From positions 1-64,000 of the forward strand of contig NZ_AFRW01000136.1 of the NCBI RefSeq assembly GCF_000220985.1: a DNA stretch of 64,000 nucleotides. The letters run 5' to 3'. This stretch comes from Nesterenkonia sp. F (GTDB lineage Bacteria; Actinomycetota; Actinomycetes; Actinomycetales; Micrococcaceae). Of the stretch, positions 1 through 64,000 are shown in pieces (the first letter of the stretch is position 1; each line of letters opens with the position of its first letter). The translations under genes were made by a program, and so were the position numbers. The notes below the pieces were generated by a model. It searched no databases and was not told the origin of the DNA. It worked only from the letters and a program-made list of their open reading frames with translations.

Positions 1-17
1 CGCATTCGCCCCCGGCT

Positions 18-202
18 CGCCTCAACGAAGCTCGACCCCAGCAGGGGCCGAGGGGCTTTCTGCCACACGTGGTTGGGCTCGACGCGGCGCACGCCTCAAC
101 GAAGCTCGATCCCAGCAGGGGCCGAGGGTACCAGGTCTCTTATGAGCTGTGGGCGTCTGAGACGTCGCCTCAACGAAGCTCGACCCCAGCAGGGGCCGAG
201 GG
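18..202. CRISPR. End of a CRISPR array (3 repeats, 2 spacers)
   Basis: Three copies of a 37-nt repeat lie at 18-54, 92-128 and 166-202, separated by two 37-nt spacers (55-91, 129-165), giving an exact 74-nt period. Repeats 1 and 3 are identical. Repeat 2 has one change (C to T at 110). Each repeat holds an inverted repeat, CTCG-A-CCCC-AGCA-GGGG-C-CGAG, able to form a crRNA hairpin. No repeat is found one period further right, so the array ends here and continues left of the window. No cas gene is visible, so type and leader side cannot be assigned. Confidence 0.93.
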
Positions 203-478
203 TGCCCCTCCAGAGTACCCACTCTGATCAGCGGAATCACACGACGTGCGCGAGCAGTCGACTCGTCGAGCGTTCCGAGAGCACCCTGCACTCGGGCGTC
301 AGGGCCTCCGCCCTGATCTGACCAGGAACCATGCCTCGCGAGCGCTGAGCGGGGTCTGCCGCATCACCGGAGCGCTCGCAGAGGGGTTGGACCCCGCACG
401 GCAGATGGCCGGCCAGCGTGCTGAGCCCTGCTCGACTATCCTCGACCCGACCGCCCCGCCCCACCGGAAAGGCCGAGC
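203..478. other. Intergenic DNA next to the CRISPR array
   Basis: No convincing gene is seen here. The stretch has a hairpin at 299-316 (TCAGGGC, 4-nt loop, GCCCTGA) and another at 383-395 (GGGGT/ACCCC). Near its right end TATCCT (437-442) could be the -10 of the following membrane-protein gene. It could be either CRISPR leader or trailer; it is not notably AT-rich. Confidence 0.5.
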
Positions 479-1144
479 ATGCCCCTGGACCTCGCCGTCC
501 TCGTCTTCGACCTCCTCGGCACGTTCGCCTTCGCGATCTCCGGGGCGCTGCTGGCGGTGCAGAAGGGCTTCGACGTCGTCGGATCGCTGCTGCTGGCCAG
601 CCTCACCGGTCTCGGCGGCGGGGTCATCCGCGATCTCCTCCTGGACCAGGGCGTGCCCAACGCCTTCGCCGAGCCGCTGTACCTGGTCCCGGTCGTGCTC
701 GCGGTGCTCATCGTGCTCGTCGGGCTGGTCCACGAGGGTCGGCTGCACCGGACCCTGCTGGTCTTCGACGCCCTGGGCCTGGCCACCTTCTGCGTGATGG
801 GCGCGACCATCGCCCACGCGGCCGGGCTCAACCCGGTCGCCGCGGTGCTGCTGGGCGTGACCACCGCCGTCGGCGGCGGGGCGATGCGCGACGTCGTCGC
901 CAACCGGGTGCCGCAGATCGTCGACCCCGACGGCGTCTACGCCACCCCGACCTTCTTCGGCGCCGGGCTGACCGTGTTTCTGCTCGAGCTGGACCTCTTC
1001 GGCGCCCCGGCCGCCGTCGCCGTCGCGCTGCTGGTCTTCGCCGTGCGTCTGATCGCCGTCGTCCGCGGCTGGCGGCTGCCGCTGGCCAGCATCCGTCCGG
1101 TCGATCGACGGGCCGCCGGCGACGACGGCGCGGCCGCCGGCTGA
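479..1144 (+). CDS. TRIC/UPF0126-family cation channel membrane protein
   Basis: A 221-residue integral membrane protein with about seven hydrophobic helices arranged as two similar halves. Each half carries the family signature, GLGGGVIRD near residue 47 and AVGGGAMRD near residue 130. These glycine-rich kinked helices line the pore in the YadS/YicG/TRIC family of trimeric monovalent-cation channels. The ATG follows GGAAAGG at good spacing, and TATCCT at 437-442 is a plausible -10. It appears monocistronic. The family call is firm; the physiological role, probably K+ or other cation balance, is inferred from family members. The C-terminus (after about residue 205) is low-complexity and rich in Ala, Gly and Asp. 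Confidence 0.9.
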   Translation: MPLDLAVLVFDLLGTFAFAISGALLAVQKGFDVVGSLLLASLTGLGGGVIRDLLLDQGVPNAFAEPLYLVPVVLAVLIVLVGLVHEGRLHRTLLVFDALGLATFCVMGATIAHAAGLNPVAAVLLGVTTAVGGGAMRDVVANRVPQIVDPDGVYATPTFFGAGLTVFLLELDLFGAPAAVAVALLVFAVRLIAVVRGWRLPLASIRPVDRRAAGDDGAAAG

Positions 1145-1280
1145 TCCTGTCGCCGCTCACGACGTCGCCCAGGCGGCCCAGTCCACGGTGACCAGCGGGT
1201 CCGGGGAGGAGCAGCAGCGGGTGCCCCGGTGTTGCTGCGGGACCGCTCGGCAGGGTGTTTCCCCGGTGCTGTCACGCTCC

Positions 1281-1535
1281 TCATCCTTCGGCGGAATCGG
1301 AATCTCCGCCGGACCCGGGGCGATTCGCTCCGTCAGCCCCGGATGCCTGACTCCGAGCCGAGCGATGGTCGATGAGATGGGTGAGTCCGAAGACGATCGA
1401 GAGCGCCGCGCACAGCCCGATGGCGACGACTGTGCTGTCGGTGCTCATGCCGGAGCTGAAGGTGTCGAACGCCCAGCTCGCCAGGACGGCTGCTGCCCCA
1501 GCGGTGAGAAGGAGTCTGATGCCCGAGGAGTCCAT
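1281..1535 (-). CDS. Small hypothetical membrane protein
   Basis: An 84-residue protein with two predicted transmembrane helices (about 7-25 and 35-55) and a hydrophilic, Gly/Ser/Asp-rich tail. Its ATG follows directly on the stop codon of the preceding minus-strand gene (TAGATG), so translation is very likely coupled. I do not recognise a family. The coupling and a sensible hydropathy profile favour a real gene. Low-complexity GC-rich sequence leaves some doubt. Confidence 0.55.
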   Translation of the reverse strand: MDSSGIRLLLTAGAAAVLASWAFDTFSSGMSTDSTVVAIGLCAALSIVFGLTHLIDHRSARSQASGADGANRPGSGGDSDSAEG

Positions 1536-1781
1536 CTACATATTCTCCTCGAGCCAGTTGTACAGAGTACTGCTGCCTGCGCCGGCGATGGCGACCGCCA
1601 CGGGTACCGGAGCAGGTGAGATCTCCGGGCCGCTGGTCCCTGGTTCCCTCTCTGCCGAGAGCACTGACCGCAGCTGTTCCCGAGGCGTCTGGTCTGAGAA
1701 CCTCTCACTCTCGGCGAGATAGACCTGCTTCTCCTCGGGATGCCCCTCGAGCAGAAGGTCGGCGACATCCTGCGTCGACAT
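1536..1781 (-). CDS. Small hypothetical protein, coupled to the next gene
   Basis: An 81-residue protein. The N-terminal half is charged and predicted helical (starts MSTQDVADLLLEGHPEEKQ). The C-terminal half has a Pro/Ala/Val segment (about residues 53-71) that could be one membrane segment. The ATG is preceded by a strong ribosome site (GGGGAGGAAA, about 6 nt upstream), and the stop abuts the ATG of the 84-aa membrane gene. A two-gene unit encoding small membrane-associated partners is likely. No known family is recognised, and no function is assigned. Confidence 0.55.
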   Translation of the reverse strand: MSTQDVADLLLEGHPEEKQVYLAESERFSDQTPREQLRSVLSAEREPGTSGPEISPAPVPVAVAIAGAGSSTLYNWLEENM

Positions 1782-2014
1782 CCCTGTTTCCTCCCCGGAG
1801 CAGGTGACGATGCCATGTCTGCGGGTTCATTTGGGGGTGTCTCCCGCGCGCATCCAGATATAGCGGTCGAAGCGATCCCCGTCAATATCAGGCCCTGTCG
1901 GATCAGCCGCCGGGCGCGGGACGCGGGGCGACCTGCAGTCGTTCGCCGACTGCATGACGCGTCGTCGGCGTCGGCTGAGGATGCCGACAGGCGGTCCACT
2001 CCGTCGTCTGTCGT

Positions 2015-2638
2015 TCAGCCCGCCCGCCACTGCGCGTGCAGCGCGTCGACCAGCTGGCGGAAGTCCTCGGCCATCGACGAGCTCGATTCGTCCACGAGCC
2101 ACTGCACCTGCAATCCGTCCATCGCGGCGACGAGCAGCCGGGAGATGTGGTCGGCCGGCGCTTCGGCGACCAGCTCGCCGTCGACGACGGCCTGCTCGAC
2201 GGCGGCGGCGATGCCGGCCCGCACGTCATGGTGGTGTCGGCGGAGCCAGCGGGTGGCCGGGTGGTCCGGTGTGACGGCCTCGCCGGAGAGCGCCGTGTAG
2301 AGGCGGACCAGCGTCTCCCGCTCCTCGTTCTGCCGTACGACGCCGACCAGCGTCTCGACGAACCGCCACCCCTGCTCCGGCGTGGTGAGCAGCTGGGCGG
2401 TGTCCTGCTCGTCCCGTCGGTCGAGCACGGCGGCGAGCAGGTCGTCCTTCGTCGCGAAATAGTGGACGAGCCCGGTCTGGCTGATCCCCGCGGCCCGAGC
2501 CACCGCGCTCATCGACACGCCCCGGTACCCCTGGTCGGCGAAGAGCTCCTCGGCGGCGTCCAGGATCTCGGCGCGGCGCTGGACGGAGTCGGCGCCGCGC
2601 GGCCTGCCGCTGGTGGCGCGGGGGCGGCGTGCGGCCAT
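2015..2638 (-). CDS. TetR/AcrR-family transcriptional regulator
   Basis: A 207-residue regulator. The N-terminal helix-turn-helix is clear: RAEILDAAEELFADQGYRG followed by VARAAGISQTGLVHYFATK, the canonical TetR DNA-binding domain at about residues 15-65. The remainder is an all-helical ligand/dimerisation domain. The start chosen is the ATG at 2638, which has GAGGAC upstream; an in-frame ATG at 2653 would add five residues and lacks a ribosome site. It lies downstream of the GH3 glycosidase gene on the same strand with a 193-bp gap, so it may control that gene or a distant target. The ligand is unknown. Confidence 0.88.
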   Translation of the reverse strand: MAARRPRATSGRPRGADSVQRRAEILDAAEELFADQGYRGVSMSAVARAAGISQTGLVHYFATKDDLLAAVLDRRDEQDTAQLLTTPEQGWRFVETLVGVVRQNEERETLVRLYTALSGEAVTPDHPATRWLRRHHHDVRAGIAAAVEQAVVDGELVAEAPADHISRLLVAAMDGLQVQWLVDESSSSMAEDFRQLVDALHAQWRAG

Positions 2639-2831
2639 GGACGGGGTCCTCATCGTTGGGCGGGCGGGAACTTCGGCGACAGGTGATCGCCGGGCGGACT
2701 GGATGGCCACTCTATCCGAGCAGCCTCGCGCCGACGGAGTCCGACGACGGCCCCGGCGACGGCCTCGACGACGGCCCGGGGAGGGAACCGACGCTCCTCC
2801 CCGGGCCGTGCGTGCTGTCGGGCCGTGTGGC

Positions 2832-5390
2832 TCAGCTCAGGGACAGCCGCGCCCGCACGTCGCCCAGTCCGCGGGCGACGAGCAGCTCGCCCCCGACCAG
2901 CGGGGCCCAGGCGCCGGAGGCGGCGTCCCAGCGGCGGAAGAGTCGCCGGTCGCAGGCGACCTCCACCGTCTCGGCGGCCCCCGCGGGGACGTCGACGCCC
3001 TGGTAGCCGACCAGCCGCACCGGCTGCCCGGCCTCGGCCGGCTGGAAGTAGACCTGCACCGTCTCGCGGGAGTCCCGGCTCGAGGTGTTGGTCACCGGCA
3101 CGCGCACAGTGGGCGCCTCGGCCGCCCCGGACGCGCCGGCCTGCTCGCCGGACTCCACCAGCTCGGCCTCGCCGTACTTCCAGGAGCCGTAGCCCAGTCC
3201 ATGGCCGAACCAGAACAGCGGCGCGTCAGCGTCGCCGGCGGACCAGCCGCGGTGGCCGACGGCGGTGCCGTCGGCGTAGTCCAGGCCCAGGTCGTCGCCC
3301 GGCGTGGTGGACCAGGCCGGAGCGGCGCCGTCGGCGGCGGGGTAGGTGGTGACCAGCCGACCGGTGGGCTCCAGCTCACCGGAGAGCACGGCGGCGATCG
3401 CGTGGCCGCCCTCCTGGCCGGGCAGGCCGGCGATGAGCACGGCGTCGACGTCGTCGAGCCACGGCATGAGCACCGGAGTGGCGGCGTTGACCACCACGAC
3501 GGTCTTCTCCGCGGCCGCGGAGACGGCGCGCACCAGGTCGTCCTGCCGACCGGGGAGCGCCAGCGTGGACTTGTCCGCGGCCTCGGTCTCGTCCTCCTCG
3601 GTCAGCCCGACCACGACGACGGCGGTGCCGGCGCGCTCGGCGGCCGCGGCGGCGTCGTCGATCAGCTCGTCGTCTCCGGCTCCGGCGGTGGAGGCGGTCA
3701 GCGTCAGCCGGCCGAAGGCTCCCATGGCCAGCAGATGCGACTCCTCGGAGAGGTTGAGCTCCGTGCGCGGCAGCAGCGTCTCCCGCCAGTCGACCGGCTC
3801 GAGGTCGGCGACGGCGGTGATCACCGAGTCCGCGGCCAGGTCCACCCGTCGGTCGAAGGCCGGCGGGCAGAGCATGCCCTCGCCCGGGTCCATGCCGGTG
3901 AACGTGAGGTGCTCGGCGACCTGGTGCGCGGTCCCGGCGGCGTCGGTGTGGTGCAGGGTCCAGCGGGCCGCGCCGACGGCGCCGAGGTCGACCGCGCCGC
4001 CGGGGTGGGCGAAGCGGGCGCGCAGGGTGACCCGTGCCGGCGTGCCGGTGAAGTCGTCGTCGAAGCCGAGCGAGAGGGAGGGCGCCGAGGAGGTGTACTG
4101 GCTCAGCACCGTGCCCTCGGCGTCGGTGATGGTCACCTCGAGGCCGGTCTCTCCGGTCTCCGGGTGGGTGAGCAGCGTCGGGTCCGCCTCCAGCGGGCGA
4201 CGGCGCACCGCGGGGCCGTCGAGTACCGGGACGTCGGGGCCGAAGGTCGCGGCCACGCCCTCGGCCACCGAGGTGTAGTAGGGGGCGCTGACCTGGGCCG
4301 AGCCGCCGCCCATGTCCTGGGTCTTCAGCGCGTGGCGGCCGACGACGGCCAGCGTCTCGGCGGTGAGCGCCTCAGCGGACCCGGCGCTCAGCGGCAGGGC
4401 GTCGCCGTCGTTCTTGACGACGACCATGCCGCGGGCGGCGAGCCGCTTCAGCTGCTCGGCCCGCACGCTGGAGTCCGGGGCGGGGAAGGTCTCGTCGAAG
4501 GTGCGCACGCCGGCGCCGGTGTCCAGGCCGCCGGTGCGGTCGGCCAGGCGCAGCAGGCGGGTGAGGTGGTCGTCGACGGTCGACTCGGCGACCTGTCCGT
4601 CGCGGACGGCGGCGACCAGGTGGTCGCCCCACGGGCCGTCCGGGCCCGGCATGACCAGATCCAGGCCGCCGTTCGCCGCCGGGGCGGTGCGTTTGGTGGC
4701 GAACCAGTCGCTCATGATCAGTCCGTCCCAGCCCCACTCGTCCTTCACGATGCGGTTCTGGACCTCGTCCTGCTCCGTGGCGGGCACGCCGTTGACGTCG
4801 TTGTAGGCGGCCATCATCGACCACGCGCCGGCATCCTCGACGGCCATCTCGAAGGGCAACAGGTAGACCTCGCGCAGGGCCTCCTCGCTGACGCGGGAGT
4901 CCATGAAGTTGCGCAGCTGCTCCGACTCGTTGGCCACCAGGTGTTTCAGGCAGGCGGCGGTCCCGGCGCCCTGCAGGCCCTGCACGTAGTTCACGGCGGT
5001 GCGGCCGGTCAGGTACGGGTCCTCGGAGTAGGCCTCGAAGAGCCGGCCGCCCAGCGCGGTGCGGTGCAGGTTGATCGTCGGGCCGAGCACCACGTGGATG
5101 TCCTGCCGGCGAGCCTCCTCGGAGAGCATCTCGCCGACCTGCCGGGCGACGTCGTCGTCCCAGGCGCCGGAGACCAGGGTGGCGTTGGGGAAGAGCGCGA
5201 CGTGGTCGCCGCCGAAGAACTTCAGGCCGCGCACGCCGGTGGGACCGTCGGAGAAGGCCAGCGGGGCCAGGCCGATTCCGCCGTTCCCCGGCAGGGTGAA
5301 GGCGGTCTCGCCGGTGAGCAGGTGGACCTTCTCATCGAGGGAGAGGCGGGAGATCAGCGCGGCGTAGTCGGTGGTGGTCTGGGATGACAT
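2832..5390 (-). CDS. Glycoside hydrolase family 3 beta-glycosidase
   Basis: An 852-residue GH3 enzyme hydrolysing terminal beta-glycosides. There is no signal peptide, so it is probably cytoplasmic and acts on imported oligosaccharides. Visible domains are the N-terminal (beta/alpha)8 barrel (about 10-320) with nucleophile motif IMSDWFATKRT (catalytic Asp about residue 228), the C-terminal alpha/beta sandwich, a PA14-like insertion (about 390-540), and a fibronectin-III-like C-terminus preceded by FGHGLGYGSW. Acidic VGLTEEDETEAADKS probably carries the acid/base Glu. The ATG at 5390 is preceded by AGGAG; a longer in-frame start at 5471 has no ribosome site. Galactokinase lies upstream on the same strand, suggesting galactoside/glucoside use. 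Confidence 0.92.
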   Translation of the reverse strand: MSSQTTTDYAALISRLSLDEKVHLLTGETAFTLPGNGGIGLAPLAFSDGPTGVRGLKFFGGDHVALFPNATLVSGAWDDDVARQVGEMLSEEARRQDIHVVLGPTINLHRTALGGRLFEAYSEDPYLTGRTAVNYVQGLQGAGTAACLKHLVANESEQLRNFMDSRVSEEALREVYLLPFEMAVEDAGAWSMMAAYNDVNGVPATEQDEVQNRIVKDEWGWDGLIMSDWFATKRTAPAANGGLDLVMPGPDGPWGDHLVAAVRDGQVAESTVDDHLTRLLRLADRTGGLDTGAGVRTFDETFPAPDSSVRAEQLKRLAARGMVVVKNDGDALPLSAGSAEALTAETLAVVGRHALKTQDMGGGSAQVSAPYYTSVAEGVAATFGPDVPVLDGPAVRRRPLEADPTLLTHPETGETGLEVTITDAEGTVLSQYTSSAPSLSLGFDDDFTGTPARVTLRARFAHPGGAVDLGAVGAARWTLHHTDAAGTAHQVAEHLTFTGMDPGEGMLCPPAFDRRVDLAADSVITAVADLEPVDWRETLLPRTELNLSEESHLLAMGAFGRLTLTASTAGAGDDELIDDAAAAAERAGTAVVVVGLTEEDETEAADKSTLALPGRQDDLVRAVSAAAEKTVVVVNAATPVLMPWLDDVDAVLIAGLPGQEGGHAIAAVLSGELEPTGRLVTTYPAADGAAPAWSTTPGDDLGLDYADGTAVGHRGWSAGDADAPLFWFGHGLGYGSWKYGEAELVESGEQAGASGAAEAPTVRVPVTNTSSRDSRETVQVYFQPAEAGQPVRLVGYQGVDVPAGAAETVEVACDRRLFRRWDAASGAWAPLVGGELLVARGLGDVRARLSLS

Positions 5391-5427
5391 GACGGTCTCC
5401 TGGGACGGGTGCACGGCCTGTAATGGC

Positions 5428-5449
5428 GAATAGGTTGTATTCACTATTC
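5428..5449. promoter_or_regulatory. Inverted repeat upstream of the GH3 gene
   Basis: GAATAG (5428-5433) and CTATTC (5444-5449) form a perfect 6-bp inverted repeat with a 10-nt gap, in the AT-richest stretch of the 147-bp region upstream of the glycosidase. This looks like an operator for a dimeric repressor. Which regulator binds is unknown; the TetR gene at 2015 is a candidate by proximity only. Confidence 0.45.
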
Positions 5450-5537
5450 CAGACAGTGGCATGGAGCACAAGAGGGTTGTGCGGAGACATGTGGTCCGCG
5501 CCTCAGCCTCGGCGAGGCGGTCAGGTTCCCCCGGCGG

Positions 5538-6932
5538 TCACACCGCCCGCGCCGGATCCGAGGGCGTGATCTCCAGGAAGCGCGGCGTCTGGTGGCCGGC
5601 CTCCTCGCAGGCGGAGGCGACGGCTCCGGTGATCGTCGCGACGTCGTCGGCGCGGCAGAGCAGCAGCGCCGAGCCGCCGAAGCCGCCGCCGATCAGCCGG
5701 GCTCCGGGGGAGCCCTTCTCCACCGCGGTCTCGACGATCGTGTTCGCCGCGGGGAAGGAGACCTCGGCCTCGTCGCGCATCGACGCGTGGCCGGCGGTCA
5801 TCAGGTTGCCCACCAGCATGGCGGTGGACTCGGCGTCGAGCTCCTCGTCGGAGAGGAAGCCGTGCAGCTCCTCGGAGCGGACCATCTCGGTCAGCGCATG
5901 CCGCAGCCGACGCCGGCAGGCGGCGCGGTCGCGGGCCGGGGCGCCGTCGACGGGCGACGGCAGGGTCTCGCCGTCGCCGGCGCGCTCGTCGAAGCGCGAC
6001 AGCACGGCGGCGACGTCGGAGGTGCCGGGTCGCTCGGGCAGCAGGTTGCGCAGCCGCTCGACCCCGAGCAGGCGCATCGCCGCCTCGGAGTCGGCGCGGC
6101 GGTCGTCGAACTGGCCGTCGCCCAGCCAGTGCGCCTGACCGGTGTCGACGGCGACGAACCGGTGATCGGCCAGCAGGCCGGTCGCTGGGAGCCGCTCGAC
6201 GGTGAAGTCCCGGCAGTCCAGCGAGAGCAGGTGCCCGGCCCGTCCGCGCAGGCTGACGGTCTGGTCGAGCCCGCCGGTGCCGGCACCGACCATCTCCACC
6301 TCCGCGCGCATGCAGGCCGCGGCCAGCCGGGCGCGCAGCTCGTCGGTGAGCGCGGCGTCCAGCGCGGCGCCGGGGTTCGCGCGGCCCAGCGGCGTGGCCA
6401 TCGCGACGAAGGCGAGCATCGCCGAGCACTCCAGCGCCGCCGAGGACGACAGCCCGCCGCCGACGGGCAGCGTGGAGGTGATCAGCAGGTCGGCGCCGAA
6501 GCTCTCGTCCACGGCGAGTTCGTCGATCTCCTCGCCGAGCGCGCGCAGCGCCCAGAGCGTGCCGCCGACGTACTTGGTCCAGCCGCAGGGCTGCTCATCG
6601 GTGATGGTGTGGACGTCGGCGTCCGGGCCGGAGGTGACCTCGCTGATGCAGACCTGCTGGACGCCGGCGTCGAGGCTCGGCTCCAGCGTGCGCATGTAGA
6701 GCATGCCGTCGGTGCGCGGCGCGGCGGCCACGTAGGTCCCGTGGGCCAGGGCCATCGGCAGGCACCGGCCGCCGTGGAAGTCGACGTGCTCGCCGTTGAG
6801 GTTCGCCCGGCCCGGGGCGAACCAGACGCCGGCTGGGCCGTGCCCGAACTCCTCGGCGAACTGCGCGGTGAGGCTGCTGCGGATCTCAGCGGCGTCCCCG
6901 GGGGACAGCCAGGCGGCGTCATCGGTGTCCAT
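5538..6932 (-). CDS. galK: Galactokinase
   Basis: A 464-residue GHMP-family kinase that phosphorylates galactose at C1 (Leloir pathway). The galactokinase signature near the N-terminus reads PGRANLNGEHVDFHGG. The ATP-binding GHMP motif is LPVGGGLSSSAALE, and the third motif is IGGGFGGSALLL near the C-terminus. The frame is open far upstream, but homology begins near MDTDDAAW. The ATG at 6932 lies about 7 nt after CAGAAT, a possible -10 for a leaderless transcript, and no ribosome site is seen. No galT or galE gene is adjacent. GH3 follows on the same strand. Confidence 0.93.
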   Translation of the reverse strand: MDTDDAAWLSPGDAAEIRSSLTAQFAEEFGHGPAGVWFAPGRANLNGEHVDFHGGRCLPMALAHGTYVAAAPRTDGMLYMRTLEPSLDAGVQQVCISEVTSGPDADVHTITDEQPCGWTKYVGGTLWALRALGEEIDELAVDESFGADLLITSTLPVGGGLSSSAALECSAMLAFVAMATPLGRANPGAALDAALTDELRARLAAACMRAEVEMVGAGTGGLDQTVSLRGRAGHLLSLDCRDFTVERLPATGLLADHRFVAVDTGQAHWLGDGQFDDRRADSEAAMRLLGVERLRNLLPERPGTSDVAAVLSRFDERAGDGETLPSPVDGAPARDRAACRRRLRHALTEMVRSEELHGFLSDEELDAESTAMLVGNLMTAGHASMRDEAEVSFPAANTIVETAVEKGSPGARLIGGGFGGSALLLCRADDVATITGAVASACEEAGHQTPRFLEITPSDPARAV

Positions 6933-7109
6933 GCGGACAATTCTGCCGCCTGGGCGACGGCGGCGCGAAACGAGGCGGACGCGTCCCGGTCGGAGCCGCG
7001 GCATGAACGTCGCACAGCTCTCAGCGAATACGGGGAGAAAGGCCTGGCCAAGCGGCGGGCCGTGTGATGTGCTGATCGATGGATCGACCCCGATCGAGAG
7101 GAGTGCATT

Positions 7110-7532
7110 ATGGAGACCCTGTACACCGCAGAGGCGATCGCCACGGGTGGCGGCCGCAACGGCCACACCCGCACCGACGACGGCCGCGTGGACCTGGACC
7201 TCGCCGCCCCGAAGGCCATGGGCGGCTCCGGCGAGGGCAGCAACCCCGAGCAGCTGTTCGCCGCCGGCTACGCGGCGTGCTTCCACGGCGCGCTCCAGCT
7301 GGTCGCCAGCCAGGAGAAGGCCGAGCTGGGCGACTCCTCGGTCGGGGCGAAGGTCGGCATCGGCAAGCAGGCCGACGGCGGCATGGGCCTCGAGGTCACC
7401 CTCGAGGTCGTCGTGCCGAACCTGCCCCACGACGAGGCCCAGCAGCTCGCCGACAAGGCCCACCAGGTGTGCCCCTACTCCAACGCGACGCGGGGCAACA
7501 TCGAGGTCAAGGTCGTCGTCACGGACGACTGA
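7110..7532 (+). CDS. ohr: Organic hydroperoxide resistance protein (Ohr/OsmC family)
   Basis: A 140-residue thiol peroxidase of the Ohr subfamily that reduces organic (fatty-acid) hydroperoxides in the cytoplasm, normally with lipoylated partners. Both redox cysteines are present in their usual contexts, YAACFHGAL (peroxidatic) and VCPYSNATRGN (resolving). Length and N-terminal METLYTAEA fit the family. A strong ribosome site (GAGAGGAG) precedes the ATG. It is monocistronic and ends with a very strong hairpin at 7611-7643. No OhrR/MarR regulator is adjacent. It is divergent from galK across 177 bp. Confidence 0.95.
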   Translation: METLYTAEAIATGGGRNGHTRTDDGRVDLDLAAPKAMGGSGEGSNPEQLFAAGYAACFHGALQLVASQEKAELGDSSVGAKVGIGKQADGGMGLEVTLEVVVPNLPHDEAQQLADKAHQVCPYSNATRGNIEVKVVVTDD

Positions 7533-7545
7533 TTGAGCCGAGCGG

Positions 7546-7567
7546 CAAGAATCGCTTGCGATTCTTG
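7546..7567. repeat. Perfect 10-bp palindrome after ohr
   Basis: CAAGAATCGC, TT, GCGATTCTTG form a perfect inverted repeat 13 bp after the ohr stop codon. It has no U-tract and lies upstream of the stronger hairpin at 7611. It may be a regulatory or processing element rather than the main terminator. Confidence 0.6.
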
Positions 7568-7610
7568 ACCGAGGCGATCGGACACCTCGTCCGAGGCGTT
7601 CGCCGCTGCT

Positions 7611-7643
7611 GAAGGGGGCCGAGCATCATGCTCGGCCCCCTTC
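7611..7643. terminator. 33-bp perfect hairpin terminator of ohr
   Basis: A 16-bp perfect inverted repeat around a single central C (GAAGGGGGCCGAGCAT / ATGCTCGGCCCCCTTC). Stability and position after ohr fit an intrinsic terminator in a GC-rich actinobacterium. The symmetry means it could act on both strands. Confidence 0.75.
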
Positions 7644-7672
7644 TCGCGTCTCGGAGGGAGCTTGCGCGCACC

Positions 7673-7748
7673 GAGTGGCCACTTGTGACGGCTTCTGCCC
7701 CGGATGAATCGTTCCATCCGGGGCAGAAGCCGTCAGGAATGGCCACTC
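7673..7748. repeat. 76-bp palindromic repeat, family A copy 1
   Basis: This element begins GAGTGGCCA and ends TGGCCACTC. A second internal perfect 20-bp inverted repeat (7687-7706 with 7715-7734) surrounds AATCGTTC. Two further 76-bp elements with the same ends are at 22684-22759 and 48160-48235. Copies 1 and 2 are also similar internally (TGACGGCTTCTGC, GGATGAATCGTTC). It lies between ohr and the GntR gene. Confidence 0.85.
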
Positions 7749-7850
7749 AGTGGGCCGGGCGGCTCGGATCGGCCGCTCAGCGCCCCCGAGGAGCCTGGCC
7801 CGACCGCTCAGCACGCCCCGCGAGAGCTCCTCGAAACCAAAAGTTAGTCC

Positions 7851-7863
7851 AGTGGTCTTGATT
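7851..7863 (+). promoter_or_regulatory. Putative GntR (DasR-like) half-site over a -35
   Basis: AGTGGTCT (7851-7858) matches one half of the DasR/NagR-type operator (AGTGGTCTAGACCACT). It overlaps TTGATT (7858-7863), a candidate -35 for the amino-sugar operon; the second half is degenerate. Position and the adjacent GntR/UTRA gene suggest autoregulation. The match is to established knowledge of DasR sites; binding is inferred. Confidence 0.45.
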
Positions 7864-7892
7864 TCAGCTGTGCGCTGTGTCTCAATAGATGC

Positions 7893-8639
7893 GTGACCAA
7901 GTACCACGCCGTCCGCGACCAGCTGCTGGACCGTCTCGAGGAGATGGCCTCCGGCGAGCAGCTCCCGCCCGAACGCGACCTCGCCGCCGAGCTCGGCGTC
8001 TCGCGCATGACCCTGCGCCGCGCCATCGACGAGCTCGTCGCCCGCGGCGCGGTCCGCCGCCGCCACGGCTCCGGCGTCTTCGCCCTGGGCCCCAAGCTGG
8101 ACCAGGCGCTGATGGCCAGCTCCTTCAGCGAGGACATGCGCGCCCGCGGGCTGCGCCCCGGCGCCCGGACGCTCTCCTTCGACGTCGGTCCCGTCGGCGC
8201 ACGCATCCGCAGCCGCCTGAAGCTGGAGGAGCAGGACGACGCCGCCCAGGTCACCCGCCTGCGCCTGGCCGACGACGAGCCCATCGCCCTGGAGGAGCTG
8301 CACGTCCCGCGCGCCCTGGTCCCGGACCTGGCCGCCGCCGACCTGGAGGACCACTCCTTCTACGACCTGCTGCGCGAGCGCTGCGGCATCGTCGTCGCCC
8401 GCAGCGTCCAGACCATCGAGCCCACCGTCGTCGACGCCCAGGAGGCCGGCGACCTCGACGTGCCGGTGCATTCGCCGGCGCTGCTCTTCGAGCGCACCTC
8501 GTGGAGCGCCGACGACGAGCCGGTGGAGTTCGTCCGCTCGGTCTACCGCGGCGACCGCTACAAGATCCGCACCGAGCTCACCGCCCCCGGGCGCGAGGGC
8601 TCGGAGCGCGAGACCGCCGGCACGGGGGAGGCGTCATGA
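7893..8639 (+). CDS. GntR-family (HutC/UTRA) regulator of amino-sugar genes
   Basis: A 248-residue regulator. The winged helix-turn-helix is at about 1-65 (LPPERDLAAELGVSRMTLRR, then HGSGVFALG), followed by a UTRA effector domain (about 85-235). This architecture is that of NagR/DasR/MurR-like regulators that sense phosphorylated amino sugars. It starts with GTG at 7893. It is the first gene of the amino-sugar operon and overlaps anmK by 4 bp (ATGA), so it is probably autoregulatory through the site at 7851. The effector is probably GlcN-6-P, GlcNAc-6-P or MurNAc-6-P (inferred from the neighbours). Confidence 0.88.
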   Translation: MTKYHAVRDQLLDRLEEMASGEQLPPERDLAAELGVSRMTLRRAIDELVARGAVRRRHGSGVFALGPKLDQALMASSFSEDMRARGLRPGARTLSFDVGPVGARIRSRLKLEEQDDAAQVTRLRLADDEPIALEELHVPRALVPDLAAADLEDHSFYDLLRERCGIVVARSVQTIEPTVVDAQEAGDLDVPVHSPALLFERTSWSADDEPVEFVRSVYRGDRYKIRTELTAPGREGSERETAGTGEAS

Positions 8640-9814
8640 TCATCGCCGGACTGATGGCGGGCACCTCCGCCGACGGACTCGACGTCGCCCTGGTCGAGTT
8701 CACCCGGGAAGCAGGCGACGACGCGCTGGCGATGCGCCTGCTCGCCGAGCGTGAGGTGCCCTTCGACGCCGCCCTCGGCCTGGACATCCTGCGCCTGCTC
8801 GAGCCGCGGGACGTGCCGCTGGCGCTGGTCAGCGACGTCGATGCGCGCCTCGGTCAGGCCAGTGCCGCGGCGGTGGCCGCGCTGGCCGCCGAGGCCGGCG
8901 TCCAGCCGGAGCTGATCGTCTCTCCCGGTCAGACGGTCCGCCACGACGTCGACGACGGCGCGGTGACCTCCACGCTGCAGCTGGGGCAGCCGGCCTGGAT
9001 CGCCGAGCACACGGGTGCTCCGGTGCTCTCCGACGTGCGCGCCCGCGACGTCGCCGCCGGCGGCCAGGGAGCGCCGCTGGTCGGGATCCTGGACCGGATG
9101 CTGCTCGCCGACGTCGCCGAGCCCACGGCGGTGCTCAACCTCGGCGGGATCGCCAACATCACCGTCATATCCCCGGAGGCTGAACCGCTGGCCTTCGACA
9201 CCGGCCCGGCGAACGCGCTCATCGACGTCATGGCCCGGCGCATCACCGGCGAGGAGCGCGGCTACGACCGCGACGGCGCGCTCGCCGCCCGCGGCCGCGT
9301 GGTGCCCGCGCTGCTCGAGGACCTGCTCGCCGAGCCCTACTATGCGCTGGCCCCGCCGAAGTCCACCGGCAAGGAGCTCTTCCACGCCGAGTACCTCGAC
9401 CGGCATCTGGCCGCGCATCCGGGCCTGGACGAGCACGACGTCATCGCCACGCTGACGCGGCTGACCGCGCGCACCGTCGCCGAGGCCTGCGCCGCGCGCG
9501 GCGTCGGCGCCGTCGTCGCCTCCGGCGGCGGCACCCGCAACCCGGCGCTGATGGCCGCGCTGCGCGCCGAGCTGGGCGAGGACGTCTCCGTGCAGACCGC
9601 CGACGAGGCCCTCGGACTGCCCGAGGGGGCGAAGGAGGCCTGCCTGATGGCGCTGATCGGCTGGCTGAGCTGGCACGGGCTGCCCGCCGTCTCCCCGGCG
9701 CTGACCGGCGCTCGCCGGGCCACGCTCGCCGGACGGCTCACTCCCGGGGCGCGGCCGCTGCAGCTCCCTGCGCCGCTCGAGACCGCCCCGCGACGACTCA
9801 CCGTGCGGCGCTGA
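8636..9814 (+). CDS. anmK: Anhydro-N-acetylmuramic acid kinase
   Basis: A 392-residue ASKHA-fold kinase that opens the 1,6-anhydro ring and phosphorylates anhMurNAc to MurNAc-6-P. Family motifs are N-terminal GLMAGTSADGLDVAL, LNLGGIANITV, FDTGPANALID and GYDRDGALA, with VVASGGGTRNPALM near the C-terminus. The ATG overlaps the gntR stop (ATGA) and follows GGGGGAGG. The product is the substrate of MurQ, two genes downstream. The presence of AnmK suggests use of anhydro-muropeptide sugars released by lytic transglycosylases, or import of such sugars by the neighbouring symporter. Confidence 0.95.
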   Translation: MIIAGLMAGTSADGLDVALVEFTREAGDDALAMRLLAEREVPFDAALGLDILRLLEPRDVPLALVSDVDARLGQASAAAVAALAAEAGVQPELIVSPGQTVRHDVDDGAVTSTLQLGQPAWIAEHTGAPVLSDVRARDVAAGGQGAPLVGILDRMLLADVAEPTAVLNLGGIANITVISPEAEPLAFDTGPANALIDVMARRITGEERGYDRDGALAARGRVVPALLEDLLAEPYYALAPPKSTGKELFHAEYLDRHLAAHPGLDEHDVIATLTRLTARTVAEACAARGVGAVVASGGGTRNPALMAALRAELGEDVSVQTADEALGLPEGAKEACLMALIGWLSWHGLPAVSPALTGARRATLAGRLTPGARPLQLPAPLETAPRRLTVRR

Positions 9815-9820
9815 GCCGCG

Positions 9821-9872
9821 CCGCACGCACCACCCGCACGCACCACCCGCACGCACCACTCGCACGCACCAC
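9821..9872. repeat. 13-bp tandem repeat, four units
   Basis: Four head-to-tail 13-bp units (CCGCACGCACCAC, the last beginning with T) start 6 bp after the anmK stop, and a degenerate fifth unit follows. The array fills half of the gap between anmK and the symporter gene. It is a minisatellite prone to slippage. Confidence 0.85.
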
Positions 9873-9917
9873 TCGCGACCCCCGCACCCGCTCGCACCAT
9901 GACGAAGGAGACATGCC

Positions 9918-11429
9918 ATGCAGATCATCGACCTCGTGGTGATCGTGGCCTATCTGGCCGCGACCGCCTGGCTGGGCCTCAAGCTCAGCGGACGCCAGTC
10001 CGGCCTGAAGGACTACTTCCTCGGCGGACGTGACCTCCCCTGGTGGGCGGTCTGCCTCTCGGTGGTCGCCACCGAGACCAGCGCCCTGACCGTCATCGGC
10101 ATCCCGGTGATGAGCTACCTCGGCGACATCAACTACCTGCAGCTCGGGCTGGGCTACATCATCGGGCGCATCGTGGTGGCCTTCTTCATGCTGCCGCGCT
10201 ACTACGACGGCGAGATGGTCACCGCCTACGCCTATCTGGGCAAGCGCTTCGGCGGCAGCACCCAGACCACCGCCGGGGTGACCTTCCTGTTCACCCGCCT
10301 GATGGCCGACGGCATCCGCGTGCTGGCCGCCGCCATCCCGCTGAAGACCATCCTCGACGGCATGGGGGTCCACACCAACTACTTCACCATCATCGTGGTG
10401 CTGGCGGTGGTGACGATCCTCTACACCTTCATCGGCGGCATCAAGGCCGTCGTCTGGGTCGACGTCGCCCAGATGGGCCTCTACGTGGCCGGCGGCATCC
10501 TCTCGATCATCGTGGTCTCCGCGGCCACCGGCGGCGGCTGGTTCACCGAGGCCGCCGACGCCGGCAAGTTCACCATGTTCATCTTCGACGGGAACCCGGT
10601 CTCGGCCGACAGCTCGTTCGTCACCTCCCTGCTGGGCGGCGCGATCTTCGCGATGGCCTCCCACGGCTCCGACCAGCTGGTCGTCCAGCGGCTGCTGACC
10701 TGCCGCAGCAAGCGGGAGGCGCAGAAGGCGCTGATCGCCTCCGGCGTCGTGGTCTTCGTGCAGTTCGCGATCTTCCTGGTCGTCGGCCTGGCGCTGTGGG
10801 GCTACTACGATCACCAGTCGCCGTCGTCGATGGGTCTGACCCGCGACGACGAGATCTTCCCGCACTTCATCATCGAGGGCCTGCCGCAGGGCATCTCCGG
10901 TCTGCTGCTGGCCGGCATCCTGGCCGCGGCGATGTCCACGCTGTCCTCCTCGCTCTCCGCGCTGTCCTCCTCGACGGTGACCGACGTCATCGGCAAGTTC
11001 CGTTCGACGCCGCTGACCGATCGGCAGGGGCTGCGCGCCGGCCGCTGGGCCACCATCGGCTGGGGCCTGGCGTTCATCGCCCCGGCGACGATCTTCCAGT
11101 CCGACGAGGGGAACATCGTCATCCTGGCCCTCGGCGTCGCCGGCATCACCTACGGAGGCCTGCTGGGCGCGTTCGCCTTCGGCATCCTCAACCGCCGGGC
11201 GACGGCGGCCGACGCGAACATCGCCTTCGTCGTCGCGGTGGCGGTCAATGCGTACTTCTTCGTCATGGAGAAGTACGTGACCGGCGAGGTCTGGGTCGCC
11301 TGGCAGTGGTACCCGCTGCTCGGCGTGATCGTGACCTTCGCCGTCGGCGGCCTGCTCTCGCTGCGCCACCCGGCGTCGCCGCGGACCGCCGTCACCGCCG
11401 AGACCCGAGAGGACGCGCCCCGCCGATGA
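9918..11429 (+). CDS. Sodium:solute symporter (SSS family), probable amino-sugar importer
   Basis: A 503-residue polytopic protein with 13 or so hydrophobic segments of the SSF/SLC5 fold. The N-terminus (IIDLVVIVAYLAATAWLGLK) and the region DYFLGGRDLPWWAVCLSV are typical of sodium-coupled sugar, sialic acid and inositol symporters. It is embedded between anmK and murQ, overlapping murQ by ATGA. The substrate is inferred to be MurNAc, anhMurNAc or GlcNAc. It stands where other bacteria have a MurNAc PTS permease; no PTS gene is seen. AAGGAG precedes the ATG. Confidence 0.88.
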   Translation: MQIIDLVVIVAYLAATAWLGLKLSGRQSGLKDYFLGGRDLPWWAVCLSVVATETSALTVIGIPVMSYLGDINYLQLGLGYIIGRIVVAFFMLPRYYDGEMVTAYAYLGKRFGGSTQTTAGVTFLFTRLMADGIRVLAAAIPLKTILDGMGVHTNYFTIIVVLAVVTILYTFIGGIKAVVWVDVAQMGLYVAGGILSIIVVSAATGGGWFTEAADAGKFTMFIFDGNPVSADSSFVTSLLGGAIFAMASHGSDQLVVQRLLTCRSKREAQKALIASGVVVFVQFAIFLVVGLALWGYYDHQSPSSMGLTRDDEIFPHFIIEGLPQGISGLLLAGILAAAMSTLSSSLSALSSSTVTDVIGKFRSTPLTDRQGLRAGRWATIGWGLAFIAPATIFQSDEGNIVILALGVAGITYGGLLGAFAFGILNRRATAADANIAFVVAVAVNAYFFVMEKYVTGEVWVAWQWYPLLGVIVTFAVGGLLSLRHPASPRTAVTAETREDAPRR

Positions 11430-12370
11430 CCGAGCACCACACCTCGTTGCCGCCCACGGAGCGGCGGAACCCGCGCAGCGCCGGCCTCGACGAGCTGGAC
11501 ACCCTCGGGGTGCTGCAGCTGCTCAACGCCGAGGACCGGGTCGCCGTCGACGCCGCCGCGGCGGTGCTGCCCGAGCTGGCGCCGGTGGTCGAGAAGGCCG
11601 CCGAGCGGCTGCGCCGAGGCGGCACCGTCCACTACTTCGGCGCCGGCACCTCTGGGCGGCTGGGCGTGCTGGACGCCAGCGAGCTGATGCCGACCTTCAA
11701 CCTGGAGCCCGGGCGGGTCGTCGGCCACATCGCCGGCGGCTCGGCGGCCCTGGTCGACGCCGTGGAGAACGCCGAGGACTCGGCGGAGGCCGGACGCCGG
11801 GACGCCGCGCAGCTCGGCGCCGACGACGTCGCCATCGGCCTGGCCGCCAGCGGCTCGACTCCGTACGTGGGCGGGGCGCTGGCCGCCGCGGCGGAGGCCG
11901 GGGCGGAGACGGTGCTGATCTCCAGCAACCCGCAGGCTCCGCTGGCCGATCACGCCGAGACGGTGCTGACCCTGGACACCGGAGCGGAGGTGGTCACCGG
12001 CTCGACCCGGCTGAAGGCCGGCACGGCGCAGAAGCTGGTGCTCAACGGCTTCTCCACGGCGCTGATGATCGCCATCGGCCGGACCTGGCAGAACCTGATG
12101 GTCTCGGTGGTCGCCACCAATGCGAAGCTGCGCGACCGGACGGTGCGCATCCTCCGTGAGGCCACGGGACTTCAGGAGGAGCCGGCGCGGGCGGTGCTCG
12201 AGCGGGCCGACGGCGAGCTGAAGGTCGCACTGGTGACGACGCTCGCCGACGTCGAGGTGGACGTCGCCCGGAATCTGCTGGTGCAGGCCGACGGCTCTGT
12301 GCGCGAGGCGCTGGCGGCGGCGTACGGGTCGGCAGAGACCGGCGGCGACGGCGAGGGGAGCCGCGGGTGA
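11426..12370 (+). CDS. murQ: N-acetylmuramic acid 6-phosphate etherase
   Basis: A 314-residue SIS-domain enzyme that cleaves the D-lactyl ether of MurNAc-6-P to give GlcNAc-6-P and D-lactate. Hallmarks are the N-terminal ERRNPRSAGLDELDTLGVLQ, SIS core HYFGAGTSGRLGVLDASELM and GLAASGSTPYVGGAL, ENAEDS, and TGSTRLKAGTAQKLVLN. The ATG overlaps the symporter stop and the gene overlaps the next kinase (GTGA), so the unit is translationally coupled. The D-lactate released explains the lactate dehydrogenase two genes downstream. Confidence 0.96.
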   Translation: MTEHHTSLPPTERRNPRSAGLDELDTLGVLQLLNAEDRVAVDAAAAVLPELAPVVEKAAERLRRGGTVHYFGAGTSGRLGVLDASELMPTFNLEPGRVVGHIAGGSAALVDAVENAEDSAEAGRRDAAQLGADDVAIGLAASGSTPYVGGALAAAAEAGAETVLISSNPQAPLADHAETVLTLDTGAEVVTGSTRLKAGTAQKLVLNGFSTALMIAIGRTWQNLMVSVVATNAKLRDRTVRILREATGLQEEPARAVLERADGELKVALVTTLADVEVDVARNLLVQADGSVREALAAAYGSAETGGDGEGSRG

Positions 12371-13419
12371 GCGACCTGGTCCTCGGCCTGGACGTCGGCG
12401 GCACCGGCAGCCGCATCGCCCTGGCCCCGCTGGACGTCCGGACGGCCGCGCCGTCGGGCGGCTCGTCCGGCGCCCCGTCCGGAAGCACCCGCCGCGAGCT
12501 GGCCGGTCCGAGGGTGCGCATCGGCCCCGACGGCAGCAGCGTGCCCGCCGTCGTCGACGAGCTGCTGGCGCGGGCGGGCGAGGCCTGGCCGGAGGTCCTG
12601 GACCCTGCGGCCGACGACGGCCGCCTGTGCGGCGTCGCGCTGGGAGCCACCGGGCTGGCCTCGCTGGTCGACGAGCCGGACGCGCTGCCGGCTCGGATGG
12701 CCCAGCGCCTGCGCGTGCCGGCGGCCGCGGCCATCGATGCGGTCACCGCCCACCTGGGCGCCCTCGACGGTGCTGGCGGGGCGATCGTGGCGCTGGGCAC
12801 CGGCGCGGTCGCCGTCGGGCATCCCGGCAGCACGCTGCCGAGCGCGGCGGGGGAGCGCGCTGGTTCCGCCGCCTGCCCGGCCGGCTGGCGCCGCGTCGAC
12901 GGCTGGGGTCATCTGCTCGGCGACCGCGGCGGCGGGGCCTGGCTCGGCCGCCGCGGTCTTCAGGAGGCGCTGCGCGCCCACGACGGCGTCGACCCGGCCG
13001 GCGCCGCGCTGCTCGCCGCCGGACGACGGCGTCTCGGCGAGCCGTCGGACTGGCCCGCGCAGCTCTACACCCGCGACGACCGTGCCGGCGTGCTGGCCGG
13101 ATTCGCCGCCGACGTCGTGGAGCTGGCCGCCGGAGGCGACGCCCTCGCCCACCGGCTCGTCGAGTCCGCCGGTCGCGAGGCCGCCGCCAGTGCGCTGGCC
13201 GCCCTGGCGCCCGAGCACCCGGCCCGCGCGGTGCTCACCGGAGGGCTCGCCGCCGCCGGCGGAGCGCTGACCGCCGGATTCACCACCGAGATCGCCGCCC
13301 GTCGTCCGGAGACCGAGATCGCCGAAGTCGTCGGCGACCCGCTCGACGGCGCGCTGCACCTGGCCCGGCTGGCCGCCGCCTCCGGGCTCGCCCCGCAGGA
13401 GGGATTCCTCTGGACATGA
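12367..13419 (+). CDS. BadF/BadG-type N-acetylglucosamine/N-acetylmuramate kinase
   Basis: A 350-residue ASKHA-fold kinase. The N-terminal phosphate motif is VLGLDVGGTGSRIAL; GAIVALGTGAVAVG and GWGHLLGDRGGGAWLG are the BadF/BcrA signatures found in GlcNAc kinases (NagK-like) and in MurK, which phosphorylates MurNAc and GlcNAc. It starts with GTG overlapping the murQ stop and ends overlapping the next gene. Role: to phosphorylate imported amino sugars so they enter the MurQ/NagB route. Which sugar is preferred cannot be told from sequence. Confidence 0.85.
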   Translation: MSDLVLGLDVGGTGSRIALAPLDVRTAAPSGGSSGAPSGSTRRELAGPRVRIGPDGSSVPAVVDELLARAGEAWPEVLDPAADDGRLCGVALGATGLASLVDEPDALPARMAQRLRVPAAAAIDAVTAHLGALDGAGGAIVALGTGAVAVGHPGSTLPSAAGERAGSAACPAGWRRVDGWGHLLGDRGGGAWLGRRGLQEALRAHDGVDPAGAALLAAGRRRLGEPSDWPAQLYTRDDRAGVLAGFAADVVELAAGGDALAHRLVESAGREAAASALAALAPEHPARAVLTGGLAAAGGALTAGFTTEIAARRPETEIAEVVGDPLDGALHLARLAAASGLAPQEGFLWT

Positions 13420-16400
13420 CCGCCGATCCGACGTCTGGCCCCGACCCCGCCGGCGTCCCGCAGGCGGGTGCGGATCCCGCCGCCGATCCCGCCGCCGATC
13501 TCGCGGCCGATCTCGCCGCCGCGCTGGGCGCCGATCAGGTCCTCGGCCGCGCCATCGACCGCCATGCCCGCGCCCACGACGCCTCGCACTACCTGCTCAT
13601 CCCGCAGCTGGCCGCCGTCGCCGAGGACGCCGAGGCGGTGGCCGCCGCGCTCGCCGTCGCCGCCGACCATCGCACTCCGGTGACCTTCCGCGCCGGCGGC
13701 ACCAGCCTCTCCGGACAGGCCTGCGGCGACGGGGTCCTGCTGGACACCCGCCGCGGCTTCCGCGGGATCGAGGTCCTCGACGACGGCGCGCGGGTGCGCG
13801 TGCAGCCCGGCGTCACGCTGCGGGCGGTCAACGCCCGACTCGTCCGGCATGGTCGCGCGCTGGGCCCGGATCCGGCCAGCGAGGCCGCCTGCACCGTCGG
13901 CGGGATCATCGCGAACAACTCGTCGGGGATGGCCGCCGGCGTCGAGCACAACACCGTCCGCACGCTGGAGTCGATGACCGTGGTGCTCGCCTCCGGAACC
14001 GTCGTCGACACCGCCGCGGACGACGCCGAGGAGCAGCTGCGCGCCGCCGAGCCGCAGCTGGCGGCTACTCTGGAGCGGCTGCGCGACGCCGTCCGCGCCG
14101 ATGCGGACGCCGTCGCCGAGATTCGTGAGCGCTTCGCGATGAAGAACACCATGGGCTACGCCCTGGACGCCTTCTGCGAGGTCGACTCGCCGGTGCAGCT
14201 GCTCTCCCGGCTGATCATCGGTTCGGAGGGCACGCTGGGCTTCGTCGCCGAGGCCGTCTTCCGCACTGTGCCGGTGCAGCCCCGTGCGGCCACCGGGCTG
14301 CTGGTCTTCGACTCCGTCGACGCCGCCGCCCGCGCGTTGCCGGCGCTGGTGAGCACCGGTGCGGCCGCTCTGGAACTGATGGACGCGACCTCGCTGCAGG
14401 TCGCCCGCCGCGGCGACGACGCTCCGGCGGAGATCACCGCGCTCGAGGTCGACCAGCACGCCGGACTGCTGGTGGAGTACCGCGGCGACGACGCCGCCGA
14501 CCTCGCCGCGCGCGTCGCGGCCGCCTCCGACGTGCTCGCCGGACTGGAGACCACCCGGCCGGTGGATCCGGAGGCCGACCTGACCGGCGATCCGGCGCGG
14601 CGCGCGGCGCTGTGGGGCGTGCGCAAGGGCCTCTATGCCGCCGTCGCCGGGGCCCGGCCCCCCGGGACCATGGCGCTGCTGGAGGACGTCGTCGTGCCGG
14701 TCGAGCAGCTGGCCGAGACCTGCGGCGAGCTGGCCGAGCTGCTCGCCGCCCACGACTACGCCGACCCGGTGATCTTCGGCCACGCCAAGGACGGCAACCT
14801 GCACTTCATGCTCACCGAGGACACCGAGGACCCTGCCGCCGTCGCTCGGCTGGAGGCCTTCACCGAGGATCTGGTCGAGCTGATCCTGCGCCGCGGCGGC
14901 AACCTGAAGGCCGAGCACGGCACCGGTCGGGCGATGGCGCCGTTCATCGACCGGCAGTACTCGCCGACGCTGGTGGCGGTGCTGCACGCGATCAAGGACG
15001 CCTTCGACCCCGCGGGCATCCTCAATCCCGGAGTCGTGCTCACCGAGGACGCCCGCGCCCATGTCCATGACCTCAAACCCGTCGACCGCGTCGACGAGGA
15101 GGTCGACCGCTGCGTGGAGTGCGGCTACTGCGAGCCGGTCTGCCCCAGCCGGGACCTCACGCTGACGCCGCGGCAGCGCATCGTGGTGCGCCGGGCCCGG
15201 GAGCGGGCGCTGGCCGACGGCGACGAGGAGCTCGCCGCGGAGCTGGATCAGCAGCAGGCCTACGACAGCATCGACACCTGCGCCGCCGACGGCATGTGCG
15301 CCACCGCCTGCCCGGTGAACATCGACACCGGCGCGCTGGTCAAGCGGCTGCGCGCCGAGTCCCGGGGGCCCGTGGAACGGCGGGCCTGGCGCACCGCCGC
15401 CGATCACTGGGGCGCGGCGACGACGGCGGCCGGCCGCGGTCTCGACGTCGCCGCCGCCGTGCCGTCGGCGACGGTGACCGGACCGAATGCTCTCGCCCGG
15501 TCGCTGCTGGGCGCGGAGACGGTGCCGCAGTGGAGCGAGGATCTGCCCGCCGGCGGGAGACGGCGCAGTGCGACGCCGGGCGGGACCGGCGTGCCGGCCG
15601 GGGCCTCGGGCGGAGCTCTGGGCGGTCCGGAATCGGGAGAGGTCGCCGCGGTCTTCCTGCCCAGCTGCCAGGGGGCGATGTTCGCCCCGGCGGAGGGGTC
15701 CGCCGGAGTGCAGAGCGCGGTCGCCCGGCTGTGTGCGGCCGGAGGGCTGAACCTGGTGGTCCCCGAGGGGCTCGACGGGCTGTGCTGCGGCACCCCGTGG
15801 TCCTCGAAGGGCTTCACCGCCGGCCATGACGCCATGGCCGAGAGAGTCCTCGACGCGGTGGCCGCGGCTCGGGAGCGGGTCGTCGCCGGAGACGGCCGCG
15901 ATCCTCAGCAGGTGCCGGTCGTCGTCGACGCGAGCTCCTGCACCGAGGGCGTCGCGGGGATCATGGAGACCGCCGAGCGTGCTGGGGATCCGCGGGCCGG
16001 CGCCGTCGTCGACGCGCTGCGGCTGGTCGCCGAGCGCGTGCTGCCGCGGCTGGATATCGCACCGGGCGCCCGGGTGGAGTCGCTGACGGTGCACCCGACC
16101 TGTTCGGCGCATCGGGCCGGGCTCGACGCCGACCTGCGCGCCGTCGCCGAGGCCGCCGCCGCGCAGGTGCACATCCCCGTCGACTGGGGCTGCTGCGGAT
16201 TCGCCGGCGACCGCGGGATGCTGCACCCGGAGCTGACGGCGTCGGCCACCGCCGCCGAGGCCGCCGAGGTGGCCACCCTCGACGCCGTCGAGCACGCCTC
16301 CTGCAATCGCGCCTGCGAGATCGCGATGACCCGGGCGACGGGCCGGGACTACCGGCACGTGCTGGAGGTGCTGGCCGACGTCGTCGACACGCCGCGGCCC

Positions 16401-16439
16401 GGGGACCTTCGCGACTCCTCACGGGGCGCGAGAAGCTGA
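13416..16439 (+). CDS. FAD/Fe-S D-lactate dehydrogenase (DLD-type, 1007 aa)
   Basis: A fused flavoprotein-iron-sulfur oxidoreductase. After an Ala/Asp/Pro-rich N-terminus come the FAD-binding PCMH domain (FRAGGTSLSGQACGDGVLL, GGIIANNSSGMAAG) and the FAD-oxidase C domain (FGHAKDGNLHFML, LKAEHGTGRAMAPF). Two 4Fe-4S clusters follow (CVECGYCEPVCP from residue 566, CAADGMCATACPVNID from 622), then two CCG domains (CCG near 790 and 926). The architecture matches cytoplasmic or membrane-associated D-lactate dehydrogenases. Its ATG overlaps the kinase stop. MurQ releases D-lactate, so this enzyme probably oxidises it to pyruvate, feeding electrons to quinone. The exact 2-hydroxyacid substrate is inferred from context. 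Confidence 0.88.
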   Translation: MTADPTSGPDPAGVPQAGADPAADPAADLAADLAAALGADQVLGRAIDRHARAHDASHYLLIPQLAAVAEDAEAVAAALAVAADHRTPVTFRAGGTSLSGQACGDGVLLDTRRGFRGIEVLDDGARVRVQPGVTLRAVNARLVRHGRALGPDPASEAACTVGGIIANNSSGMAAGVEHNTVRTLESMTVVLASGTVVDTAADDAEEQLRAAEPQLAATLERLRDAVRADADAVAEIRERFAMKNTMGYALDAFCEVDSPVQLLSRLIIGSEGTLGFVAEAVFRTVPVQPRAATGLLVFDSVDAAARALPALVSTGAAALELMDATSLQVARRGDDAPAEITALEVDQHAGLLVEYRGDDAADLAARVAAASDVLAGLETTRPVDPEADLTGDPARRAALWGVRKGLYAAVAGARPPGTMALLEDVVVPVEQLAETCGELAELLAAHDYADPVIFGHAKDGNLHFMLTEDTEDPAAVARLEAFTEDLVELILRRGGNLKAEHGTGRAMAPFIDRQYSPTLVAVLHAIKDAFDPAGILNPGVVLTEDARAHVHDLKPVDRVDEEVDRCVECGYCEPVCPSRDLTLTPRQRIVVRRARERALADGDEELAAELDQQQAYDSIDTCAADGMCATACPVNIDTGALVKRLRAESRGPVERRAWRTAADHWGAATTAAGRGLDVAAAVPSATVTGPNALARSLLGAETVPQWSEDLPAGGRRRSATPGGTGVPAGASGGALGGPESGEVAAVFLPSCQGAMFAPAEGSAGVQSAVARLCAAGGLNLVVPEGLDGLCCGTPWSSKGFTAGHDAMAERVLDAVAAARERVVAGDGRDPQQVPVVVDASSCTEGVAGIMETAERAGDPRAGAVVDALRLVAERVLPRLDIAPGARVESLTVHPTCSAHRAGLDADLRAVAEAAAAQVHIPVDWGCCGFAGDRGMLHPELTASATAAEAAEVATLDAVEHASCNRACEIAMTRATGRDYRHVLEVLADVVDTPRPGDLRDSSRGARS

Positions 16440-16488
16440 CCATGCTGAACCGGAGACCAGTCCGGGACGAGACGAGAGGACGTGATGG

Positions 16489-17274
16489 GTGATGGAGGTC
16501 GTGATCGCTCCGGCCGAGGAGCTGGCCCGACTGGCCGCCGACGCCGTGGAGGAGCTGCTGCGCGCGGAGCCGGAGACGACGCTGGGGCTGGCCACCGGGT
16601 CGAGCCCGCTGGCCGTCTATGACGAGCTGGCCCGCCGCCACGCGGAGGAGGGCCTGTCCTTCGCGCGGGCGCAGGGCTTCATGCTCGACGAGTACGTCGG
16701 TCTGCCCGCCGACCACCCGCAGCGCTACCGCAACGTGATCTCCGCGGAGATCGCGGACCGGGTGGCCTGGCCCGCCGACCAGGTCCACGGTCCCGACGGG
16801 CTCGCCGGGGATCTGCCGGCCGCCTGCGCGGCGTTCGAGCAGGCCATCGCGGACGCCGGGGGAGTCGACCTGCAGCTGCTGGGCATCGGCACCGACGGGC
16901 ATATCGGCTTCAACGAGCCCGGCTCCTCGCTGGCCTCGCGGACGCGGATCAAGTCGCTGACCGAGCAGACCCGGCAGGACAACGCCCGGTTCTTCGACGA
17001 CGACGTCGACCAGGTCCCGCTGCACTGTCTGACCCAGGGGCTGGGCACGATCGGCGACGCGCGGCACCTGGTGCTGCTCGCCACCGGCCGGCACAAGGCC
17101 GAGGCGGTCCACCAGCTGGTCGAGGGCCCGGTCTCCGCGCTGTGGCCGGCCTCGGTGATGCAGCTGCACCCGCACGCGACCGTGCTGCTCGACGAGGGCG
17201 CGGCCTCGCGGCTGCAGCTGGCCGACTACTACCGGCAGGCCTACGCCTCGAAGCCGAGCTGGCAGGGGCTGTGA
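16489..17274 (+). CDS. nagB: Glucosamine-6-phosphate deaminase
   Basis: A 261-residue NagB: GlcN-6-P plus water gives fructose-6-P and ammonia, the last step into glycolysis. Motifs are LATGSSPLAVYDELARRH, GFMLDEYVGLPADHPQRY, LLGIGTDGHIGFNEPGSS and VMQLHPHATVLLDEGAA. Either GTG at 16489 (8 nt after AGAGGA) or ATG at 16492 may be the start. It is the last gene of the amino-sugar operon, 49 bp after the lactate dehydrogenase gene. The deacetylase NagA, which would link GlcNAc-6-P to this step, is not in the window. Confidence 0.94.
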   Translation: MMEVVIAPAEELARLAADAVEELLRAEPETTLGLATGSSPLAVYDELARRHAEEGLSFARAQGFMLDEYVGLPADHPQRYRNVISAEIADRVAWPADQVHGPDGLAGDLPAACAAFEQAIADAGGVDLQLLGIGTDGHIGFNEPGSSLASRTRIKSLTEQTRQDNARFFDDDVDQVPLHCLTQGLGTIGDARHLVLLATGRHKAEAVHQLVEGPVSALWPASVMQLHPHATVLLDEGAASRLQLADYYRQAYASKPSWQGL

Positions 17275-17288
17275 GCCGGCGCGGGCCG

Positions 17289-18332
17289 TCACCGGTGCCG
17301 CAGCGGCGCCGTCGCCAGCTCGGCGATGCCCTCGTGCGGGTCGACGGTGGCCTCGAATCCCAGCTCCGCCCGGGCGGCCTCCGGCGAAGCGGTCACATGC
17401 CGGACGTCGAAAGCCCGGTGCTCGCCGGTGATCACCGGCTCCGGCCCGCCCATCACGGCGGCGAGCCGGCGGGCCATGTCACCGATGGTGCAGGGGCGCC
17501 CGGAGCAGACGTTGTAGGCGCTGACCCCGACCGGTCGGGAGCCGACCGCCTCGATCGCGGCGAGGTTGGCCCGGGCGATGTCGGCCACGTGGACGAAGTC
17601 GCGCCGCTGCTCCCCGTCCTCGAGGACCCGCGGCGGCTTCCCGTGCTCGAGCGCCGAACGGAAGATGGCGGCCACGCCGGAGTAGGGGGTGTCCGCCGGC
17701 ATGCCGGGGCCGTAGGCGTTGTGGTACCTCAGCGCGATCGCGCGGGCGGACTCCAGCGTGCACCAGGAGGCGGCATAGTGCTCCTGCGCGATCTTCGAGG
17801 CGGCGTAGCCGGACCGCGGGGCGAAGGGCGCGTCCTCCGCGACCGGTCTCGGCTCGACGCCGTCGCCGCAGCGTGGGCACCGCGGGTCGAAGAGTCCCCG
17901 CGCCAGGTCGTCCTCCCGCCGCGGCGCCGGCGGCACGTCGCCGTCGCGGGCGCAGGTGTACCGCCCCTCGCCGTAGACCACCACCGACGACGCCAGCACC
18001 AGCTGCTTCGTGCCGGCGCGGGCCATCGCCGCCAACAGGGTCGCCGTGCCGAGATCGTTGTGCGCCGCATATCCGGGCAGGTCCTGGGCGTCGACGCCGT
18101 TGCCCACGGTGGCGGCCTGGTGACACACCAGGTCCACTGTCGGCAGCAGTCGATCCAGCAGGTCCGGGTCGCGGACGTCCCCGGCGACGACGCCGTCAGG
18201 GGTCGTCGAACCCTCGCCGTGGGCCTGCGGCAGCAGCGCGTCGACGCCGACGACCTCGTGGCCGGCCTCCCTCGCCACCTGTGCGATATGGCCTCCGATG
18301 AAACCGGCGGCACCCGTCAGCAGCACCTTCAT
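17289..18332 (-). CDS. NAD-dependent sugar epimerase/dehydratase with CxxC insertion
   Basis: A 347-residue extended short-chain dehydrogenase. The N-terminal Rossmann motif is LLTGAAGFIGGHIAQ, the substrate loop SSVVVYGEG, and the catalytic Tyr-Lys pair is in GYAASKIAQEHY. RYHNAYGPGMP and DFVHVADIARA are typical of nucleotide-sugar 4-epimerases/dehydratases. Unusually, a Cys-containing insertion follows the SSVVVYG motif (CARDGD, then PRCPRCGDG), which could bind zinc. It is the last gene of the ATGA-coupled operon; its ATG overlaps the MTA phosphorylase stop. The nucleotide-sugar substrate is not known. Confidence 0.85.
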   Translation of the reverse strand: MKVLLTGAAGFIGGHIAQVAREAGHEVVGVDALLPQAHGEGSTTPDGVVAGDVRDPDLLDRLLPTVDLVCHQAATVGNGVDAQDLPGYAAHNDLGTATLLAAMARAGTKQLVLASSVVVYGEGRYTCARDGDVPPAPRREDDLARGLFDPRCPRCGDGVEPRPVAEDAPFAPRSGYAASKIAQEHYAASWCTLESARAIALRYHNAYGPGMPADTPYSGVAAIFRSALEHGKPPRVLEDGEQRRDFVHVADIARANLAAIEAVGSRPVGVSAYNVCSGRPCTIGDMARRLAAVMGGPEPVITGEHRAFDVRHVTASPEAARAELGFEATVDPHEGIAELATAPLRHR

Positions 18333-19156
18333 GGCAGCTCCAGCGGCGGGTTCATGCCCGCCAGCGCCTCGGAGCAGTCGCAGTTCCGCTCTGCGGCGAG
18401 GGCGGAGACCACCGTGTGCAGCCGCTGCTTCAGCATGTCGGTGTGCTCGGCGAACACCCGGAAGACCTGCTCCTGGTCCACCGCACGCTCGGCGTCGATG
18501 CCGGCGTCCAGGTCGGTCACCAGGGCTGCCGCCGCATAGCACAGTTCCAGCTCCCGGGCCAGCGTCGCCTCGGGCTGCCCGGTCATGTTCACCAGGTCCC
18601 AACCCTGCCTCGCGTACCACTGCGACTCCGCGCGCGTGGAGAACCGCGGGCCGTCGATCACCACCATGGTTCCTCCGTCGACGGGCGGCTCGGCGCCATA
18701 GGGCGGCCCGTCCGCCGATCCCTCCAGCAGTGCCGCGCGCAGCCGGGGGCAGTAGGGGTCGGCGAAGGAGACGTGGCAGGCACCCTCGTGGAAGTAGGTC
18801 TGCTCGCGGCGGCTGGTCCGGTCCACCAGCTGGTCCGGGACCACCAGCGACCCCGGGCCGAGTCTGTCGTGGAGCCCGCCGACCGCGCACGGTGCGAGCA
18901 CCTGGCGCACTCCCAAGCTGCGCAGCGCCCACAGGTTCGCGCGGTAGTTCACCCGATGGGCGGGGAACTCGTGGTGCCGCCCATGGCGCGGCAGGAACGC
19001 CACGGTGCGACGCTCCGCCCCGGAGGCCACGGTGCCCACCGCGATGGAGGCCGACGGTGCGCCGAAGGGCGTCTCCACGTCGATCTCCTGCGGATCCTCC
19101 AGGAACGTGTAGAACCCGGATCCCCCGATGACGGCGATGTCCGGCGATGTGCTCAT
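18329..19156 (-). CDS. S-methyl-5'-thioadenosine phosphorylase (or related)
   Basis: A 275-residue PNP-family phosphorylase. The N-terminus IAVIGGSGFYTFL, phosphate motif PRHGRHHEFPAHRVNYRANL, SAM-related motif MTGQPEATLARELELCY and the DxD of VTDLDAG are those of MTA phosphorylases, where the Asp pair favours 6-amino purines over inosine. Reaction: MTA plus phosphate gives adenine and methylthioribose-1-P. The start at 19156 has AGAGGTGAG upstream. It is coupled by ATGA on both sides. Being in a glycosyltransferase/methyltransferase operon rather than a methionine-salvage operon suggests a dedicated role on MTA or a 5'-modified adenosine intermediate (inference). Confidence 0.88.
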   Translation of the reverse strand: MSTSPDIAVIGGSGFYTFLEDPQEIDVETPFGAPSASIAVGTVASGAERRTVAFLPRHGRHHEFPAHRVNYRANLWALRSLGVRQVLAPCAVGGLHDRLGPGSLVVPDQLVDRTSRREQTYFHEGACHVSFADPYCPRLRAALLEGSADGPPYGAEPPVDGGTMVVIDGPRFSTRAESQWYARQGWDLVNMTGQPEATLARELELCYAAAALVTDLDAGIDAERAVDQEQVFRVFAEHTDMLKQRLHTVVSALAAERNCDCSEALAGMNPPLELP

Positions 19157-19260
19157 CGTCTCACCTCTCTCCATGCACTCTTCCGGGCACCGCGTCGTGC
19201 CCGTGCGTCGTCGTCCCGCCCTCTCGCTCTCCCCGTGTCCTCCGCTTTCCGGAGAATCAT
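19153..19260 (-). CDS. Putative 35-aa Arg-rich protein coupled on both sides
   Basis: A short frame from the ATG at 19260 to the TGA at 19153. Its ATG overlaps the stop of the methyltransferase (ATGA), and its own stop overlaps the ATG of the MTA phosphorylase (ATGA). This keeps the chain of four-base overlaps in the operon unbroken. The peptide (starts MILRKAEDTGRARGRDDD) is strongly basic, with 12 Arg in 35 residues. It could be a real small protein or a purely coupling frame that carries ribosomes across the 100-bp gap. No family is recognised. Confidence 0.45.
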   Translation of the reverse strand: MILRKAEDTGRARGRDDDARARRGARKSAWREVRR

Positions 19261-19910
19261 GAGACCGTTCCTCGCCTCAACCGTGCCATGTGCCGCCCCT
19301 GGAACCGGTGGATCTCGCACTCCTGGAATCCGGCGGAGGCGGCGACGTCGGCGACGGCGTCCGCGCCCACCCAGGTCCAGGCGAAGGCCTCGGTGAGTCG
19401 TCCCTGCACGCGCAGCCTGACGGTGTCGTGGACGACGCCGGTGCCCGGCCCCTCGATCTCGACCAGAGCAGAGCCGTCGGAGCTCATCAGCCGACGGAGA
19501 CGCCGGAGCAGCCGGACCGGGTCGCCGCCGATGCCGATGTTGCCGTCGACCAGCAGCGCCTCCCGCCAGGTCCCCTCCGAGGGGACGTCGTCGAAGATGT
19601 CCTGGCGCACGGCATCGGCGCCCCGCTCTCCGGCCAGCCTGATCGCCGCCCGGGAGATGTCGATCCCCAGGGCCCGGATGCCGCGGCCCTTCAAAGCCTG
19701 CGTCACCCGGCCGACCCCGCAGCCGACGTCCAGCGCGGGACCGGTGCACCAGTCCACGAAGAGGGCGTGGTCGGCCGCGTCGGGGGCGCACATCCATCGC
19801 TGGACGTCCATGGGGATCGCCGTGCCGTCGGACCCGATCACTTCACAGTCGTGTCCGGAGAGCACCGCGTCCCAGGCGGTCAGTGGCTGCATGTTCATCA
19901 GATCGGTCAT
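19257..19910 (-). CDS. Class I SAM-dependent methyltransferase
   Basis: A 217-residue methyltransferase. SAM-binding motif I is ALDVGCGVGRVTQAL (about residues 60-75), followed by ALGIDISRAAIRLAGERG with the ribose-binding acidic residue, and VRQDIFDDVP. The N-terminus (MTDLMNMQPLTAWDAVLSG) and C-terminus (GFQECEIHRFQGRHMARL) give no substrate clue. It overlaps the DUF2064 gene upstream and the small basic frame downstream, both by ATGA. In the operon it probably methylates a glycosylated or phosphosugar intermediate (inference). Confidence 0.82.
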   Translation of the reverse strand: MTDLMNMQPLTAWDAVLSGHDCEVIGSDGTAIPMDVQRWMCAPDAADHALFVDWCTGPALDVGCGVGRVTQALKGRGIRALGIDISRAAIRLAGERGADAVRQDIFDDVPSEGTWREALLVDGNIGIGGDPVRLLRRLRRLMSSDGSALVEIEGPGTGVVHDTVRLRVQGRLTEAFAWTWVGADAVADVAASAGFQECEIHRFQGRHMARLRRGTVS

Positions 19911-20584
19911 GGGCGCGGTCCTGCCTGCTCGTGGCCAGGCGTGCGGGAGACCTCGGCGGCGAAGCGTCCGCCGGGCCGCAGGGCGGCCACGGCGAGGGCG
20001 TCGGTCCAGGTGTCGACGTCGGCGAGGGTCGGGACGCGGCCGACGCGCGCGCCGGAGCGTTCCAGGGCGGCTGCGGTCTGCGTCCCGGTGTCCGGTCGCG
20101 ACATGGTCACCTCCGTCAGGCATCGCGTCCATCCCGGCTCCCGGACCCCCAGCACCCACCAGCCGCCGTCCTCGGCGGGTCCCAGGGCGGCGTCGTGGTC
20201 CTCCAAGGGGGCGGCGGCCCGCCGCAGGTCGTCGACGGAGACCTGCGGCGTGTCCATGCCGATCTGGACCACTCCGCGGCCGGCGTCGGCGTCGTGGTGG
20301 GCCGCGATCAGCCGGGAGGCGAAGTCCTCGCCGCGCTGCGCGACGATCCGGTGCCGGGCGCAGACGGCGGCGATCTCCTCGGTGCGGTCGGCGTCCCCCA
20401 GCTCGCCGGTCATCGCGACGACCAGCGGCCAGCCGAGGGCCTCGGCGGTCTCGAGGGTGTCGAGCAGGGCCGCGGCGGCCAGCCGGGCCGCGGCCCCGTG
20501 GCCGACCGTGGCGCCCAGCCGGGACTTGGCCCGCCCCGGGGCGGGAGCCCGGGCGACCACCAGCAGAGTCGGGTCGTCGCTCAT
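19907..20584 (-). CDS. DUF2064 / TIGR04282-like nucleotidyl- or glycosyltransferase
   Basis: A 225-residue protein with a GT-A-like Rossmann fold. Visible motifs are LLVVARAPAPGRAKSRLGA at the N-terminus (a nucleotide-binding loop resembling NTP transferases), QIGMDTPQV (metal-binding Asp) and LGPAEDGGWWVLGVREP, the hallmark of the DUF2064 family. Members often sit beside a GT2 enzyme and a methyltransferase, as here. The reaction is not established. It overlaps genes on both sides by ATGA. Confidence 0.82.
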   Translation of the reverse strand: MSDDPTLLVVARAPAPGRAKSRLGATVGHGAAARLAAAALLDTLETAEALGWPLVVAMTGELGDADRTEEIAAVCARHRIVAQRGEDFASRLIAAHHDADAGRGVVQIGMDTPQVSVDDLRRAAAPLEDHDAALGPAEDGGWWVLGVREPGWTRCLTEVTMSRPDTGTQTAAALERSGARVGRVPTLADVDTWTDALAVAALRPGGRFAAEVSRTPGHEQAGPRP

Positions 20585-21258
20585 GACAGCACCTTGGCGA
20601 AGTCGACGAGCACCCGGGCGGTGCCCCTGACCGATCCGGACACCTTGGACCGGGTGCCGCGGGCCCGCCGGGAATAGGCGATGTCCTGCTCATGGACGGT
20701 CCAGCCGGCGCGGGCGGCCCGGATCATCAGCTCCAGCGGATAGCCGAATCGTCGGTCGGCGATCTCCAGGGCGAGCAGGTCCTCGCGCCGGCAGACCCGC
20801 AGGGGAGCCAGATCGTGGATCCCGAAGCCGCTGCGCCGGCGGATCAGCCAGGCCAGCATGGCGGTCCCCGCGCGGGCATGCCAGGGCCAGACGCCGCGCC
20901 CGGCGGGCCTCCGCCGTCCCACCGCCATGGTGGCGTCGCCGCGGGAGACGACCGCGGCCAGCGCGGCGAGTTCGGTCGGATCCATGGACCCGTCGCCGTC
21001 GATCACGGCGACCAGCGGCGCCGCGGCCGCGAGGACTCCGGCATGGACCGCGGCGCCGTAGCCGGGGACGCCCTCGTGCACCACGGAGGCGCCCAGGCCC
21101 CGGGCGACCTCGGCGGTGTCGTCGGTCGACCCGTTGTCCACGACGATCACGTCCATGCCCTCCGGCACGCGGGCCAGCACGGCGGGCAGTGCGGGGGCCT
21201 CGTTCCGGCAGGGAACGATCACATCGCACGTCGGAGGATCCGTCATCGGGCCGTCCAT
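20581..21258 (-). CDS. Family 2 glycosyltransferase
   Basis: A 225-residue GT2 enzyme, DPM1/dolichol-phosphate-hexose synthase-like. Motifs are VIVPCRNEAPALPAVL, IVVDNGSTDDT, VAVIDGDGSMDP (the DxD metal site) and a C-terminal basic region (YSRRARGTRSKVSGS). No transmembrane tail is present, so it is a soluble or peripheral enzyme. It starts at ATG 21258 or 21246; no ribosome site precedes either, consistent with a leaderless message. First gene of the minus-strand operon, divergent from the GT-C-like membrane protein across only 33 bp. Confidence 0.85.
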   Translation of the reverse strand: MDGPMTDPPTCDVIVPCRNEAPALPAVLARVPEGMDVIVVDNGSTDDTAEVARGLGASVVHEGVPGYGAAVHAGVLAAAAPLVAVIDGDGSMDPTELAALAAVVSRGDATMAVGRRRPAGRGVWPWHARAGTAMLAWLIRRRSGFGIHDLAPLRVCRREDLLALEIADRRFGYPLELMIRAARAGWTVHEQDIAYSRRARGTRSKVSGSVRGTARVLVDFAKVLS

Positions 21259-21291
21259 GGACTGATGTTATCAGCGGGGTAGCATGTGGTG

Positions 21292-22650
21292 ATGGCTGAC
21301 CCCGCACCGCAGTCGGCGCGCCTGACCGGGATCAAGGCTGTGTCCAGCGTCCTCGCAGGTGTCGCACTGGTCGCCGCCGCCATCATCTGGCCGCGGGCAT
21401 CGGGGACGGACGTCGCGACGGGCAAAGCGGTGTTCGACGACTGGACCCCGTTGAAGGCGGCGTGGGAGCCGGAGCTGACGGCCACCCTGCTGCCGCCGGT
21501 GGGGGTGGCGGTCCTCGGACTCCTGTGCTGGGGGCGCGTCAGCCGTCGGCTGGCCTGGGCCCCGTTCCTGCTGCTGACGTTCGCCGGGTCGTGGCTGTGG
21601 ACGGCCTCGTTGGGACACGTCGGCGGCGCCGAGAGCCTCGGCAAGGTCTTCGGGCGGGACAGCGAGTACTTCGTGGGCGCCAAGGAGGTCTCCTCCGTCC
21701 CGGAGTTCCTCTCCGGATTCATCGACCGCATCCCGCTGCACGCGACGGACAACTGGCCCGTCCACATCGCCGGACACCCCCCGGCGGCGACGATGTTCTT
21801 CATCCTGCTGGACCGGCTGGGCATCCAGGATCCCTACGTCGCCGGGATCATCGTGATGAGCCTGGGCTGCACGGCGGTGGTCGCGGTCCTGCTCACCCTG
21901 CGGACGCTGGGCTCCGAACGGATGGCCCGGCGCGCCGCGCCCTGGCTGGTGGCGGCGCCGTCGTGGATCTGGATGGGCGTCTCGGGCGATGCGCTCTTCG
22001 CAGCGGCGGGCGCCTGGGGGCTGGCGCTCCTGGCGCTCGCCGCCACGGCCGGAGGTCGCATGCGCCTGGTGGGGTGCGGCGTCGCGGCCGGGCTGGTGCT
22101 CGGTCTCTGCGTCCATCTGTCCTACGGGCTGGTGCTGTTGGGTGTCCTGGCTCTCGCGGTGCTGTTCCTGGGCCGGCGGTGGTGGGCACTCCCCTGGACC
22201 GCGGGCGCCGCGCTGTTGGTCGCCGGGGCGTTCTCGCTGGCCGGTTTCAGCTGGTGGGAGGCCTACCCGGTGCTGGTCACGCGCTACTACGACGGCATCC
22301 AGACCGAGCGGCCCTACGGGTACTGGGTGTGGGCCAATCTGGGCGTCTGGACCTTCACTGTGGGCCTGGCGACGTGGGCCTCGTTCCCCCGCGCCGTCGC
22401 CGAGCTGCGCCGGCGCACGAGTGGGGAGCGGTTCGTGGTCGCAGTGCTGGGCTGCGCGGGGCTGGCGGCGATCCTGCTGGCCACGCTCTCCGGGATGAGC
22501 AAGGGGGAGGTCGAGCGGATCTGGTTGCCGTTCACCCTCTGGGTCCTGATCCTGCCGGCGATGCTGCCCGTGCACTGGCACCGACCGCTGATCGCGAGCC
22601 AGATGGCGACCGCGATCGTCGTCGAGCTCCTCTGGACGACCCAGTGGTGA
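21292..22650 (+). CDS. Multi-spanning GT-C-like membrane protein
   Basis: A 452-residue protein with about eleven hydrophobic helices. A large loop after helix 3 contains RDSEYFVGAKEV, then a segment with NWPVHIAGHPPAATMFF, reminiscent of the HPP loop in lipid-phosphate-sugar-dependent GT-C glycosyltransferases. TAGCAT (21282-21287) lies six bases before ATG 21292, a typical leaderless start; in-frame GTGs at 21286 and 21289 are possible. It shares a 33-bp divergent promoter region with the GT2 operon, so it probably belongs to the same pathway, perhaps transferring the sugar outside the membrane (inference). Confidence 0.75.
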   Translation: MADPAPQSARLTGIKAVSSVLAGVALVAAAIIWPRASGTDVATGKAVFDDWTPLKAAWEPELTATLLPPVGVAVLGLLCWGRVSRRLAWAPFLLLTFAGSWLWTASLGHVGGAESLGKVFGRDSEYFVGAKEVSSVPEFLSGFIDRIPLHATDNWPVHIAGHPPAATMFFILLDRLGIQDPYVAGIIVMSLGCTAVVAVLLTLRTLGSERMARRAAPWLVAAPSWIWMGVSGDALFAAAGAWGLALLALAATAGGRMRLVGCGVAAGLVLGLCVHLSYGLVLLGVLALAVLFLGRRWWALPWTAGAALLVAGAFSLAGFSWWEAYPVLVTRYYDGIQTERPYGYWVWANLGVWTFTVGLATWASFPRAVAELRRRTSGERFVVAVLGCAGLAAILLATLSGMSKGEVERIWLPFTLWVLILPAMLPVHWHRPLIASQMATAIVVELLWTTQW

Positions 22651-22683
22651 CCAGTCCTTCCCGATGTCTCTCCGCCCTGTACT

Positions 22684-22759
22684 GAGTGGCCATCCCTGAC
22701 GGCTTCTGCGGGGGATGAATCGTTCTAGCCGGGCGATTCGTCGTCAGAAGTGGCCGCTC
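22684..22759. repeat. 76-bp palindromic repeat, family A copy 2
   Basis: It begins GAGTGGCCA and ends TGGCCGCTC, exactly 76 bp like copies 1 and 3. It shares TGACGGCTTCTGC and GGATGAATCGTTC with copy 1, but its inner right arm has drifted (less perfect stem). It lies between the GT-C-like gene and pirin. Confidence 0.82.
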
Positions 22760-22824
22760 AGTGCTGGCGGGGGCTCTCCGCTAGGCTGGCCGCACCAGGC
22801 ACGACGCCGACGTCGGAGGTCAGC

Positions 22825-24051
22825 ATGAGCAACACGGAACCGCGTCCCGCCGAGCAGGTCTGCGTCAACGGGCCGCAGGATCCGACGCCGCCGCCCGGCG
22901 CCCCGGACGCCCCGGCCGACCCCGCGTCCGTCGAGGACCGCTCCGCCTCCGGGCTGCGCGACGGCGTCACCCGCACCGCCGCCGGCGTCGAGCTGCTCGA
23001 GCCGCGCGACGTCCCGCTCGGCGGCCCGAGGGCGATGACCGTGCGTCGCACGCTGCCGCAGCGCGCCCGGTCGCTGGTCGGCGCCTGGTGCTTCCTGGAC
23101 TTCTACGGTCCCGACGACCTCTCCGTCTCCACGCCGATGCGCGTCCCGCGCCATCCGCACACCGGCCTGGCCACCGTCTCCTGGCTCTTCTCCGGTCGCA
23201 TCGACCACATCGACTCCGCTGGCAACTGGGCCACCGTCCGGCCCGGCGAGGTCGCGCTGATGACCGCCGGCCGCGGCATCACCCACTCGGAGTACTCCAG
23301 CGTCGACACCACCACCCTGCACGGCGCCCAGCTCTGGTACGCGCTGCCCGAGGAGCACCGCTTCACGACGCCGCGACTGGACTCCCGGCCGGCGGAGGTC
23401 GCCTCCGGCGACGGGTGGCGGGCGACGGTCTTCCTCGGCGAGCTGCTCGGCGTGCGCTCGCCGGTGCCGACTCCCGTCCCGCTCACCGGCGCCGAGCTGC
23501 GCCTGGAGCCCGGCGCGGAGCTGGAGATCGAGGTCCCGGCCGAGCATGAGCATGCGCTGCTGCACGTCTCCGGCGCAGTGGCCCTCGACGGCGTCGACGT
23601 CGCCGCCGACCACCTGGCCGTCGTCGACGTCGGCCGCGAGCGGCTGCGGATCACCGCCGGGGAGGAGCCGGTCATCGCGCTGCTGCTCGGCGGCGAGCCG
23701 CTGGGCGAGCAGATCGTGATGTGGTGGAACTTCGTCGGCCGCTCGCATGAGGAGATCGCCGCCTATCGCGCCGCGTACCAGGCCGAGATGGGCTTCGAGG
23801 CCCCGGAGGAGGGCTCGCCGCTGCGGCGGGCGCCGGGCACGCTCGGCGTCGCCGACGACGGCGGCCGCGACGGAGCCGACGGCGGCGTCGCCCTGGGCGA
23901 GCCGGTCCACGGGGCGCTGCGCGACGCGCTCGCCGGGTCCGCCTACGCCGACGGCCGCGCGTTCCCGCAGTTCGGCGACTTCCCGCCCGGCCAGGAGGCT
24001 CCGCTGCCGGCGCCGGAGCTGCCCGGCGTGCGCATGCGCCCGCGCGGCTGA
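22825..24051 (+). CDS. Pirin family protein
   Basis: A 408-residue bicupin of the pirin family. The metal site of the N-terminal cupin is seen in PRHPHTGLATVSWLFSGR (HxH) and in RGITHSEYS (third His and Glu). VGAWCFLDFYGPDD is also conserved. It carries a Pro/Ala-rich N-terminal extension of about 45 residues and a long charged tail. The ATG follows GGAGGT; TAGGCT (22782) is a possible -10. Pirins act as quercetinases or metal-dependent redox sensors; the role here is unknown. The preceding 76-bp palindrome probably insulates it from the gene upstream. Confidence 0.88.
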   Translation: MSNTEPRPAEQVCVNGPQDPTPPPGAPDAPADPASVEDRSASGLRDGVTRTAAGVELLEPRDVPLGGPRAMTVRRTLPQRARSLVGAWCFLDFYGPDDLSVSTPMRVPRHPHTGLATVSWLFSGRIDHIDSAGNWATVRPGEVALMTAGRGITHSEYSSVDTTTLHGAQLWYALPEEHRFTTPRLDSRPAEVASGDGWRATVFLGELLGVRSPVPTPVPLTGAELRLEPGAELEIEVPAEHEHALLHVSGAVALDGVDVAADHLAVVDVGRERLRITAGEEPVIALLLGGEPLGEQIVMWWNFVGRSHEEIAAYRAAYQAEMGFEAPEEGSPLRRAPGTLGVADDGGRDGADGGVALGEPVHGALRDALAGSAYADGRAFPQFGDFPPGQEAPLPAPELPGVRMRPRG

Positions 24052-24136
24052 GCCGGAGCGAGTGTCGGTGCCCCGACGGCACCGCGATTCCGGTTGCGGA
24101 CCGGATCCGTCCGCGTGGTCGGTCAGACTCAGACAC

Positions 24137-24577
24137 ATGACCACGACGACGTCGCGCCGGACTGTGGCGCAGAAGATGGGGATCGCTCGTGGAGCACGAG
24201 CCTATATCGCGGGAGCCCCCGCCTCGGCAGTGGCGGCCATGGAGCTGCCGGAGATCGACGTGGATCCCGAGCTGCGGGGCGAGTTCGACTATGTCCACCT
24301 CTTCGTGACGCGCCGGGAGGATATGGGGGCGCGCTTCGGCGCTGGGCGGGACCACCTGCGTCCGGGTGGGATGCTCTGGGTCTCCTGGCCCAAGGGCGGT
24401 CGTCTCGACACTGACCTGACGATGAAGACCGTCATCGCCGTCGGCTATGAGCTCTCCATGGTCGAGAGCACCTGCCTGCGCATCGACGACGTCTGGGCCG
24501 GGCTGAAGTTCACCCGCCCCAAGCCGGGGAAGCGATACGCCAACAGCTACGGCACCCTGCCCGGCCAGCAGGGCTGA
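24137..24577 (+). CDS. DUF3052 family protein
   Basis: A 146-residue protein of the actinobacterial DUF3052 type. The telling segment is the C-terminal half: LRPGGMLWVSWPKGGR, DTDLTMKTVIAVG and CLRIDDVWAGLKFTRPK. This family often occurs as a short cytoplasmic protein of unknown function with a Rossmann-like profile. Its ATG lies 86 bp after pirin; no clear ribosome site is seen. It is followed by an FMN reductase gene with its own promoter (TAGTCT at 24632). Confidence 0.8.
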   Translation: MTTTTSRRTVAQKMGIARGARAYIAGAPASAVAAMELPEIDVDPELRGEFDYVHLFVTRREDMGARFGAGRDHLRPGGMLWVSWPKGGRLDTDLTMKTVIAVGYELSMVESTCLRIDDVWAGLKFTRPKPGKRYANSYGTLPGQQG

Positions 24578-24671
24578 CGGCCTCCGCTCGGCGCGCTTCG
24601 ACGCGTCCTCCGGCCCGCCCGAGGACGCCGGTAGTCTGGGCGCGCACGGTCCCGCAGATCGAAGGAGCACC

Positions 24672-25223
24672 ATGACCCGCATCGGTTACCTCATCGGCAG
24701 CTTCGCCGAGGACTCGCTCAATCGTCAGCTCGCCGAGGTGCTGGTCGGCGAGGCGCCCGAGCGCGCCGAGACCAGCGAGATCGACCTGCGACCGCTGCCG
24801 CTCTACGACCGCCACCTCGACGAGGACTTCCCCGCAGAGATGACCGCGTTCAAGGAGCAGGTCGCCGCCGTCGACGGGCTGCTGCTGGTCAGCCCGGAGC
24901 ACAACAAGGGCGTGCCGGCTCCGGTGAAGAACGCGATCGACATCCTCACGCGTCCGCCGAAGCAGGGGGTGCTCTCCGGTGTGCCGATGGGGATCGCGGG
25001 TGCCTCGCCGAGCCGCTTCGGCACGCTGAGCTCGCAGACGCAGCTGCGCGGAATGCTGCCGCAGCTCGGGGTGCCGCTGATGGGCACGCCGCAGATGACC
25101 GTCCAGGTCACCGAGGAGACCTTCGCCGAGGGGGCCGCCGGTGCCGAGCAGCTGCGCCGTCGGGCGGGGCACTACATGGAGGCGCTGACCGCCTGGATCG
25201 AGCAGCACGCCGCGCGCGGGTGA
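24672..25223 (+). CDS. NAD(P)H-dependent FMN reductase
   Basis: A 183-residue flavodoxin-fold reductase. The flavin phosphate loop near the N-terminus is IGSFAEDSLNRQLAEVL, and the second flavin motif is LLVSPEHNKGVPAPVKNAID, both of the NADPH-dependent FMN reductase family (azoreductase/chromate-reductase-like). AAGGAG precedes the ATG, with TAGTCT as a possible -10. The physiological substrate (quinone, azo compound or free FMN) cannot be deduced. The TetR gene at 25344 follows on the same strand and may be unrelated. Confidence 0.88.
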   Translation: MTRIGYLIGSFAEDSLNRQLAEVLVGEAPERAETSEIDLRPLPLYDRHLDEDFPAEMTAFKEQVAAVDGLLLVSPEHNKGVPAPVKNAIDILTRPPKQGVLSGVPMGIAGASPSRFGTLSSQTQLRGMLPQLGVPLMGTPQMTVQVTEETFAEGAAGAEQLRRRAGHYMEALTAWIEQHAARG

Positions 25224-25343
25224 TGCGCCGAGCGGCGCGTGACGGTGCGTGACATGCGGGTCCTGAGCCGACCGCTCCGACACGATCAGCCCACCGGAAC
25301 CGGACGGGTGTGTCCCATGTGATGTGTGCGGTAGCCTCGGACT

Positions 25344-25934
25344 GTGCCTCACCCCACGCGTGAACTGACGACTCCCAGGTCAGAAGCTCCTCGACCCAAT
25401 CACGGTCCGGCGGCCGGCCCGCGGAACCGTGCGGCGATCATCGACGCCGCACGGGTCGAATTCCGCGATCACGGCGCGCGCGTGCCGCTGACGCGCATCG
25501 CTCGTCGCGCCGGCGTCGGACAGGGGAGCCTCTATCGCCACTTCTCCGACCGCACGGATCTGGCGGTCGCCGTCTTCTCACAGAATGTCGAGCGGCTGGC
25601 CGCCGCCGTCTCCGCCTCCGAGACGCCCTACACCACCTTCATGGACGAAGTGATGGACGAGGCCGTCGAGGCCGCCGTCGTCATCGACCTGATCTCGCAG
25701 CCGGAGGAGGCCGAGCGCACTCGGGTCCTCGCCGACCGTCTGCAGGCGATCGCCGCCGACGTCGCCGCCCGGGACGGGAAGGTGCTGCATCCCGACGTCG
25801 AGGTCGAGGACTTCATCGACGGCATCTTCATGCTTGCGCTCGCGCTGTCCCGGATGCTGCCGGACGAGCGACGCCGCTGCGGCGGCCGGATGCGCCGCAT
25901 GCTCGACGCCTGGTTCCTCGGCGCCCGCCCCTGA
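25344..25934 (+). CDS. TetR-family transcriptional regulator
   Basis: A 196-residue regulator. The helix-turn-helix spans about residues 28-73: NRAAIIDAARVEFRDHG, then IARRAGVGQGSLYRHFSDR. The rest is helical. It starts with GTG six bases after TAGCCT, a leaderless configuration. The closest neighbours are an FMN reductase upstream and the sulfate-assimilation operon downstream, and there is no inverted-repeat operator obvious at its own promoter. The target genes are unknown. Confidence 0.87.
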   Translation: MPHPTRELTTPRSEAPRPNHGPAAGPRNRAAIIDAARVEFRDHGARVPLTRIARRAGVGQGSLYRHFSDRTDLAVAVFSQNVERLAAAVSASETPYTTFMDEVMDEAVEAAVVIDLISQPEEAERTRVLADRLQAIAADVAARDGKVLHPDVEVEDFIDGIFMLALALSRMLPDERRRCGGRMRRMLDAWFLGARP

Positions 25935-26117
25935 CGCGACGAGGAGGATTCCCGGCGGCCGTCGCCGGTCCGTGCGGCGGCGACCTGCGGTGCGGCGCGA
26001 CGGCGGGAGCGGAAGCTCCTCGGCCTGCGCATCCGGCGGTCTCCCGCAAGGGGTCCTCGCCGCCGGTGCTGGTAGCGTGATGCCGTTCTCACCGTGACCT
26101 GAAGGAATCGTCGCCCG

Positions 26118-27881
26118 ATGTCGCTCGAAGCCGTTCTGGCCCTGTTGACGGTGGTCGGAGTCCTCGCCGCGCTGGCTGCCACCCGACTGGCCCCGGACGT
26201 GGTCCTCATGACCGCGGTGACGTTCCTCGTGGTATCCGGCATCCTCTCGCCGCAGGACGCGCTGGCAGGGTTCAGCAACACCGGCGTGCTGACCATCGCG
26301 ACGCTGTACATCGTCGCCGCCGGCCTCAAAGAGTCCGGAGCGATCCAGTGGATGGCGCGCAGGATCCTCGGCCACCCCGCCGGCATGCGCGCCGCCCAGC
26401 TGCGGCTCCTCGGGCCGACGGCGGCGATGAGCGCCTTCATGAACAACACGGCCGTGGTGGCCATGTTCATCCCCGCCGTGCAGGAGTGGGCGGGCCGCCT
26501 GAGGATCGCTCCGTCGAAGCTGATGATCCCGCTGAGCTACGCGGGCATCGTCGGCGGCACCTGCACGCTCATCGGCACCAGCACCAATCTGGTGGTCGCC
26601 GGGATGCTGGATGCCCAGCAGGACGTCCAGCTGGCGATGTTCGACATGGCCTGGGTCGGCGTGCCGCTGGTCCTGGTGGGGGCGACGTACCTCTTCTTCT
26701 GCGCGAACCGGCTGCTGCCGGATCGGCAGGGGGCGTTCGAACAGCTGGAGGCCGCCCGCGAGTACGCCGTCGAGGCCCTCGTCGAGCCGGGCGGCCCGCT
26801 GGTGGGCCGGACGATCACCGCCGCCGGGCTGCGTCACCTCAATCACGGCTATCTCACCGAGGTCCATCGCGACGGCGAGCTGATCGCCGCCGTCTCGCCG
26901 GACATGACCCTGTACGAGGGCGATGCCCTGGTCTTCATCGGAGCGCCCGACTGCGCGCATGAACTCCGCAGGATCCAGGGGCTGGCCCCGGCGGAGGGCG
27001 ACATCCACAAGCTCGACATCCGCCATTCCCGTCGGAGGATCGTCGAGGCCATCGTCGGCCCGGACTTCCCGGCGCTGGGCCGCACGATCCGCGAGTCGCG
27101 ATTCCGCTCGCGCTATCAGGCCGTGGTGCTCTCCGTCTCCCGCGGCGGCGAGCGGCTCACGGGCAAGCTCGGCGACATCTCCTTCCAGGTCGGCGACACG
27201 CTGCTGATGGAGGCCGGCGACGACTTCGTCGGCCAGTACCGGCACCGCAAAGACTTCCTGCTGGTCAGCGCGCTGAACGACGCGGCGCCGCCGAACTTCC
27301 GGAAGGCCCCGCTGGCGCTGGGCATCCTCGCGGCGATGGTCACCGCCAGCGCCACGGGTCTGGTCTCCATCCTCGAGGCCGCACTCATGGCGGCCCTGCT
27401 GCTGGCCACCCGCTGCGTGCCCATCGGCAAGGCCCGGCGCGCGATCGACCTGACCGTCCTCATCGTCATCGCCGCCGCCTTCGCCCTGGGGGCGGCGATG
27501 ACGCAGACCGGCGCCGCCCAGCAGATCGCCGAATGGCTGCTGCTCGCCGACGCGGGCTCGCCGTGGCTGGCGCTGCTCATCGTCTACGCCCTGACGGTCA
27601 TCTTCACCGAGATGATCACCAACAACGCGGCGGCCGTGCTCATGTTCCCCATCGGCGTCGCCGTGGCCGAGCAGCTGGACGTCAGCTTCATGCCGTTCGT
27701 CATCGCCATCATGTTCGCCGCCTCGGCCAGCTTCATGACGCCGCTGGGCTACCAGACGAACCTCATGGTGCTGGGCCCCGGCGGGTACCGGTTCACCGAC
27801 TATGTCCGGATCGGCGCCCCGATGAGCCTGCTCACAGGTATCGTGGTCGTCGGCCTGGTGCCGATGGTCTGGACGTTCTGA
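26118..27881 (+). CDS. SLC13/ArsB-type transporter with two RCK_C domains, probable sulfate importer
   Basis: A 587-residue permease. The N-terminal half has about six membrane helices with the AFMNNTAVVAMFIPAV and GTCTLIGTSTNLVVAGM signatures of the divalent anion/sodium symporter superfamily. Two TrkA-C (RCK_C) domains lie between about residues 205 and 385. The second membrane half has the matching ITNNAAAVLMFP and MTPLGYQTNLMVLGPG. This layout is found in SAC1/SLT-like sulfate transporters. It heads the operon with cysQ, cysD and cysNC, supporting sulfate as the substrate (inference). GAAGGAATC precedes the ATG. Confidence 0.85.
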   Translation: MSLEAVLALLTVVGVLAALAATRLAPDVVLMTAVTFLVVSGILSPQDALAGFSNTGVLTIATLYIVAAGLKESGAIQWMARRILGHPAGMRAAQLRLLGPTAAMSAFMNNTAVVAMFIPAVQEWAGRLRIAPSKLMIPLSYAGIVGGTCTLIGTSTNLVVAGMLDAQQDVQLAMFDMAWVGVPLVLVGATYLFFCANRLLPDRQGAFEQLEAAREYAVEALVEPGGPLVGRTITAAGLRHLNHGYLTEVHRDGELIAAVSPDMTLYEGDALVFIGAPDCAHELRRIQGLAPAEGDIHKLDIRHSRRRIVEAIVGPDFPALGRTIRESRFRSRYQAVVLSVSRGGERLTGKLGDISFQVGDTLLMEAGDDFVGQYRHRKDFLLVSALNDAAPPNFRKAPLALGILAAMVTASATGLVSILEAALMAALLLATRCVPIGKARRAIDLTVLIVIAAAFALGAAMTQTGAAQQIAEWLLLADAGSPWLALLIVYALTVIFTEMITNNAAAVLMFPIGVAVAEQLDVSFMPFVIAIMFAASASFMTPLGYQTNLMVLGPGGYRFTDYVRIGAPMSLLTGIVVVGLVPMVWTF

Positions 27882-27987
27882 CCGTCCGCGACCACCTGCG
27901 ACCATCCACGCTCGTCCATACCCGTCCACGCCCGTCCACGACGATGTCTGACCGCCCCTGACCGACCGCACTGGAGGATCCGACCGC

Positions 27988-28836
27988 ATGGCGTTCATCG
28001 ACGACGCGACCCGCCGCCGCCTGATCGCAGGCGTGCACGAGGCCGGACGTCGCGTCCTGGAGATCTATGAGGAGGACGTCGACGTCGAGTACAAGGACGA
28101 CGCCTCGCCGCTCACCCAGGCCGACCTGGCCGCCCATCGGGCGCTGATCGCGCTCGTGGGGGAGGTGACCCCGGACGTCCCGGTCCTCTCGGAGGAGTCG
28201 GGCGACGTCCCGTGGGAGGAGCGCCGCGGCTGGTCGCGCTACTGGCTGATCGACCCGCTGGACGGGACCAAGGAGTTCATCAGGAAGAACGGCGAGTTCA
28301 CCCTCAACGTCGCGCTCGTCGAGGACGGCGAGCCGGTCTTCGGCATCGTCCATGCCCCGGTGCTGTCCCAGACCTGGATCGGCCAGGCCGGTCAGGGCTC
28401 GGTGCGGCTCGACGGCGGCGAGGATGCCGCGCCGACTCCGATCGCCGTGCGGCCGCTGCCCGGCCCGGGCGACGGTCCCTGGAAGATCGTGGGGTCGCGC
28501 TCGCACGGCTCGGAGGAGTTCGAGGCCTTCGTGGCCCGGCTGCCCGAGCATGAACGGGTCTCGATGGGGTCCTCGCTGAAGCTCTGCCTGGTGGCCGAGG
28601 GCGAGGCGGACCTCTACCCGCGGCTGGCGCCGACCTCGGAATGGGACACGGCCGCGGCGCAGGCGGTGGTGACCGCCGCCGGCGGCGAGGTGCTCCGCGC
28701 GGACACGCTGGAGCCGCTGCGCTGCAACCAGCAGGAATCGGTGCTCAACCCGAGCTTCGTCGCCGCCTCGGCGCGGGGCCGCGTCTGGGAGGACGCGCTC
28801 GCCGGCACACTGAGCATCGCACCGGAGAACAGCTAA
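27988..28836 (+). CDS. cysQ: 3'(2'),5'-bisphosphate nucleotidase CysQ
   Basis: A 282-residue inositol-monophosphatase-family enzyme that removes the 3'-phosphate from PAP (and PAPS), recycling the by-product of sulfate reduction. Metal-binding motifs are [23 protein letters not shown] and, near the C-terminus, [28 protein letters not shown] precedes the ATG. It lies 106 bp after the transporter, in a gap with short CGTCCACGCC repeats, and only 10 bp before cysD. Confidence 0.94.
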
Positions 28837-28846
28837 GGTAGGGAAA

Positions 28847-29782
28847 ATGACAGCGACCACTGCAGAGACGCCGGTCACGCCCGAGCGCCGGACGCATCTG
28901 AAGCAGCTCGAGGCCGAGTCCATCCACATCATCCGGGAAGTGGTGGCCGAGTTCGCCAACCCGGTGATGCTCTACAGCATCGGCAAGGACTCCTCGGTGA
29001 TGCTGCATCTGGCGAGGAAGGCGTTCTACCCCGGCACGCCGCCCTTCCCGCTGATGCACATCGACACCACGTGGAAGTTCCGGGAGATGATCGAGTTCCG
29101 GGACCGGATGGCCGCCGAGGTGGGGATGGAGCTGATCACCCACACCAACGAGGAGGGGCGCCGGGCCGGCATCAACCCCTTCGACCACGGCTCCGCCAAG
29201 CACACCGACGTCATGAAGACTCAGGCGCTGAAGCAGGCGCTGTCGCTGCACGGCTTCGACGCCGCCTTCGGCGGCGCGCGCCGCGACGAGGAGGCCTCGC
29301 GGGCCAAGGAGCGGGTCTTCTCCTTCCGCGACAAATACCACCGCTGGGACCCGAAGAGCCAGCGCCCCGAGCTGTGGAACATCTACAACGCCAAGCTCAC
29401 CAAGGGCGAGTCGATCCGTGCGTTCCCGCTGAGCAACTGGACCGAGCTCGACATCTGGCAGTACATCTACCTCGAGGACATCCCGATCGTGCCGCTGTAC
29501 TACTCGGCGCCGCGGCCGATCGTGGAGCGCGACGGCATCGACATCATGGTCGACGACGAGCGCATGCCGCTGGAGCCGGGCGAGGTTCCCGAGGAGAAGT
29601 GGGTGCGCTTCCGCACGCTGGGCTGCTACCCGCTGACCGGTGCGGTGGAGTCCCACGCGCAGACGCTGCCGGAGATCATCCAGGAGATGCTGCTGACCAC
29701 CACCTCCGAGCGGTCGGGACGGGCCATCGATCACGACCAGTCCGGCTCGATGGAGAAGAAGAAGCGAGAGGGTTATTTCTAA
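28847..29782 (+). CDS. cysD: Sulfate adenylyltransferase subunit 2
   Basis: A 311-residue PP-loop ATP pyrophosphatase, the catalytic subunit of ATP sulfurylase (ATP plus sulfate gives APS). The PP-loop is [17 protein letters not shown], with [20 protein letters not shown] and the C-terminal [20 protein letters not shown] typical of CysD. AGGTAGGGAAA precedes the ATG. It is directly joined to cysNC, whose start is at the next base after its stop. Confidence 0.97.
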
Positions 29783-31699
29783 ATGTCGCACCAGTCCCCA
29801 CTGATCGCCGAGGACATCGAAGCCTACCTCGCCGAGCATGAGAACAAGGATCTCCTGCGGTTCATCACCTGCGGCAGCGTCGACGACGGCAAGTCCACCC
29901 TCATCGGGCGCCTGCTGCACGACTCGCAGATGATCTACGAGGACCAGCTCGCCGCGGTCACCGCCGCGTCGAAGAGCTCGGGCACCCAGGGCGACCGGGT
30001 CGACCTGGCGCTGCTCGTCGACGGGCTGCAGTCGGAGCGGGAGCAGGGCATCACCATCGATGTCGCGTACCGCTACTTCTCCACCGACAAGCGCAAGTTC
30101 ATCATCGCCGACACGCCCGGGCACGAGCAGTACACCCGGAACATGGCCACCGGCGCCTCCACCGCCTCGCTGGCGGTCATCCTGGTGGACGCCCGGCACG
30201 GCGTGGTGACCCAGACCCGCCGCCACAGCTACATCTGCGATCTGCTGGGCATCGACCACCTGGTCGTCGCGGTGAACAAGATGGACCTCGTGGACTTCTC
30301 CCGGGAGCGATTCGACCAGATCGTCGCCGACTACCGGGAGTTCGCCACCAACCTGCACGCCGAGGACATCACCTTCGTGCCGATCTCCGCGCTGGAGGGC
30401 GACAACGTCGTCAATCCGAGCGAGAACACCCCGTGGTTCGAGGGCACCCCGCTGCTGAAGCATCTGGAGACCGTGGAGATCATCGAGGACCAGAACCTCG
30501 AGGACCTGCGACTGCCGGTGCAGTACGTCAACCGGCCGAACCTCGATTTCCGCGGCTACTCCGGGACGCTGACCTCCGGCATCCTGAAGCCCGGTCAGCA
30601 GGTCAAGACCGCGCCGTCGGGCAAGATCTCGACGGTGGACCGGATCGTCACCTGGGACGGCGACCTCGAGGCCGCCTTCCCCGGCGACGCCATCACGGTC
30701 ACCCTGACCGACGAGATCGACATCTCCCGCGGCGACTGGATGGTGGCGGCCGAGGACGACGTCGCCTCCTCGAACACCTTCGCCGCCGACATCGTCTGGA
30801 TGCACGAGCACACGATGCAGCCGGGCAAGCTCTACGACTTCAAGCTCGCCACCCAGGAGATCTCCGGGACCGTGGAGTCCATCGAATACCAGGTGGACGT
30901 CAACACGCTGGACCACCAGGACGCCGACGCGATGGAGCTCAACGCCATCGCCCGGTGCCAGGTGGAGCTCACCGGCGAGGTCCCGATGGACCTGTACCGC
31001 GGCAACCCCGGCACCGGCAGCTTCATCATCATCGACCGACTGACCAACGTCACAGTCGGCGCCGGCATGATCCGTGAGGTCGTCTCCCAGGACTCGCCGT
31101 ACGAGTACCGGCAGCACGAGTCCAAGGCCCAGGTGGTCTGGCACCGCACCGCCGTCACGCGGCAGATGCGCGAACAGACCAACGGCCATTCCGGCCGCTG
31201 CATCTGGTTCACCGGTCTCTCCGGATCCGGCAAGTCCACGCTGGCCAATGCATTGGAGGCCGAGCTGCAGCGGCGCGGGCACCACACGATGATCCTGGAC
31301 GGCGACAATGTGCGTCAGGGGCTCAGCAAGGACCTGGGCATGTCCGAGACCGACCGCGAGGAGAACATCCGCCGCGTCGCCGAGGTCGCCCGGCTCTTCG
31401 CCGAGGCCGGCGTCATCGTGATGACCGCCTTCGTCTCGCCGTACCGCCGGGACCGCGACGCCGCCCGCGAGCTCTTCGACGACGGCGACTTCGTCGAGAT
31501 CTTCGTCGACACCCCGTTGGAGGTCTGCGAGCGGCGTGATCCGAAGGGCCTCTACAAGCAGGCCCGCGAGGGACACCTGGAGAACTTCACCGGGATCAGC
31601 GCCCCCTACGAGGCTCCGCGGAACGCGGACATCACCCTCGACACCAGCGAGCAGAGCCAGGAGGCTCTGGTGGGACAGCTGATCGCTCAGCTCACCTGA
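29783..31699 (+). CDS. cysNC: Bifunctional sulfate adenylyltransferase subunit 1/APS kinase
   Basis: A 638-residue fusion. The N-terminal CysN GTPase (about 1-440) has G1 [16 protein letters not shown]3 [11 protein letters not shown] and G4 NKMD, followed by EF-Tu-like beta-barrels; it powers APS formation by CysD. The C-terminal CysC kinase has its P-loop [15 protein letters not shown] near residue 478, with [10 protein letters not shown] and [13 protein letters not shown], and makes PAPS. The N-C fusion is common in actinobacteria. It is the last gene of the operon and ends with the hairpin at 31721-31780. APS/PAPS reductase genes are not in the window. Confidence 0.96.
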
Positions 31700-31720
31700 T
31701 CAGCTCGCTGACGAGGAAGG

Positions 31721-31780
31721 CATGTCGGGCCCTTCTCCGACGGGCGACGTCACCGTCGTTCGTCGGAGGGGCCCGATGTG
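31721..31780. terminator. Hairpin terminator between cysNC and the glycerate kinase
   Basis: CATGTCGGGCCC...CCGACG (31721-31742) pairs imperfectly with CGTCGGAGGGGCCCGATGTG (31761-31780) around an 18-nt loop. It lies between two convergent genes and so may serve both strands. Confidence 0.65.
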
Positions 31781-31802
31781 CAGTCGGCGGTGACCTGGCT
31801 CC

Positions 31803-32993
31803 TCAGCCGCGCGGCCGATGCCCCAGCAGCGCGCACGCCTGAGCCGCGGTCTGCTCGATGAGCTCCGGAGCCCGGTCCTGCAGCTGCTCCAGGCTCGCCG
31901 CCGACGGCGCGATCGACAGCGCGGCGGTCAGTCCCGCCTCGCGGCACTCGGCGGCGGAGAGTCCCACCGCTCCGGCCACCACGACGACGGCCGCTCCCTC
32001 CGGCGCGTGATCGCGCACGGCGGCGACCACCTTGCCGCCCAGCGACTGCGAGTCCAGCGACCCCTCGCCGGTGAGCACGACGTCGGATCCGGTCAGGGTG
32101 CCGGCCAGGTCCAGCGCCTCGGCGACCATCTGCGAGCCCGGCACCACCTCGGCGTCGAGCAGCGCCGCCAGGGCGACCGGGATCCCGCCGGCGGCCCCGA
32201 ATCCGGGGTGCTCGCGCAGCGCGGCGGCGTCGGCCCCGACCGTCGCGGCGAGGACCTCGGCCAGCCGCTCCAGCCCGGCGTCCAGCGCGGCGACGTCGTC
32301 GGCGTCCGCGCCCTTCTGCGGGCCGAAGACCGCCGCCGCGCCGCGCGGGCCGACCAGCGGATTGTCCACGTCGACGGCCAGCCTCCAGCGCACCTGCCTC
32401 GCCCGCGGATGCAGTCCTGCGGTCTCGATCCGGGCGATGTCGGCCAGGCCCTGCCCGCCCTCGGCGACCTCCGCGCCGTCGGCGTCGAGAAACTGCACCC
32501 CCAGTGCGCGGAGCAGGCCGGTGCCGCCGTCGGTGGTCGCCGAGCCGCCCAGGCAGACCAGGATCTCCTCCGCGCCGGAGTCGAGCAGATGCGCGGCCAG
32601 CACCCCGACCCCGCGGGTGTCGGCGCGCCGCGGCTGCGGGGCGACGTCGGAGACCTGCGGCAGACCGTTGGCCTGCGCGGCCTCCAGCACTGCGGTGCGT
32701 CCGTCCGCCGACCGGCCCGCCAGTCCGACGGTCGGACGGCCGAGCGCGTCGACGACGGCGACCTCCTCGGCCTGCTGGCCCCAGGCGTCCAGCAGCGCCT
32801 CCAGCGTGCCCTCGCCGCCGTCGGCGAAGGGCAGGGTGACGATCTCTGCGCCGGCGAAGACCTGCTCGGCCCCGTGCGCCAGCGCGGCGGCGGCTTCGGC
32901 GGCGGTCGCCGAGCCTTTGAAGCTGTCGGGGACGCAGGCGATGCGGAGTCCGCGGCCCTGCGGGGTGCGCGTGGAGTCTGTGACCTCGGTCAT
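31803..32993 (-). CDS. glxK: Glycerate kinase (GK class II)
   Basis: A 396-residue glycerate kinase forming 2- or 3-phosphoglycerate. Family motifs are IACVPDSFKGSATAAEAAAA, LPFADGGEGTLEALLDAWG, LVCLGGSATTDGGTGLL, FGPQKGADADDVAALD and VVLTGEGSLDSQSLGGK. ATG 32993 lies 7 nt after TAGAGT, suggesting a leaderless start. It is convergent with cysNC and next to a sugar-acid dehydratase-like gene on the same strand, which suggests a role in sugar-acid catabolism that ends in glycerate (inference). Confidence 0.92.
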   Translation of the reverse strand: MTEVTDSTRTPQGRGLRIACVPDSFKGSATAAEAAAALAHGAEQVFAGAEIVTLPFADGGEGTLEALLDAWGQQAEEVAVVDALGRPTVGLAGRSADGRTAVLEAAQANGLPQVSDVAPQPRRADTRGVGVLAAHLLDSGAEEILVCLGGSATTDGGTGLLRALGVQFLDADGAEVAEGGQGLADIARIETAGLHPRARQVRWRLAVDVDNPLVGPRGAAAVFGPQKGADADDVAALDAGLERLAEVLAATVGADAAALREHPGFGAAGGIPVALAALLDAEVVPGSQMVAEALDLAGTLTGSDVVLTGEGSLDSQSLGGKVVAAVRDHAPEGAAVVVVAGAVGLSAAECREAGLTAALSIAPSAASLEQLQDRAPELIEQTAAQACALLGHRPRG

Positions 32994-33075
32994 GGACAGC
33001 ACTCTATGCGAGCCGGCGTCGTCGCCGCAGGTCGGCGCTGCGACCGGCACGCGCGGCGCACCTCCGGAACGATGC

Positions 33076-34227
33076 TCACTCGATGACGGCGGAGGCCAGC
33101 AGGTGCTCCTGCAGGACCTGTTCGTCCGGGACGAAGCCCAGCCCCGGGGTCTCATCCAGGGTGATCGACGGGCCGGCGCCGTGCAGGGCGTGCAACGTCT
33201 GCGGCCACTGCAGGAAGGGGACCTCCAGCTGAGCGTCCGGCAGCAGGCCGGCGATGAGCTGAGCCGTGGCGTTCAAGGCCGGGCCGCAGTAGAAGGTGTG
33301 GGGAGCGATCTCCACGCCGAGCGCGGCTCCGGCGGCCAGAACCTCGCGCATCGCCGAGATCCCGCCGATCTTGCCCACGCTCGGCTGGGCGACCTCCACG
33401 GCCCCGGCGCGCATCTGCTCGACCATGCCGGCGACCCCGGAGGCGTTCTCGCCGGCGGAGACGCGGCCGTGCCGGGCGTTGAGCCGCGCCATGGTCGGGG
33501 TGTCGTCGGGCGGGAAGATCGGTTCCTCGAGCCAGCGCAGATCGTGGACGGCCAGGGCGCGCAGCGCCGCGTCGGCGCCGGCCTCGTCCCAGCGGCAGTT
33601 CACATCGGTCATCAGCGCCGCCTCCGTCCCGGCCTGCTCGCGGGCGGCGCCGACGGCCTCCGGCGTGGACTCGTGCAGCTTGAAGGCCCGGTAGCCGGCC
33701 TGCTGGGCGCGCGAGACGTGGTGGGCGACCTCCGCGGGGTCCTCGCCGTAGTGGACCAGCGAGGCGTAGCAGTCGACGACGTCGCCGGCCCGCGGGTCCA
33801 GCAGGCGCCGCAGCGGGACGCCGGCGCGCTGTGCCGCCAGGTCCCAGAGCGCGGTGTCGATCGCCGAGATCGCGTAGTGCACCGGGCCGGTGCGGCCGAA
33901 GGCGTGGAACGCGTATTCCGAGTCTCGGCGGACCGCCTCCGGGTCCGCGGGGCGGCCGAGCAGGAATGGGGCGACCAGATGCTCCAGCGCCGCCCAGGAG
34001 GCGGGATTGACCCGGTGGCCGAAGGCCTCGCCCCAGCCGACGGCCCCGGAGGCGTCGGTGACGCGGACCATCAGTGCCTCCATGCGGGTGAAGGACTGCG
34101 AGGAGGCGTTGTACTCGTCGACGGTCTCTTCGCCCTGCACGCGGCGTCCGGCGCTGAAGGGCATGGCGGCGAGCAGCAGCTCGACCCGCGTCACGGCGGG
34201 CGCGGCGTGGTCCGCGGCGTGGTCCAT
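33076..34227 (-). CDS. Enolase-superfamily (mandelate racemase/muconate lactonizing) enzyme
   Basis: A 383-residue enzyme. The capping domain is followed by a (beta/alpha) barrel with the three metal ligands: Asp in ALMTDVNCRW, Glu in LRWLEEPIFP and Glu in RVSAGENASG. The catalytic bases are probably Lys183 (AFKLHES) and the His of EIAPHTFYCGP. The MR-type Lys/His pair fits a sugar-acid dehydratase or racemase. GAGGAG precedes the ATG. It is divergent from the sugar ABC permease operon and upstream of glycerate kinase, so a plant-derived aldonic or uronic acid is a reasonable substrate (inference). Confidence 0.86.
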   Translation of the reverse strand: MDHAADHAAPAVTRVELLLAAMPFSAGRRVQGEETVDEYNASSQSFTRMEALMVRVTDASGAVGWGEAFGHRVNPASWAALEHLVAPFLLGRPADPEAVRRDSEYAFHAFGRTGPVHYAISAIDTALWDLAAQRAGVPLRRLLDPRAGDVVDCYASLVHYGEDPAEVAHHVSRAQQAGYRAFKLHESTPEAVGAAREQAGTEAALMTDVNCRWDEAGADAALRALAVHDLRWLEEPIFPPDDTPTMARLNARHGRVSAGENASGVAGMVEQMRAGAVEVAQPSVGKIGGISAMREVLAAGAALGVEIAPHTFYCGPALNATAQLIAGLLPDAQLEVPFLQWPQTLHALHGAGPSITLDETPGLGFVPDEQVLQEHLLASAVIE

Positions 34228-34341
34228 CGGTGAGGCTCCTCGCGGTCGGGATCGGTGTCCTCGACTCTAGTGCCGCTCTGTGATGCAGTCCACGCTCTCG
34301 AAAGAATGGAATGATCCACGAACAGCATCACAGAATGATAC

Positions 34342-34355
34342 TCAAAACGATTCAA
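34342..34355. promoter_or_regulatory. LacI-type operator-like site
   Basis: TCAAAACGATTCAA is a near-palindrome with a central CG, similar to GTGAAACGATTCGC (56407) and to CTGAAACGATTCAC read on the minus strand at 41917. It lies in the divergent region between the enolase-superfamily gene and the ABC permease leader. Such sites are typical of LacI-family repressors. Confidence 0.45.
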
Positions 34356-34457
34356 CCCGCGATCCCCGTGATCATGCGGATGTTTCGCCGCCGATGTGCC
34401 CCGGGCTTCCGGCGAAGCGCCCCGATCGCCGCGCACCGGCGGGTCTGCACCGCTCGG

Positions 34458-34526
34458 TGTGCTTGACCTCACACTGTGGCCCGGCTTACCGTCGAGGCAG
34501 TGACGGCTGGAAAGCGATTGCCAGCC
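34458..34526 (+). promoter_or_regulatory. Promoter of the sugar ABC permease operon with GlxR-like and LacI-like sites
   Basis: TTGACC (34463-34468) and TACCGT (34487-34492) form a promoter with an 18-bp spacer. TGTGCTTGACCTCACA (34458-34473) overlaps the -35 and fits the CRP/GlxR pattern TGTG-N8-CACA. GGCTGGAAAGCGATTGCCAGCC, split as GGCTGG (34505-34510), AAAGCGATTG and CCAGCC (34521-34526), is a LacI-type palindrome just past the expected start site. The same layout recurs at 51736-51787 on the minus strand and partly at 61488-61552. Activator/repressor roles are inferred. Confidence 0.65.
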
Positions 34527-34562
34527 GCGGGAATACCACCGGAGACCACGGAGGAGGGGGCC

Positions 34563-34628
34563 ATGCTGTCCCACCAGGACCGCTCGCAGGCGCCTCGGCG
34601 CGTCGGAGCCGGGGAGGTGGCGCCATGA
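34563..34628 (+). CDS. 21-aa leader ORF coupled to the permease gene
   Basis: An ATG at 34563 with a strong ribosome site (GGAGGAGG, about 6 nt upstream) opens a 21-codon frame: MLSHQDRSQAPRRVGAGEVA plus Pro. It stops at TGA 34626-34628, overlapping the ATG of the first permease gene (ATGA). The frame differs from that of the permease. Its ribosome site is stronger than that of the permease itself (GGGGAGG within the leader), so it probably sets translation of the permease by coupling or acts as a regulatory leader peptide. Short length limits certainty. Confidence 0.55.
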   Translation: MLSHQDRSQAPRRVGAGEVAP

Positions 34629-35554
34629 GCGTCGTCGCCGAACTCAATCAGCTCAAGAAGACCGGAAAGGGCGGCAAGCGTCGGCATAAGGAGAACAAGG
34701 CCGGCCACCTGTTCCTGCTGCCCTGGACGCTGGGTCTCTTCGGGATCACGCTGTTCCCGATGCTGGCCTCGCTGTACCTGGCCTTCACCGACTACAACCT
34801 GCTGCAGCCGCCCGAGTGGGCCGGGATGGAGAACATCACCCGGATGATCGGCGACGATCGGCTGCACAAGGCGATCGAGGTGACCTTCACCTACGTCTTC
34901 GTCGGCGTGCCGCTGCAGCTGGCGGTCTCGCTGGCGGTGGCCATGCTGCTCGACCGCGGCATGCGCGGTCTGGCCTTCTACCGTTCGGTCTTCTACCTGC
35001 CGTCGATGCTCGGCTCCTCGGTGGCCATCGCGGTGCTGTGGCGCCAGATCTTCGGCCACGGCGGTCTGATCAATCAGATCCTGGGCAGCTTCGGCATCGA
35101 GGGCCAGGGCTGGGTGTCCAGCCCGGACACCGCGCTGAGCACGCTGATCATCCTGCACGTCTGGACGTTCGGCGCGCCGATGGTCATCTTCCTGGCCGGG
35201 CTGCGGCAGATCCCGGAGATGTTCTACGAGGCCGCCAGCATCGACGGCGCCAGCCGATTCAAGCAGTTCTTCACCATCACGATCCCGCTGCTGACCCCGA
35301 TCATCTTCTTCAACCTGGTCCTGCAGCTCATCGGCGCCTTCCAGAACTTCACGCAGGCCTACGTGGTCTCCAACGGAACCGGCGGTCCGGCGGACTCCAC
35401 GCTGTTCTTCACGCTGTATCTGTACCAGCAGGGCTTCAAGGGCTTCGACATGGGCTACGCCTCAGCGATGGCCTGGGTCCTGGTGCTGATCATCGCCTCG
35501 CTCACCGCCATCAACTTCTGGCTGTCCAAGTATTGGGTGCACTACGATGACTGA
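34625..35554 (+). CDS. Carbohydrate ABC transporter permease, MalF/UgpA type
   Basis: A 309-residue inner-membrane permease of the CUT1 family. Six transmembrane helices follow a basic cytoplasmic N-terminus. The EAA loop that contacts the ATPase reads EMFYEAASIDGASRFKQFF, with ITIPLLTPIIFF after it. It overlaps the second permease by 8 bp. No substrate-binding gene or ATPase is in this operon; four related binding lipoproteins lie 18-29 kb downstream, and the ATPase is probably a shared MsiK-type protein elsewhere. Sugar oligomers from plant polysaccharides are the likely cargo (inference). Confidence 0.93.
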   Translation: MSVVAELNQLKKTGKGGKRRHKENKAGHLFLLPWTLGLFGITLFPMLASLYLAFTDYNLLQPPEWAGMENITRMIGDDRLHKAIEVTFTYVFVGVPLQLAVSLAVAMLLDRGMRGLAFYRSVFYLPSMLGSSVAIAVLWRQIFGHGGLINQILGSFGIEGQGWVSSPDTALSTLIILHVWTFGAPMVIFLAGLRQIPEMFYEAASIDGASRFKQFFTITIPLLTPIIFFNLVLQLIGAFQNFTQAYVVSNGTGGPADSTLFFTLYLYQQGFKGFDMGYASAMAWVLVLIIASLTAINFWLSKYWVHYDD

Positions 35555-36518
35555 TTCTCTGCAGACCACTTCCGCCCCCTCCGGCGGCGCTCGGCGCCGC
35601 GAGGAGGACATGAGCGCCAACACCGCCGCGCTCGCCCAGTCCACCGGCGCCGGCGAGGATCACTCGCCGATGAAGTCGACGACGGCCGCCGGCCGCGCCA
35701 CCCGCTCGATCATCAAGCACGTGCTGCTGGTGGTCGCCTCGCTGGGGATGATCTATCCGCTGCTGTGGATGCTGGTCTCCTCGCTGCGCCCCGACGAGCT
35801 GATCTTCCGCGAGTCCGGGCTGCTGCTGACCTCGCTGGAGTTCGGCAACTACATCGAGGGCTGGAACGCGCTGAGCCACCCGTTCAGCCACTTCCTGTGG
35901 AACTCGGCGGTGGTCGTCTTCGGCTCCATCCTGGCGAATCTGATCTCCTGCTCGATGGCGGCCTACGCCTTCGCCCGGCTGGATTTCCGGTTCAAGAAGC
36001 CGATGTTCGCGCTGATGCTGCTGACCATCATGCTGCCGGTGCACGTGGTGATCATCCCGCAGTACATCCTGTTCTCGAACCTCGGCTGGGTGAACACCTT
36101 CCTGCCGCTGATCGTGCCGAAGATCCTGGCCACCGACGCGTTCTTCGTCTTCCTGATGGTGCAGTTCATCCGCGGCATCCCGAAGGACCTGGACGAGGCG
36201 GCCCGCATCGACGGCGCCGGCCATATCCGGATCTTCATCCAGGTCATCCTGCCGCTGATGGTCCCGGCGCTGGCGACGACGGCGATCTTCACGTTCATGT
36301 GGACGTGGAACGACTTCTTCAGCCAGCTGATCTTCCTGACCTCGCCGGACGTGTACACCGTGCCGCTGGCCCTGCAGTCCTTCCTGGACTCGACCGGCGA
36401 GTCCAACTGGGGTGCGATGTTCGCGATGTCGATCGTCTCCATCCTGCCGCTGTTCCTGATCTTCCTGTTCGGTCAGCGGTTCCTCATCAAGGGCATGGCC
36501 ACCACCGGCATCAAGTGA
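35547..36518 (+). CDS. Carbohydrate ABC transporter permease, MalG/UgpE type
   Basis: A 323-residue CUT1 permease with six transmembrane helices after a long hydrophilic N-terminus of about 55 residues. The EAA loop is DLDEAARIDGAGHIRIFIQ, followed by ILPLMVPALATTAIF. An internal ATG at residue 22 (MSANTAALAQ) with AGGAGG upstream is an alternative start. It pairs with the MalF-type permease with which it overlaps. A hairpin at 36559-36617 follows. Confidence 0.93.
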   Translation: MTDSLQTTSAPSGGARRREEDMSANTAALAQSTGAGEDHSPMKSTTAAGRATRSIIKHVLLVVASLGMIYPLLWMLVSSLRPDELIFRESGLLLTSLEFGNYIEGWNALSHPFSHFLWNSAVVVFGSILANLISCSMAAYAFARLDFRFKKPMFALMLLTIMLPVHVVIIPQYILFSNLGWVNTFLPLIVPKILATDAFFVFLMVQFIRGIPKDLDEAARIDGAGHIRIFIQVILPLMVPALATTAIFTFMWTWNDFFSQLIFLTSPDVYTVPLALQSFLDSTGESNWGAMFAMSIVSILPLFLIFLFGQRFLIKGMATTGIK

Positions 36519-36558
36519 TCCGCATCCGGTGATCGGCGGTCGGTCCGTCCGCTCGCAG

Positions 36559-36617
36559 CACGGACGACGACGGCGTCCCGCACCCGCACCGGCGGGCGGG
36601 GCGCCGTCGTCGCCGTG
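36559..36617. terminator. Hairpin after the ABC permease genes
   Basis: CACGG-A-CGACGACGGCG (36559-36575) pairs with CGCCGTCGTCG-CCGTG (36602-36617) with one bulge around a GC-rich loop. It lies 41 bp past the permease stop, so it probably terminates or attenuates transcription ahead of the Gfo/Idh gene. Confidence 0.6.
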
Positions 36618-36777
36618 AGGGCGGCGGGGATGCCCTCGGGCCACCGCACGATGCGTGGAACACATCAGAAGAGCTCTTCTCATTCCCTGTCGTCACGAGC
36701 AGACTGCTGGGAGGACCCTGCATTCCGCCCCATCCCGCGGCCGCCCCGGCGCCCGCGGCCTCGCCGGGCCCGGTCTT

Positions 36778-36788
36778 CCCCCCCCCCC
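36778..36788 (+). repeat. Homopolymeric C11 tract upstream of a Gfo/Idh gene
   Basis: Eleven consecutive C residues lie 29 bp before the GTG start of the oxidoreductase, upstream of its AAGGAG ribosome site. Such tracts are prone to slippage, and here the tract could alter promoter or leader spacing. It may also be a sequencing-sensitive spot. Confidence 0.8.
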
Positions 36789-36817
36789 ATCCGCATCCCG
36801 AAGGAGCTGGCTCACCC

Positions 36818-38176
36818 GTGAGCAACCAGAACACCCGCACCCGGTACGTCATCGTCGGCACGGGCAGCCGCTGCGCGATGTACGTCGACGCCATCCTCGG
36901 CGCCCACGCCGACGTCGCCGAGCTGGTGGCCGTCGCCGACTCCAACCCCGGCCGCGCCGAGCATCATCGGGGGCGGATCGCCGCCGAGCACGGCGCCGAG
37001 GTCGGGACCTTCGACCCGGGGGAGCTGACCGCCGTCGTGCAGGCGCGGAGCATCGACCGGGTGATCATCACCAGCCCCGACTTCACCCACGCCGACTACA
37101 TCGTCGAATCGCTGACCGCCGGCGCCGACGTCGTGGTGGAGAAGCCGCTGACCATCGACGCCGAGTCCAGCGCGCGGATCGCCCGCACCGTCCATGAGAC
37201 CGGCCGGGACGTCACCGTGACCTTCAACTATCGCTACTCGCCGCGGAACACCGCGCTGAAGGCCGCCGTCCAGGAGGGGCGGATCGGCACGGTGACCTCG
37301 ATCGACTTCACGTGGGTGCTGGACACCGTCCACGGGGCCGACTATTTCCGTCGCTGGCACCGGGTGAAGGAGAACTCCGGCGGGCTGCTGATCCACAAGG
37401 CCTCCCACCACTTCGACCTGGTCAACTGGTGGCTCGACGACTCCCCGCAGAGGGTCTACGCCTCCGGCGGGCTGAAGTTCTACGGCGCGGAGAACGCCGC
37501 CGCCCGCGGGATCAGCCCGGCCGAGCGCGGCACCCGCGAGGACTCGGCGTCTGATCCCTTCGCCCTGGATCTGCGCACCGACGAGACGCTGCGGGCGCTC
37601 TACCTGGAGAACGAGCACCACGACGGCTACCGGCGCGACCAGGACGTCTTCGGCGGGGGCATCACCATCGAGGACAACCTCGCGCTGATCGTCGACTACG
37701 CCGGCGGCCCGGTGCTGAACTATTCGCTCAACGCCCACAGCCCCTGGGAGGGATATCGGGTCGCGATCAACGGCACCGAGGGGCGGCTGGAGCTGGAGGT
37801 CGTCGAGCGGGCCGCGGTGCTGCCGGCCTCCGGCGGCTCGCCGGTGGACCCCTCGGTGGCCGAGGACGGCCGCTCCTCCGCGGTCCGCGCCAAGGGCGAG
37901 CGGCTGGTGCTGCAGCGCCACTGGGGCGAGGCCGAGGAGATCGAGATCGTCCAGGGCGAAGGCGCCCACGGCGGCGGCGACCGGCTGCTGCTGGCCGACA
38001 TCTTCACCGGACCCGGCGAGGATCCGTACCACCGCCCCGCCGGGCTGGGCGACGGCATCGAGGCGATCGCCGTCGGCGTCTGCGGCAACGCCTCGCTGGC
38101 CGCCGGCGCGCCGGTGCAGGTGGCCGACGTCGAGCTGGGGCTGGGTGCCGCGGCGACGGCGGCCGCCGCGAGCTGA
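36818..38176 (+). CDS. Gfo/Idh/MocA-family oxidoreductase
   Basis: A 452-residue NAD(P)-dependent sugar oxidoreductase. The Rossmann motif is YVIVGTGSRCAMYVDAI, the conserved EKP motif is VVVEKPLTIDAESS, and the C-terminal alpha/beta domain contains GGLLIHKASHHFDLVNWWL (catalytic Lys/His region). It starts with GTG after AAGGAG. It sits between the permease pair and a NAD-epimerase, so it probably oxidises an imported sugar or its derivative; Gfo/Idh enzymes include 3-dehydrogenases of glycosides. The substrate is unknown. Confidence 0.88.
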   Translation: MSNQNTRTRYVIVGTGSRCAMYVDAILGAHADVAELVAVADSNPGRAEHHRGRIAAEHGAEVGTFDPGELTAVVQARSIDRVIITSPDFTHADYIVESLTAGADVVVEKPLTIDAESSARIARTVHETGRDVTVTFNYRYSPRNTALKAAVQEGRIGTVTSIDFTWVLDTVHGADYFRRWHRVKENSGGLLIHKASHHFDLVNWWLDDSPQRVYASGGLKFYGAENAAARGISPAERGTREDSASDPFALDLRTDETLRALYLENEHHDGYRRDQDVFGGGITIEDNLALIVDYAGGPVLNYSLNAHSPWEGYRVAINGTEGRLELEVVERAAVLPASGGSPVDPSVAEDGRSSAVRAKGERLVLQRHWGEAEEIEIVQGEGAHGGGDRLLLADIFTGPGEDPYHRPAGLGDGIEAIAVGVCGNASLAAGAPVQVADVELGLGAAATAAAAS

Positions 38177-38253
38177 CCGCCGCGCCGTCGTCGGCCGCTC
38201 GGCGCAGGTCCCTCGTCCATGACCCCTGATCCGCCCACTGCAGGAGGCATCTG

Positions 38254-39147
38254 TTGGCTGAACGCATCATCATCACCGGAGGCTCCGGACGACTGGGACG
38301 CAGCGTCGTCGCCGGCTTCGCCGCCACGGAGCACGAGATCATCAGCATCGACCGCGACCTGCCCGAGCAGCCGGTCGACGGCGTCGACCACCGGGCCGTC
38401 GACCTGCTCGACGCCGAGGCGACCGCCGAGCTCTTCGCCGAGGTCTCCCCGACGGCGGTGATCTCGCTGGCGGCCATCGCCGTGCCGTTCGTCGCGCCGG
38501 AGGACGTGATCCTGAAGACCAATGCGGGGATCGCGCAGAACGTCACCGCCGCGGCGGTCGGCTCCGGGGCGAAGACCGTGATCATCGCCTCGAGCCCGTC
38601 GATCATGGGCTACGGCTCGCCGGTCGGCTGGGTCCCGCCGCGGCTGCCGCTGGACGAGGACGTGCCTCCGCAGCCGTGGCACGCCTACGGGCTGAGCAAG
38701 CACGTCGCCGAGCAGGTCGCGGCGATGTTCGCCCAGCAGACCGACGCGGTGAAGTTCATGAGCTTCCGGCCCTGCTACGTGATCGCGCCCGAGGAGTGGG
38801 AGGGCGCCCCCACGCAGCAGGGCCACACCGTCCGCGAGCGGCTGGACGACCCGGCGCTCTCCGCGGTGGCGCTGTTCAACTACGTCGACGCCCGCGACGT
38901 CACCGACTTCCTGCTCGCCGCCCTGGAGCGCAGCGACGCCGTGGAGAACGGCTCGGTGTTCTTCGTGGGGGCGGCCGATGCGCTGGCGCGCCGACCGCTG
39001 GCCGAGCTGGTCCCGGAGCACTTCCCGGACCTGGCGCATCTGGCCGGAGGTCTCTCCGGAGACGCGACGGCGTTCTCCATCGAGAAGGCCCGCCGCGTGC
39101 TCGGCTGGGAGCCCAAGCGCTCCTGGCGCACCGAGCTCGCGCACTGA
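38254..39147 (+). CDS. NAD-dependent epimerase/dehydratase family protein
   Basis: A 297-residue extended SDR. The Rossmann motif is IIITGGSGRLGRSVVAGF, with DRDLPEQ carrying the acidic NAD-binding residue at the end of strand 2. The catalytic Tyr-Lys is in WHAYGLSKHVAEQ, and the Ser region is VIIASSPSIMGYG. It starts with TTG at 38254, supported by AGGAGG 7 nt upstream. It is probably co-transcribed with the Gfo/Idh gene 77 bp upstream and acts on the same sugar. Family B palindrome copy 1 lies 47 bp after the stop. Confidence 0.85.
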   Translation: MAERIIITGGSGRLGRSVVAGFAATEHEIISIDRDLPEQPVDGVDHRAVDLLDAEATAELFAEVSPTAVISLAAIAVPFVAPEDVILKTNAGIAQNVTAAAVGSGAKTVIIASSPSIMGYGSPVGWVPPRLPLDEDVPPQPWHAYGLSKHVAEQVAAMFAQQTDAVKFMSFRPCYVIAPEEWEGAPTQQGHTVRERLDDPALSAVALFNYVDARDVTDFLLAALERSDAVENGSVFFVGAADALARRPLAELVPEHFPDLAHLAGGLSGDATAFSIEKARRVLGWEPKRSWRTELAH

Positions 39148-39194
39148 GGGTCGGGCGCGGGGGCGATGACTCGCCCGGGGCGATGCTCCCAGGG

Positions 39195-39256
39195 CGATGA
39201 CTCCGTGGAAAGTATGGGAAAGTGCGCGCATTCCCGCACGTTCCACGGAGTCATCG
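39195..39256. repeat. 62-bp palindromic repeat, family B copy 1
   Basis: It runs CGATGACTCCGTGGAA to TTCCACGGAGTCATCG, with the core GGGAA-N10-TTCCC around GCGCGC. Copies of identical 62-bp length are at 41723-41784 and 44234-44295. It precedes the rhamnogalacturonan acetylesterase gene. Confidence 0.88.
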
Positions 39257-39293
39257 TGTCTTGCGCGATGCGAAGAGAGCATGCCGCTGGGAG

Positions 39294-39338
39294 TTGATCG
39301 TTACATGTGATTCACCTTACGTTCTCCATGGGTCGTCG
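39294..39338 (+). promoter_or_regulatory. Duplicated promoter block 1 (acetylesterase)
   Basis: A 45-bp block, 44/45 identical to 41820-41864 upstream of the lyase gene. It contains TTGATC (39294-39299), an 18-bp spacer and TACGTT (39318-39323). GTGATTCAC (39307-39315) lies inside the spacer, where a bound regulator would block RNA polymerase. Confidence 0.7.
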
Positions 39339-39387
39339 TTCGGCGACCCGTCCATCGATGATCACGACATCAGGAGGGGAACGTTCG

Positions 39388-41688
39388 ATGGTGGATCGTT
39401 TCAGATCATCCGTGATCGCCGGGGCCTCGACGCTCGCGGCGGCCGGCCTCGTGCTGGGCTCCGCCGGGGGAGCAGCGACCGGCACGACGAGCTCAGGCGG
39501 GGCCGCCACGGCCTCGGAGGCCGCATCCCAGTCGACGGGCGCGCTCGCCGCTCCGGAGTCGGTGCGCGTCGCCCACGCCGAGCCCGGGCGCCTGGACATC
39601 CGCTGGGACGAGGTCTCCGGTGCGCAGGGCTACGTGCTGCTGCGGGCCGACAGCGCCGACGGCGACTACGTCGAGGTCGCGCGCACCGGAGCCCGCGAGG
39701 TCTTCGCGACCGACGACGACGTCGACACCACGGCGGTGCACTACTACCGGGCGCGCGCCGTCGGCGCCGAGGGGCTCTCGGGACCCTCGGCGGCCGCCGT
39801 CGGGCGGCTCGCCGGCGACTCGGTGCCGGAGCCGACGTTCCCGGAGGACGGCAGCCTGACCCTGGACCTCGGACCCGGCCGCGGCGCCGAGGGTGCAGTC
39901 GCCCTGCGCCCCGGGGCGCCCTACACCGCACAGCACCGCGTCGGCTTCGTCGACCTCGAGGAGGTGACGCCCGTCCATCGCGGCCAGGACCCGCTGCACG
40001 GAGATCTGATCACCGTCGGCGACACCGAGCTGGTCGCCGACATCCCCGCCGGCGACTACACCGTCACAGTCGCCGCCGGCGATCCGGAGGCGCCCACGGA
40101 TCTGGCGGTCACCGCCGAGCAGATGCAGAAGGTCGAGCCGGCCCGGCTCGCCGCCGGCGAGACGCGGGAGCTCTCCTTCGACGTCGCGCTCGTCGACGGC
40201 CAGCTGAACCTGGAGTTCTCCGGCGAGGCGGCGACGATCTCGGCCGTGACGATCACCGCCCACCACGAGCGCGAGGCCGCGGAGACGCCGACGGCCTACA
40301 TCACCGGCGACTCCACCGTGCAGACCTATGCCGACGCGTATGCGCCCCAGGCCGGCTGGGGACAGATGCTCGGCCGGTTCCTCGACGACGGCGTCGTCGT
40401 CGACAACCACGCCATCGGCGGGCGCTCGTCGAAGAACTTCATCAGCCAGGGGCGGCTGGACGCCGTGCTGCGCCAGATCCGGCCCGGTGACACGCTCTAC
40501 GTGCAGTTCGGCCATAACGACAACACCTACGGCGTCGACGATCGGTACGCCGCCCCGGCCGACTACCGCAACTATCTGCGCACCTATGTGGAGGGCGCTC
40601 GGCAGCGCGGGGCCACGCCGATCCTGGTCACTCCCGTCTCGCGGCGGGACTTCGATCCCGCCACCGGCGCGTTCAACGTCTCCTTCCCCGAGTACGTCGA
40701 GCAGGCGACGGCGCTGGCCGAGGAGACCGGCACGCCGCTGGTGGACCTCGCGGCCTCCAGCCGCGCGTACCTGGACGAGATCGGCCCTGAGGAGGCGAAG
40801 TCCGTCTTCCTCTGGGTGCCGGCCGGGATCTATCCGAACCGTCCCGACGGCACGCAGGACGACACCCACTTCCAGGAGTACGGTGCGATCCGGATGGCAC
40901 GGCTGGTCGCCGAGGACACCGCGGCGCTGGACGTCCCGCTGGCCGAGCACGTCGTCGACGTCGAGCCGCCGGCCGAGGTGCCCGCGGCGCCGAGCGACCT
41001 GCGGGCCGAGGGCGTCTCGGCCTCCGGGCTGACGCTGCACTGGGCCTCCGGCGACGACGCCGACACCCATCGGGTGCAGATGAAACGCTCCTCTGCCGGC
41101 GAGGACGCCTGGTCGCTGGCCACCACTTCCACCGAGCAGCGCGCGGAGGTCTCCGGGCTGGAGCAGGACGCCTCCTACGACCTGCGCGTGGTCGCTGTGA
41201 ACGCCCGCGACGCCTCGGAGGCCTCGGAGGTGCTGACCGTCGCCACGCGGGCGCCGCTGCACTCCTTCGATCTCCAGCTCTCCGGCGGGCCGACGATGGA
41301 CGGCTTCACGCCGGTGGAGGGGACCACGGCGTACACCGCCGAGCGCGGCCACGGCTTCCTCGCCGGCGAGCCCGACGGCCGGGACCGCGGCGCGGACTTC
41401 GACCCGGCGCCGTCGGATCTGGCGCGGGACTTCCTGCTGCCGAGTGTGGAGACGCCCTTCGCCGTCGATGTCCCCGACGGGACCTACGCCGTGCGGGTGA
41501 TCTGGGGTGACATGATCGGCACCGCCCGGCTCGACGTCGCCGTGGAGGGCGAGGACTTCGGTGCGGCGAACGCCGGCCGCGGCTCCACGAGCAGCCGCGT
41601 GCTGCAGCCGGTGGAGGTCCAGGACGGTCAGCTGACGGTCGAGGCCGACGGCTGGCTCAACGGGGTGGAGATCACCCGGCTGGACTGA
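39388..41688 (+). CDS. Secreted rhamnogalacturonan acetylesterase-like SGNH hydrolase (CE12 type)
   Basis: A 766-residue exported enzyme. A basic-hydrophobic signal peptide (MVDRFRSSVIAGASTLAAAG) is followed by a fibronectin-III domain (about 55-140) and a first jelly-roll-like domain. The SGNH/GDSL esterase core (about 300-530) has block I ITGDSTVQ (Ser309), IGGRSSKNF, QFGHNDN and DDTHFQ (catalytic Asp491/His494). A second Fn3 and a C-terminal domain related to the first accessory domain follow. This matches RhgT/YesT-type CE12 esterases that remove acetyl groups from rhamnogalacturonan. ATG 39388 has AGGAGGGG; a 27-residue in-frame extension is rejected. Confidence 0.85.
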   Translation: MVDRFRSSVIAGASTLAAAGLVLGSAGGAATGTTSSGGAATASEAASQSTGALAAPESVRVAHAEPGRLDIRWDEVSGAQGYVLLRADSADGDYVEVARTGAREVFATDDDVDTTAVHYYRARAVGAEGLSGPSAAAVGRLAGDSVPEPTFPEDGSLTLDLGPGRGAEGAVALRPGAPYTAQHRVGFVDLEEVTPVHRGQDPLHGDLITVGDTELVADIPAGDYTVTVAAGDPEAPTDLAVTAEQMQKVEPARLAAGETRELSFDVALVDGQLNLEFSGEAATISAVTITAHHEREAAETPTAYITGDSTVQTYADAYAPQAGWGQMLGRFLDDGVVVDNHAIGGRSSKNFISQGRLDAVLRQIRPGDTLYVQFGHNDNTYGVDDRYAAPADYRNYLRTYVEGARQRGATPILVTPVSRRDFDPATGAFNVSFPEYVEQATALAEETGTPLVDLAASSRAYLDEIGPEEAKSVFLWVPAGIYPNRPDGTQDDTHFQEYGAIRMARLVAEDTAALDVPLAEHVVDVEPPAEVPAAPSDLRAEGVSASGLTLHWASGDDADTHRVQMKRSSAGEDAWSLATTSTEQRAEVSGLEQDASYDLRVVAVNARDASEASEVLTVATRAPLHSFDLQLSGGPTMDGFTPVEGTTAYTAERGHGFLAGEPDGRDRGADFDPAPSDLARDFLLPSVETPFAVDVPDGTYAVRVIWGDMIGTARLDVAVEGEDFGAANAGRGSTSSRVLQPVEVQDGQLTVEADGWLNGVEITRLD

Positions 41689-41722
41689 GCCTCGAGGCCT
41701 TTCGCGGGCACGCCCCGACCAG

Positions 41723-41784
41723 CGATGACTCCGCGGCACGTGTGGGAATATGCGCGCTTTCCCACACGTGCCGCGGAGTCATCC
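41723..41784. repeat. 62-bp palindromic repeat, family B copy 2
   Basis: CGATGACTCCGCGGCACGTG to CACGTGCCGCGGAGTCATCC, nearly perfect. It shares ends and the GGGAA/TTCCC core with copies 1 and 3. It lies between the acetylesterase stop and the lyase promoter. Confidence 0.88.
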
Positions 41785-41819
41785 ACGGGCGGCGATGCTC
41801 AGACGGCATGCTCAGACTA

Positions 41820-41864
41820 TTGATCGTTACATGTGATTCAGCTTACGTTCTCCATGGGTCGTCG
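41820..41864 (+). promoter_or_regulatory. Duplicated promoter block 2 (lyase)
   Basis: 44/45 identical to the block at 39294. TTGATC (41820-41825), an 18-bp spacer and TACGTT (41844-41849). GTGATTCAG replaces the GTGATTCAC palindrome of block 1. About 50 bp downstream GTGAATCGTTTCAG (41917-41930) overlaps the start of the gene and resembles a LacI operator, but it is also coding. Confidence 0.7.
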
Positions 41865-41913
41865 AGCGGCGGCTCACTCGTATCTGTTCTCGATATTCGG
41901 AGAGGAACGATCA

Positions 41914-44202
41914 ATGGTGAATCGTTTCAGTTCACCGCTGAAGGCCGGAGTCTCGGCCGTGGCGGCCGGCAGTCTGCTCCTCGGCGCCGCCGGGGGAGCG
42001 GCTGCCGCCCCGGAGGGTTCCGGCGATGCCGGCGGGGCGTCGTCGGAGGCCTCCGGTCTCGCCCGTCAGGCCGAGCGGATCGACCGGGCACCGGTCGCCG
42101 CGACCTCCGGCGACGGCGTGCACGTCGGCTGGCGGCTGCTCGGCGACGACCCGCAGGACCTGGCCTTCCATGTCTACCGCGACGGCGAGCGGGTCACCGA
42201 GGAGCCGCTCGACGGGACGACCAGCCTGCAGGACCCCGACGGCTCCGCCGGGGCGACCTATCGGGTGAGCACCGTCGTCGACGGCGTCGAGCGCTGGGCC
42301 ACCGAGGGGTTCGACGCCTGGGACGGCCAGACGCAGGACATTCCGCTGCAGAAGCCCCAGGGCGGCACCACGCCGGACGGCGTGGACTACAGCTACACCG
42401 CCAACGACACCTCCGTCGGCGACGTCGATGGTGATGGCGAGTATGAGTACATCGTCAAGTGGTACCCGACCAACGCCAAGGACAACGCGCACAGCGGCCA
42501 CACCGGCAGCGTCATGCTCGACGCCTACGAGCAGGACGGCACGCAGCTCTGGCGCATCGACCTGGGGAAGAACATCCGCGCCGGCGCGCACTACACGCAG
42601 TTCCAGGTCTTCGACTATGACGGCGACGGCCGCTCCGAGGTCATGACCAAGACCGCCGACGGGACCGTCGACGGCGCCGGCGAGGTGATCGGCGACCCGG
42701 AGGCCGACCATCGCAACTCCGAGGGCCGCATCTTGGAGGGGCCCGAGTACCTGACGGTCTTCGACGGCGAGACCGGTGCGGCCGTCGACACGGTCGACTA
42801 CGTCCCGCCGCGCGGGGACCTGGCGAACTGGGGCGACACCTACGGCAACCGCGTCGACCGCTTCCTGGCCGGCACCGCGTATCTGGACGGGCAGTCGCCG
42901 AGCGCGGTCTTCGCCCGCGGCTACTACACCCGCGCCGTGGTCTGGGCGGTGGACTTCGACGGCGAGGAGCTGAGTTCGCGCTGGGTCTTCGACAGCGACG
43001 AGGCCGGCGACGAGTATGAAGGCCAGGGCAACCACAGCCTCTCGGTCAACGACGTCGACGGCGACGGCAGGGACGAGATCGTCTACGGCTCGATGACCCT
43101 CGACGACGACGGCACGCCGCTGTACAACACCGGCCTCGGTCACGGCGACGCCCAGCATGTCTCCGACTTCGACCCCTCGCGACCGGGCCAGGAGGTCTTC
43201 TCCGCCCACGAGGACATCGGCGCCTCCGGAGGACGCGGCGCGACGCTGCGCGACGCCGCCACCGGTGAGATCCTCTGGGACATCCCGGCCGAGGTCGACA
43301 CCGGTCGGGCGGCCATGGGCGACATCGACCCGCGCCACCCCGGCGCCGAGGGCTGGGCCGTCGGCGGCGACGCCTCCTGGGACTCGCGCACCGGGCAGCT
43401 GATGTCCGCCTCCGGCGAGCTGATCTCCGAGACCATCCCCGCGGCGAACTTCCTCACCTGGTGGGACGGTGATCTGCTGCGCGAGATCACCGACCACGAC
43501 TACGACGCCGAGTCCGGCACGGGCGTGCCGACCATCTCGACGTGGAACTACGAGGAGGAGGCCGAGGAGGAGCTCTATCGGGCCGAGGGGACGCTGAGCA
43601 ACAACGGCACCAAGGGCAACGTCGCGGTGCAGGCCGACCTGTTGGGCGACTGGCGCGAGGAGATCGTCACCCGCACCGAGGACTCGACGGCGCTGCGCAT
43701 CGCCACCACGGTGATCCCCACCGAGCATCGACTGCGCACGCCGATGTCCGACTCGCAGTACCGGCTGTCGGTCGCCTGGCAGAACACCGCCTACAACCAG
43801 CCGCCGCACACCTCCTACTTCCTCGGCGAGGGCATGGAGCAGCCTGAGGCTCCCGCCCTGGACTACACCGCCGAGGCTCCGGAGTTCGAGGAGGTCCCCG
43901 GCACCGGCGAGCCCGCACCGGGCCCGGTCGCGATCGACGTCGAGGATGCCGAGGTCGGCAAGCTGCGGGTGGAGGCGACCATCGCCGAGGGCGAGGTCAA
44001 CGGCACCCGGTTCGCACTCGTCGTCGACGGCGAGCAGCGGGCGACGGCGCAGGTCGAGGACCGCACGCCGAAGGACCAGGACGTGAAGCTCCAGGCCGGC
44101 GACGTCGGCCCCGGCGAGCACGCGGTCCAGGTGGTGGCGAGCAACGACGCCGGCGAGACGGCCTCCGAGACGGTCGCCGTGACAGTGCCCGTCGACGACT
44201 GA
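41914..44202 (+). CDS. Secreted rhamnogalacturonan lyase-like protein (PL11 type)
   Basis: A 762-residue exported enzyme. The signal peptide starts MVNRFSSPLKAGVSAVAAGS. The large beta-propeller lyase domain shows calcium-binding Asp-rich repeats such as DVDGDGEYEYIVKWYPTN, FDYDGDGRSEVMTKTADGT and NDVDGDGRDEIVYGSM, plus GLGHGDAQHVSDFDPSRPG. These match PL11 YesW/YesX lyases that cleave the rhamnogalacturonan-I backbone by beta-elimination. A C-terminal beta-sandwich (about 675-760) probably binds carbohydrate. ATG 41914 has GAGAGG; the first residues resemble the acetylesterase start (MVxRF), so the two leaders share ancestry. Palindrome B3 follows. Confidence 0.9.
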   Translation: MVNRFSSPLKAGVSAVAAGSLLLGAAGGAAAAPEGSGDAGGASSEASGLARQAERIDRAPVAATSGDGVHVGWRLLGDDPQDLAFHVYRDGERVTEEPLDGTTSLQDPDGSAGATYRVSTVVDGVERWATEGFDAWDGQTQDIPLQKPQGGTTPDGVDYSYTANDTSVGDVDGDGEYEYIVKWYPTNAKDNAHSGHTGSVMLDAYEQDGTQLWRIDLGKNIRAGAHYTQFQVFDYDGDGRSEVMTKTADGTVDGAGEVIGDPEADHRNSEGRILEGPEYLTVFDGETGAAVDTVDYVPPRGDLANWGDTYGNRVDRFLAGTAYLDGQSPSAVFARGYYTRAVVWAVDFDGEELSSRWVFDSDEAGDEYEGQGNHSLSVNDVDGDGRDEIVYGSMTLDDDGTPLYNTGLGHGDAQHVSDFDPSRPGQEVFSAHEDIGASGGRGATLRDAATGEILWDIPAEVDTGRAAMGDIDPRHPGAEGWAVGGDASWDSRTGQLMSASGELISETIPAANFLTWWDGDLLREITDHDYDAESGTGVPTISTWNYEEEAEEELYRAEGTLSNNGTKGNVAVQADLLGDWREEIVTRTEDSTALRIATTVIPTEHRLRTPMSDSQYRLSVAWQNTAYNQPPHTSYFLGEGMEQPEAPALDYTAEAPEFEEVPGTGEPAPGPVAIDVEDAEVGKLRVEATIAEGEVNGTRFALVVDGEQRATAQVEDRTPKDQDVKLQAGDVGPGEHAVQVVASNDAGETASETVAVTVPVDD

Positions 44203-44233
44203 GCGGCCGACGACCGACCGCCGCCCCGCACGA

Positions 44234-44295
44234 CGATGACTCCGCGGGACGGGTGGGAATGAGCGCTCATTCCCACCCGTCCCGCGGAGTCATCC
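44234..44295. repeat. 62-bp palindromic repeat, family B copy 3
   Basis: CGATGACTCCGCGGGACGGG to CCCGTCCCGCGGAGTCATCC, the most perfect copy. It has the core GGGAATGAGCGCTCATTCCC. It lies after the rhamnogalacturonan lyase and before the convergent stress-protein gene. Confidence 0.9.
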
Positions 44296-44349
44296 GGGAG
44301 TCGGGAAGCGGGGGAGTGCGGGGGCCGACGTCGAGCCCGCCCCGCGGCC

Positions 44350-44778
44350 TCAGGCCGTGTAGGTGTTGGCGATGTGCACGTCGCAGTCGGCGTTGTGCGC
44401 CACCGAGGTGGCGATGCTGCCCAGCACGCGGCCCATGCCGCGGATGCGCTGGTTGCCGACGACTATCATCTGCGCGTCGTTCTTCTCCGCGGCGGCCAGC
44501 AGCGCCTCGGCCGGCCGGCCGAACTCCGCGCCCGGGGTGACCGTCACGCCGTCGGCGTCCAGCGAGGCGACGACCTTCTCGGCGGTGTGCAGCGCGTTGT
44601 CGGCGTCGGAGACGACCCACTTGTCGGACCCGCTCTGGATGGTCTCGCTGCGGTCCTGGCTGTAGGCCGAGATCACCTTGAGCTCGGCGCCCAGCGCACG
44701 GGCCAGCTCGAGCGCCTGCTCGGCCGCCTTTCGGGCGGTCTCGCTGCCGTCCACGCCGACGATGATCGGTGCTGACAT
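44350..44778 (-). CDS. Universal stress protein (UspA family)
   Basis: A 142-residue single-domain UspA protein. The N-terminus is IIVGVDGSETARKAAEQALE and the C-terminal nucleotide loop is IVVGNQRIRGMGRVLGSIA, close to the ATP-binding GxxGxxxxxxGS pattern, then TSVAHNADCDVHIANTY. AAGGAGAG precedes the ATG. It stands alone at the end of the minus-strand catabolic block and is probably unrelated to sugar use. Confidence 0.93.
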   Translation of the reverse strand: MSAPIIVGVDGSETARKAAEQALELARALGAELKVISAYSQDRSETIQSGSDKWVVSDADNALHTAEKVVASLDADGVTVTPGAEFGRPAEALLAAAEKNDAQMIVVGNQRIRGMGRVLGSIATSVAHNADCDVHIANTYTA

Positions 44779-44842
44779 GGGGACTCTCCTTGGTCGAGTG
44801 GTACTTGTCACGTTCAGCCTAATCGAGATCCGACGGCGGCGC

Positions 44843-45976
44843 TCAGCGCCGCAGCGTCGCCGGCCGGTCGCGTCCGGCGACCTCGATGCTCGGCCAGCGC
44901 GGGTCGAGGCTGAGGACCTCGACGTCTCCATCCTGACGCATCAGCACTGTGTCCTCGACCTTCGCGCCGAGAACCCGCCGCGCGTCGAAGCCGGTCGGGT
45001 TGAAGGCGAAGGCCTGGTCGGGGTGCAGCACGTCCGGCACTCCGGGCGCGACGCGCGGGTCGCGGCCCTGGTAGCCGGCGGCTCCGCCCTGGTGGTGCTG
45101 GGTCCACTCCTCGGGGTCGAAGCCGCGAGCGGGATAGGCCCGGCGGATCGTCTCCAGCACGTCGACCAGCGCGACGCCGGGGCGCAGCGCGGCGAAGATG
45201 TCGGCCTCGACGTCGAGGATCGCGGCATCCAGCGCGTCCTCGCCCTCGACCGGGTCGCCGAAGCCCACCCACCGGGTGACGTCGGCGATCAGCCCGCCGC
45301 GCCGGGCGCAGACCACAGCCATGGCCCGGCGACCCAGTGGGCCCGACGTCGGCAGCGGATGCCGGTGCACGGCCCGGTCGGCGCCCTGGGCCAGCAGCAC
45401 CACCGGCTCGGCGCCGCGGGCGGTCAGCCGACCGCCCAGCTCGGCGGCGAGTTCGAACTCGGAGGTCTGCGGCGTCGCCGTCGACAGCACGTCGGTGAGC
45501 ACCTCGGCGGACTCGCGGCAGAGCGTCCGGTAGCGCTCGATCTCCGGGGCCAGCAGGCTCGCCCGGGCCGCGCGCAGCGGCAGGGCGGCGGAGCCCTCGT
45601 CGACCAGCGTCCAGTCCGCCGCGGCCGGGAACCAGGAGGCGACGGCGTCGACGTCGGCGTGCCAGGCGATCGGGTGCAGGGTGACGGTGCCGTCGTCCAG
45701 CGCGTCGGCCAGCGGGGCCAGCTCCTCCTCGCGGATGCGGGCGGCCTCGTTGGAGAACACTCCGATCTCCACGCCCTCGCGAGTCACCAGGGCACGCAGG
45801 ATCGGCGCGCCGGCCAGACTGATGTGCACTCGGGCGCCGACCAGCAGCCAGGAGAGCGCGCCCTCGGAGGAGAGCACCAGTCCGTCGGCGCCGATCTCGT
45901 CGAGCACGCCGGCCAGCCGGCGGTGCTTGGCGGCCAGCTCCGCGGTAGGGGACATCTGTGGGGGCTGCTGCGTCAT
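44843..45976 (-). CDS. M24-fold protein with incomplete metal site
   Basis: A 377-residue pita-bread-fold protein (creatinase N-domain then M24 domain). In true M24 metallopeptidases five ligands (Asp, Asp, His, Glu, Glu) bind two metals. Here the second Asp (LIADVTRWVGFG), a His (TQHHQGGAAGYQGRDP) and the last Glu (GAKVEDTVLM) can be placed. The first Asp is replaced by Val (MAVVCARRGG), and the penultimate Glu by Asn (AFAFNPTGFD). It may be a mononuclear or non-peptidase variant. The ATG overlaps the stop of the Gfo/Idh-PmoA gene, so it belongs to the sugar operon. Confidence 0.8.
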   Translation of the reverse strand: MTQQPPQMSPTAELAAKHRRLAGVLDEIGADGLVLSSEGALSWLLVGARVHISLAGAPILRALVTREGVEIGVFSNEAARIREEELAPLADALDDGTVTLHPIAWHADVDAVASWFPAAADWTLVDEGSAALPLRAARASLLAPEIERYRTLCRESAEVLTDVLSTATPQTSEFELAAELGGRLTARGAEPVVLLAQGADRAVHRHPLPTSGPLGRRAMAVVCARRGGLIADVTRWVGFGDPVEGEDALDAAILDVEADIFAALRPGVALVDVLETIRRAYPARGFDPEEWTQHHQGGAAGYQGRDPRVAPGVPDVLHPDQAFAFNPTGFDARRVLGAKVEDTVLMRQDGDVEVLSLDPRWPSIEVAGRDRPATLRR

Positions 45977-48117
45977 GCTCGCTCCTCCGCCGGCACGGTC
46001 GCCGGCTCGTCGATCAGCCGCTCGCCGAGGGCGGCGGCCTGGTCACGGTCCAGTCGGCCGTCGACGACGGCGACGCGCACCCGGCGTGCGACCTGCCGGC
46101 CGGGCTCGGCGGCCACCGGCGCGTCCCAGGCGAGCGACATCCCGACTCCGGGGTAGCCCGAGCAGCGCACGAACCACGGGTCGGCGTCGGTCGAGGCCAG
46201 CACGAGGGTGGCCTCGCCGCCGCCGTGCACCGAGCCGAAGCGGCCCGAGTACATCAGCCAGTCGGTGACGCTGCCGTGCACCCCCTCCTCGCCCTCGGCC
46301 TCGGCGGTGCAGATGGCGGCGTCCTCGACGGCCGGCAGCCGCCAGAAGAAGCCTCCGTAGCCGCCGCCGACGCGTCCGTTGGAGCCCGGGCTGCCCAGCA
46401 TCACCGTCCGGTCGACCGCAGGGGTCAGCGCGAAGGACACGTCCAGCGCCCAGCTGTCGGGGACGTCGGGGCCGGCGGCGCCGGCGGAGCCGAGACCGGC
46501 CGCTGTGACCGACCGCTCCTCGACCAGCAGCGCCGCGCCGCGGTCATCGATCCAGTCCAGCCGCTGGTGCAGCCGGGAGCCGCCGTCGAGCGCGGCGACG
46601 TCGTGGGTGAGCCGCTGCTCGGCGGGGCGGATCCGCCCGTGGTCCGCGCGCCAGATGTACCGGCCGGCGTCGCGGGTGTAGGTGCGTCCGCCCCAGAAGT
46701 TCGTGCCGTCGACGTCCTGCAGGGCCACGGAGACGCCCAGATGCCACGTGTGGTCCAGCGGCTGCTGGTCGGTGACGACGACGCCGCCGCGGGTGCGGAC
46801 GCGGTCGAGGAACGGCCGCGGCGAGTCGGTCGGGGAGAGATCCTCGCCGGTGCGCAGCTCGGCCACGGCCCGGCGGGCGCCGGCGTCGCGGATCGTCAGC
46901 TCGCCGTCGGTCGCCGGCGGCGCGGCCCAGGGGGCGCCCAGCGAGGAGAACGTCGACGGCGCCTTCGTCGCCCGGGCCAGGTAGTCGGCGATGTGCGGGA
47001 TGACCGGATGACGCTCCGGGCCGGAGTCGACCTGCTGAAGGTGCTCCTCGCCGATGGCCGCCGGCGCCTCCGCGGTGCGCACCGCCTCGAGGACCTGCAT
47101 GAACGCGTCGGCGTCCTCCAGCGGGGAGAGCAGCGCCCCGGCGGTCCCGTCGCGGACGTCGAGCAGGTTCTCCAGCAGGTCGGTCCGGCCATGGACGACG
47201 GTGCGCGGTTCCCCGGCGTCGTCGGCGTTCTGCGGCGCCTCGCGGTTCGGCGTGATGACCAGCTCGTCGCGGGTGTAGTAGAGCACCGCCTGCCCCTCGG
47301 TGCCGTGGACGGTCACCCAGGGGTACTGCTCCTGCTCCTCCGGCGCGCACAGCGTCAGCGCGGCGGTCACCGGAAGCCCTGCGGCAGTGCGCAGCCGCAC
47401 GATGGAGGTGTCGTCGGCCTCGATCCGGTGGGCGTGGTGCAGCTCGACGGCGACGTCGTCGACGTCGGAGGCCCGCCGCGCTCCGGCGACGTGCAGCGCG
47501 GTGCGCACGGCATGGGCCAGCGGATTGGTGACCACGCCGTCGACGACTTCGACGCCGTCGAGCACCCGTCGGCCGGCCCACGGCGCGCGGTCGTAGTAGG
47601 CCTGCCGGCGCAGCCACAGCCCGGTGGCCGAGACGGCGCGCAGCTCACCGATGCCGCCCGGGGACTCGGGCGCGGCGAGCAGCTGCTCGATCGCCTCCAG
47701 CGCGTGGGAGCCGATGGACTGGAAGCCCACCTGCACCCGGCGGCCGGCGGCCTCGGCATGGGCCAGCAGCTCGCGGTGCTGGGCGAGCGTCGCCGTCGGC
47801 GGCTTCTCCAGCAGCACGTCGGCGCCCATGTCCATCGCCTCGCGGGCGAGGTCGAAGTGCGTGTTGATCGGGGTGGAGATGATGACGACGTCGGGGCGGT
47901 GCCCGGCTTCGCGCGCCTCGGTCAGCGTGGCGTGGACGGGGATGTCCCCGCGGACCTCCGGTCCCGGGTCGGTCAGGCTGGCGCCGGCGATGAGCTCGGC
48001 GCGGCCGAGCGCGGCCAGCCGCTCGAGGTTCGCCAGGTGGCGGCGGCCGAAGCCGTCCAGTCCCACCAGCAGCACGGAGGTCGGGGTGCGGGGGTCGTCG
48101 GGGGCGTCGTCGGTCAT
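45973..48117 (-). CDS. Gfo/Idh oxidoreductase fused to a PmoA-like (DUF6807) domain
   Basis: A 714-residue fusion. The N-terminal half (about 1-390) is a Gfo/Idh oxidoreductase: VLLVGLDGFGRRHLANLERL, VIISTPINTHFDLA, and the EKP motif in DVLLEKPPTATLAQ. The C-terminal half (about 415-705) resembles the PmoA/DUF6807 family: PRPFLDRVRTRGGVVVTDQQ, then PLDHTWHLGVSVALQDVDG and TNFWGGRTY. PmoA-type domains occur beside sugar oxidoreductases in polysaccharide loci; their reaction is not settled. The fusion implies that both domains work on one substrate. Its stop overlaps the M24 start. GAGGAGAG precedes the ATG closely. Confidence 0.82.
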   Translation of the reverse strand: MTDDAPDDPRTPTSVLLVGLDGFGRRHLANLERLAALGRAELIAGASLTDPGPEVRGDIPVHATLTEAREAGHRPDVVIISTPINTHFDLAREAMDMGADVLLEKPPTATLAQHRELLAHAEAAGRRVQVGFQSIGSHALEAIEQLLAAPESPGGIGELRAVSATGLWLRRQAYYDRAPWAGRRVLDGVEVVDGVVTNPLAHAVRTALHVAGARRASDVDDVAVELHHAHRIEADDTSIVRLRTAAGLPVTAALTLCAPEEQEQYPWVTVHGTEGQAVLYYTRDELVITPNREAPQNADDAGEPRTVVHGRTDLLENLLDVRDGTAGALLSPLEDADAFMQVLEAVRTAEAPAAIGEEHLQQVDSGPERHPVIPHIADYLARATKAPSTFSSLGAPWAAPPATDGELTIRDAGARRAVAELRTGEDLSPTDSPRPFLDRVRTRGGVVVTDQQPLDHTWHLGVSVALQDVDGTNFWGGRTYTRDAGRYIWRADHGRIRPAEQRLTHDVAALDGGSRLHQRLDWIDDRGAALLVEERSVTAAGLGSAGAAGPDVPDSWALDVSFALTPAVDRTVMLGSPGSNGRVGGGYGGFFWRLPAVEDAAICTAEAEGEEGVHGSVTDWLMYSGRFGSVHGGGEATLVLASTDADPWFVRCSGYPGVGMSLAWDAPVAAEPGRQVARRVRVAVVDGRLDRDQAAALGERLIDEPATVPAEERA

Positions 48118-48159
48118 CTCTCTCCTCGGAATGCGGCTGGATCGGTCTGCGGATGGATC

Positions 48160-48235
48160 GAGTGGCCGCTCCTGACGAGATCTCCGGCCCTGCGGCGGGC
48201 GCGGGACGGAAGAATGTCGTCAGGAGCGGCCACTC
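48160..48235. repeat. 76-bp palindromic repeat, family A copy 3
   Basis: GAGTGGCCGCTCCTGACG (48160-48177) and its exact complement at 48218-48235 form a perfect 18-bp inverted repeat. Total length is 76 bp as in copies 1 and 2, but the interior differs. It lies between the TIM-barrel gene stop and the Gfo/Idh-PmoA start within one operon, so it may attenuate downstream expression. Confidence 0.88.
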
Positions 48236-48284
48236 GATGCCCGCGGGCGGGCTCTCGGCGGTCTCGCGGGCTTCGGCGGGCGGC

Positions 48285-49181
48285 TCAGGACGCCGGCGTC
48301 GGCGCCGCGGCCCGCAGCGCCGGCAGCACGAGCTCGCCGTAGCGGGCCGTCATGGTCTCCAGCGTGGCGGCCGCGTCCTGGGCGTTGATCTCCTCATTGA
48401 AGATCTCGACCTCCACCGGACCGGTGTAGCCGGCTTCGGAGACCCAGCGGCTGATCGTGGCGAAGTCGACGTGCCCGTCGCCCATCATGCCGCGGGACTT
48501 CAGCGCATCGGAGGCGATGGGCAGGTTGAAGTCGCAGACCTGGTAGCTGGCGATGCGCCCCTCGCGGCCGGCGCGGGCGATCTGCTCGCCCAGCTGCGGG
48601 TCCCACCACACGTGGAAGGTGTCGACGACGACGCCGACCGTCTCGGCCGGATGCTCGCCGGCGATGTCCAGCGCCTCGCCGAGGGTGGAGAGCACCGCGC
48701 GGTCGGCGGCGTACATCGGGTGCAGCGGTTCGAGCACCAGCCGGACTCCGTGTTCGGCGGCGTACGGGACCAGCTCGGCGATGCCCTCGGCCATCCGGGC
48801 TCTGGCGTCGACGACGGACTTGTCCGACCGGTCGCCGGAGCCGCCGAGCAGATGTGCGGCCGAGGGCAGTCCGCCGACGACCATGATCAGCTCGTTCGCG
48901 CCGATCGTCGCCGCCTCGCGGATCGCGGCACGGTTCGACTCCAGCGCCTCGGCCCGCTGGGCGGGCTCGGACGGGGTGAGGAAGCCGCCGCGGCAGAGCG
49001 TGGTCGCGCTCAGCCCGGCCTCGGCGATGATCTTCGCCGAGGCCTCGGCCCCGCCGGCGTCGGCCAGCAGGTGTCGCCACGGGCCGATGTGCTCCAGCCC
49101 GGCGGCGGCGACGGCCTCGACGGCCTCGCGCAGCGAGAGCCGCGGGGTGGTCCCGGTGTTCAGCGAGAGCTCGAAGCTCAT
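48285..49181 (-). CDS. Sugar phosphate isomerase/epimerase-like TIM-barrel protein
   Basis: A 298-residue AP-endonuclease-2/xylose-isomerase-like barrel. Metal-site residues appear in VRLVLEPLHPMYAADRAVLS (Glu), VGVVVDTFHVWWDP (Asp-His), IASYQVCDFNLP, GDGHVDF and VEVEIFNEEI (Glu). The N-terminus is LSLNTGTTPRLSLREAVEA. Its ATG overlaps the stop of the DUF993 gene. Such proteins act as isomerases, epimerases or, in 3-keto-glycoside pathways, as eliminases/hydrolases acting after a Gfo/Idh oxidation. The specific activity here is unknown. Confidence 0.87.
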   Translation of the reverse strand: MSFELSLNTGTTPRLSLREAVEAVAAAGLEHIGPWRHLLADAGGAEASAKIIAEAGLSATTLCRGGFLTPSEPAQRAEALESNRAAIREAATIGANELIMVVGGLPSAAHLLGGSGDRSDKSVVDARARMAEGIAELVPYAAEHGVRLVLEPLHPMYAADRAVLSTLGEALDIAGEHPAETVGVVVDTFHVWWDPQLGEQIARAGREGRIASYQVCDFNLPIASDALKSRGMMGDGHVDFATISRWVSEAGYTGPVEVEIFNEEINAQDAAATLETMTARYGELVLPALRAAAPTPAS

Positions 49182-50518
49182 CGGGCGCCTCCTTCCGCAC
49201 CGGTGCCGCCGGCGCTCGATCCGCCGTCGGGGTCGACGCCGCCGACGATCAGCGCGGCGCGCATGCGCTCGGCGGCCAGCTGCGGGTCGGTGAGCAGTCC
49301 GGCGGCGTCGGCGAGGACGAAGATCCGGGCCAGATGCGGCAGCGAGCGGCCGGCGTGCAGCCCGCCGACCAGCTGGAAGCCGCTCTGGTGGCCGTTGAGC
49401 CAGGACAGGAACGCCACCCCGGTCTTGTAGTAGATCGTCGGGTGGGCGAAGATGTGCCGACCCAGCTCCCGGGTGGAGTCCAGGATCGCTCGGCCGCGGG
49501 CGGCGTCGCCGGCGTCGTAGGCCTGGATCGCGGTGGAGGCCGCCGGGTAGATCGCGGCGAAGATGCCCAGCAGCGCGTCGGACTGCTGCCAGCCGTCGGC
49601 GCCCTGCTCCTCGCCGTCGATGAGCTCCGGGTAGTTGAAGTCGTCGCCGGTGTAGAGGCGCACGCCCTCCGGCAGCCGGGCGCGCAGCCGCTTCTCGTGC
49701 TCGGCGTCGAGCAGCGAGACCTTCACGCCGTCGACCTTCGCGGGGTTCGACTCGATCAGCTCGAGGAACGTCTCCGTGGCCGCGGCGACGTCGTCGGAGC
49801 CCCAGTAGCCGGCCAGCGCCGGGTCGAACATCGGGCCGAGCCAGTGCAGGATGACCGGCTGCTCGGCCTCGGCGAGCAGCTCCCCGTAGACGGCGAGGTA
49901 GTCCTGCGGGCCGGAGGCGACCTTCGCGAGGGCGCGCGAGGCCATCAGGATGGTCTTGGCCCCGGAGCCCTGGACGACCTCCAGCTGCTCGCGGTAGGCC
50001 GACCGGACGGCGTCCAGGCCGGCCGCGCCGGGCTCGACGTCGGCGGGGTCCAGCTGGTCGGTGCCGGCGCCGCAGGCGATCAGGTCGCGCACGGATCTGC
50101 CGGCGAGCGCCGGGTATGCCCCGGACTCGACGACGCGGGCGGCCTCGGCGGCCGAGCGGCGGATCAGCTCCTTCGTCGCCGCCCAGTCCAGGCCCATGCC
50201 GCGCTGGGCGGTGTCCATCGCGTCGGCGACGCCCAGGCCGTAGGACCACAGCTCGTGGCGGTAGGCCAGCGTGGCCTCCCAGTCCGGCGCCGCCGGGGCG
50301 CCCGGGACGTTCTCGGCGTCCATGCGCGGGACCACGTGGGCGGCGGCGTAGACCACCCGCGATCTCAGCGGCTCGCTCGGCCGGGTGAATGCGCCGACGC
50401 GCGGATCGGTCTGGCCGGTCATCGTGTGTTCGACCGTGCCGCCCTCGGGCGTCGGCAGGGTCAGCGTGGGCAGCCGGGTGCTGGTGGTGGTGCTGGTGTC
50501 GGTGCTCGTGGTGCTCAC
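49178..50518 (-). CDS. DUF993 / dihydrodipicolinate-synthase-like protein
   Basis: A 446-residue protein of the DUF993 group, a divergent class I aldolase-like (DapA-related) barrel. Segments seen include SRVVYAAAHVVPRMD, LWSYGLGVADAMDTAQRGMG, VILHWLGPMFDPALAGYWG, VDGVKVSLLDAEHEKRLRA (probable Schiff-base Lys in GVKVS) and LYTGDDFNYPELIDG. A Thr/Ser-rich N-terminus starts with GTG overlapping the upstream stop (GTGA). In this operon it could split a keto-aldonic acid formed by the oxidoreductases. No substrate has been assigned from the sequence. Confidence 0.8.
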   Translation of the reverse strand: MSTTSTDTSTTTSTRLPTLTLPTPEGGTVEHTMTGQTDPRVGAFTRPSEPLRSRVVYAAAHVVPRMDAENVPGAPAAPDWEATLAYRHELWSYGLGVADAMDTAQRGMGLDWAATKELIRRSAAEAARVVESGAYPALAGRSVRDLIACGAGTDQLDPADVEPGAAGLDAVRSAYREQLEVVQGSGAKTILMASRALAKVASGPQDYLAVYGELLAEAEQPVILHWLGPMFDPALAGYWGSDDVAAATETFLELIESNPAKVDGVKVSLLDAEHEKRLRARLPEGVRLYTGDDFNYPELIDGEEQGADGWQQSDALLGIFAAIYPAASTAIQAYDAGDAARGRAILDSTRELGRHIFAHPTIYYKTGVAFLSWLNGHQSGFQLVGGLHAGRSLPHLARIFVLADAAGLLTDPQLAAERMRAALIVGGVDPDGGSSAGGTGAEGGAR

Positions 50519-51681
50519 AGGGTGATCTCCGGGATGTCGACGGTGCGGCGTTCGGCGGCGGACTGCAGGCCCAGCTCGGCCAGCTGCACGCCGCGGGCGG
50601 CGGAGAGCAGGCCGAAGCGGTGCTCGCGGCCGGCGACGACGTCGGCCAGGAACTCCTCCCACTGGGCCTTGAAGCCGTTGTCGAAGGTGGCGTTGTCCGG
50701 GACCTCCATCCACTGGTCGCGGAAGGACTCGGTCACCGGCAGGTCGGGGTTCCACACCGGCTTGGGAGTGTGGGCGCGCTGCTGGGCGACGCACTTCTGC
50801 AGGCCGGCGACCGCCGAGCCGTGCGTGCCGTCGATCTGGAACTCGACGAGCTCGTCGCGGTAGACGCGCACCGCCCAGGAGGAGTTGATCTGGCCGACCA
50901 CGTCGTCGCCGTCGGGGGTCTCCAGGTCGAAGATGCCGTAGGCGGCGTCGTCGGCGTCGGCGTCGTAGCGCTCGCCCTTCTCGTCCCAGCGCTGCGGGAT
51001 GTGGGTGGCGGTGCGCGAGGTGACCGACTTGACCTTCCCGACGATGCCCTCGAGCACGTAGTTCCAGTGGCAGTACATGTCGGTGGTCATCGAGCCGCCG
51101 TCGGCCAGACGGTAGTTCCACGACGGCCGCTGGGCCTCCTGGTGCTCGCCCTCGAAGACCCAGTAGCCGAACTCGCCGCGCAGCGAGAGGATCCGGCCGA
51201 AGAAGCCTTCGTCGACCAGTCGACGCAGCTTGATCAGGCCCGGCAGGTAGAGCTTGTCGTGGACGACTCCGGCGGTGACCCCGGCGGCCGAGGCCTTCTG
51301 CGCGAGGTCGACGGCGCCGTCGAGGGTCTCGGCGGTGGGCTTCTCCGTGAACAGGTGCTTGCCGGCCGCGATCGCCGCCGACAGCGTCTGGTGGCGCAGC
51401 GAGGTCATCGAGGCGTCGAAGACGATGTCCACGCTGGGGTCCCGGATGATGCCGTCGAGGTCGGTGGTGAAGTGCTCGACGTCGTGCTTCGCGGCGAGCT
51501 CGCGGATCTTGTCCTCGTTGCGGCCGACCAGGATCGGCTCGACGGTGACCTTGGAGCCGTCCGGCAGCTCGATGCCGCCCTGGTCGCGGATGGGGAGGAT
51601 CGAGCGCAGCAGGTGCTGGCGATAGCCCATCCGGCCGGTGATGCCGTTCATGGCGATGCGGAGGACGCGGGGTTCAGACAT
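50515..51681 (-). CDS. Gfo/Idh/MocA-family oxidoreductase, first gene of the minus-strand operon
   Basis: A 388-residue NAD(P)-dependent oxidoreductase. The N-terminus is RIAMNGITGRMGYRQHLLRS (Rossmann loop), EKP motif HLFTEKPTAETLDG, and the catalytic region includes GGSMTTDMYCHWNYVLEGI. It heads a unit in which gene ends overlap (GTGA, ATGA). Transcription should start at the TTGACA/TACCCT promoter with a LacI-type operator at 51736-51749. Its ATG at 51681 has AGGAGT about 11 nt upstream. The sugar substrate is unknown; context suggests a glycoside or oligosaccharide from pectin. Confidence 0.87.
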   Translation of the reverse strand: MSEPRVLRIAMNGITGRMGYRQHLLRSILPIRDQGGIELPDGSKVTVEPILVGRNEDKIRELAAKHDVEHFTTDLDGIIRDPSVDIVFDASMTSLRHQTLSAAIAAGKHLFTEKPTAETLDGAVDLAQKASAAGVTAGVVHDKLYLPGLIKLRRLVDEGFFGRILSLRGEFGYWVFEGEHQEAQRPSWNYRLADGGSMTTDMYCHWNYVLEGIVGKVKSVTSRTATHIPQRWDEKGERYDADADDAAYGIFDLETPDGDDVVGQINSSWAVRVYRDELVEFQIDGTHGSAVAGLQKCVAQQRAHTPKPVWNPDLPVTESFRDQWMEVPDNATFDNGFKAQWEEFLADVVAGREHRFGLLSAARGVQLAELGLQSAAERRTVDIPEITL

Positions 51682-51735
51682 GTGACAGGACTCCTGACAG
51701 GTGGATCTGTATGCGGTCGTCGCGGCGATGATGCC

Positions 51736-51787
51736 GGAATGCGCTTTCCAGGGTAGACTCGCCGTGAAGTATGTGTCAACAGTCACA
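51736..51787 (-). promoter_or_regulatory. Promoter with LacI-type operator and GlxR-like site
   Basis: On the minus strand TTGACA (51779-51774), an 18-bp spacer and TACCCT (51755-51750) form a promoter for the Gfo/Idh operon. GGAAAGCGCATTCC (51749-51736) abuts the -10 and is a LacI-family palindrome. TGTGTCAACAGTCACA (51772-51787) overlaps the -35 and fits TGTG-N8-CACA. The divergent LacI gene starts at 51802, so this one region can control both directions. Confidence 0.68.
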
Positions 51788-51801
51788 GTAGGAGCTGGTC
51801 C

Positions 51802-52818
51802 ATGGCAGTCCGCCTGGCCGACGTCGCCAAGGCCGCCGGCGTCTCGCAGTCCACGGCGTCCCGTGTCCTCAACGGGTCCTCGCGCCGGCCGAATCCGGCC
51901 GTCGCGGAGCGGGTGCGCGCCGCCGCCGACGAGCTCGGCTACTTCCCGAACGCGCAGGCGCAAGCGCTTGCCCGTTCCAGCGCCGGGCTCACCGGACTGA
52001 TCGTCCACGACATCGCCGACCCGTACTTCTCCTCGATCGCCCGCGGGGCCCAGCGCGGACTGGCCGGCTCCGGGGTCCAGCTGATGCTGGCCTCCACCGA
52101 GCGCGAGGCCGAGGCCGAGGTCGAGGCGGTGCGCACCTTCATGTCCTATCGCACCGACGCGATCATGTTGGCCGGCTCCCGCGGCCTGGCCGACGACGCC
52201 GCGCTGCAGAAGGTGCTGGAGACCTACCAGGACAACGGCGGCAAAGTGGCGATGATCGGTCAGCCGCTGAGCAACGCCGGGGGCGTGCGCATCGACAACG
52301 ACGGGTCCGCGGCGGCGCTGGCCGGCGAGCTGCTCAAGCTCGGGCATCGGCGGTTCGTCGTCTTCGCCGGCGAGGAGCAGCTGACCACCGCCGCCCAGCG
52401 CACTGCGGGGTTCACCTCCAAGCTGCGTGCCGCCGGAGTGAAGCCGGAGGCGGTCCATCACGGGGCGTTCAGCCGCGACGGCGGCTACTTCCTGATGAGC
52501 GAGCTGATCCGCTCCGGAGCGGTCGGTGGGCCGGGTGCGGGGCCGCTGTGTCTGTTCTGCGTCTCCGACGTCATGGCGCTGGGCGCGCTGGCCGCTGTGC
52601 GTGAAGCGGGGTTGCGCGTGCCCGAGGACATCGCCCTGGCCGGCTTCGACGACATTCCCACGCTGGCCGACCAGAGCCCGACGATCACCACGGTGCGCCT
52701 GCCGCTGGAGGAGATCGGGCGGATGACCGCGGCGATGACGCTGCACAACGGCGACGCCGACCGCTGGACCGTCGTCGAGGGCACGCCGGTGCTGCGCGAG
52801 AGCACCCGGCGGGACTGA
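51802..52818 (+). CDS. LacI-family transcriptional regulator
   Basis: A 338-residue repressor. The LacI helix-turn-helix is VRLADVAKAAGVSQSTASRV with hinge region LNGSSRRPNPAVAERVRAA, followed by a periplasmic-binding-protein-like effector domain (about 60-335), for instance GLIVHDIADPYFSSIARG and CVSDVMALGALAAVREAG. AGGAG lies 7 nt before the ATG. It is divergent from the Gfo/Idh operon with an operator between them, so it is probably the local regulator of the catabolic region, with operator-like sites also at 34505 and 61521. The inducer is unknown. Confidence 0.92.
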   Translation: MAVRLADVAKAAGVSQSTASRVLNGSSRRPNPAVAERVRAAADELGYFPNAQAQALARSSAGLTGLIVHDIADPYFSSIARGAQRGLAGSGVQLMLASTEREAEAEVEAVRTFMSYRTDAIMLAGSRGLADDAALQKVLETYQDNGGKVAMIGQPLSNAGGVRIDNDGSAAALAGELLKLGHRRFVVFAGEEQLTTAAQRTAGFTSKLRAAGVKPEAVHHGAFSRDGGYFLMSELIRSGAVGGPGAGPLCLFCVSDVMALGALAAVREAGLRVPEDIALAGFDDIPTLADQSPTITTVRLPLEEIGRMTAAMTLHNGDADRWTVVEGTPVLRESTRRD

Positions 52819-53111
52819 GGCTGTCGGCGGGACTGGGCGCCGTCATTCCCCGTCCAGTCGGGCTGGGCGGCTGACACTCCATGGGGAGAACTGGGCCGAG
52901 CGCCGGGGAGTGCCTTCGCCCGTGCAGGGCGGGGCATCGGCGGCATCGGCGGCATCGGCAGCGTCGACGGGCGCCTCGTCCGGTTCGAATCGGGCATGAG
53001 CCCTGACTCGCAGAGAGCAGAGAGCGGTTTCCATCGGGCTTCTCGATTCCATTGACGTGTGATACGAATCACATCATGATGAGAGCACGCATCACGACGA
53101 GGGGAGCTCTC
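52819..53111. promoter_or_regulatory. Promoter region of the first solute-binding protein gene
   Basis: TTGACG (53052-53057) is followed after 17 bp by CATGAT (53075-53080). The spacer is filled by TGTGATACGAATCACA (53058-53073), a perfect TGTGA-N6-TCACA CRP/GlxR-type palindrome, a position expected to repress. GAGAGCGGTTTCCA (53020-53033) is a partial LacI-type site on the minus strand. A GGCATC triplet repeat occurs near 52933. No gene is seen here. Confidence 0.65.
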
Positions 53112-54410
53112 ATGGAATCCGCCCGCACGGTCCGCCGCGGCCGCATCAGGATCCTCACCGCCTCCGGATTGGCGACGGCGCTGCTGCTCACCGCCTGCGG
53201 TGGCGACGACGGCGGCGGGGGCGACGGCGAGGGCGTCACCCTGGAGTTCGGCTGGTGGGGCTCCGACACCCGCCACCAGAACACCGAGGACATCATCGAA
53301 GCCTTCGAGGAGGAGCACCCGGACATCACGATCGAGGGTCGCTATGGACCCTGGGACGGCTACTGGGACCAGCTCGCCACGCAGACCGCCGGAGGTGACG
53401 CTCCGGACATCATGCAGATGGACGAGCTGTACCTGCGTGAATACGCCGACCGCGGCGCGCTGCTGGATCTGGCCGACGTCGACGTCTCGCAGATGGACGA
53501 GTCGGTGGTGCAGAACGGGCAGTCCGACGGCGCCCAGTACGGCATCACCATCGGCATCAACGCCTTCGTGATGCTGGCGAATCCGGATCACTTCACCGAG
53601 GCCGGCGTCGAGATGCCCGATGACACCAGCTGGACCTGGCAGGACTACCAGGACGTCGCCGTCGAGCTCTCGGAGAATCTCGACAGCTCCTGGGGCGCGG
53701 GCGGCTTCGACGAGACCGGCGGGTTCCAGACCTGGCTGCGCCAGCACGGCAAGCATCTGAGCACCGAGGACGGCGAGCTCGGGTACGAGCCCGCCGACGC
53801 CGAGGAATATTTCGCCTATATCCAGGAGATGCTGGACGCCGGGGCGACCCCGCCGGCCTCGGCGCTGGCCGAGGATCACGGCGTCGGGCCGGACGACTCG
53901 CTGACCACCAGCGGCGACGTCGCCATGCGCGCCTGGTGGTCCAACCAGACCGTGGCGCTGAGCGAAGCGGTCGGCACCGAGCTGCGGCTGCTGCGCTTCC
54001 CGAGCCCGGAGGATGGTGAGGACGGGGCCGCACCCTGGTACAAGTCCTCGATGTTCCTCTCGGCCAGTGCGGACACCGAGCATCCCGAGGAGGCGCAGGA
54101 GTTCATCGACTTCTTCGTGAACTCGCAGGAGGCCGCGGAGATCGAGATGACCGAGCGGGGCATCCCGCCGAACACCGAGATCCGGGAGCAGATCACCGAG
54201 CAGCTCGAGGGGCCGCAGCAGGCCGTGGCGGAGTACATCGCCGACATCGAGGACGAGCTCGGCCCGCCCGAGCCGGTGCCGGCGATGGGCGGCTCGACCT
54301 TCCAGGAGATCCTCTACCGCTACCAGGACGAGGTGCTCTTCGGGCGCCAGGCGCCGGCCGAGGCGGCCGAGGCGATGCACGCCGAGATGGAGGGCGAGCT
54401 GCAGGGGTGA
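53112..54410 (+). CDS. Sugar ABC transporter solute-binding lipoprotein 1
   Basis: A 432-residue CUT1 solute-binding protein anchored outside the membrane. The lipobox is ALLLTACGG (Cys29). Conserved blocks shared with the other three paralogues in the window are LEFGWWGSDTRHQN, EEHPDITIEGRYG, GYWDQLATQTAGGDAPDIMQ and YLREYADRGALLDL. The start is ATG 53112 with GAGGGGAG; the frame extends upstream without a ribosome site. It has no adjacent permease; the pair at 34625-36518 is the likely partner. The next gene, on the opposite strand, is RpiB-like. Confidence 0.93.
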   Translation: MESARTVRRGRIRILTASGLATALLLTACGGDDGGGGDGEGVTLEFGWWGSDTRHQNTEDIIEAFEEEHPDITIEGRYGPWDGYWDQLATQTAGGDAPDIMQMDELYLREYADRGALLDLADVDVSQMDESVVQNGQSDGAQYGITIGINAFVMLANPDHFTEAGVEMPDDTSWTWQDYQDVAVELSENLDSSWGAGGFDETGGFQTWLRQHGKHLSTEDGELGYEPADAEEYFAYIQEMLDAGATPPASALAEDHGVGPDDSLTTSGDVAMRAWWSNQTVALSEAVGTELRLLRFPSPEDGEDGAAPWYKSSMFLSASADTEHPEEAQEFIDFFVNSQEAAEIEMTERGIPPNTEIREQITEQLEGPQQAVAEYIADIEDELGPPEPVPAMGGSTFQEILYRYQDEVLFGRQAPAEAAEAMHAEMEGELQG

Positions 54411-54441
54411 GCGCGGGCCGGACGGCCGTACCCGCCGGGAC

Positions 54442-54861
54442 TCAGTCCGCCGGTGCCGGCATCGGCTCGGCGAGCCAGTCCCTCACCAGTTCGGCTGCGG
54501 CTCCGGCGCCGATCACCTCGGCCCCCATGCAGAGCACCTGCGCCCGATTCCGGGAGAGGGAGGTGCGCACGGAGAAGACGTCGTGGGCGGTGACGGCGGA
54601 GACGCCGTCGACAGAGTTGGCGGCGATGGCCACGCCGAGTCCGTTGCCGCAGAAGAGGAGGCCGCGATCGGCGGTCCCCTCCGCGACGAGCCGGGCGACC
54701 CGGGTCGCCGCGTCGGCGTGGTCCATCCCCGCGTCCTCCGGGCTGTCGACGCCGACGTCCGTGACCTCCGCCGTCGTCTGCTCCCGGAGCATCTCCACGA
54801 TGCTCGACTTCAGGGGGTGGCCGGAGACGTCGGAGCCGAGGGCGATGCGCAGTTCGTCCAT
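54442..54861 (-). CDS. RpiB/LacA/LacB-family sugar-phosphate isomerase
   Basis: A 139-residue isomerase. Family motifs are LRIALGSDVSGHPLKSSIV, the HADAATRVARLVAEG region, and GLLFCGNGLGVAIAANSVDG with the catalytic Cys of FCGNG. AHDVFSVRTSLSRNRAQVLC is also conserved. In RpiB it interconverts ribose-5-P and ribulose-5-P; close relatives work on allose, galactose or tetrose phosphates. A start at 54861 (AAGGACAGG upstream) is preferred over 54918. It is convergent with the first binding-protein gene. The sugar phosphate is not certain. Confidence 0.88.
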   Translation of the reverse strand: MDELRIALGSDVSGHPLKSSIVEMLREQTTAEVTDVGVDSPEDAGMDHADAATRVARLVAEGTADRGLLFCGNGLGVAIAANSVDGVSAVTAHDVFSVRTSLSRNRAQVLCMGAEVIGAGAAAELVRDWLAEPMPAPAD

Positions 54862-54964
54862 CAGTGCCTGTCCTTCGCTGGTGGTGTGGTCATGGGCCCG
54901 TGGGACAGCCTGCCACACCCCGCGACCGTCCCTGCTTCGGAGCTGCGCCGACGTCGTGCCGGTG

Positions 54965-55906
54965 TCATCGCCCGGTGCGGCTCCGAGCCTTCCGCCATCC
55001 GTCGAGGATGCTCCAGCCGGAGATCACGACCGTTCCCAGCGCCGATCCGACGACGACCGTCGTGCGCACCGAGTCCTCGTCCTCGGCGAGGAGCTCGAAG
55101 GCTTCGGCGTTGAGCAGCGACCCGCCGGCGAGCAGCGCCAGGACGGCGCCGGCGACGAGCACGGACAGCAGCGTGTTCGCCGCCGCCAGGGAGCGGGTCC
55201 AGCCGGGCGCCCGGTGCAGGGCGACGGCGAATGCCGCCGCGGCGAGGACGGCTGGAGGCAGCAGGATCCACACCGGCCACAGCTCCGGAGAGAGCAGCGG
55301 CAGAGGGGCGCCGTCGATCTGGACGAAGCCGACGAAGCGGTCCCAGACGGCGGCGCCGACCACGGTCGCCAGGAAGATCAGCGTGGCGATGAGGTCCGAC
55401 CGCCCGCCGCCGTCCGGACGGGGTTCGGGAAGGGCCTCCAGCGACCAGTCGGACCTGTCCGGTCCCCGGCCGGTGCGTTCGATGACGACGAAGAGCAGCG
55501 TCGTCCAGACCAGCAGGTGCATGCCGAGGGTGATCGTCGTGGCGAGGGTGCCGCCGAGGACCTCTCCGGCGGAGGCTCCGGCGAGGATGCGCACCAGTGC
55601 GGTGCCGATCGCGGCGAGGGGAAGCACCAGCATCAGGAGCATGCGCAGCACGCGGCGCCAGTCGAGATACACCGAGGGCCCCAGAAGATGCAGCGGGCGG
55701 TCGACCGATGCGGCGGCCAGACGCTCGGGATGGCCGAGTTCGGTCAGGACTGCGCGCTCGGCGTCCTCCTGCGGCTCACCGCCGTCCGTGCGGGCCGCGA
55801 CGGCGTCGTCGATGGTCGATCGGAGCTCGGCGTCGAGGTCGTCGCGCGTCTGTTCGGGCACTGCGCGCATGACCGCGGCCAGATAGCGGTTCGTCCAGGT
55901 GGTCAT
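54965..55906 (-). CDS. Membrane protein with permease-prefix-like N-terminus
   Basis: A 313-residue protein. The N-terminal 75 residues are cytoplasmic and helical (RYLAAVMRAVPEQTRDDLDA, then ERAVLTELGHPERLA), like the prefix domain common beside PadR regulators. About seven hydrophobic segments follow. It begins one base after the padR stop, so the two genes are an operon. The partner function in such pairs is often envelope stress or lipid-related, but nothing here identifies it. Confidence 0.75.
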   Translation of the reverse strand: MTTWTNRYLAAVMRAVPEQTRDDLDAELRSTIDDAVAARTDGGEPQEDAERAVLTELGHPERLAAASVDRPLHLLGPSVYLDWRRVLRMLLMLVLPLAAIGTALVRILAGASAGEVLGGTLATTITLGMHLLVWTTLLFVVIERTGRGPDRSDWSLEALPEPRPDGGGRSDLIATLIFLATVVGAAVWDRFVGFVQIDGAPLPLLSPELWPVWILLPPAVLAAAAFAVALHRAPGWTRSLAAANTLLSVLVAGAVLALLAGGSLLNAEAFELLAEDEDSVRTTVVVGSALGTVVISGWSILDGWRKARSRTGR

Positions 55907-55907
55907 G

Positions 55908-56246
55908 TCAGCTCTCCTCGGTCAGTGAATCGACGGCGGCGGTGAGTCGTCGCCAGTCGGCCTCGAGGGCCTCCGCGAGCTCCTCGCCGGCTTCGCTCGT
56001 GCGGTAGAACTTCCGGGGCCTGGGGTCGGCGGCCTGCCATTCGCTCGTCAGGAACCCCTGCTTCTCCAGGCGCCTCAGCAGGGGGTAGAGGGTGTTGCCG
56101 TCCACGGCGAGGCCGTGCTGCTGCAGCTGCTCCAGCAGGCGATAGCCGTAGTCGGGTCTGTCCAGCAGACGCAGGCAGCCCAGCACGATCGTGCCGCGGC
56201 GGAGCTCCTGGAGGTGCACGCTGAACGTGACGTCGGCATGGCTCAT
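55908..56246 (-). CDS. PadR-family transcriptional regulator
   Basis: A 112-residue PadR winged helix protein. The N-terminus carries SVHLQELRRGTIVLGCLRLL, then DYGYRLLEQLQQHGLAVDGN and TLYPLLRRLEKQGFLTSEW (recognition helix and wing). The short C-terminal helix fits PadR subfamily 2. ATG 56246 lies seven bases after TACAGT, giving a leaderless start. The operator at 56254-56275 covers that -10, so autorepression is likely. Confidence 0.9.
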   Translation of the reverse strand: MSHADVTFSVHLQELRRGTIVLGCLRLLDRPDYGYRLLEQLQQHGLAVDGNTLYPLLRRLEKQGFLTSEWQAADPRPRKFYRTSEAGEELAEALEADWRRLTAAVDSLTEES

Positions 56247-56253
56247 GACTCGC

Positions 56254-56275
56254 ACTGTAGTGTGTGAGACACAGT
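56254..56275. promoter_or_regulatory. PadR-type operator over the padR promoter
   Basis: ACTGT (56254-56258) and ACAGT (56271-56275) flank a perfect TGTGT-GAG-ACACA inverted repeat (56261-56273). The region includes the minus-strand -10 (TACAGT). The position suggests autoregulation by the PadR protein. Confidence 0.55.
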
Positions 56276-56373
56276 ATTGGCAACGACGCACCGCTGCATG
56301 CCTCGCGGCCGTCGGGCGGGGCGGTTCGGCAGGGGAGGTTCGCCCGTCGTCTCCAGTCGGTCAGTCACGTCGC

Positions 56374-56486
56374 TTGACATGTGACCCAGGGCACATGAGG
56401 CTGTAGGTGAAACGATTCGCCGCCCGCTGGAAGCATCACGTTTCCGAGCCGGTACCGCGCCGGAGGGCGGAAAGTGAACGTTCACT
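56374..56486 (+). promoter_or_regulatory. Promoter region of the second solute-binding protein gene
   Basis: TTGACA (56374-56379) is immediately followed by TGTGACCCAGGGCACA (56380-56395), a GlxR-like site filling the promoter spacer, as at 53058. GTGAAACGATTCGC (56407-56420) is a LacI-type near-palindrome. AGTGAACGTTCACT (56473-56486) is a perfect 14-bp palindrome 30 bp before the ATG. The -10 is weak. Confidence 0.6.
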
Positions 56487-56516
56487 CGAACCCGCTCGAC
56501 GGAGAGGATGATGGGA

Positions 56517-57809
56517 ATGAGCACGAGGAATCACTATAGAGTCGCAGTTCGGACCGCCGGACTGCTGACCGTCGCCGGCATCGCGCTGACTGCCTGCGGG
56601 GGAGGCGGAGACGCCGCCGGAGAGGGCGGGGATGTCACGCTGCGGTTCTCCTGGTGGGGCTCCGACCAGCGCACCGCCAACACTGAAGAGGTCATCGCCG
56701 CTTTCGAGGAGGAGCATCCGAACATCACCATCGAGGGCGAGTATGGAGACTTCCAGGGCTACTGGGACAAGCTCGCGACCCAGACCGCCGGCGGCGACGC
56801 CGCGGACATCATCCAGATGGACCTGGCCTACCTGCGCGAATACGCCGAACGTGGGGCGCTGATGGACATCACCGAGGTCGAGACCGAGCAGATCGGAGAC
56901 ATGCTGCTCGAGCAGGGGCGGTCCGACGGCGGGCAGTACGGCATTCCCACCGGGTTCGCCTCCGTGGCGATGATCGCCAACACGTCGGTCTTCGACCGGG
57001 CCGGCGTCGAGCTTCCGGACGACACGACCTGGACGTGGGACGATTATGCGCAGGTGACGCAGGAGGTCGCCGGTTCCGGCGATGAGGCGCACGGGTCGAT
57101 GGCGCCCTTCGAACCGGTGGCCGGGCTCCAGGTGTGGTTGCGGCAGCACGGTGCGGGGGTCACCGACGACGCCGGAGCTCTCGCGATGAGCTCCGATGAT
57201 CTGGTCTCCTACTTCGAGCATCTCGATCAGTTGGCGCAGGACGGCACCTTCCCGGAGGCCTCGGTCATCGAGGAGGACCGCAGCGCCGGGGTGGAGCAGT
57301 CGCTCATCGCGACTGGCGGAGTCGGCCTGATCTACGGCTGGTCGAACCTGTACCCCACCGTCGTCGAGCATGCTGCGGGCGATCTGGAGCTGCTGCGGTA
57401 TCCGAGTCCCGCCGGCAGCGCCGCCGACAACGGCATGTGGCACCGCGCCTCGATGTTCCTCTCCGGCAGCGCCGAGACCGACCATCCGGAGGAGGTCCAG
57501 GAGTTCATCGACTTCTTCGTGAACTCCGAGACGTCCGGGCTGGCGAACCTGACCGACCGGGGGCTTCCTGCGAACGCCGAGGTGCGGGAGGCTGTGCTGG
57601 AGGAGCTCGACGGTTCCGAGGCCGAGGCCGCGCAGTTCCTCGAGGACATCGCCCCCGAGGTCTCCGACCCGGCGCCGGTGCCTCCTCAGGGTGCTGGGGA
57701 GCTCGAGGACATCATGCATCGCTACCAGGCGGAGCTGCTCTTCGAGCGGCTCTCGCCGGAGGAGGCCGGGGAACAGGCCTTCGAGGAGATCGAGTCCGCG
57801 GTGGGCTGA
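56517..57809 (+). CDS. Sugar ABC transporter solute-binding lipoprotein 2
   Basis: A 430-residue CUT1 solute-binding lipoprotein (lipobox GIALTACGG, Cys27). Paralogue-specific blocks are LRFSWWGSDQRTAN, EEHPNITIEGEYGDF, GYWDKLATQTAGGDA and YLREYAERGALMDI. ATG 56517 is chosen from three in-frame ATGs because GGAGAGG lies nine bases before it. It is followed by an intercistronic hairpin (57831-57872) and then the DUF2264 and serine hydrolase genes, a likely operon. Fewer residues match the other three paralogues near the middle of the protein, so it may have a different ligand. Confidence 0.93.
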   Translation: MSTRNHYRVAVRTAGLLTVAGIALTACGGGGDAAGEGGDVTLRFSWWGSDQRTANTEEVIAAFEEEHPNITIEGEYGDFQGYWDKLATQTAGGDAADIIQMDLAYLREYAERGALMDITEVETEQIGDMLLEQGRSDGGQYGIPTGFASVAMIANTSVFDRAGVELPDDTTWTWDDYAQVTQEVAGSGDEAHGSMAPFEPVAGLQVWLRQHGAGVTDDAGALAMSSDDLVSYFEHLDQLAQDGTFPEASVIEEDRSAGVEQSLIATGGVGLIYGWSNLYPTVVEHAAGDLELLRYPSPAGSAADNGMWHRASMFLSGSAETDHPEEVQEFIDFFVNSETSGLANLTDRGLPANAEVREAVLEELDGSEAEAAQFLEDIAPEVSDPAPVPPQGAGELEDIMHRYQAELLFERLSPEEAGEQAFEEIESAVG

Positions 57810-57830
57810 GCCGCCGGACGGGGATCGACT

Positions 57831-57872
57831 CCGCCCCGGGCCACGTCGACGACACGTCGTCGCCCGGGGCGG
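57831..57872. terminator. Intercistronic hairpin between binding protein 2 and DUF2264
   Basis: CCGCCCCGGG (57831-57840) and CCCGGGGCGG (57863-57872) pair perfectly, with an inner GTCGACGAC/GTCGTCG-like stem. It sits 21 bp after the binding-protein stop and 35 bp before the next start. A partial terminator here would give much more binding protein than enzyme. Confidence 0.65.
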
Positions 57873-57907
57873 CTCATGCACGAACGGGATGACGAGAAGG
57901 GACGGAC

Positions 57908-59827
57908 ATGACCACACGCGCAGCGTCGCAGCAGGGGGCCGGGCATCCGATGGAGCTTCCCGCCGAGGACTTCGCCGCCAGCCCGTACACCGGGTTCACC
58001 CGGGACCATTGGGTCGCGGTGACCGACCATCTGGTGGGGTCCGCCTGGCACTGGGCGAGCCCGGGCCGGGCGCATCTGAACCTGCCGGGACGGGCCTCGC
58101 GCAGCGGCCCGCAGTCCGACGGGCTGGAGGGATTCGCCCGCTCCATGCTGGCGGCGGCCTTCCGCGTGGCCGGCGCCGAGGGCGAGGACCCGCACGGCTG
58201 GCTGGAGCGCTACGCCGACGGGCTGCGCGCCGGCGGGGCCCGATCCGACGAGCTCGGCGCCGAGCCGTGGCTGCCCATCCGCGACGTCGACGCCGGCGGC
58301 CAGCCGATGGTCGAGTCGGCCTGTCTGGCGCTGTCGCTGCGGCTGACCCGCCCCTGGCTCTGGGATCAGCTGGACGAGCACGTGCAGGACGGCGTCGCCC
58401 GCTGGCTCTCCGGCGCTCTGCACGCGCTGCCGGCGTCGAACAACTGGTACCTCTTCCCCCACACCGTGGCCGGCTTCCTGGAATCGGTCGGCCGCGGCGA
58501 CGAGCAGACCGCCCGCGTCCGCCGTCGGGCGCTGGACCTGCTGGAATCCTGGAACTGCGGAGACGGCTGGTACACCGACGGCGACGGCCGCTCCTTCGAC
58601 CACTACAACGGGTGGGCGCTGCATTTCTACCCGGTTCTGGACGACCACCTGGCCGGCACCTCCGGCGTGCACGGCTCGCGGCTCGAGGAGCACCTGCAGG
58701 AGGTCCGGCACCTCTTCGGCGCCGACGGCGCCCCGCTGCATCTCGGCCGCTCGCTGACCTACCGCTTCGCCGCCTCCACCGCCGTCGGGCTCGGCGCGCT
58801 GACCGGTGACACGCCGATGGATCCGGGGGAGTCGAAACGGGTGCTGAACTCCTCGCTGCGCTACTTCCTGGACCGCGGCAGCATCGGCGAGGACGGCCTG
58901 CTCAGCCTCGGCTGGCATGGTCCGCATGCCGCGACGGTGCAGTCCTACTCCGGGCCGGCCTCGCCGCTGTGGGCCTCCAAGGCCTTCGTCGCGCTGCTGC
59001 TCGGGGAGGATTCCGATCTGTGGCGCGCGACCGAGACCGAGCGGCCGATCGAGCGGGACGACCTCGCCTTCGGCATGGAGCAGACCGGCTGGGCGGTGCA
59101 GACCACCCGCGACGACGGCGTCGTGCGGGTGCACAATCATGGCAGCGACCATATGCGCCCCCATCAGGGGGAGGACGCCGCCGCCGAGGATCCGCTCTAC
59201 GCGCGGCTGGCCTACTCCACCAGCACCGGGCCGACGGCGAGGGGCGAGGTCGCCGACAACCACGTCTCGGTGCAGTTCCGCGGCCGGCGCAGCGTGCGAC
59301 GGCGCATCCACCCGCTGGGCGCCGGCGGCGGGGGCGGCTGGGCCTGGGCGGGATCCTGGCACCGACCGATCTTCCCCACAGGCATGGCGGCCCTGCCGGG
59401 GCTGCGCGTGGAGTCGGTCGTCGTCGTCCGCGGTGCCGAGGAGCTGCGCATCGACCGGGTGCTCGACGCGGTGCATCCGGTGGAGGTCCGGCACGCCGGC
59501 TGGGCGGCGGATCCGGCCGGCGACGTGCGGTCGGAGCTGCGCGGGCTGCACGGCTGGGAGGACGAGGAGACCCTGACCTCGCCGGCTGGCACGGCCTTCG
59601 CGCAGTGGGTCGCGATCCCGGCGGTGCGCGCCGACGTCGAGGGTTCGGCGGTGCTCGTCTCGCTCGCTCGGCTCACCGGCACCGGGGAGATCGCTCCGCT
59701 GACCGGCGTGCAGGAGCTGGTCGTCGACGACGAGCAGGTCTCCTTCCGCTGGGCCGGCGAGGACGTGACGACCACCGTGCGCTTCGATCCTCTCGAGGTG
59801 GCCCGCACGGAATCGGCGTCGGCATGA
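57908..59827 (+). CDS. DUF2264 protein, putative glycoside-active enzyme
   Basis: A 639-residue protein. The N-terminal half is an (alpha/alpha)-barrel-like DUF2264 domain: PRASRSGPQSDGLEGFARSM-like region, SNNWYLFPHTVAGFLESVG, GDGWYTDGDGRSFDHYNGWA and LGRSLTYRFAASTAVGLGAL. The C-terminal half is beta-rich. DUF2264 proteins occur in polysaccharide loci and I associate the family with a glycosidase family (GH154), but that link is from memory and unverified. No signal peptide is seen, so it would act on imported oligomers. It is coupled to the downstream serine hydrolase (ATGA). Confidence 0.8.
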   Translation: MTTRAASQQGAGHPMELPAEDFAASPYTGFTRDHWVAVTDHLVGSAWHWASPGRAHLNLPGRASRSGPQSDGLEGFARSMLAAAFRVAGAEGEDPHGWLERYADGLRAGGARSDELGAEPWLPIRDVDAGGQPMVESACLALSLRLTRPWLWDQLDEHVQDGVARWLSGALHALPASNNWYLFPHTVAGFLESVGRGDEQTARVRRRALDLLESWNCGDGWYTDGDGRSFDHYNGWALHFYPVLDDHLAGTSGVHGSRLEEHLQEVRHLFGADGAPLHLGRSLTYRFAASTAVGLGALTGDTPMDPGESKRVLNSSLRYFLDRGSIGEDGLLSLGWHGPHAATVQSYSGPASPLWASKAFVALLLGEDSDLWRATETERPIERDDLAFGMEQTGWAVQTTRDDGVVRVHNHGSDHMRPHQGEDAAAEDPLYARLAYSTSTGPTARGEVADNHVSVQFRGRRSVRRRIHPLGAGGGGGWAWAGSWHRPIFPTGMAALPGLRVESVVVVRGAEELRIDRVLDAVHPVEVRHAGWAADPAGDVRSELRGLHGWEDEETLTSPAGTAFAQWVAIPAVRADVEGSAVLVSLARLTGTGEIAPLTGVQELVVDDEQVSFRWAGEDVTTTVRFDPLEVARTESASA

Positions 59828-61365
59828 GCCCGCAGACCCGTCTGCAGTCCGCGCCGTCGGCGGGCTGGTGGCGGGCCCGGGTCGGCGACCGGCTGCTGCC
59901 GCGGCTGGCCGATCGCGGGCTGGTCATCCATTCCCTGCTCGTGGTCCACGGAGGACGCCTGGTCGACGAGACCTATCGGCATCCCTACGGGCCGGAGCGT
60001 CGGCACCGGCTCTACTCGGCCGGCAAGTCGCTGGTCTCACTGGCGGTCGGAATGCTCGTCGACGACGGCGCGGTCCGTCTCGAGGATCGGGTTCTCGACC
60101 ATCTCGGCGACGTCGCGCCGGCCGACGGGATCTCCGCACATGCGGCGGCGACGACGATCGAGGACCTGCTGACCATGCGCACGCCGCATGCGCAGAGTCC
60201 GCACACCCGAGTCGCCGACGCGGACTGGGTGCGCTCGTTCTTCACCGTGCCGCCCACGCGGCCGCCCGGTGCGCTGTTCTCCTACGACACCACCGCCACT
60301 GTGGTGCTGACCGCGTTGGTCGAGCGGGTCGGCGGGGTGCCGCTCGAGGACTTCCTCGCCGAACGGCTCGGCCGACCGTTGGGCTTCGAGGGCGAGATCG
60401 TCGCGCTGCGCTCGCCGCTGGGGCTGACGGAGGAGCAGCGCGGAGGGTCGCCGCCCTGGCGCGAGGTCGCCGACAACTCGATCGGCGTCGGCCACGGCGG
60501 ATCCGGGCTCTCCTGCACGCCGCGGGATCTGGCGCGCGTGGCGCTGCTGTGCCTGCGCGACGGCGCCGCGGGAGGGCGGCAGGTCGTCTCCGCCGACTAT
60601 CTGCGCCGGGCCGTGGCCGCCCAGGTGCCGACCGTCGGCGGGAGCTTCGGCCATCCTGAGGCTCAGCACGGCTACGGATATCAGTTCTGGCGGTGTCGTC
60701 GCGGCACCTTCGCCGCCTGGGGGATGGGAGGACAGCTGATGCTCTGCGTGCCCGAGCTCGACGTCGCCGTCGTCGTCACCGGCGACAGCCAGCACGTCGA
60801 GTCGGATGTGCAGCTGCTCCACGACGCGCTCTGGGAGGAGCTGCTGGATCCGGCGGCCGCCGACGTCGGGGAGGCTCGCCCGACTGCCGGCGGCGAGGCC
60901 GCCGCGCGGCCGGACATGCTGGTGCTCCCGGACTGCGCACCGCGTCGGCTGGAGCTGGAGCCGGTCTCCGGCGCGGCGCCGTCCGCCGTCGGCCGCGAGG
61001 GGCTGCGCCTCGACCAGACGCTGGAGGAGAACGCGCTCGGCGTCGTCGGGCTGGCGCTGCGATGCGATCCGGACTCCGGCGAGCTGACGCTGACCACCGC
61101 CGACGGCGCCGTACGGCGCATTCCCTTCGGCATCGGACATCACCTCGAGCATCCGCTGCCCGGGCACGGGTACGAGACGCACAGCTCGGGGGCCTGGCTC
61201 GACGCCGAGACGCTGCTGGTGCGCTCGCAGGTCACCGACGAGTGGCTGGCCCAGCTCAGCATCCTGCTCCATCTCGACGGGGGCCGTGTGGTCTGCCGGA
61301 TGCGCCGGGCGGCGGAGTTCTTCGCCGACGAGTTCGAGGGCGTGCTGGTCGGTCAGCGCCGGTGA
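59824..61365 (+). CDS. Beta-lactamase-family serine hydrolase
   Basis: A 513-residue class C-like serine hydrolase. The SxxK motif is RLYSAGKSLVSLAVGML (Ser and Lys), and the Tyr motif is GALFSYDTTATVVLTALVE (YDT in place of YxN). GMGGQLMLCVPELDVAVVV replaces the KTG strand. A beta-rich C-terminal extension of about 165 residues is added. No signal peptide is visible, so it is probably a cytoplasmic esterase rather than a beta-lactamase. Its ATG overlaps the DUF2264 stop, implying that both act on the same substrate, for example an acylated oligosaccharide (inference). Confidence 0.85.
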   Translation: MSPQTRLQSAPSAGWWRARVGDRLLPRLADRGLVIHSLLVVHGGRLVDETYRHPYGPERRHRLYSAGKSLVSLAVGMLVDDGAVRLEDRVLDHLGDVAPADGISAHAAATTIEDLLTMRTPHAQSPHTRVADADWVRSFFTVPPTRPPGALFSYDTTATVVLTALVERVGGVPLEDFLAERLGRPLGFEGEIVALRSPLGLTEEQRGGSPPWREVADNSIGVGHGGSGLSCTPRDLARVALLCLRDGAAGGRQVVSADYLRRAVAAQVPTVGGSFGHPEAQHGYGYQFWRCRRGTFAAWGMGGQLMLCVPELDVAVVVTGDSQHVESDVQLLHDALWEELLDPAAADVGEARPTAGGEAAARPDMLVLPDCAPRRLELEPVSGAAPSAVGREGLRLDQTLEENALGVVGLALRCDPDSGELTLTTADGAVRRIPFGIGHHLEHPLPGHGYETHSSGAWLDAETLLVRSQVTDEWLAQLSILLHLDGGRVVCRMRRAAEFFADEFEGVLVGQRR

Positions 61366-61487
61366 CGTGGACTTTCGTCGACATCGTCGGGCACCGCGAT
61401 GCCGTGATGCTCACCTGAGCGGGTCGATTCATACGCAGGGTGGATCACTGCATGTCAAAGCGGCACCGCTGAAGGGCACTCTATGCG

Positions 61488-61552
61488 TTGACCGGCCTTC
61501 CGACGCGGCCATACAGTCAGTGGAAACCGATTGCCGAGTGACCTGCATCACA
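61488..61552 (+). promoter_or_regulatory. Promoter of the third solute-binding protein gene
   Basis: TTGACC (61488-61493), an 18-bp spacer and TACAGT (61512-61517). TGGAAACCGATTGCCG (61521-61536) is a LacI-type operator at the start site, very like the one at 34508. AGTGACCTGCATCACA (61537-61552) is a GlxR-like site with one mismatch, here downstream of the start. Confidence 0.66.
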
Positions 61553-61620
61553 AGGTGGCACCACCGGAGCGCAGGACTCGGCGTCGGCACCGCACCGATC
61601 ACTCGATGAAGAGGAATCTC

Positions 61621-62907
61621 ATGACGAACTTCTCGCGACTCTCCAAGATCGTGGCCCTGACCTCCGTCTCGGCCGTCGCGCTGACCGCATGCGGCGGCGA
61701 CGCCGACGGCGGCGACGGCGGGGGCGACGATGTCAGCCTGCGCTTCACCTGGTGGGGATCGGACTCCCGCCACGAGACCACCCAGGAGATCATCGACGCC
61801 TTCAACGAGGAGCACCCGAACATCACCGTCGAGGGTGAGTACGGCGACTGGGCCGGGTACTGGGACCAGCTGGCCACCCAGACCGCGGCGAACGACGCCC
61901 CGGACATCATCCAGATGGACGTGAAGTACCTGCGCGAGTACGCCGACCGCGGGGCGCTGCTGGACCTCTCCGACGTCGACACCTCGACCTTCGACGAGTC
62001 GATCGTGGAGAACGGCACGACCGAGGACGGGCTGTTCGGCATCACCACCGGCATCAACTCGCTGGCGATCGCGGCGAACCCGGAGCTCTTCGAGGAGGCC
62101 GGCGTGGAGATGCCCGACGACACCACCTGGACCTGGGAGGACTACGCCGAGATCAGCGCGCAGCTCTCCGAGAACCTCCCGGAGGGCTCCTACGGAGCCT
62201 CCCAGCCCAACGAGCCCGGCGCCTTCCAGGTGTGGCTCCGTCAGCAGGGCAAGCATCTGACGACCCAGGAGGGCGACCTCGGCTTCGAGGTCGCCGACGC
62301 CGCCGAGTACCTGTCCTATTGGAAGGAGCGCGTCGACGAGGGCGGCCTGCCGCCGGCCTCGGTGATCTCGGAGAACCAGACCACTGGCCCGGACCAGGCG
62401 CTGATGGGGCAGGGCGAGGCCGCATTGGGCTCCTGGTGGACGAACCAGCTCAGCGCCCTGACCGGCGCCTCGGGCGTCGACCTGGAGCTGCTGCGCTTCC
62501 CGAGCGAGACCGGCAGCGCCGAGGACAACGGGCTCTGGTACAAGTCATCGATGATGATGTCGGTCTCGGCGGGGACCGAGCATCCGGAGGAGGCTCAGGA
62601 GTTCGTCGACTACTTCGTCAACTCTGAGGAGGCCGCTCAGCTCAACCTGGTCGACCGCGGGCTGCCGGCGAACGAGGAGGTCCGCGAGTCGGTCGTCTCC
62701 GAGCTCGACGGCGCCGACCAGACCTCGGCGGAGTTCGTCGAGGCGATCGGCTCGGAGCTCGGCGAGTCCGAGCCGGTCCCGGCGCCGGGCTTCTCCGCGC
62801 TGCAGGACATCATGTTCCGCTACGAGAATGAGGTGTTCTTCGACCGCCAGTCGCCGGAGGAGGCCGCCGAGCAGATGATCGCGGAGATGGAGTCCGAGAT
62901 GTCGTGA
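61621..62907 (+). CDS. Sugar ABC transporter solute-binding lipoprotein 3
   Basis: A 428-residue CUT1 solute-binding lipoprotein (lipobox AVALTACGG, Cys24). Paralogue blocks are LRFTWWGSDSRHET, EEHPNITVEGEYGDW, GYWDQLATQTAANDAPDIIQ and YLREYADRGALLDL. ATG 61621 is preferred (AGAGGA) over 61606. The stop codon lies in the loop of a hairpin (62891-62919). A 49-bp sequence that includes the last codons is repeated downstream at 62991. Partner permeases are probably those at 34625-36518. Confidence 0.93.
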   Translation: MTNFSRLSKIVALTSVSAVALTACGGDADGGDGGGDDVSLRFTWWGSDSRHETTQEIIDAFNEEHPNITVEGEYGDWAGYWDQLATQTAANDAPDIIQMDVKYLREYADRGALLDLSDVDTSTFDESIVENGTTEDGLFGITTGINSLAIAANPELFEEAGVEMPDDTTWTWEDYAEISAQLSENLPEGSYGASQPNEPGAFQVWLRQQGKHLTTQEGDLGFEVADAAEYLSYWKERVDEGGLPPASVISENQTTGPDQALMGQGEAALGSWWTNQLSALTGASGVDLELLRFPSETGSAEDNGLWYKSSMMMSVSAGTEHPEEAQEFVDYFVNSEEAAQLNLVDRGLPANEEVRESVVSELDGADQTSAEFVEAIGSELGESEPVPAPGFSALQDIMFRYENEVFFDRQSPEEAAEQMIAEMESEMS

Positions 62908-63039
62908 GACATCTCGGACGGAATCTCTCAAGAGAGCGAGCAGGGGTCCCCGGCCGGCGCGGCAGCGCCGGCCGGGGCGGCGAGCGAACGGAGTCCGAGA
63001 TGTCGTGAGACGTCTCGGACGGAATCTCTCAAGAGAGCG
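62890..63039 (+). repeat. 49-bp direct repeat at the end of binding protein gene 3
   Basis: 62890-62938 and 62991-63039 are identical except for one base (A/G, 62911/63012 region). Each copy contains codons for Glu-Ser-Glu-Met-Ser and the stop, and an inverted repeat (TCCGAGATGTC/GACATCTCGGA) plus a short TCTCT/AGAGA stem. A GC-rich hairpin (CCCCGGCCGGCGC...GCGCCGGCCGGGG) lies between the copies. The second copy is a relic of a duplicated gene end. Confidence 0.85.
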
Positions 63040-63044
63040 CGTCG

Positions 63045-63075
63045 GGCCGGATCCGGGATCATCCCGGATCCGGCC
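63045..63075. terminator. Perfect hairpin before binding protein gene 4
   Basis: GGCCGGATCCGGGAT, C, ATCCCGGATCCGGCC: a 15-bp perfect inverted repeat. With the hairpins of the 49-bp repeats it forms a triple barrier between the third and fourth binding-protein genes. Confidence 0.75.
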
Positions 63076-63153
63076 GGGAGTGCGATGAGTGAACGATCAC
63101 GCATCAATCTGCGCGGCCGATCCCGGTCGGGCTGACGAACAGGAGAAGGAAGC

Positions 63154-64000
63154 ATGTCGAGGACTGCACGCATGACCCGCTTCGCGGCGCTGGGCACGGT
63201 CGCCGCCGTCGGCCTGACCGCCTGCGGGGCCGGAGCCTCCGGCGAGGATGAGGACGTGACGCTGCGGTTCAGCTGGTGGGGCGCCGACACCCGGCACCAG
63301 CTCACCCAGGACGTCATCGATGCTTTCGAGGAGGAGCACCCCGACATCACCGTCGAGGGCGAATTCGGCAGCTGGGACGGCTACTGGGACCAGCTCGCGA
63401 CGCAGACGGCGGCGGACGACGCTCCGGACATCATGCAGATGGACGAACAGTACATCCGGGAGTACGCCGATCGCGGAGCGCTGCTGGCCCTCGACGACGT
63501 CGACGTCTCCCAGGTGGACGAGAGCGTGGTGGAGAACGGCCGGATCGACGGAGAGATGTACGGCACGACCATCGGGATCAACTCCTTCGTCATGGTCGCC
63601 AACCCTGAGCTCTTCGAGGAGGCCGGCGTCGAGATGCCCGATGACACCACGTGGACCTGGGACGAGTATGCCGACCTCGCCGTGGAGCTCTCCGAGGACC
63701 TCGACGGCGCCTGGGGCGCCGGAGCTCCCCGCGAGCCCTCGGGCTTCACGCTGTGGCTGCGCCAGCACGGTGCGCATCTCAGCGGCGAGGACGGCGGGCT
63801 GGGCTTCGAGCCCGCCGACGCCGAGGGGTACTTCCAGTTCTACCTGGACCTGCTCGAGGAGGGCGGCACTCCGCCGGCCGAGGCGATCAGCGAGGACCAG
63901 AACATCGGCAAGGAGCAGTCGCTGACCGGCAGCGGCGAGCTGGCGCTGGGCACCTGGTGGTCGAACGAGGCGGTCGCGCTCGCCGACGCCGCGGGCGTCG
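63154..64000 (+). CDS. Sugar ABC transporter solute-binding lipoprotein 4 (partial)
   Basis: The first 282 residues of a CUT1 solute-binding lipoprotein cut by the window end. Lipobox AVGLTACGA (Cys24). Paralogue blocks are LRFSWWGADTRHQL, EEHPDITVEGEFGSW, GYWDQLATQTAADDAPDIMQ and YIREYADRGALLAL. A good ribosome site (AGGAGAAGGA) precedes ATG 63154. GTGAACGATCAC upstream (63088-63099 region) resembles the perfect palindrome at 56473. Of the four paralogues it looks closest to number 1 in the middle region (MPDDTTWTWDEYADLAVELS). Confidence 0.92.
   Translation, partial: MSRTARMTRFAALGTVAAVGLTACGAGASGEDEDVTLRFSWWGADTRHQLTQDVIDAFEEEHPDITVEGEFGSWDGYWDQLATQTAADDAPDIMQMDEQYIREYADRGALLALDDVDVSQVDESVVENGRIDGEMYGTTIGINSFVMVANPELFEEAGVEMPDDTTWTWDEYADLAVELSEDLDGAWGAGAPREPSGFTLWLRQHGAHLSGEDGGLGFEPADAEGYFQFYLDLLEEGGTPPAEAISEDQNIGKEQSLTGSGELALGTWWSNEAVALADAAGV

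Follow-up and report, generated by a model that had tools for sequence, protein, structure and literature searches.

Do the five genes of an operon that lies among rhamnogalacturonan genes form one pathway, and does that pathway cut glycosidic bonds by oxidation instead of with a classical hydrolase, as the original prediction proposed? Pfam searches and gene calls confirmed a five-gene operon on the minus strand at positions 44843-51681 of the window, the whole 64,000-nucleotide stretch that was analysed (Table 1). The span first given, 45973-51681, locates the operon but leaves the M24 gene almost entirely outside. Neighbouring genes overlap by 4 bases at three of the four junctions, among them that between the probable GTG start of DUF993 at 50518 and the stop of GfoA; 167 bases separate TIM from GfoP, and third-position GC is 0.93-0.97 across all five genes. 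The enzymes and their folds had been named correctly, as revealed by models, alignments and Pfam (E-values of 3e-170 for DUF993, 3.7e-36 for AP_endonuc_2 in TIM, 3.3e-57 for PF14100 in GfoP and 6.6e-12 for Peptidase_M24), and Pfam and the N-termini also bore out the adjoining secreted rhamnogalacturonan enzymes and binding proteins. None of the five operon proteins reached the cut-off of an NCBIfam model.

Table 1. Genes of the operon and of the surrounding cluster, with positions in the window
Feature	Position	Strand	Basis
GfoA: Gfo/Idh/MocA dehydrogenase, 388 aa	50515..51681	-	Pfam, 19-row alignment, PDB 3oqb, 6a3f alignment
DUF993 (PF06187), 446 aa, DHDPS/NAL-fold predicted class I aldolase	49178..50518	-	Pfam, 37-row alignment, model
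TIM: AP_endonuc_2 sugar isomerase/epimerase-like barrel	48285..49181	-	Pfam, alignments incl. IolI, SMc04130
GfoP: Gfo/Idh domain + DUF6807 fusion, 714 aa	45973..48117	-	Pfam, DUF6807 model
M24-fold protein, 377 aa, majority of metal ligands gone	44843..45976	-	Pfam, alignments
LacI-family regulator, divergent from GfoA	51802..52818	+	Pfam
SBP1: ABC transporter sugar-binding lipoprotein	53052..54410	+	Pfam, lipoprotein-like N-terminus
Glycerate kinase, start uncertain	31803..33155	-	Pfam; TIGR00045 353.7 bits vs cut-off 168
Enolase-superfamily (MR/MLE) sugar-acid dehydratase-like protein	33076..34227	-	Pfam
ABC permease 1	34280..35554	+	Pfam
ABC permease 2	35547..36518	+	Pfam
GfoC: third Gfo/Idh protein	36818..38176	+	Pfam, BLASTP
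Epim: NAD-dependent epimerase/dehydratase-family protein	38254..39147	+	Pfam
GDSL esterase, inferred rhamnogalacturonan acetylesterase type, secreted	39307..41688	+	Pfam, N-terminus
RGL11 rhamnogalacturonan lyase, secreted	41833..44202	+	Pfam 1.1e-236, N-terminus
DUF2264 protein, signal peptide not evident	57908..59827	+	Pfam, N-terminus

Two modules and their gene neighbours

The operon consists of two modules, a conserved core of GfoA, DUF993 and TIM beside LacI, and the Gfo-DUF6807 fusion with the M24 protein. Among 396 genomes sampled in Actinomycetota, GfoA adjoins DUF993 in 28 of the 29 DUF993-positive genomes, and GfoA and TIM accompany it in 27. The trio occurs in Actinomycetota, Thermosporothrix and Proteobacteria, including Sinorhizobium. 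In the 80 best-matching trio loci, mostly from Streptomyces and Arthrobacter relatives, 10 kb or less separated the trio from GfoP in 7 and from M24 in 4, and in other genomes both were found far from the trio (among the loci with GfoP/M24 and no trio, L152, L155 and L156 span only 3.8 kb, and L158, L159 and L162 19.5 kb). Because the two modules occur apart, a single five-gene system was rejected. All five genes nevertheless stand in the identical order in several other genera (L003, L004, L006, L171 and L176, with 47-88% protein identity), so that the arrangement goes beyond chance.

A LacI-like gene is present in 69 of the 80 loci, glycerate kinase in only 4 and an MR/MLE gene in only 6, as counted with a simple gene caller that merged some genes and missed others, GfoP and M24 of L006 among them. 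Since most loci contain the trio and LacI alone and RGL11 was found in 1/80, the substrate may in general be unrelated to pectin. The link to rhamnogalacturonan genes reappears in a second genus and a second family, and a second genus keeps the larger locus with rhamnogalacturonan lyase, esterase, ABC permeases, GfoC, enolase-superfamily dehydratase and glycerate kinase. DUF993 lies at most 17 kb from the RGL11 gene in five of five genomes, which were picked for an RGL11-like sequence already seen. A further set of 14 genomes was drawn from PF14100-positive genomes, and the trio was known beforehand in G552, G646 and G625. PF04962 (KduI), tried as a marker of the uronate branch, gave 5 of 5 hits; the family also covers IolB, so that these hits may reflect either. 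A search of intergenic stretches for a LacI operator common to the trio and the RGL11 promoter yielded four CG-centred palindromes, two of them perfect, with differing sequences. The best NCBIfam match of the MR/MLE protein, talarate/galactarate dehydratase, reached 131.6 bits, under the cut-off of 500.

In a Nocardiopsis, the trio is followed by one KdgD-type and one galactarate-dehydratase-like gene, and in G552 (L170) relatives of both accompany the trio together with permeases, GfoP, GfoC and Epim. Locus L179 of S. meliloti carries ABC genes, GfoA, DUF993, an MR/MLE-like gene, TIM and, downstream of TIM, a relative of GfoC (37% over 440 aa by BLASTP); its TIM differs from SMc04130 by one residue. 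The SMc04130-SMc04139 region, in which SMc04132 encodes DUF993 and SMc04133 GfoA and for which structures 4dnh, 3ju2 and 3qc0 exist, shares GfoA, DUF993, TIM, the GfoC relative and ABC genes with the window, with TetR where the window has LacI; the annotation of the 22 kb seen lists neither a rhamnogalacturonan lyase nor a DUF6807 protein or a peptidase. Seven of the 15 annotated plasmid regions that carry DUF993 also have a glycerate kinase in their annotation. Of the 11 annotated regions on alphaproteobacterial plasmids, 8 have a gene for a CoA-transferase or an acyl-CoA dehydrogenase beside DUF993, and 1 has a close GfoA, which suggests that DUF993 acts there with other partners and perhaps in other chemistry.

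Folds and candidate catalytic residues

The computation established folds, conserved candidate catalytic residues and gene linkage. DUF993 scores 566.7 bits against the PF06187 profile (cut-off 24), and its model (pLDDT 89.9) aligns with DHDPS chains at VIA-align Z values of 28-29, at best 2.4 Å over 285 residues. K266, invariant in 37/37 rows, is situated on predicted strand 262-268 (strand 6); it would correspond to the DHDPS lysine by strand order and not by residue-level superposition, because the hhalign alignment to DHDPS has a gap at the lysine strand. DUF993 resembles the DHDPS/N-acetylneuraminate lyase superfamily in the barrel fold, a lysine predicted to lie on strand 6 and a GDD on strand 7. 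The GTTGE and YNxP-type motifs, which bind pyruvate in the pyruvate-dependent DHDPS/NAL aldolases, are absent from the 37-row consensus (among 12 DHDPS-family loci, the regular expressions picked up both motifs in 4 and did not fit the remaining 8); in their place, the longer DUF993 chain has invariant MDTAQRxM and HWLG motifs. From the fold, the invariant lysine and the missing pyruvate motifs, DUF993 is predicted to be a Schiff-base aldolase for a keto-sugar other than a pyruvate-type substrate.

The EKP lysine and the D-x3-H pair, which function in inositol dehydrogenase-type catalysis, are both present in GfoA, where K114, D201 and H205 are invariant in 19 of 19 aligned rows at a mean column identity of 71%. 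In alignments, GfoP has N-x3-H (the L003 row was left out), and GfoC has the EKP lysine without a D-x3-H-type pair. GfoA scores 445 bits against PDB 3oqb and its profile 73 bits against 6a3f, which we take to be the levoglucosan dehydrogenase entry, in keeping with the 6A3I of PMC10066097. Alignment of TIM to IolI and SMc04130 points to E151, D187, Q214 and E259 as probable metal ligands. They line up with the motif residues of IolI, which are metal ligands.

The domain fused to Gfo/Idh in GfoP had been called PmoA-like. An additional domain is indeed present, but Pfam matches on GfoP are confined to PF14100 (DUF6807) and two Gfo/Idh families, and PmoA, a methane monooxygenase subunit, was not supported as its identity, no methane-monooxygenase family matching at an E-value of 0.001 or better. 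The DUF6807 model is a predicted galactose-mutarotase-like sandwich that resembles supersandwich domains in fold comparison (Z 13.5-16.2); judged by these and by Pfam, the fold gives no support for PmoA. M24 metallopeptidases bind metal through five ligands, D, D, H, E and E. Compared with 5cdl and L125, the first D is V or R, H is G and the first E is N, and the last E is retained; the second D is N in 9/9 close relatives aligned and D in the window protein. The alignments thus bear out the broken metal site and support the view that the protein misses the ligand set of metallo-dependent M24 peptidases.

A proposed route and its alternatives

The levoglucosan system LgdA/LgdB1/LgdC likewise combines a Gfo/Idh dehydrogenase, a PF01261 TIM barrel and ABC import, but against the levoglucosan dehydrogenase model NF052479 (cut-off 650) GfoA reached 72.0, GfoC 56.5 and GfoP 23.5 bits; the word 'aldolase' is absent from PMC10066097, which describes that pathway. 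The glycoside 3-dehydrogenases BT_2158 and BT_2159 belong to the same superfamily as GfoA, which scores 24-27 bits with their models against cut-offs of 750 and 650 (26.6 against 650 for BT_2159). In the O- and C-glycoside eliminase pathways (AtOGE, PuCGE), oxidation is also followed by a metal-dependent TIM barrel. According to excerpts of PMC10628242, the AtOGE ligands are His132, Asp163, His189 and Glu233, and the first metal ligand of the C-glycoside eliminases is Glu, as it probably is in TIM. The structures nearest to TIM are SMc04130 twice (3ju2, 3qc0) and 7vpf, named 'xylose isomerase', none with a substrate assigned in this analysis, followed by IolI; the eliminases were compared by published residues alone. 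The deposited names of the close homologues 3oqb, 4dnh and 3ju2 carry no function. In sequence, GfoA and TIM appear not close to characterised 3-dehydrogenases or eliminases, and the claimed likeness to 3-keto-glycoside pathways holds at the superfamily level and is lost at a closer one.

We propose, with a probability of roughly 0.45, a non-phosphorylating route of oxidation, isomerisation and retro-aldol cleavage for sugars or sugar acids derived from rhamnogalacturonan I, in which we infer the order of steps, the substrates and the aldol cleavage. Outside the cell, RGL11 and the GDSL esterase would act on rhamnogalacturonan I, and the pieces would be imported by the ABC permeases and binding proteins. 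GfoA would use NAD(P) to turn a hydroxyl group into a ketone, with GfoP and GfoC serving other positions or substrates, and the metal-dependent TIM would isomerise, epimerise or eliminate on the keto-sugar. K266 of DUF993 would form a Schiff base with the resulting ketone, leading to retro-aldol cleavage; the three-carbon fragment would exit via glycerate and glycerate kinase. A sugar-acid branch would pass through the enolase-superfamily dehydratase.

DUF993 might instead use a Schiff base for dehydration, decarboxylation or deamination, in the manner of KdgD or HypD, which share its fold, since the fold comparison of its model also brought up HypD structures, a KdgD-type protein is encoded two genes away in L059 and the pyruvate-binding motifs are missing; a three-carbon cleavage product, however, suits the recurrent glycerate kinase partner, and we hold a non-aldolase function to be unlikely. 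As to the glycosidic bond, GH88/GH105 is the usual next enzyme after an RGL11 lyase. PF07470 matched nothing in the window genome, G646 and G625, all of which have RGL11 and the trio, and no Pfam glycoside-hydrolase family was found among the cluster proteins scanned. Oxidative cleavage by the operon is possible: Gfo/Idh proteins would form a 3-keto-glycoside of unsaturated galacturonyl-rhamnose, TIM would eliminate the aglycone by β-elimination and the other proteins would process the halves, chemistry that Gfo/Idh and TIM-barrel eliminases perform in the levoglucosan and O-/C-glycoside pathways (excerpts of PMC10066097 and PMC10628242). Arguing against it are the distance of GfoA and TIM from any characterised 3-dehydrogenase or eliminase, the 93% completeness of the window genome and the lack of PF07470 in 11 of 11 genomes searched in the host's family, which may therefore be a family trait unrelated to the locus. 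Moreover, G401 and G571 carry DUF993, RGL11 and a GH88-family gene, which refutes a rule that genomes with both DUF993 and RGL11 lack GH88/GH105. Such cleavage seems doubtful to us, and quite improbable is the combined scheme for rhamnogalacturonan I degraders that lack GH88/GH105, in which GfoP, GfoA and TIM would oxidise unsaturated galacturonyl-rhamnose and cut its bond by elimination, and DUF993, as a new class I aldolase, would split the resulting keto-sugar, with carbon entering at glycerate.

A hydrolase or lyase outside the operon, possibly a cytoplasmic DUF2264 protein, could also cut the oligosaccharide, leaving only free monosaccharides to the operon. The DUF2264 gene is present in the window cluster and in L171 (G646), with a more distant relative in the G625 stretch L203, and the lack of an evident signal peptide agrees with this reading. 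DUF2264 is presumably GH154. For two GH154 members, however, excerpts of PMC12269599 report a dehydratase activity that creates unsaturated ends for use by GH88, with hydrolase activity not found, and we would not expect this division of labour.

Significance

DUF993 was not found by name in the literature searched, which excluded most subscription journals, and DUF6807 features there in one paper, by its number only. Among the matches listed for 3-keto and rhamnogalacturonan, none describes such a route by title, and those listed for pAO1 contain nothing on the DUF993 cluster; for the S. meliloti genes, excerpts of an AniA/PhaR target table and of a regulatory-network paper name no substrate. 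Organisms with RGL11 in which GH88/GH105 is unmatched raise the question of what cuts the lyase product. At least 590 relatives of DUF993 were among the candidates of one scan, and a function for DUF993 would help to interpret many proteins that at present carry the annotation 'dihydrodipicolinate synthase family'. The retro-aldol route would belong to an enzyme set that is widely shared and unstudied, and that probably oxidises and then splits sugars of plant pectin.

Organization of the locus

The locus lies on contig C3 of a draft genome of 2.8 Mb (completeness 93%). The original prediction had placed a candidate oxidation-dependent, glycoside-cleaving operon at 45973-51681; its five genes are present in series, but this interval misses nearly the whole M24-fold gene. 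They encode GfoA, a Gfo/Idh dehydrogenase, a DUF993 (PF06187) protein and TIM, an AP_endonuc_2 barrel (together the trio), followed by GfoP, a Gfo/Idh protein fused to DUF6807 (PF14100), and the M24-fold protein. Genes overlap by 4 bases at the GfoA/DUF993, DUF993/TIM and GfoP/M24 junctions, and 167 bases separate TIM from GfoP. Among the matches listed, the nearest named relative of the DUF993 protein is from Nesterenkonia halophila (95% identity).

Features of the locus and neighbouring reading frames
Feature	Position	Strand	Remark
Glycerate kinase and enolase-superfamily protein	31803-34227		upstream part of the locus
Small gene	44350-44778	minus	64 bases below M24; by eye universal stress protein-like; relatives at loci L002 (99%) and L157 (56%)
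GfoA, DUF993, TIM, GfoP, M24-fold gene, in that order	51681 down to 44843	minus	five-gene run
LacI gene	from 51802	plus	divergent from the five-gene run
Open frame of 512 aa	54407-55945	plus	no Pfam match; overlapping minus-strand frames; probably spurious
HAAS-domain protein	54965-55906	minus	overlaps the 512-aa frame

The anatomy was confirmed and then extended, the locus being bigger than had been described. The enolase-superfamily (MR/MLE) gene is followed by genes for two ABC permeases, the third Gfo/Idh protein GfoC, the epimerase-family protein Epim, a GDSL esterase and the rhamnogalacturonan lyase RGL11; binding proteins and a DUF2264 protein are encoded on the opposite flank of the operon. 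The original prediction described secreted rhamnogalacturonan enzymes beside the operon, and RGL11 and the GDSL esterase do carry signal-like N-termini; on inspection, none was seen in the DUF2264 protein. The same arrangement occurs in two genomes of another genus of the family (G646 and G625), which share the trio, GfoP, M24, RGL11, GDSL, Epim, GfoC, the permeases, MR/MLE and glycerate kinase. In a genome of another family (G552, locus L170), permeases, GfoP, GfoC, Epim and relatives of KdgD-type and MR/MLE proteins lie within 20 kb of the trio.

The DUF993 core and the GfoP/M24 module

DUF993 is present in 29 of 396 sampled genomes of the phylum. GfoA adjoins it in 28, and GfoA and TIM both occur in 27; the exceptions are G227, where TIM was not seen at a contig edge, and G294, in which a weak DUF993 match is accompanied by neither. 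Clustering of 80 further loci recovered DUF993 in 80, GfoA in 79, TIM in 77 and a LacI-like gene in 69, with MR/MLE (6/80) and glycerate kinase (4/80) as rare partners; rare by tblastn were GfoP (7/80), M24 (4/80) and RGL11 (1/80). GfoP and M24 occur without the trio nearby at L152, L155 and L156 (loci only 3.8 kb long), L158, L159 and L162, and DUF993 and GfoP are about 0.4 Mb apart in G470 and about 2.4 Mb in G656. Because GfoP and M24 are rare near the trio and are found without it or far from it, the operon is a conserved core joined to a second, separate module. DUF993 was found in 14 of 14 genomes picked for a DUF6807 match, versus the 29 of 396 in the phylum, the 14 being hand-picked rather than unbiased, from six genera, with three known beforehand. 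In the relative G008 the DUF993 match (C1:379764-380957) is split into three segments, as a frameshifted or otherwise disrupted gene might give.

DUF993 also matches 147 plasmid records, 88 of them from Sinorhizobium or Rhizobium. In 16 sampled plasmid regions TIM was recognisable in 11 and a close GfoA in 4; the 15 annotated regions contain glycerate kinase in 7 and a CoA-transferase gene in 9. A second S. meliloti region, taken in addition, contains ABC genes, two Gfo/Idh genes, TetR, the trio (identities of 58% for GfoA, 51% for DUF993 and 45% for TIM), an MR/MLE-like gene (30 bits, barely over the cut-off) and a gene related to GfoC (37% identity across 440 residues). Its TIM differs from SMc04130 by one residue, and the region is therefore that of SMc04130. 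In a Nocardiopsis, the genes after the trio encode a KdgD-type protein, which exceeds the subfamily cut-off (399.6 bits against 278) but scores 295 where the KdgD equivalog model requires 374, and a member of the enolase superfamily whose best match, talarate/galactarate dehydratase, falls short of its cut-off. These neighbours suggest sugar-acid metabolism.

Plasmid pAO1 of Paenarthrobacter nicotinovorans (L115, 6820-10364) carries GfoA (80%), DUF993 (68%) and glycerate kinase, preceded by genes of the ABC, GMC and aldehyde dehydrogenase types; TIM did not turn up in the 17 kb. Seven proteobacterial loci (L112, L113, L117, L118, L121, L122 and L123) combine DUF993 and TIM with a varying mix of CoA-transferase, acyl-CoA dehydrogenase, 3-ketoacyl reductase, electron-transfer flavoprotein, GMC and Dabb genes, a second context for DUF993.

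Predicted folds and active sites

The DUF993 model (pLDDT 89.9) matches structure 4dnh, which is SMc04132, with Z 54.6 and DHDPS enzymes with Z about 29. K266, invariant in 37 of 37 rows, sits on predicted strand 262-268, H225-W226 on strand 222-227, and G291-D292-D293 just after strand 287-290. Since the DUF993-DHDPS profile alignment is gapped at the lysine, K266 was tentatively equated with the DHDPS lysine from strand order. The pyruvate-aldolase motifs GTTGE and YNxP are not in the DUF993 consensus, and the modelled protein is read as a putative Schiff-base enzyme for a carbonyl substrate other than pyruvate. DUF993 is named in no paper of the literature searched, which left most subscription journals out of reach.

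GfoA keeps the inositol-dehydrogenase-type lysine and Asp/His pair in 19 of 19 alignment rows; GfoP has Asn where the Asp is expected, and on sequence comparison the pair is absent from GfoC. In TIM, E151, D187, Q214 and E259 align with the IolI metal site, the Q214 position being His in SMc04130 and 7vpf. The M24 metal site is broken as predicted, most ligands being lost in alignments. The DUF6807 model, built from 8 sequences (pLDDT 78.8), looks like a galactose-mutarotase-type supersandwich; the 50 matches listed, with Z 13.5-16.2 over 192-243 residues, include GalM proteins as well as glycosidase sandwich domains. Foldseek gave TM-scores of at most 0.45, with the YidC periplasmic domain as top match.

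Substrate and possible route

In all five genomes chosen from two families (the present genome, G646, G625, G401 and G571), no more than 17 kb separates RGL11 from DUF993; BLAST also places the two near each other in G418 and G433. A second RGL11 gene of the present genome (C74:889-2769) was matched in two pieces. PF07470 (GH88/GH105), the family that normally acts on the lyase product, had no match in the present genome (93% complete), in G646 or in G625, but all 11 family members searched lack it; matches of 50-56 bits were obtained in G401, G571 and G433 (3 of 8 over the cut-off). RhaA was not found in the present genome. If the DUF2264 protein is a GH154 member, the absence of GH88 would be odder still. 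In one paper, GH154 proteins are argued to be dehydratases feeding GH88 (PMC12269599).

In the proposed route, oxidation by a Gfo/Idh protein would be followed by metal-assisted isomerisation or elimination on TIM and retro-aldol cleavage by DUF993, and carbon would exit via glycerate. The original prediction went further and suggested that the operon itself may cleave glycosidic bonds without a classical hydrolase. The apparent absence of the usual enzyme leaves room for such oxidative cleavage; we regard it as a minority hypothesis, and one worth testing.
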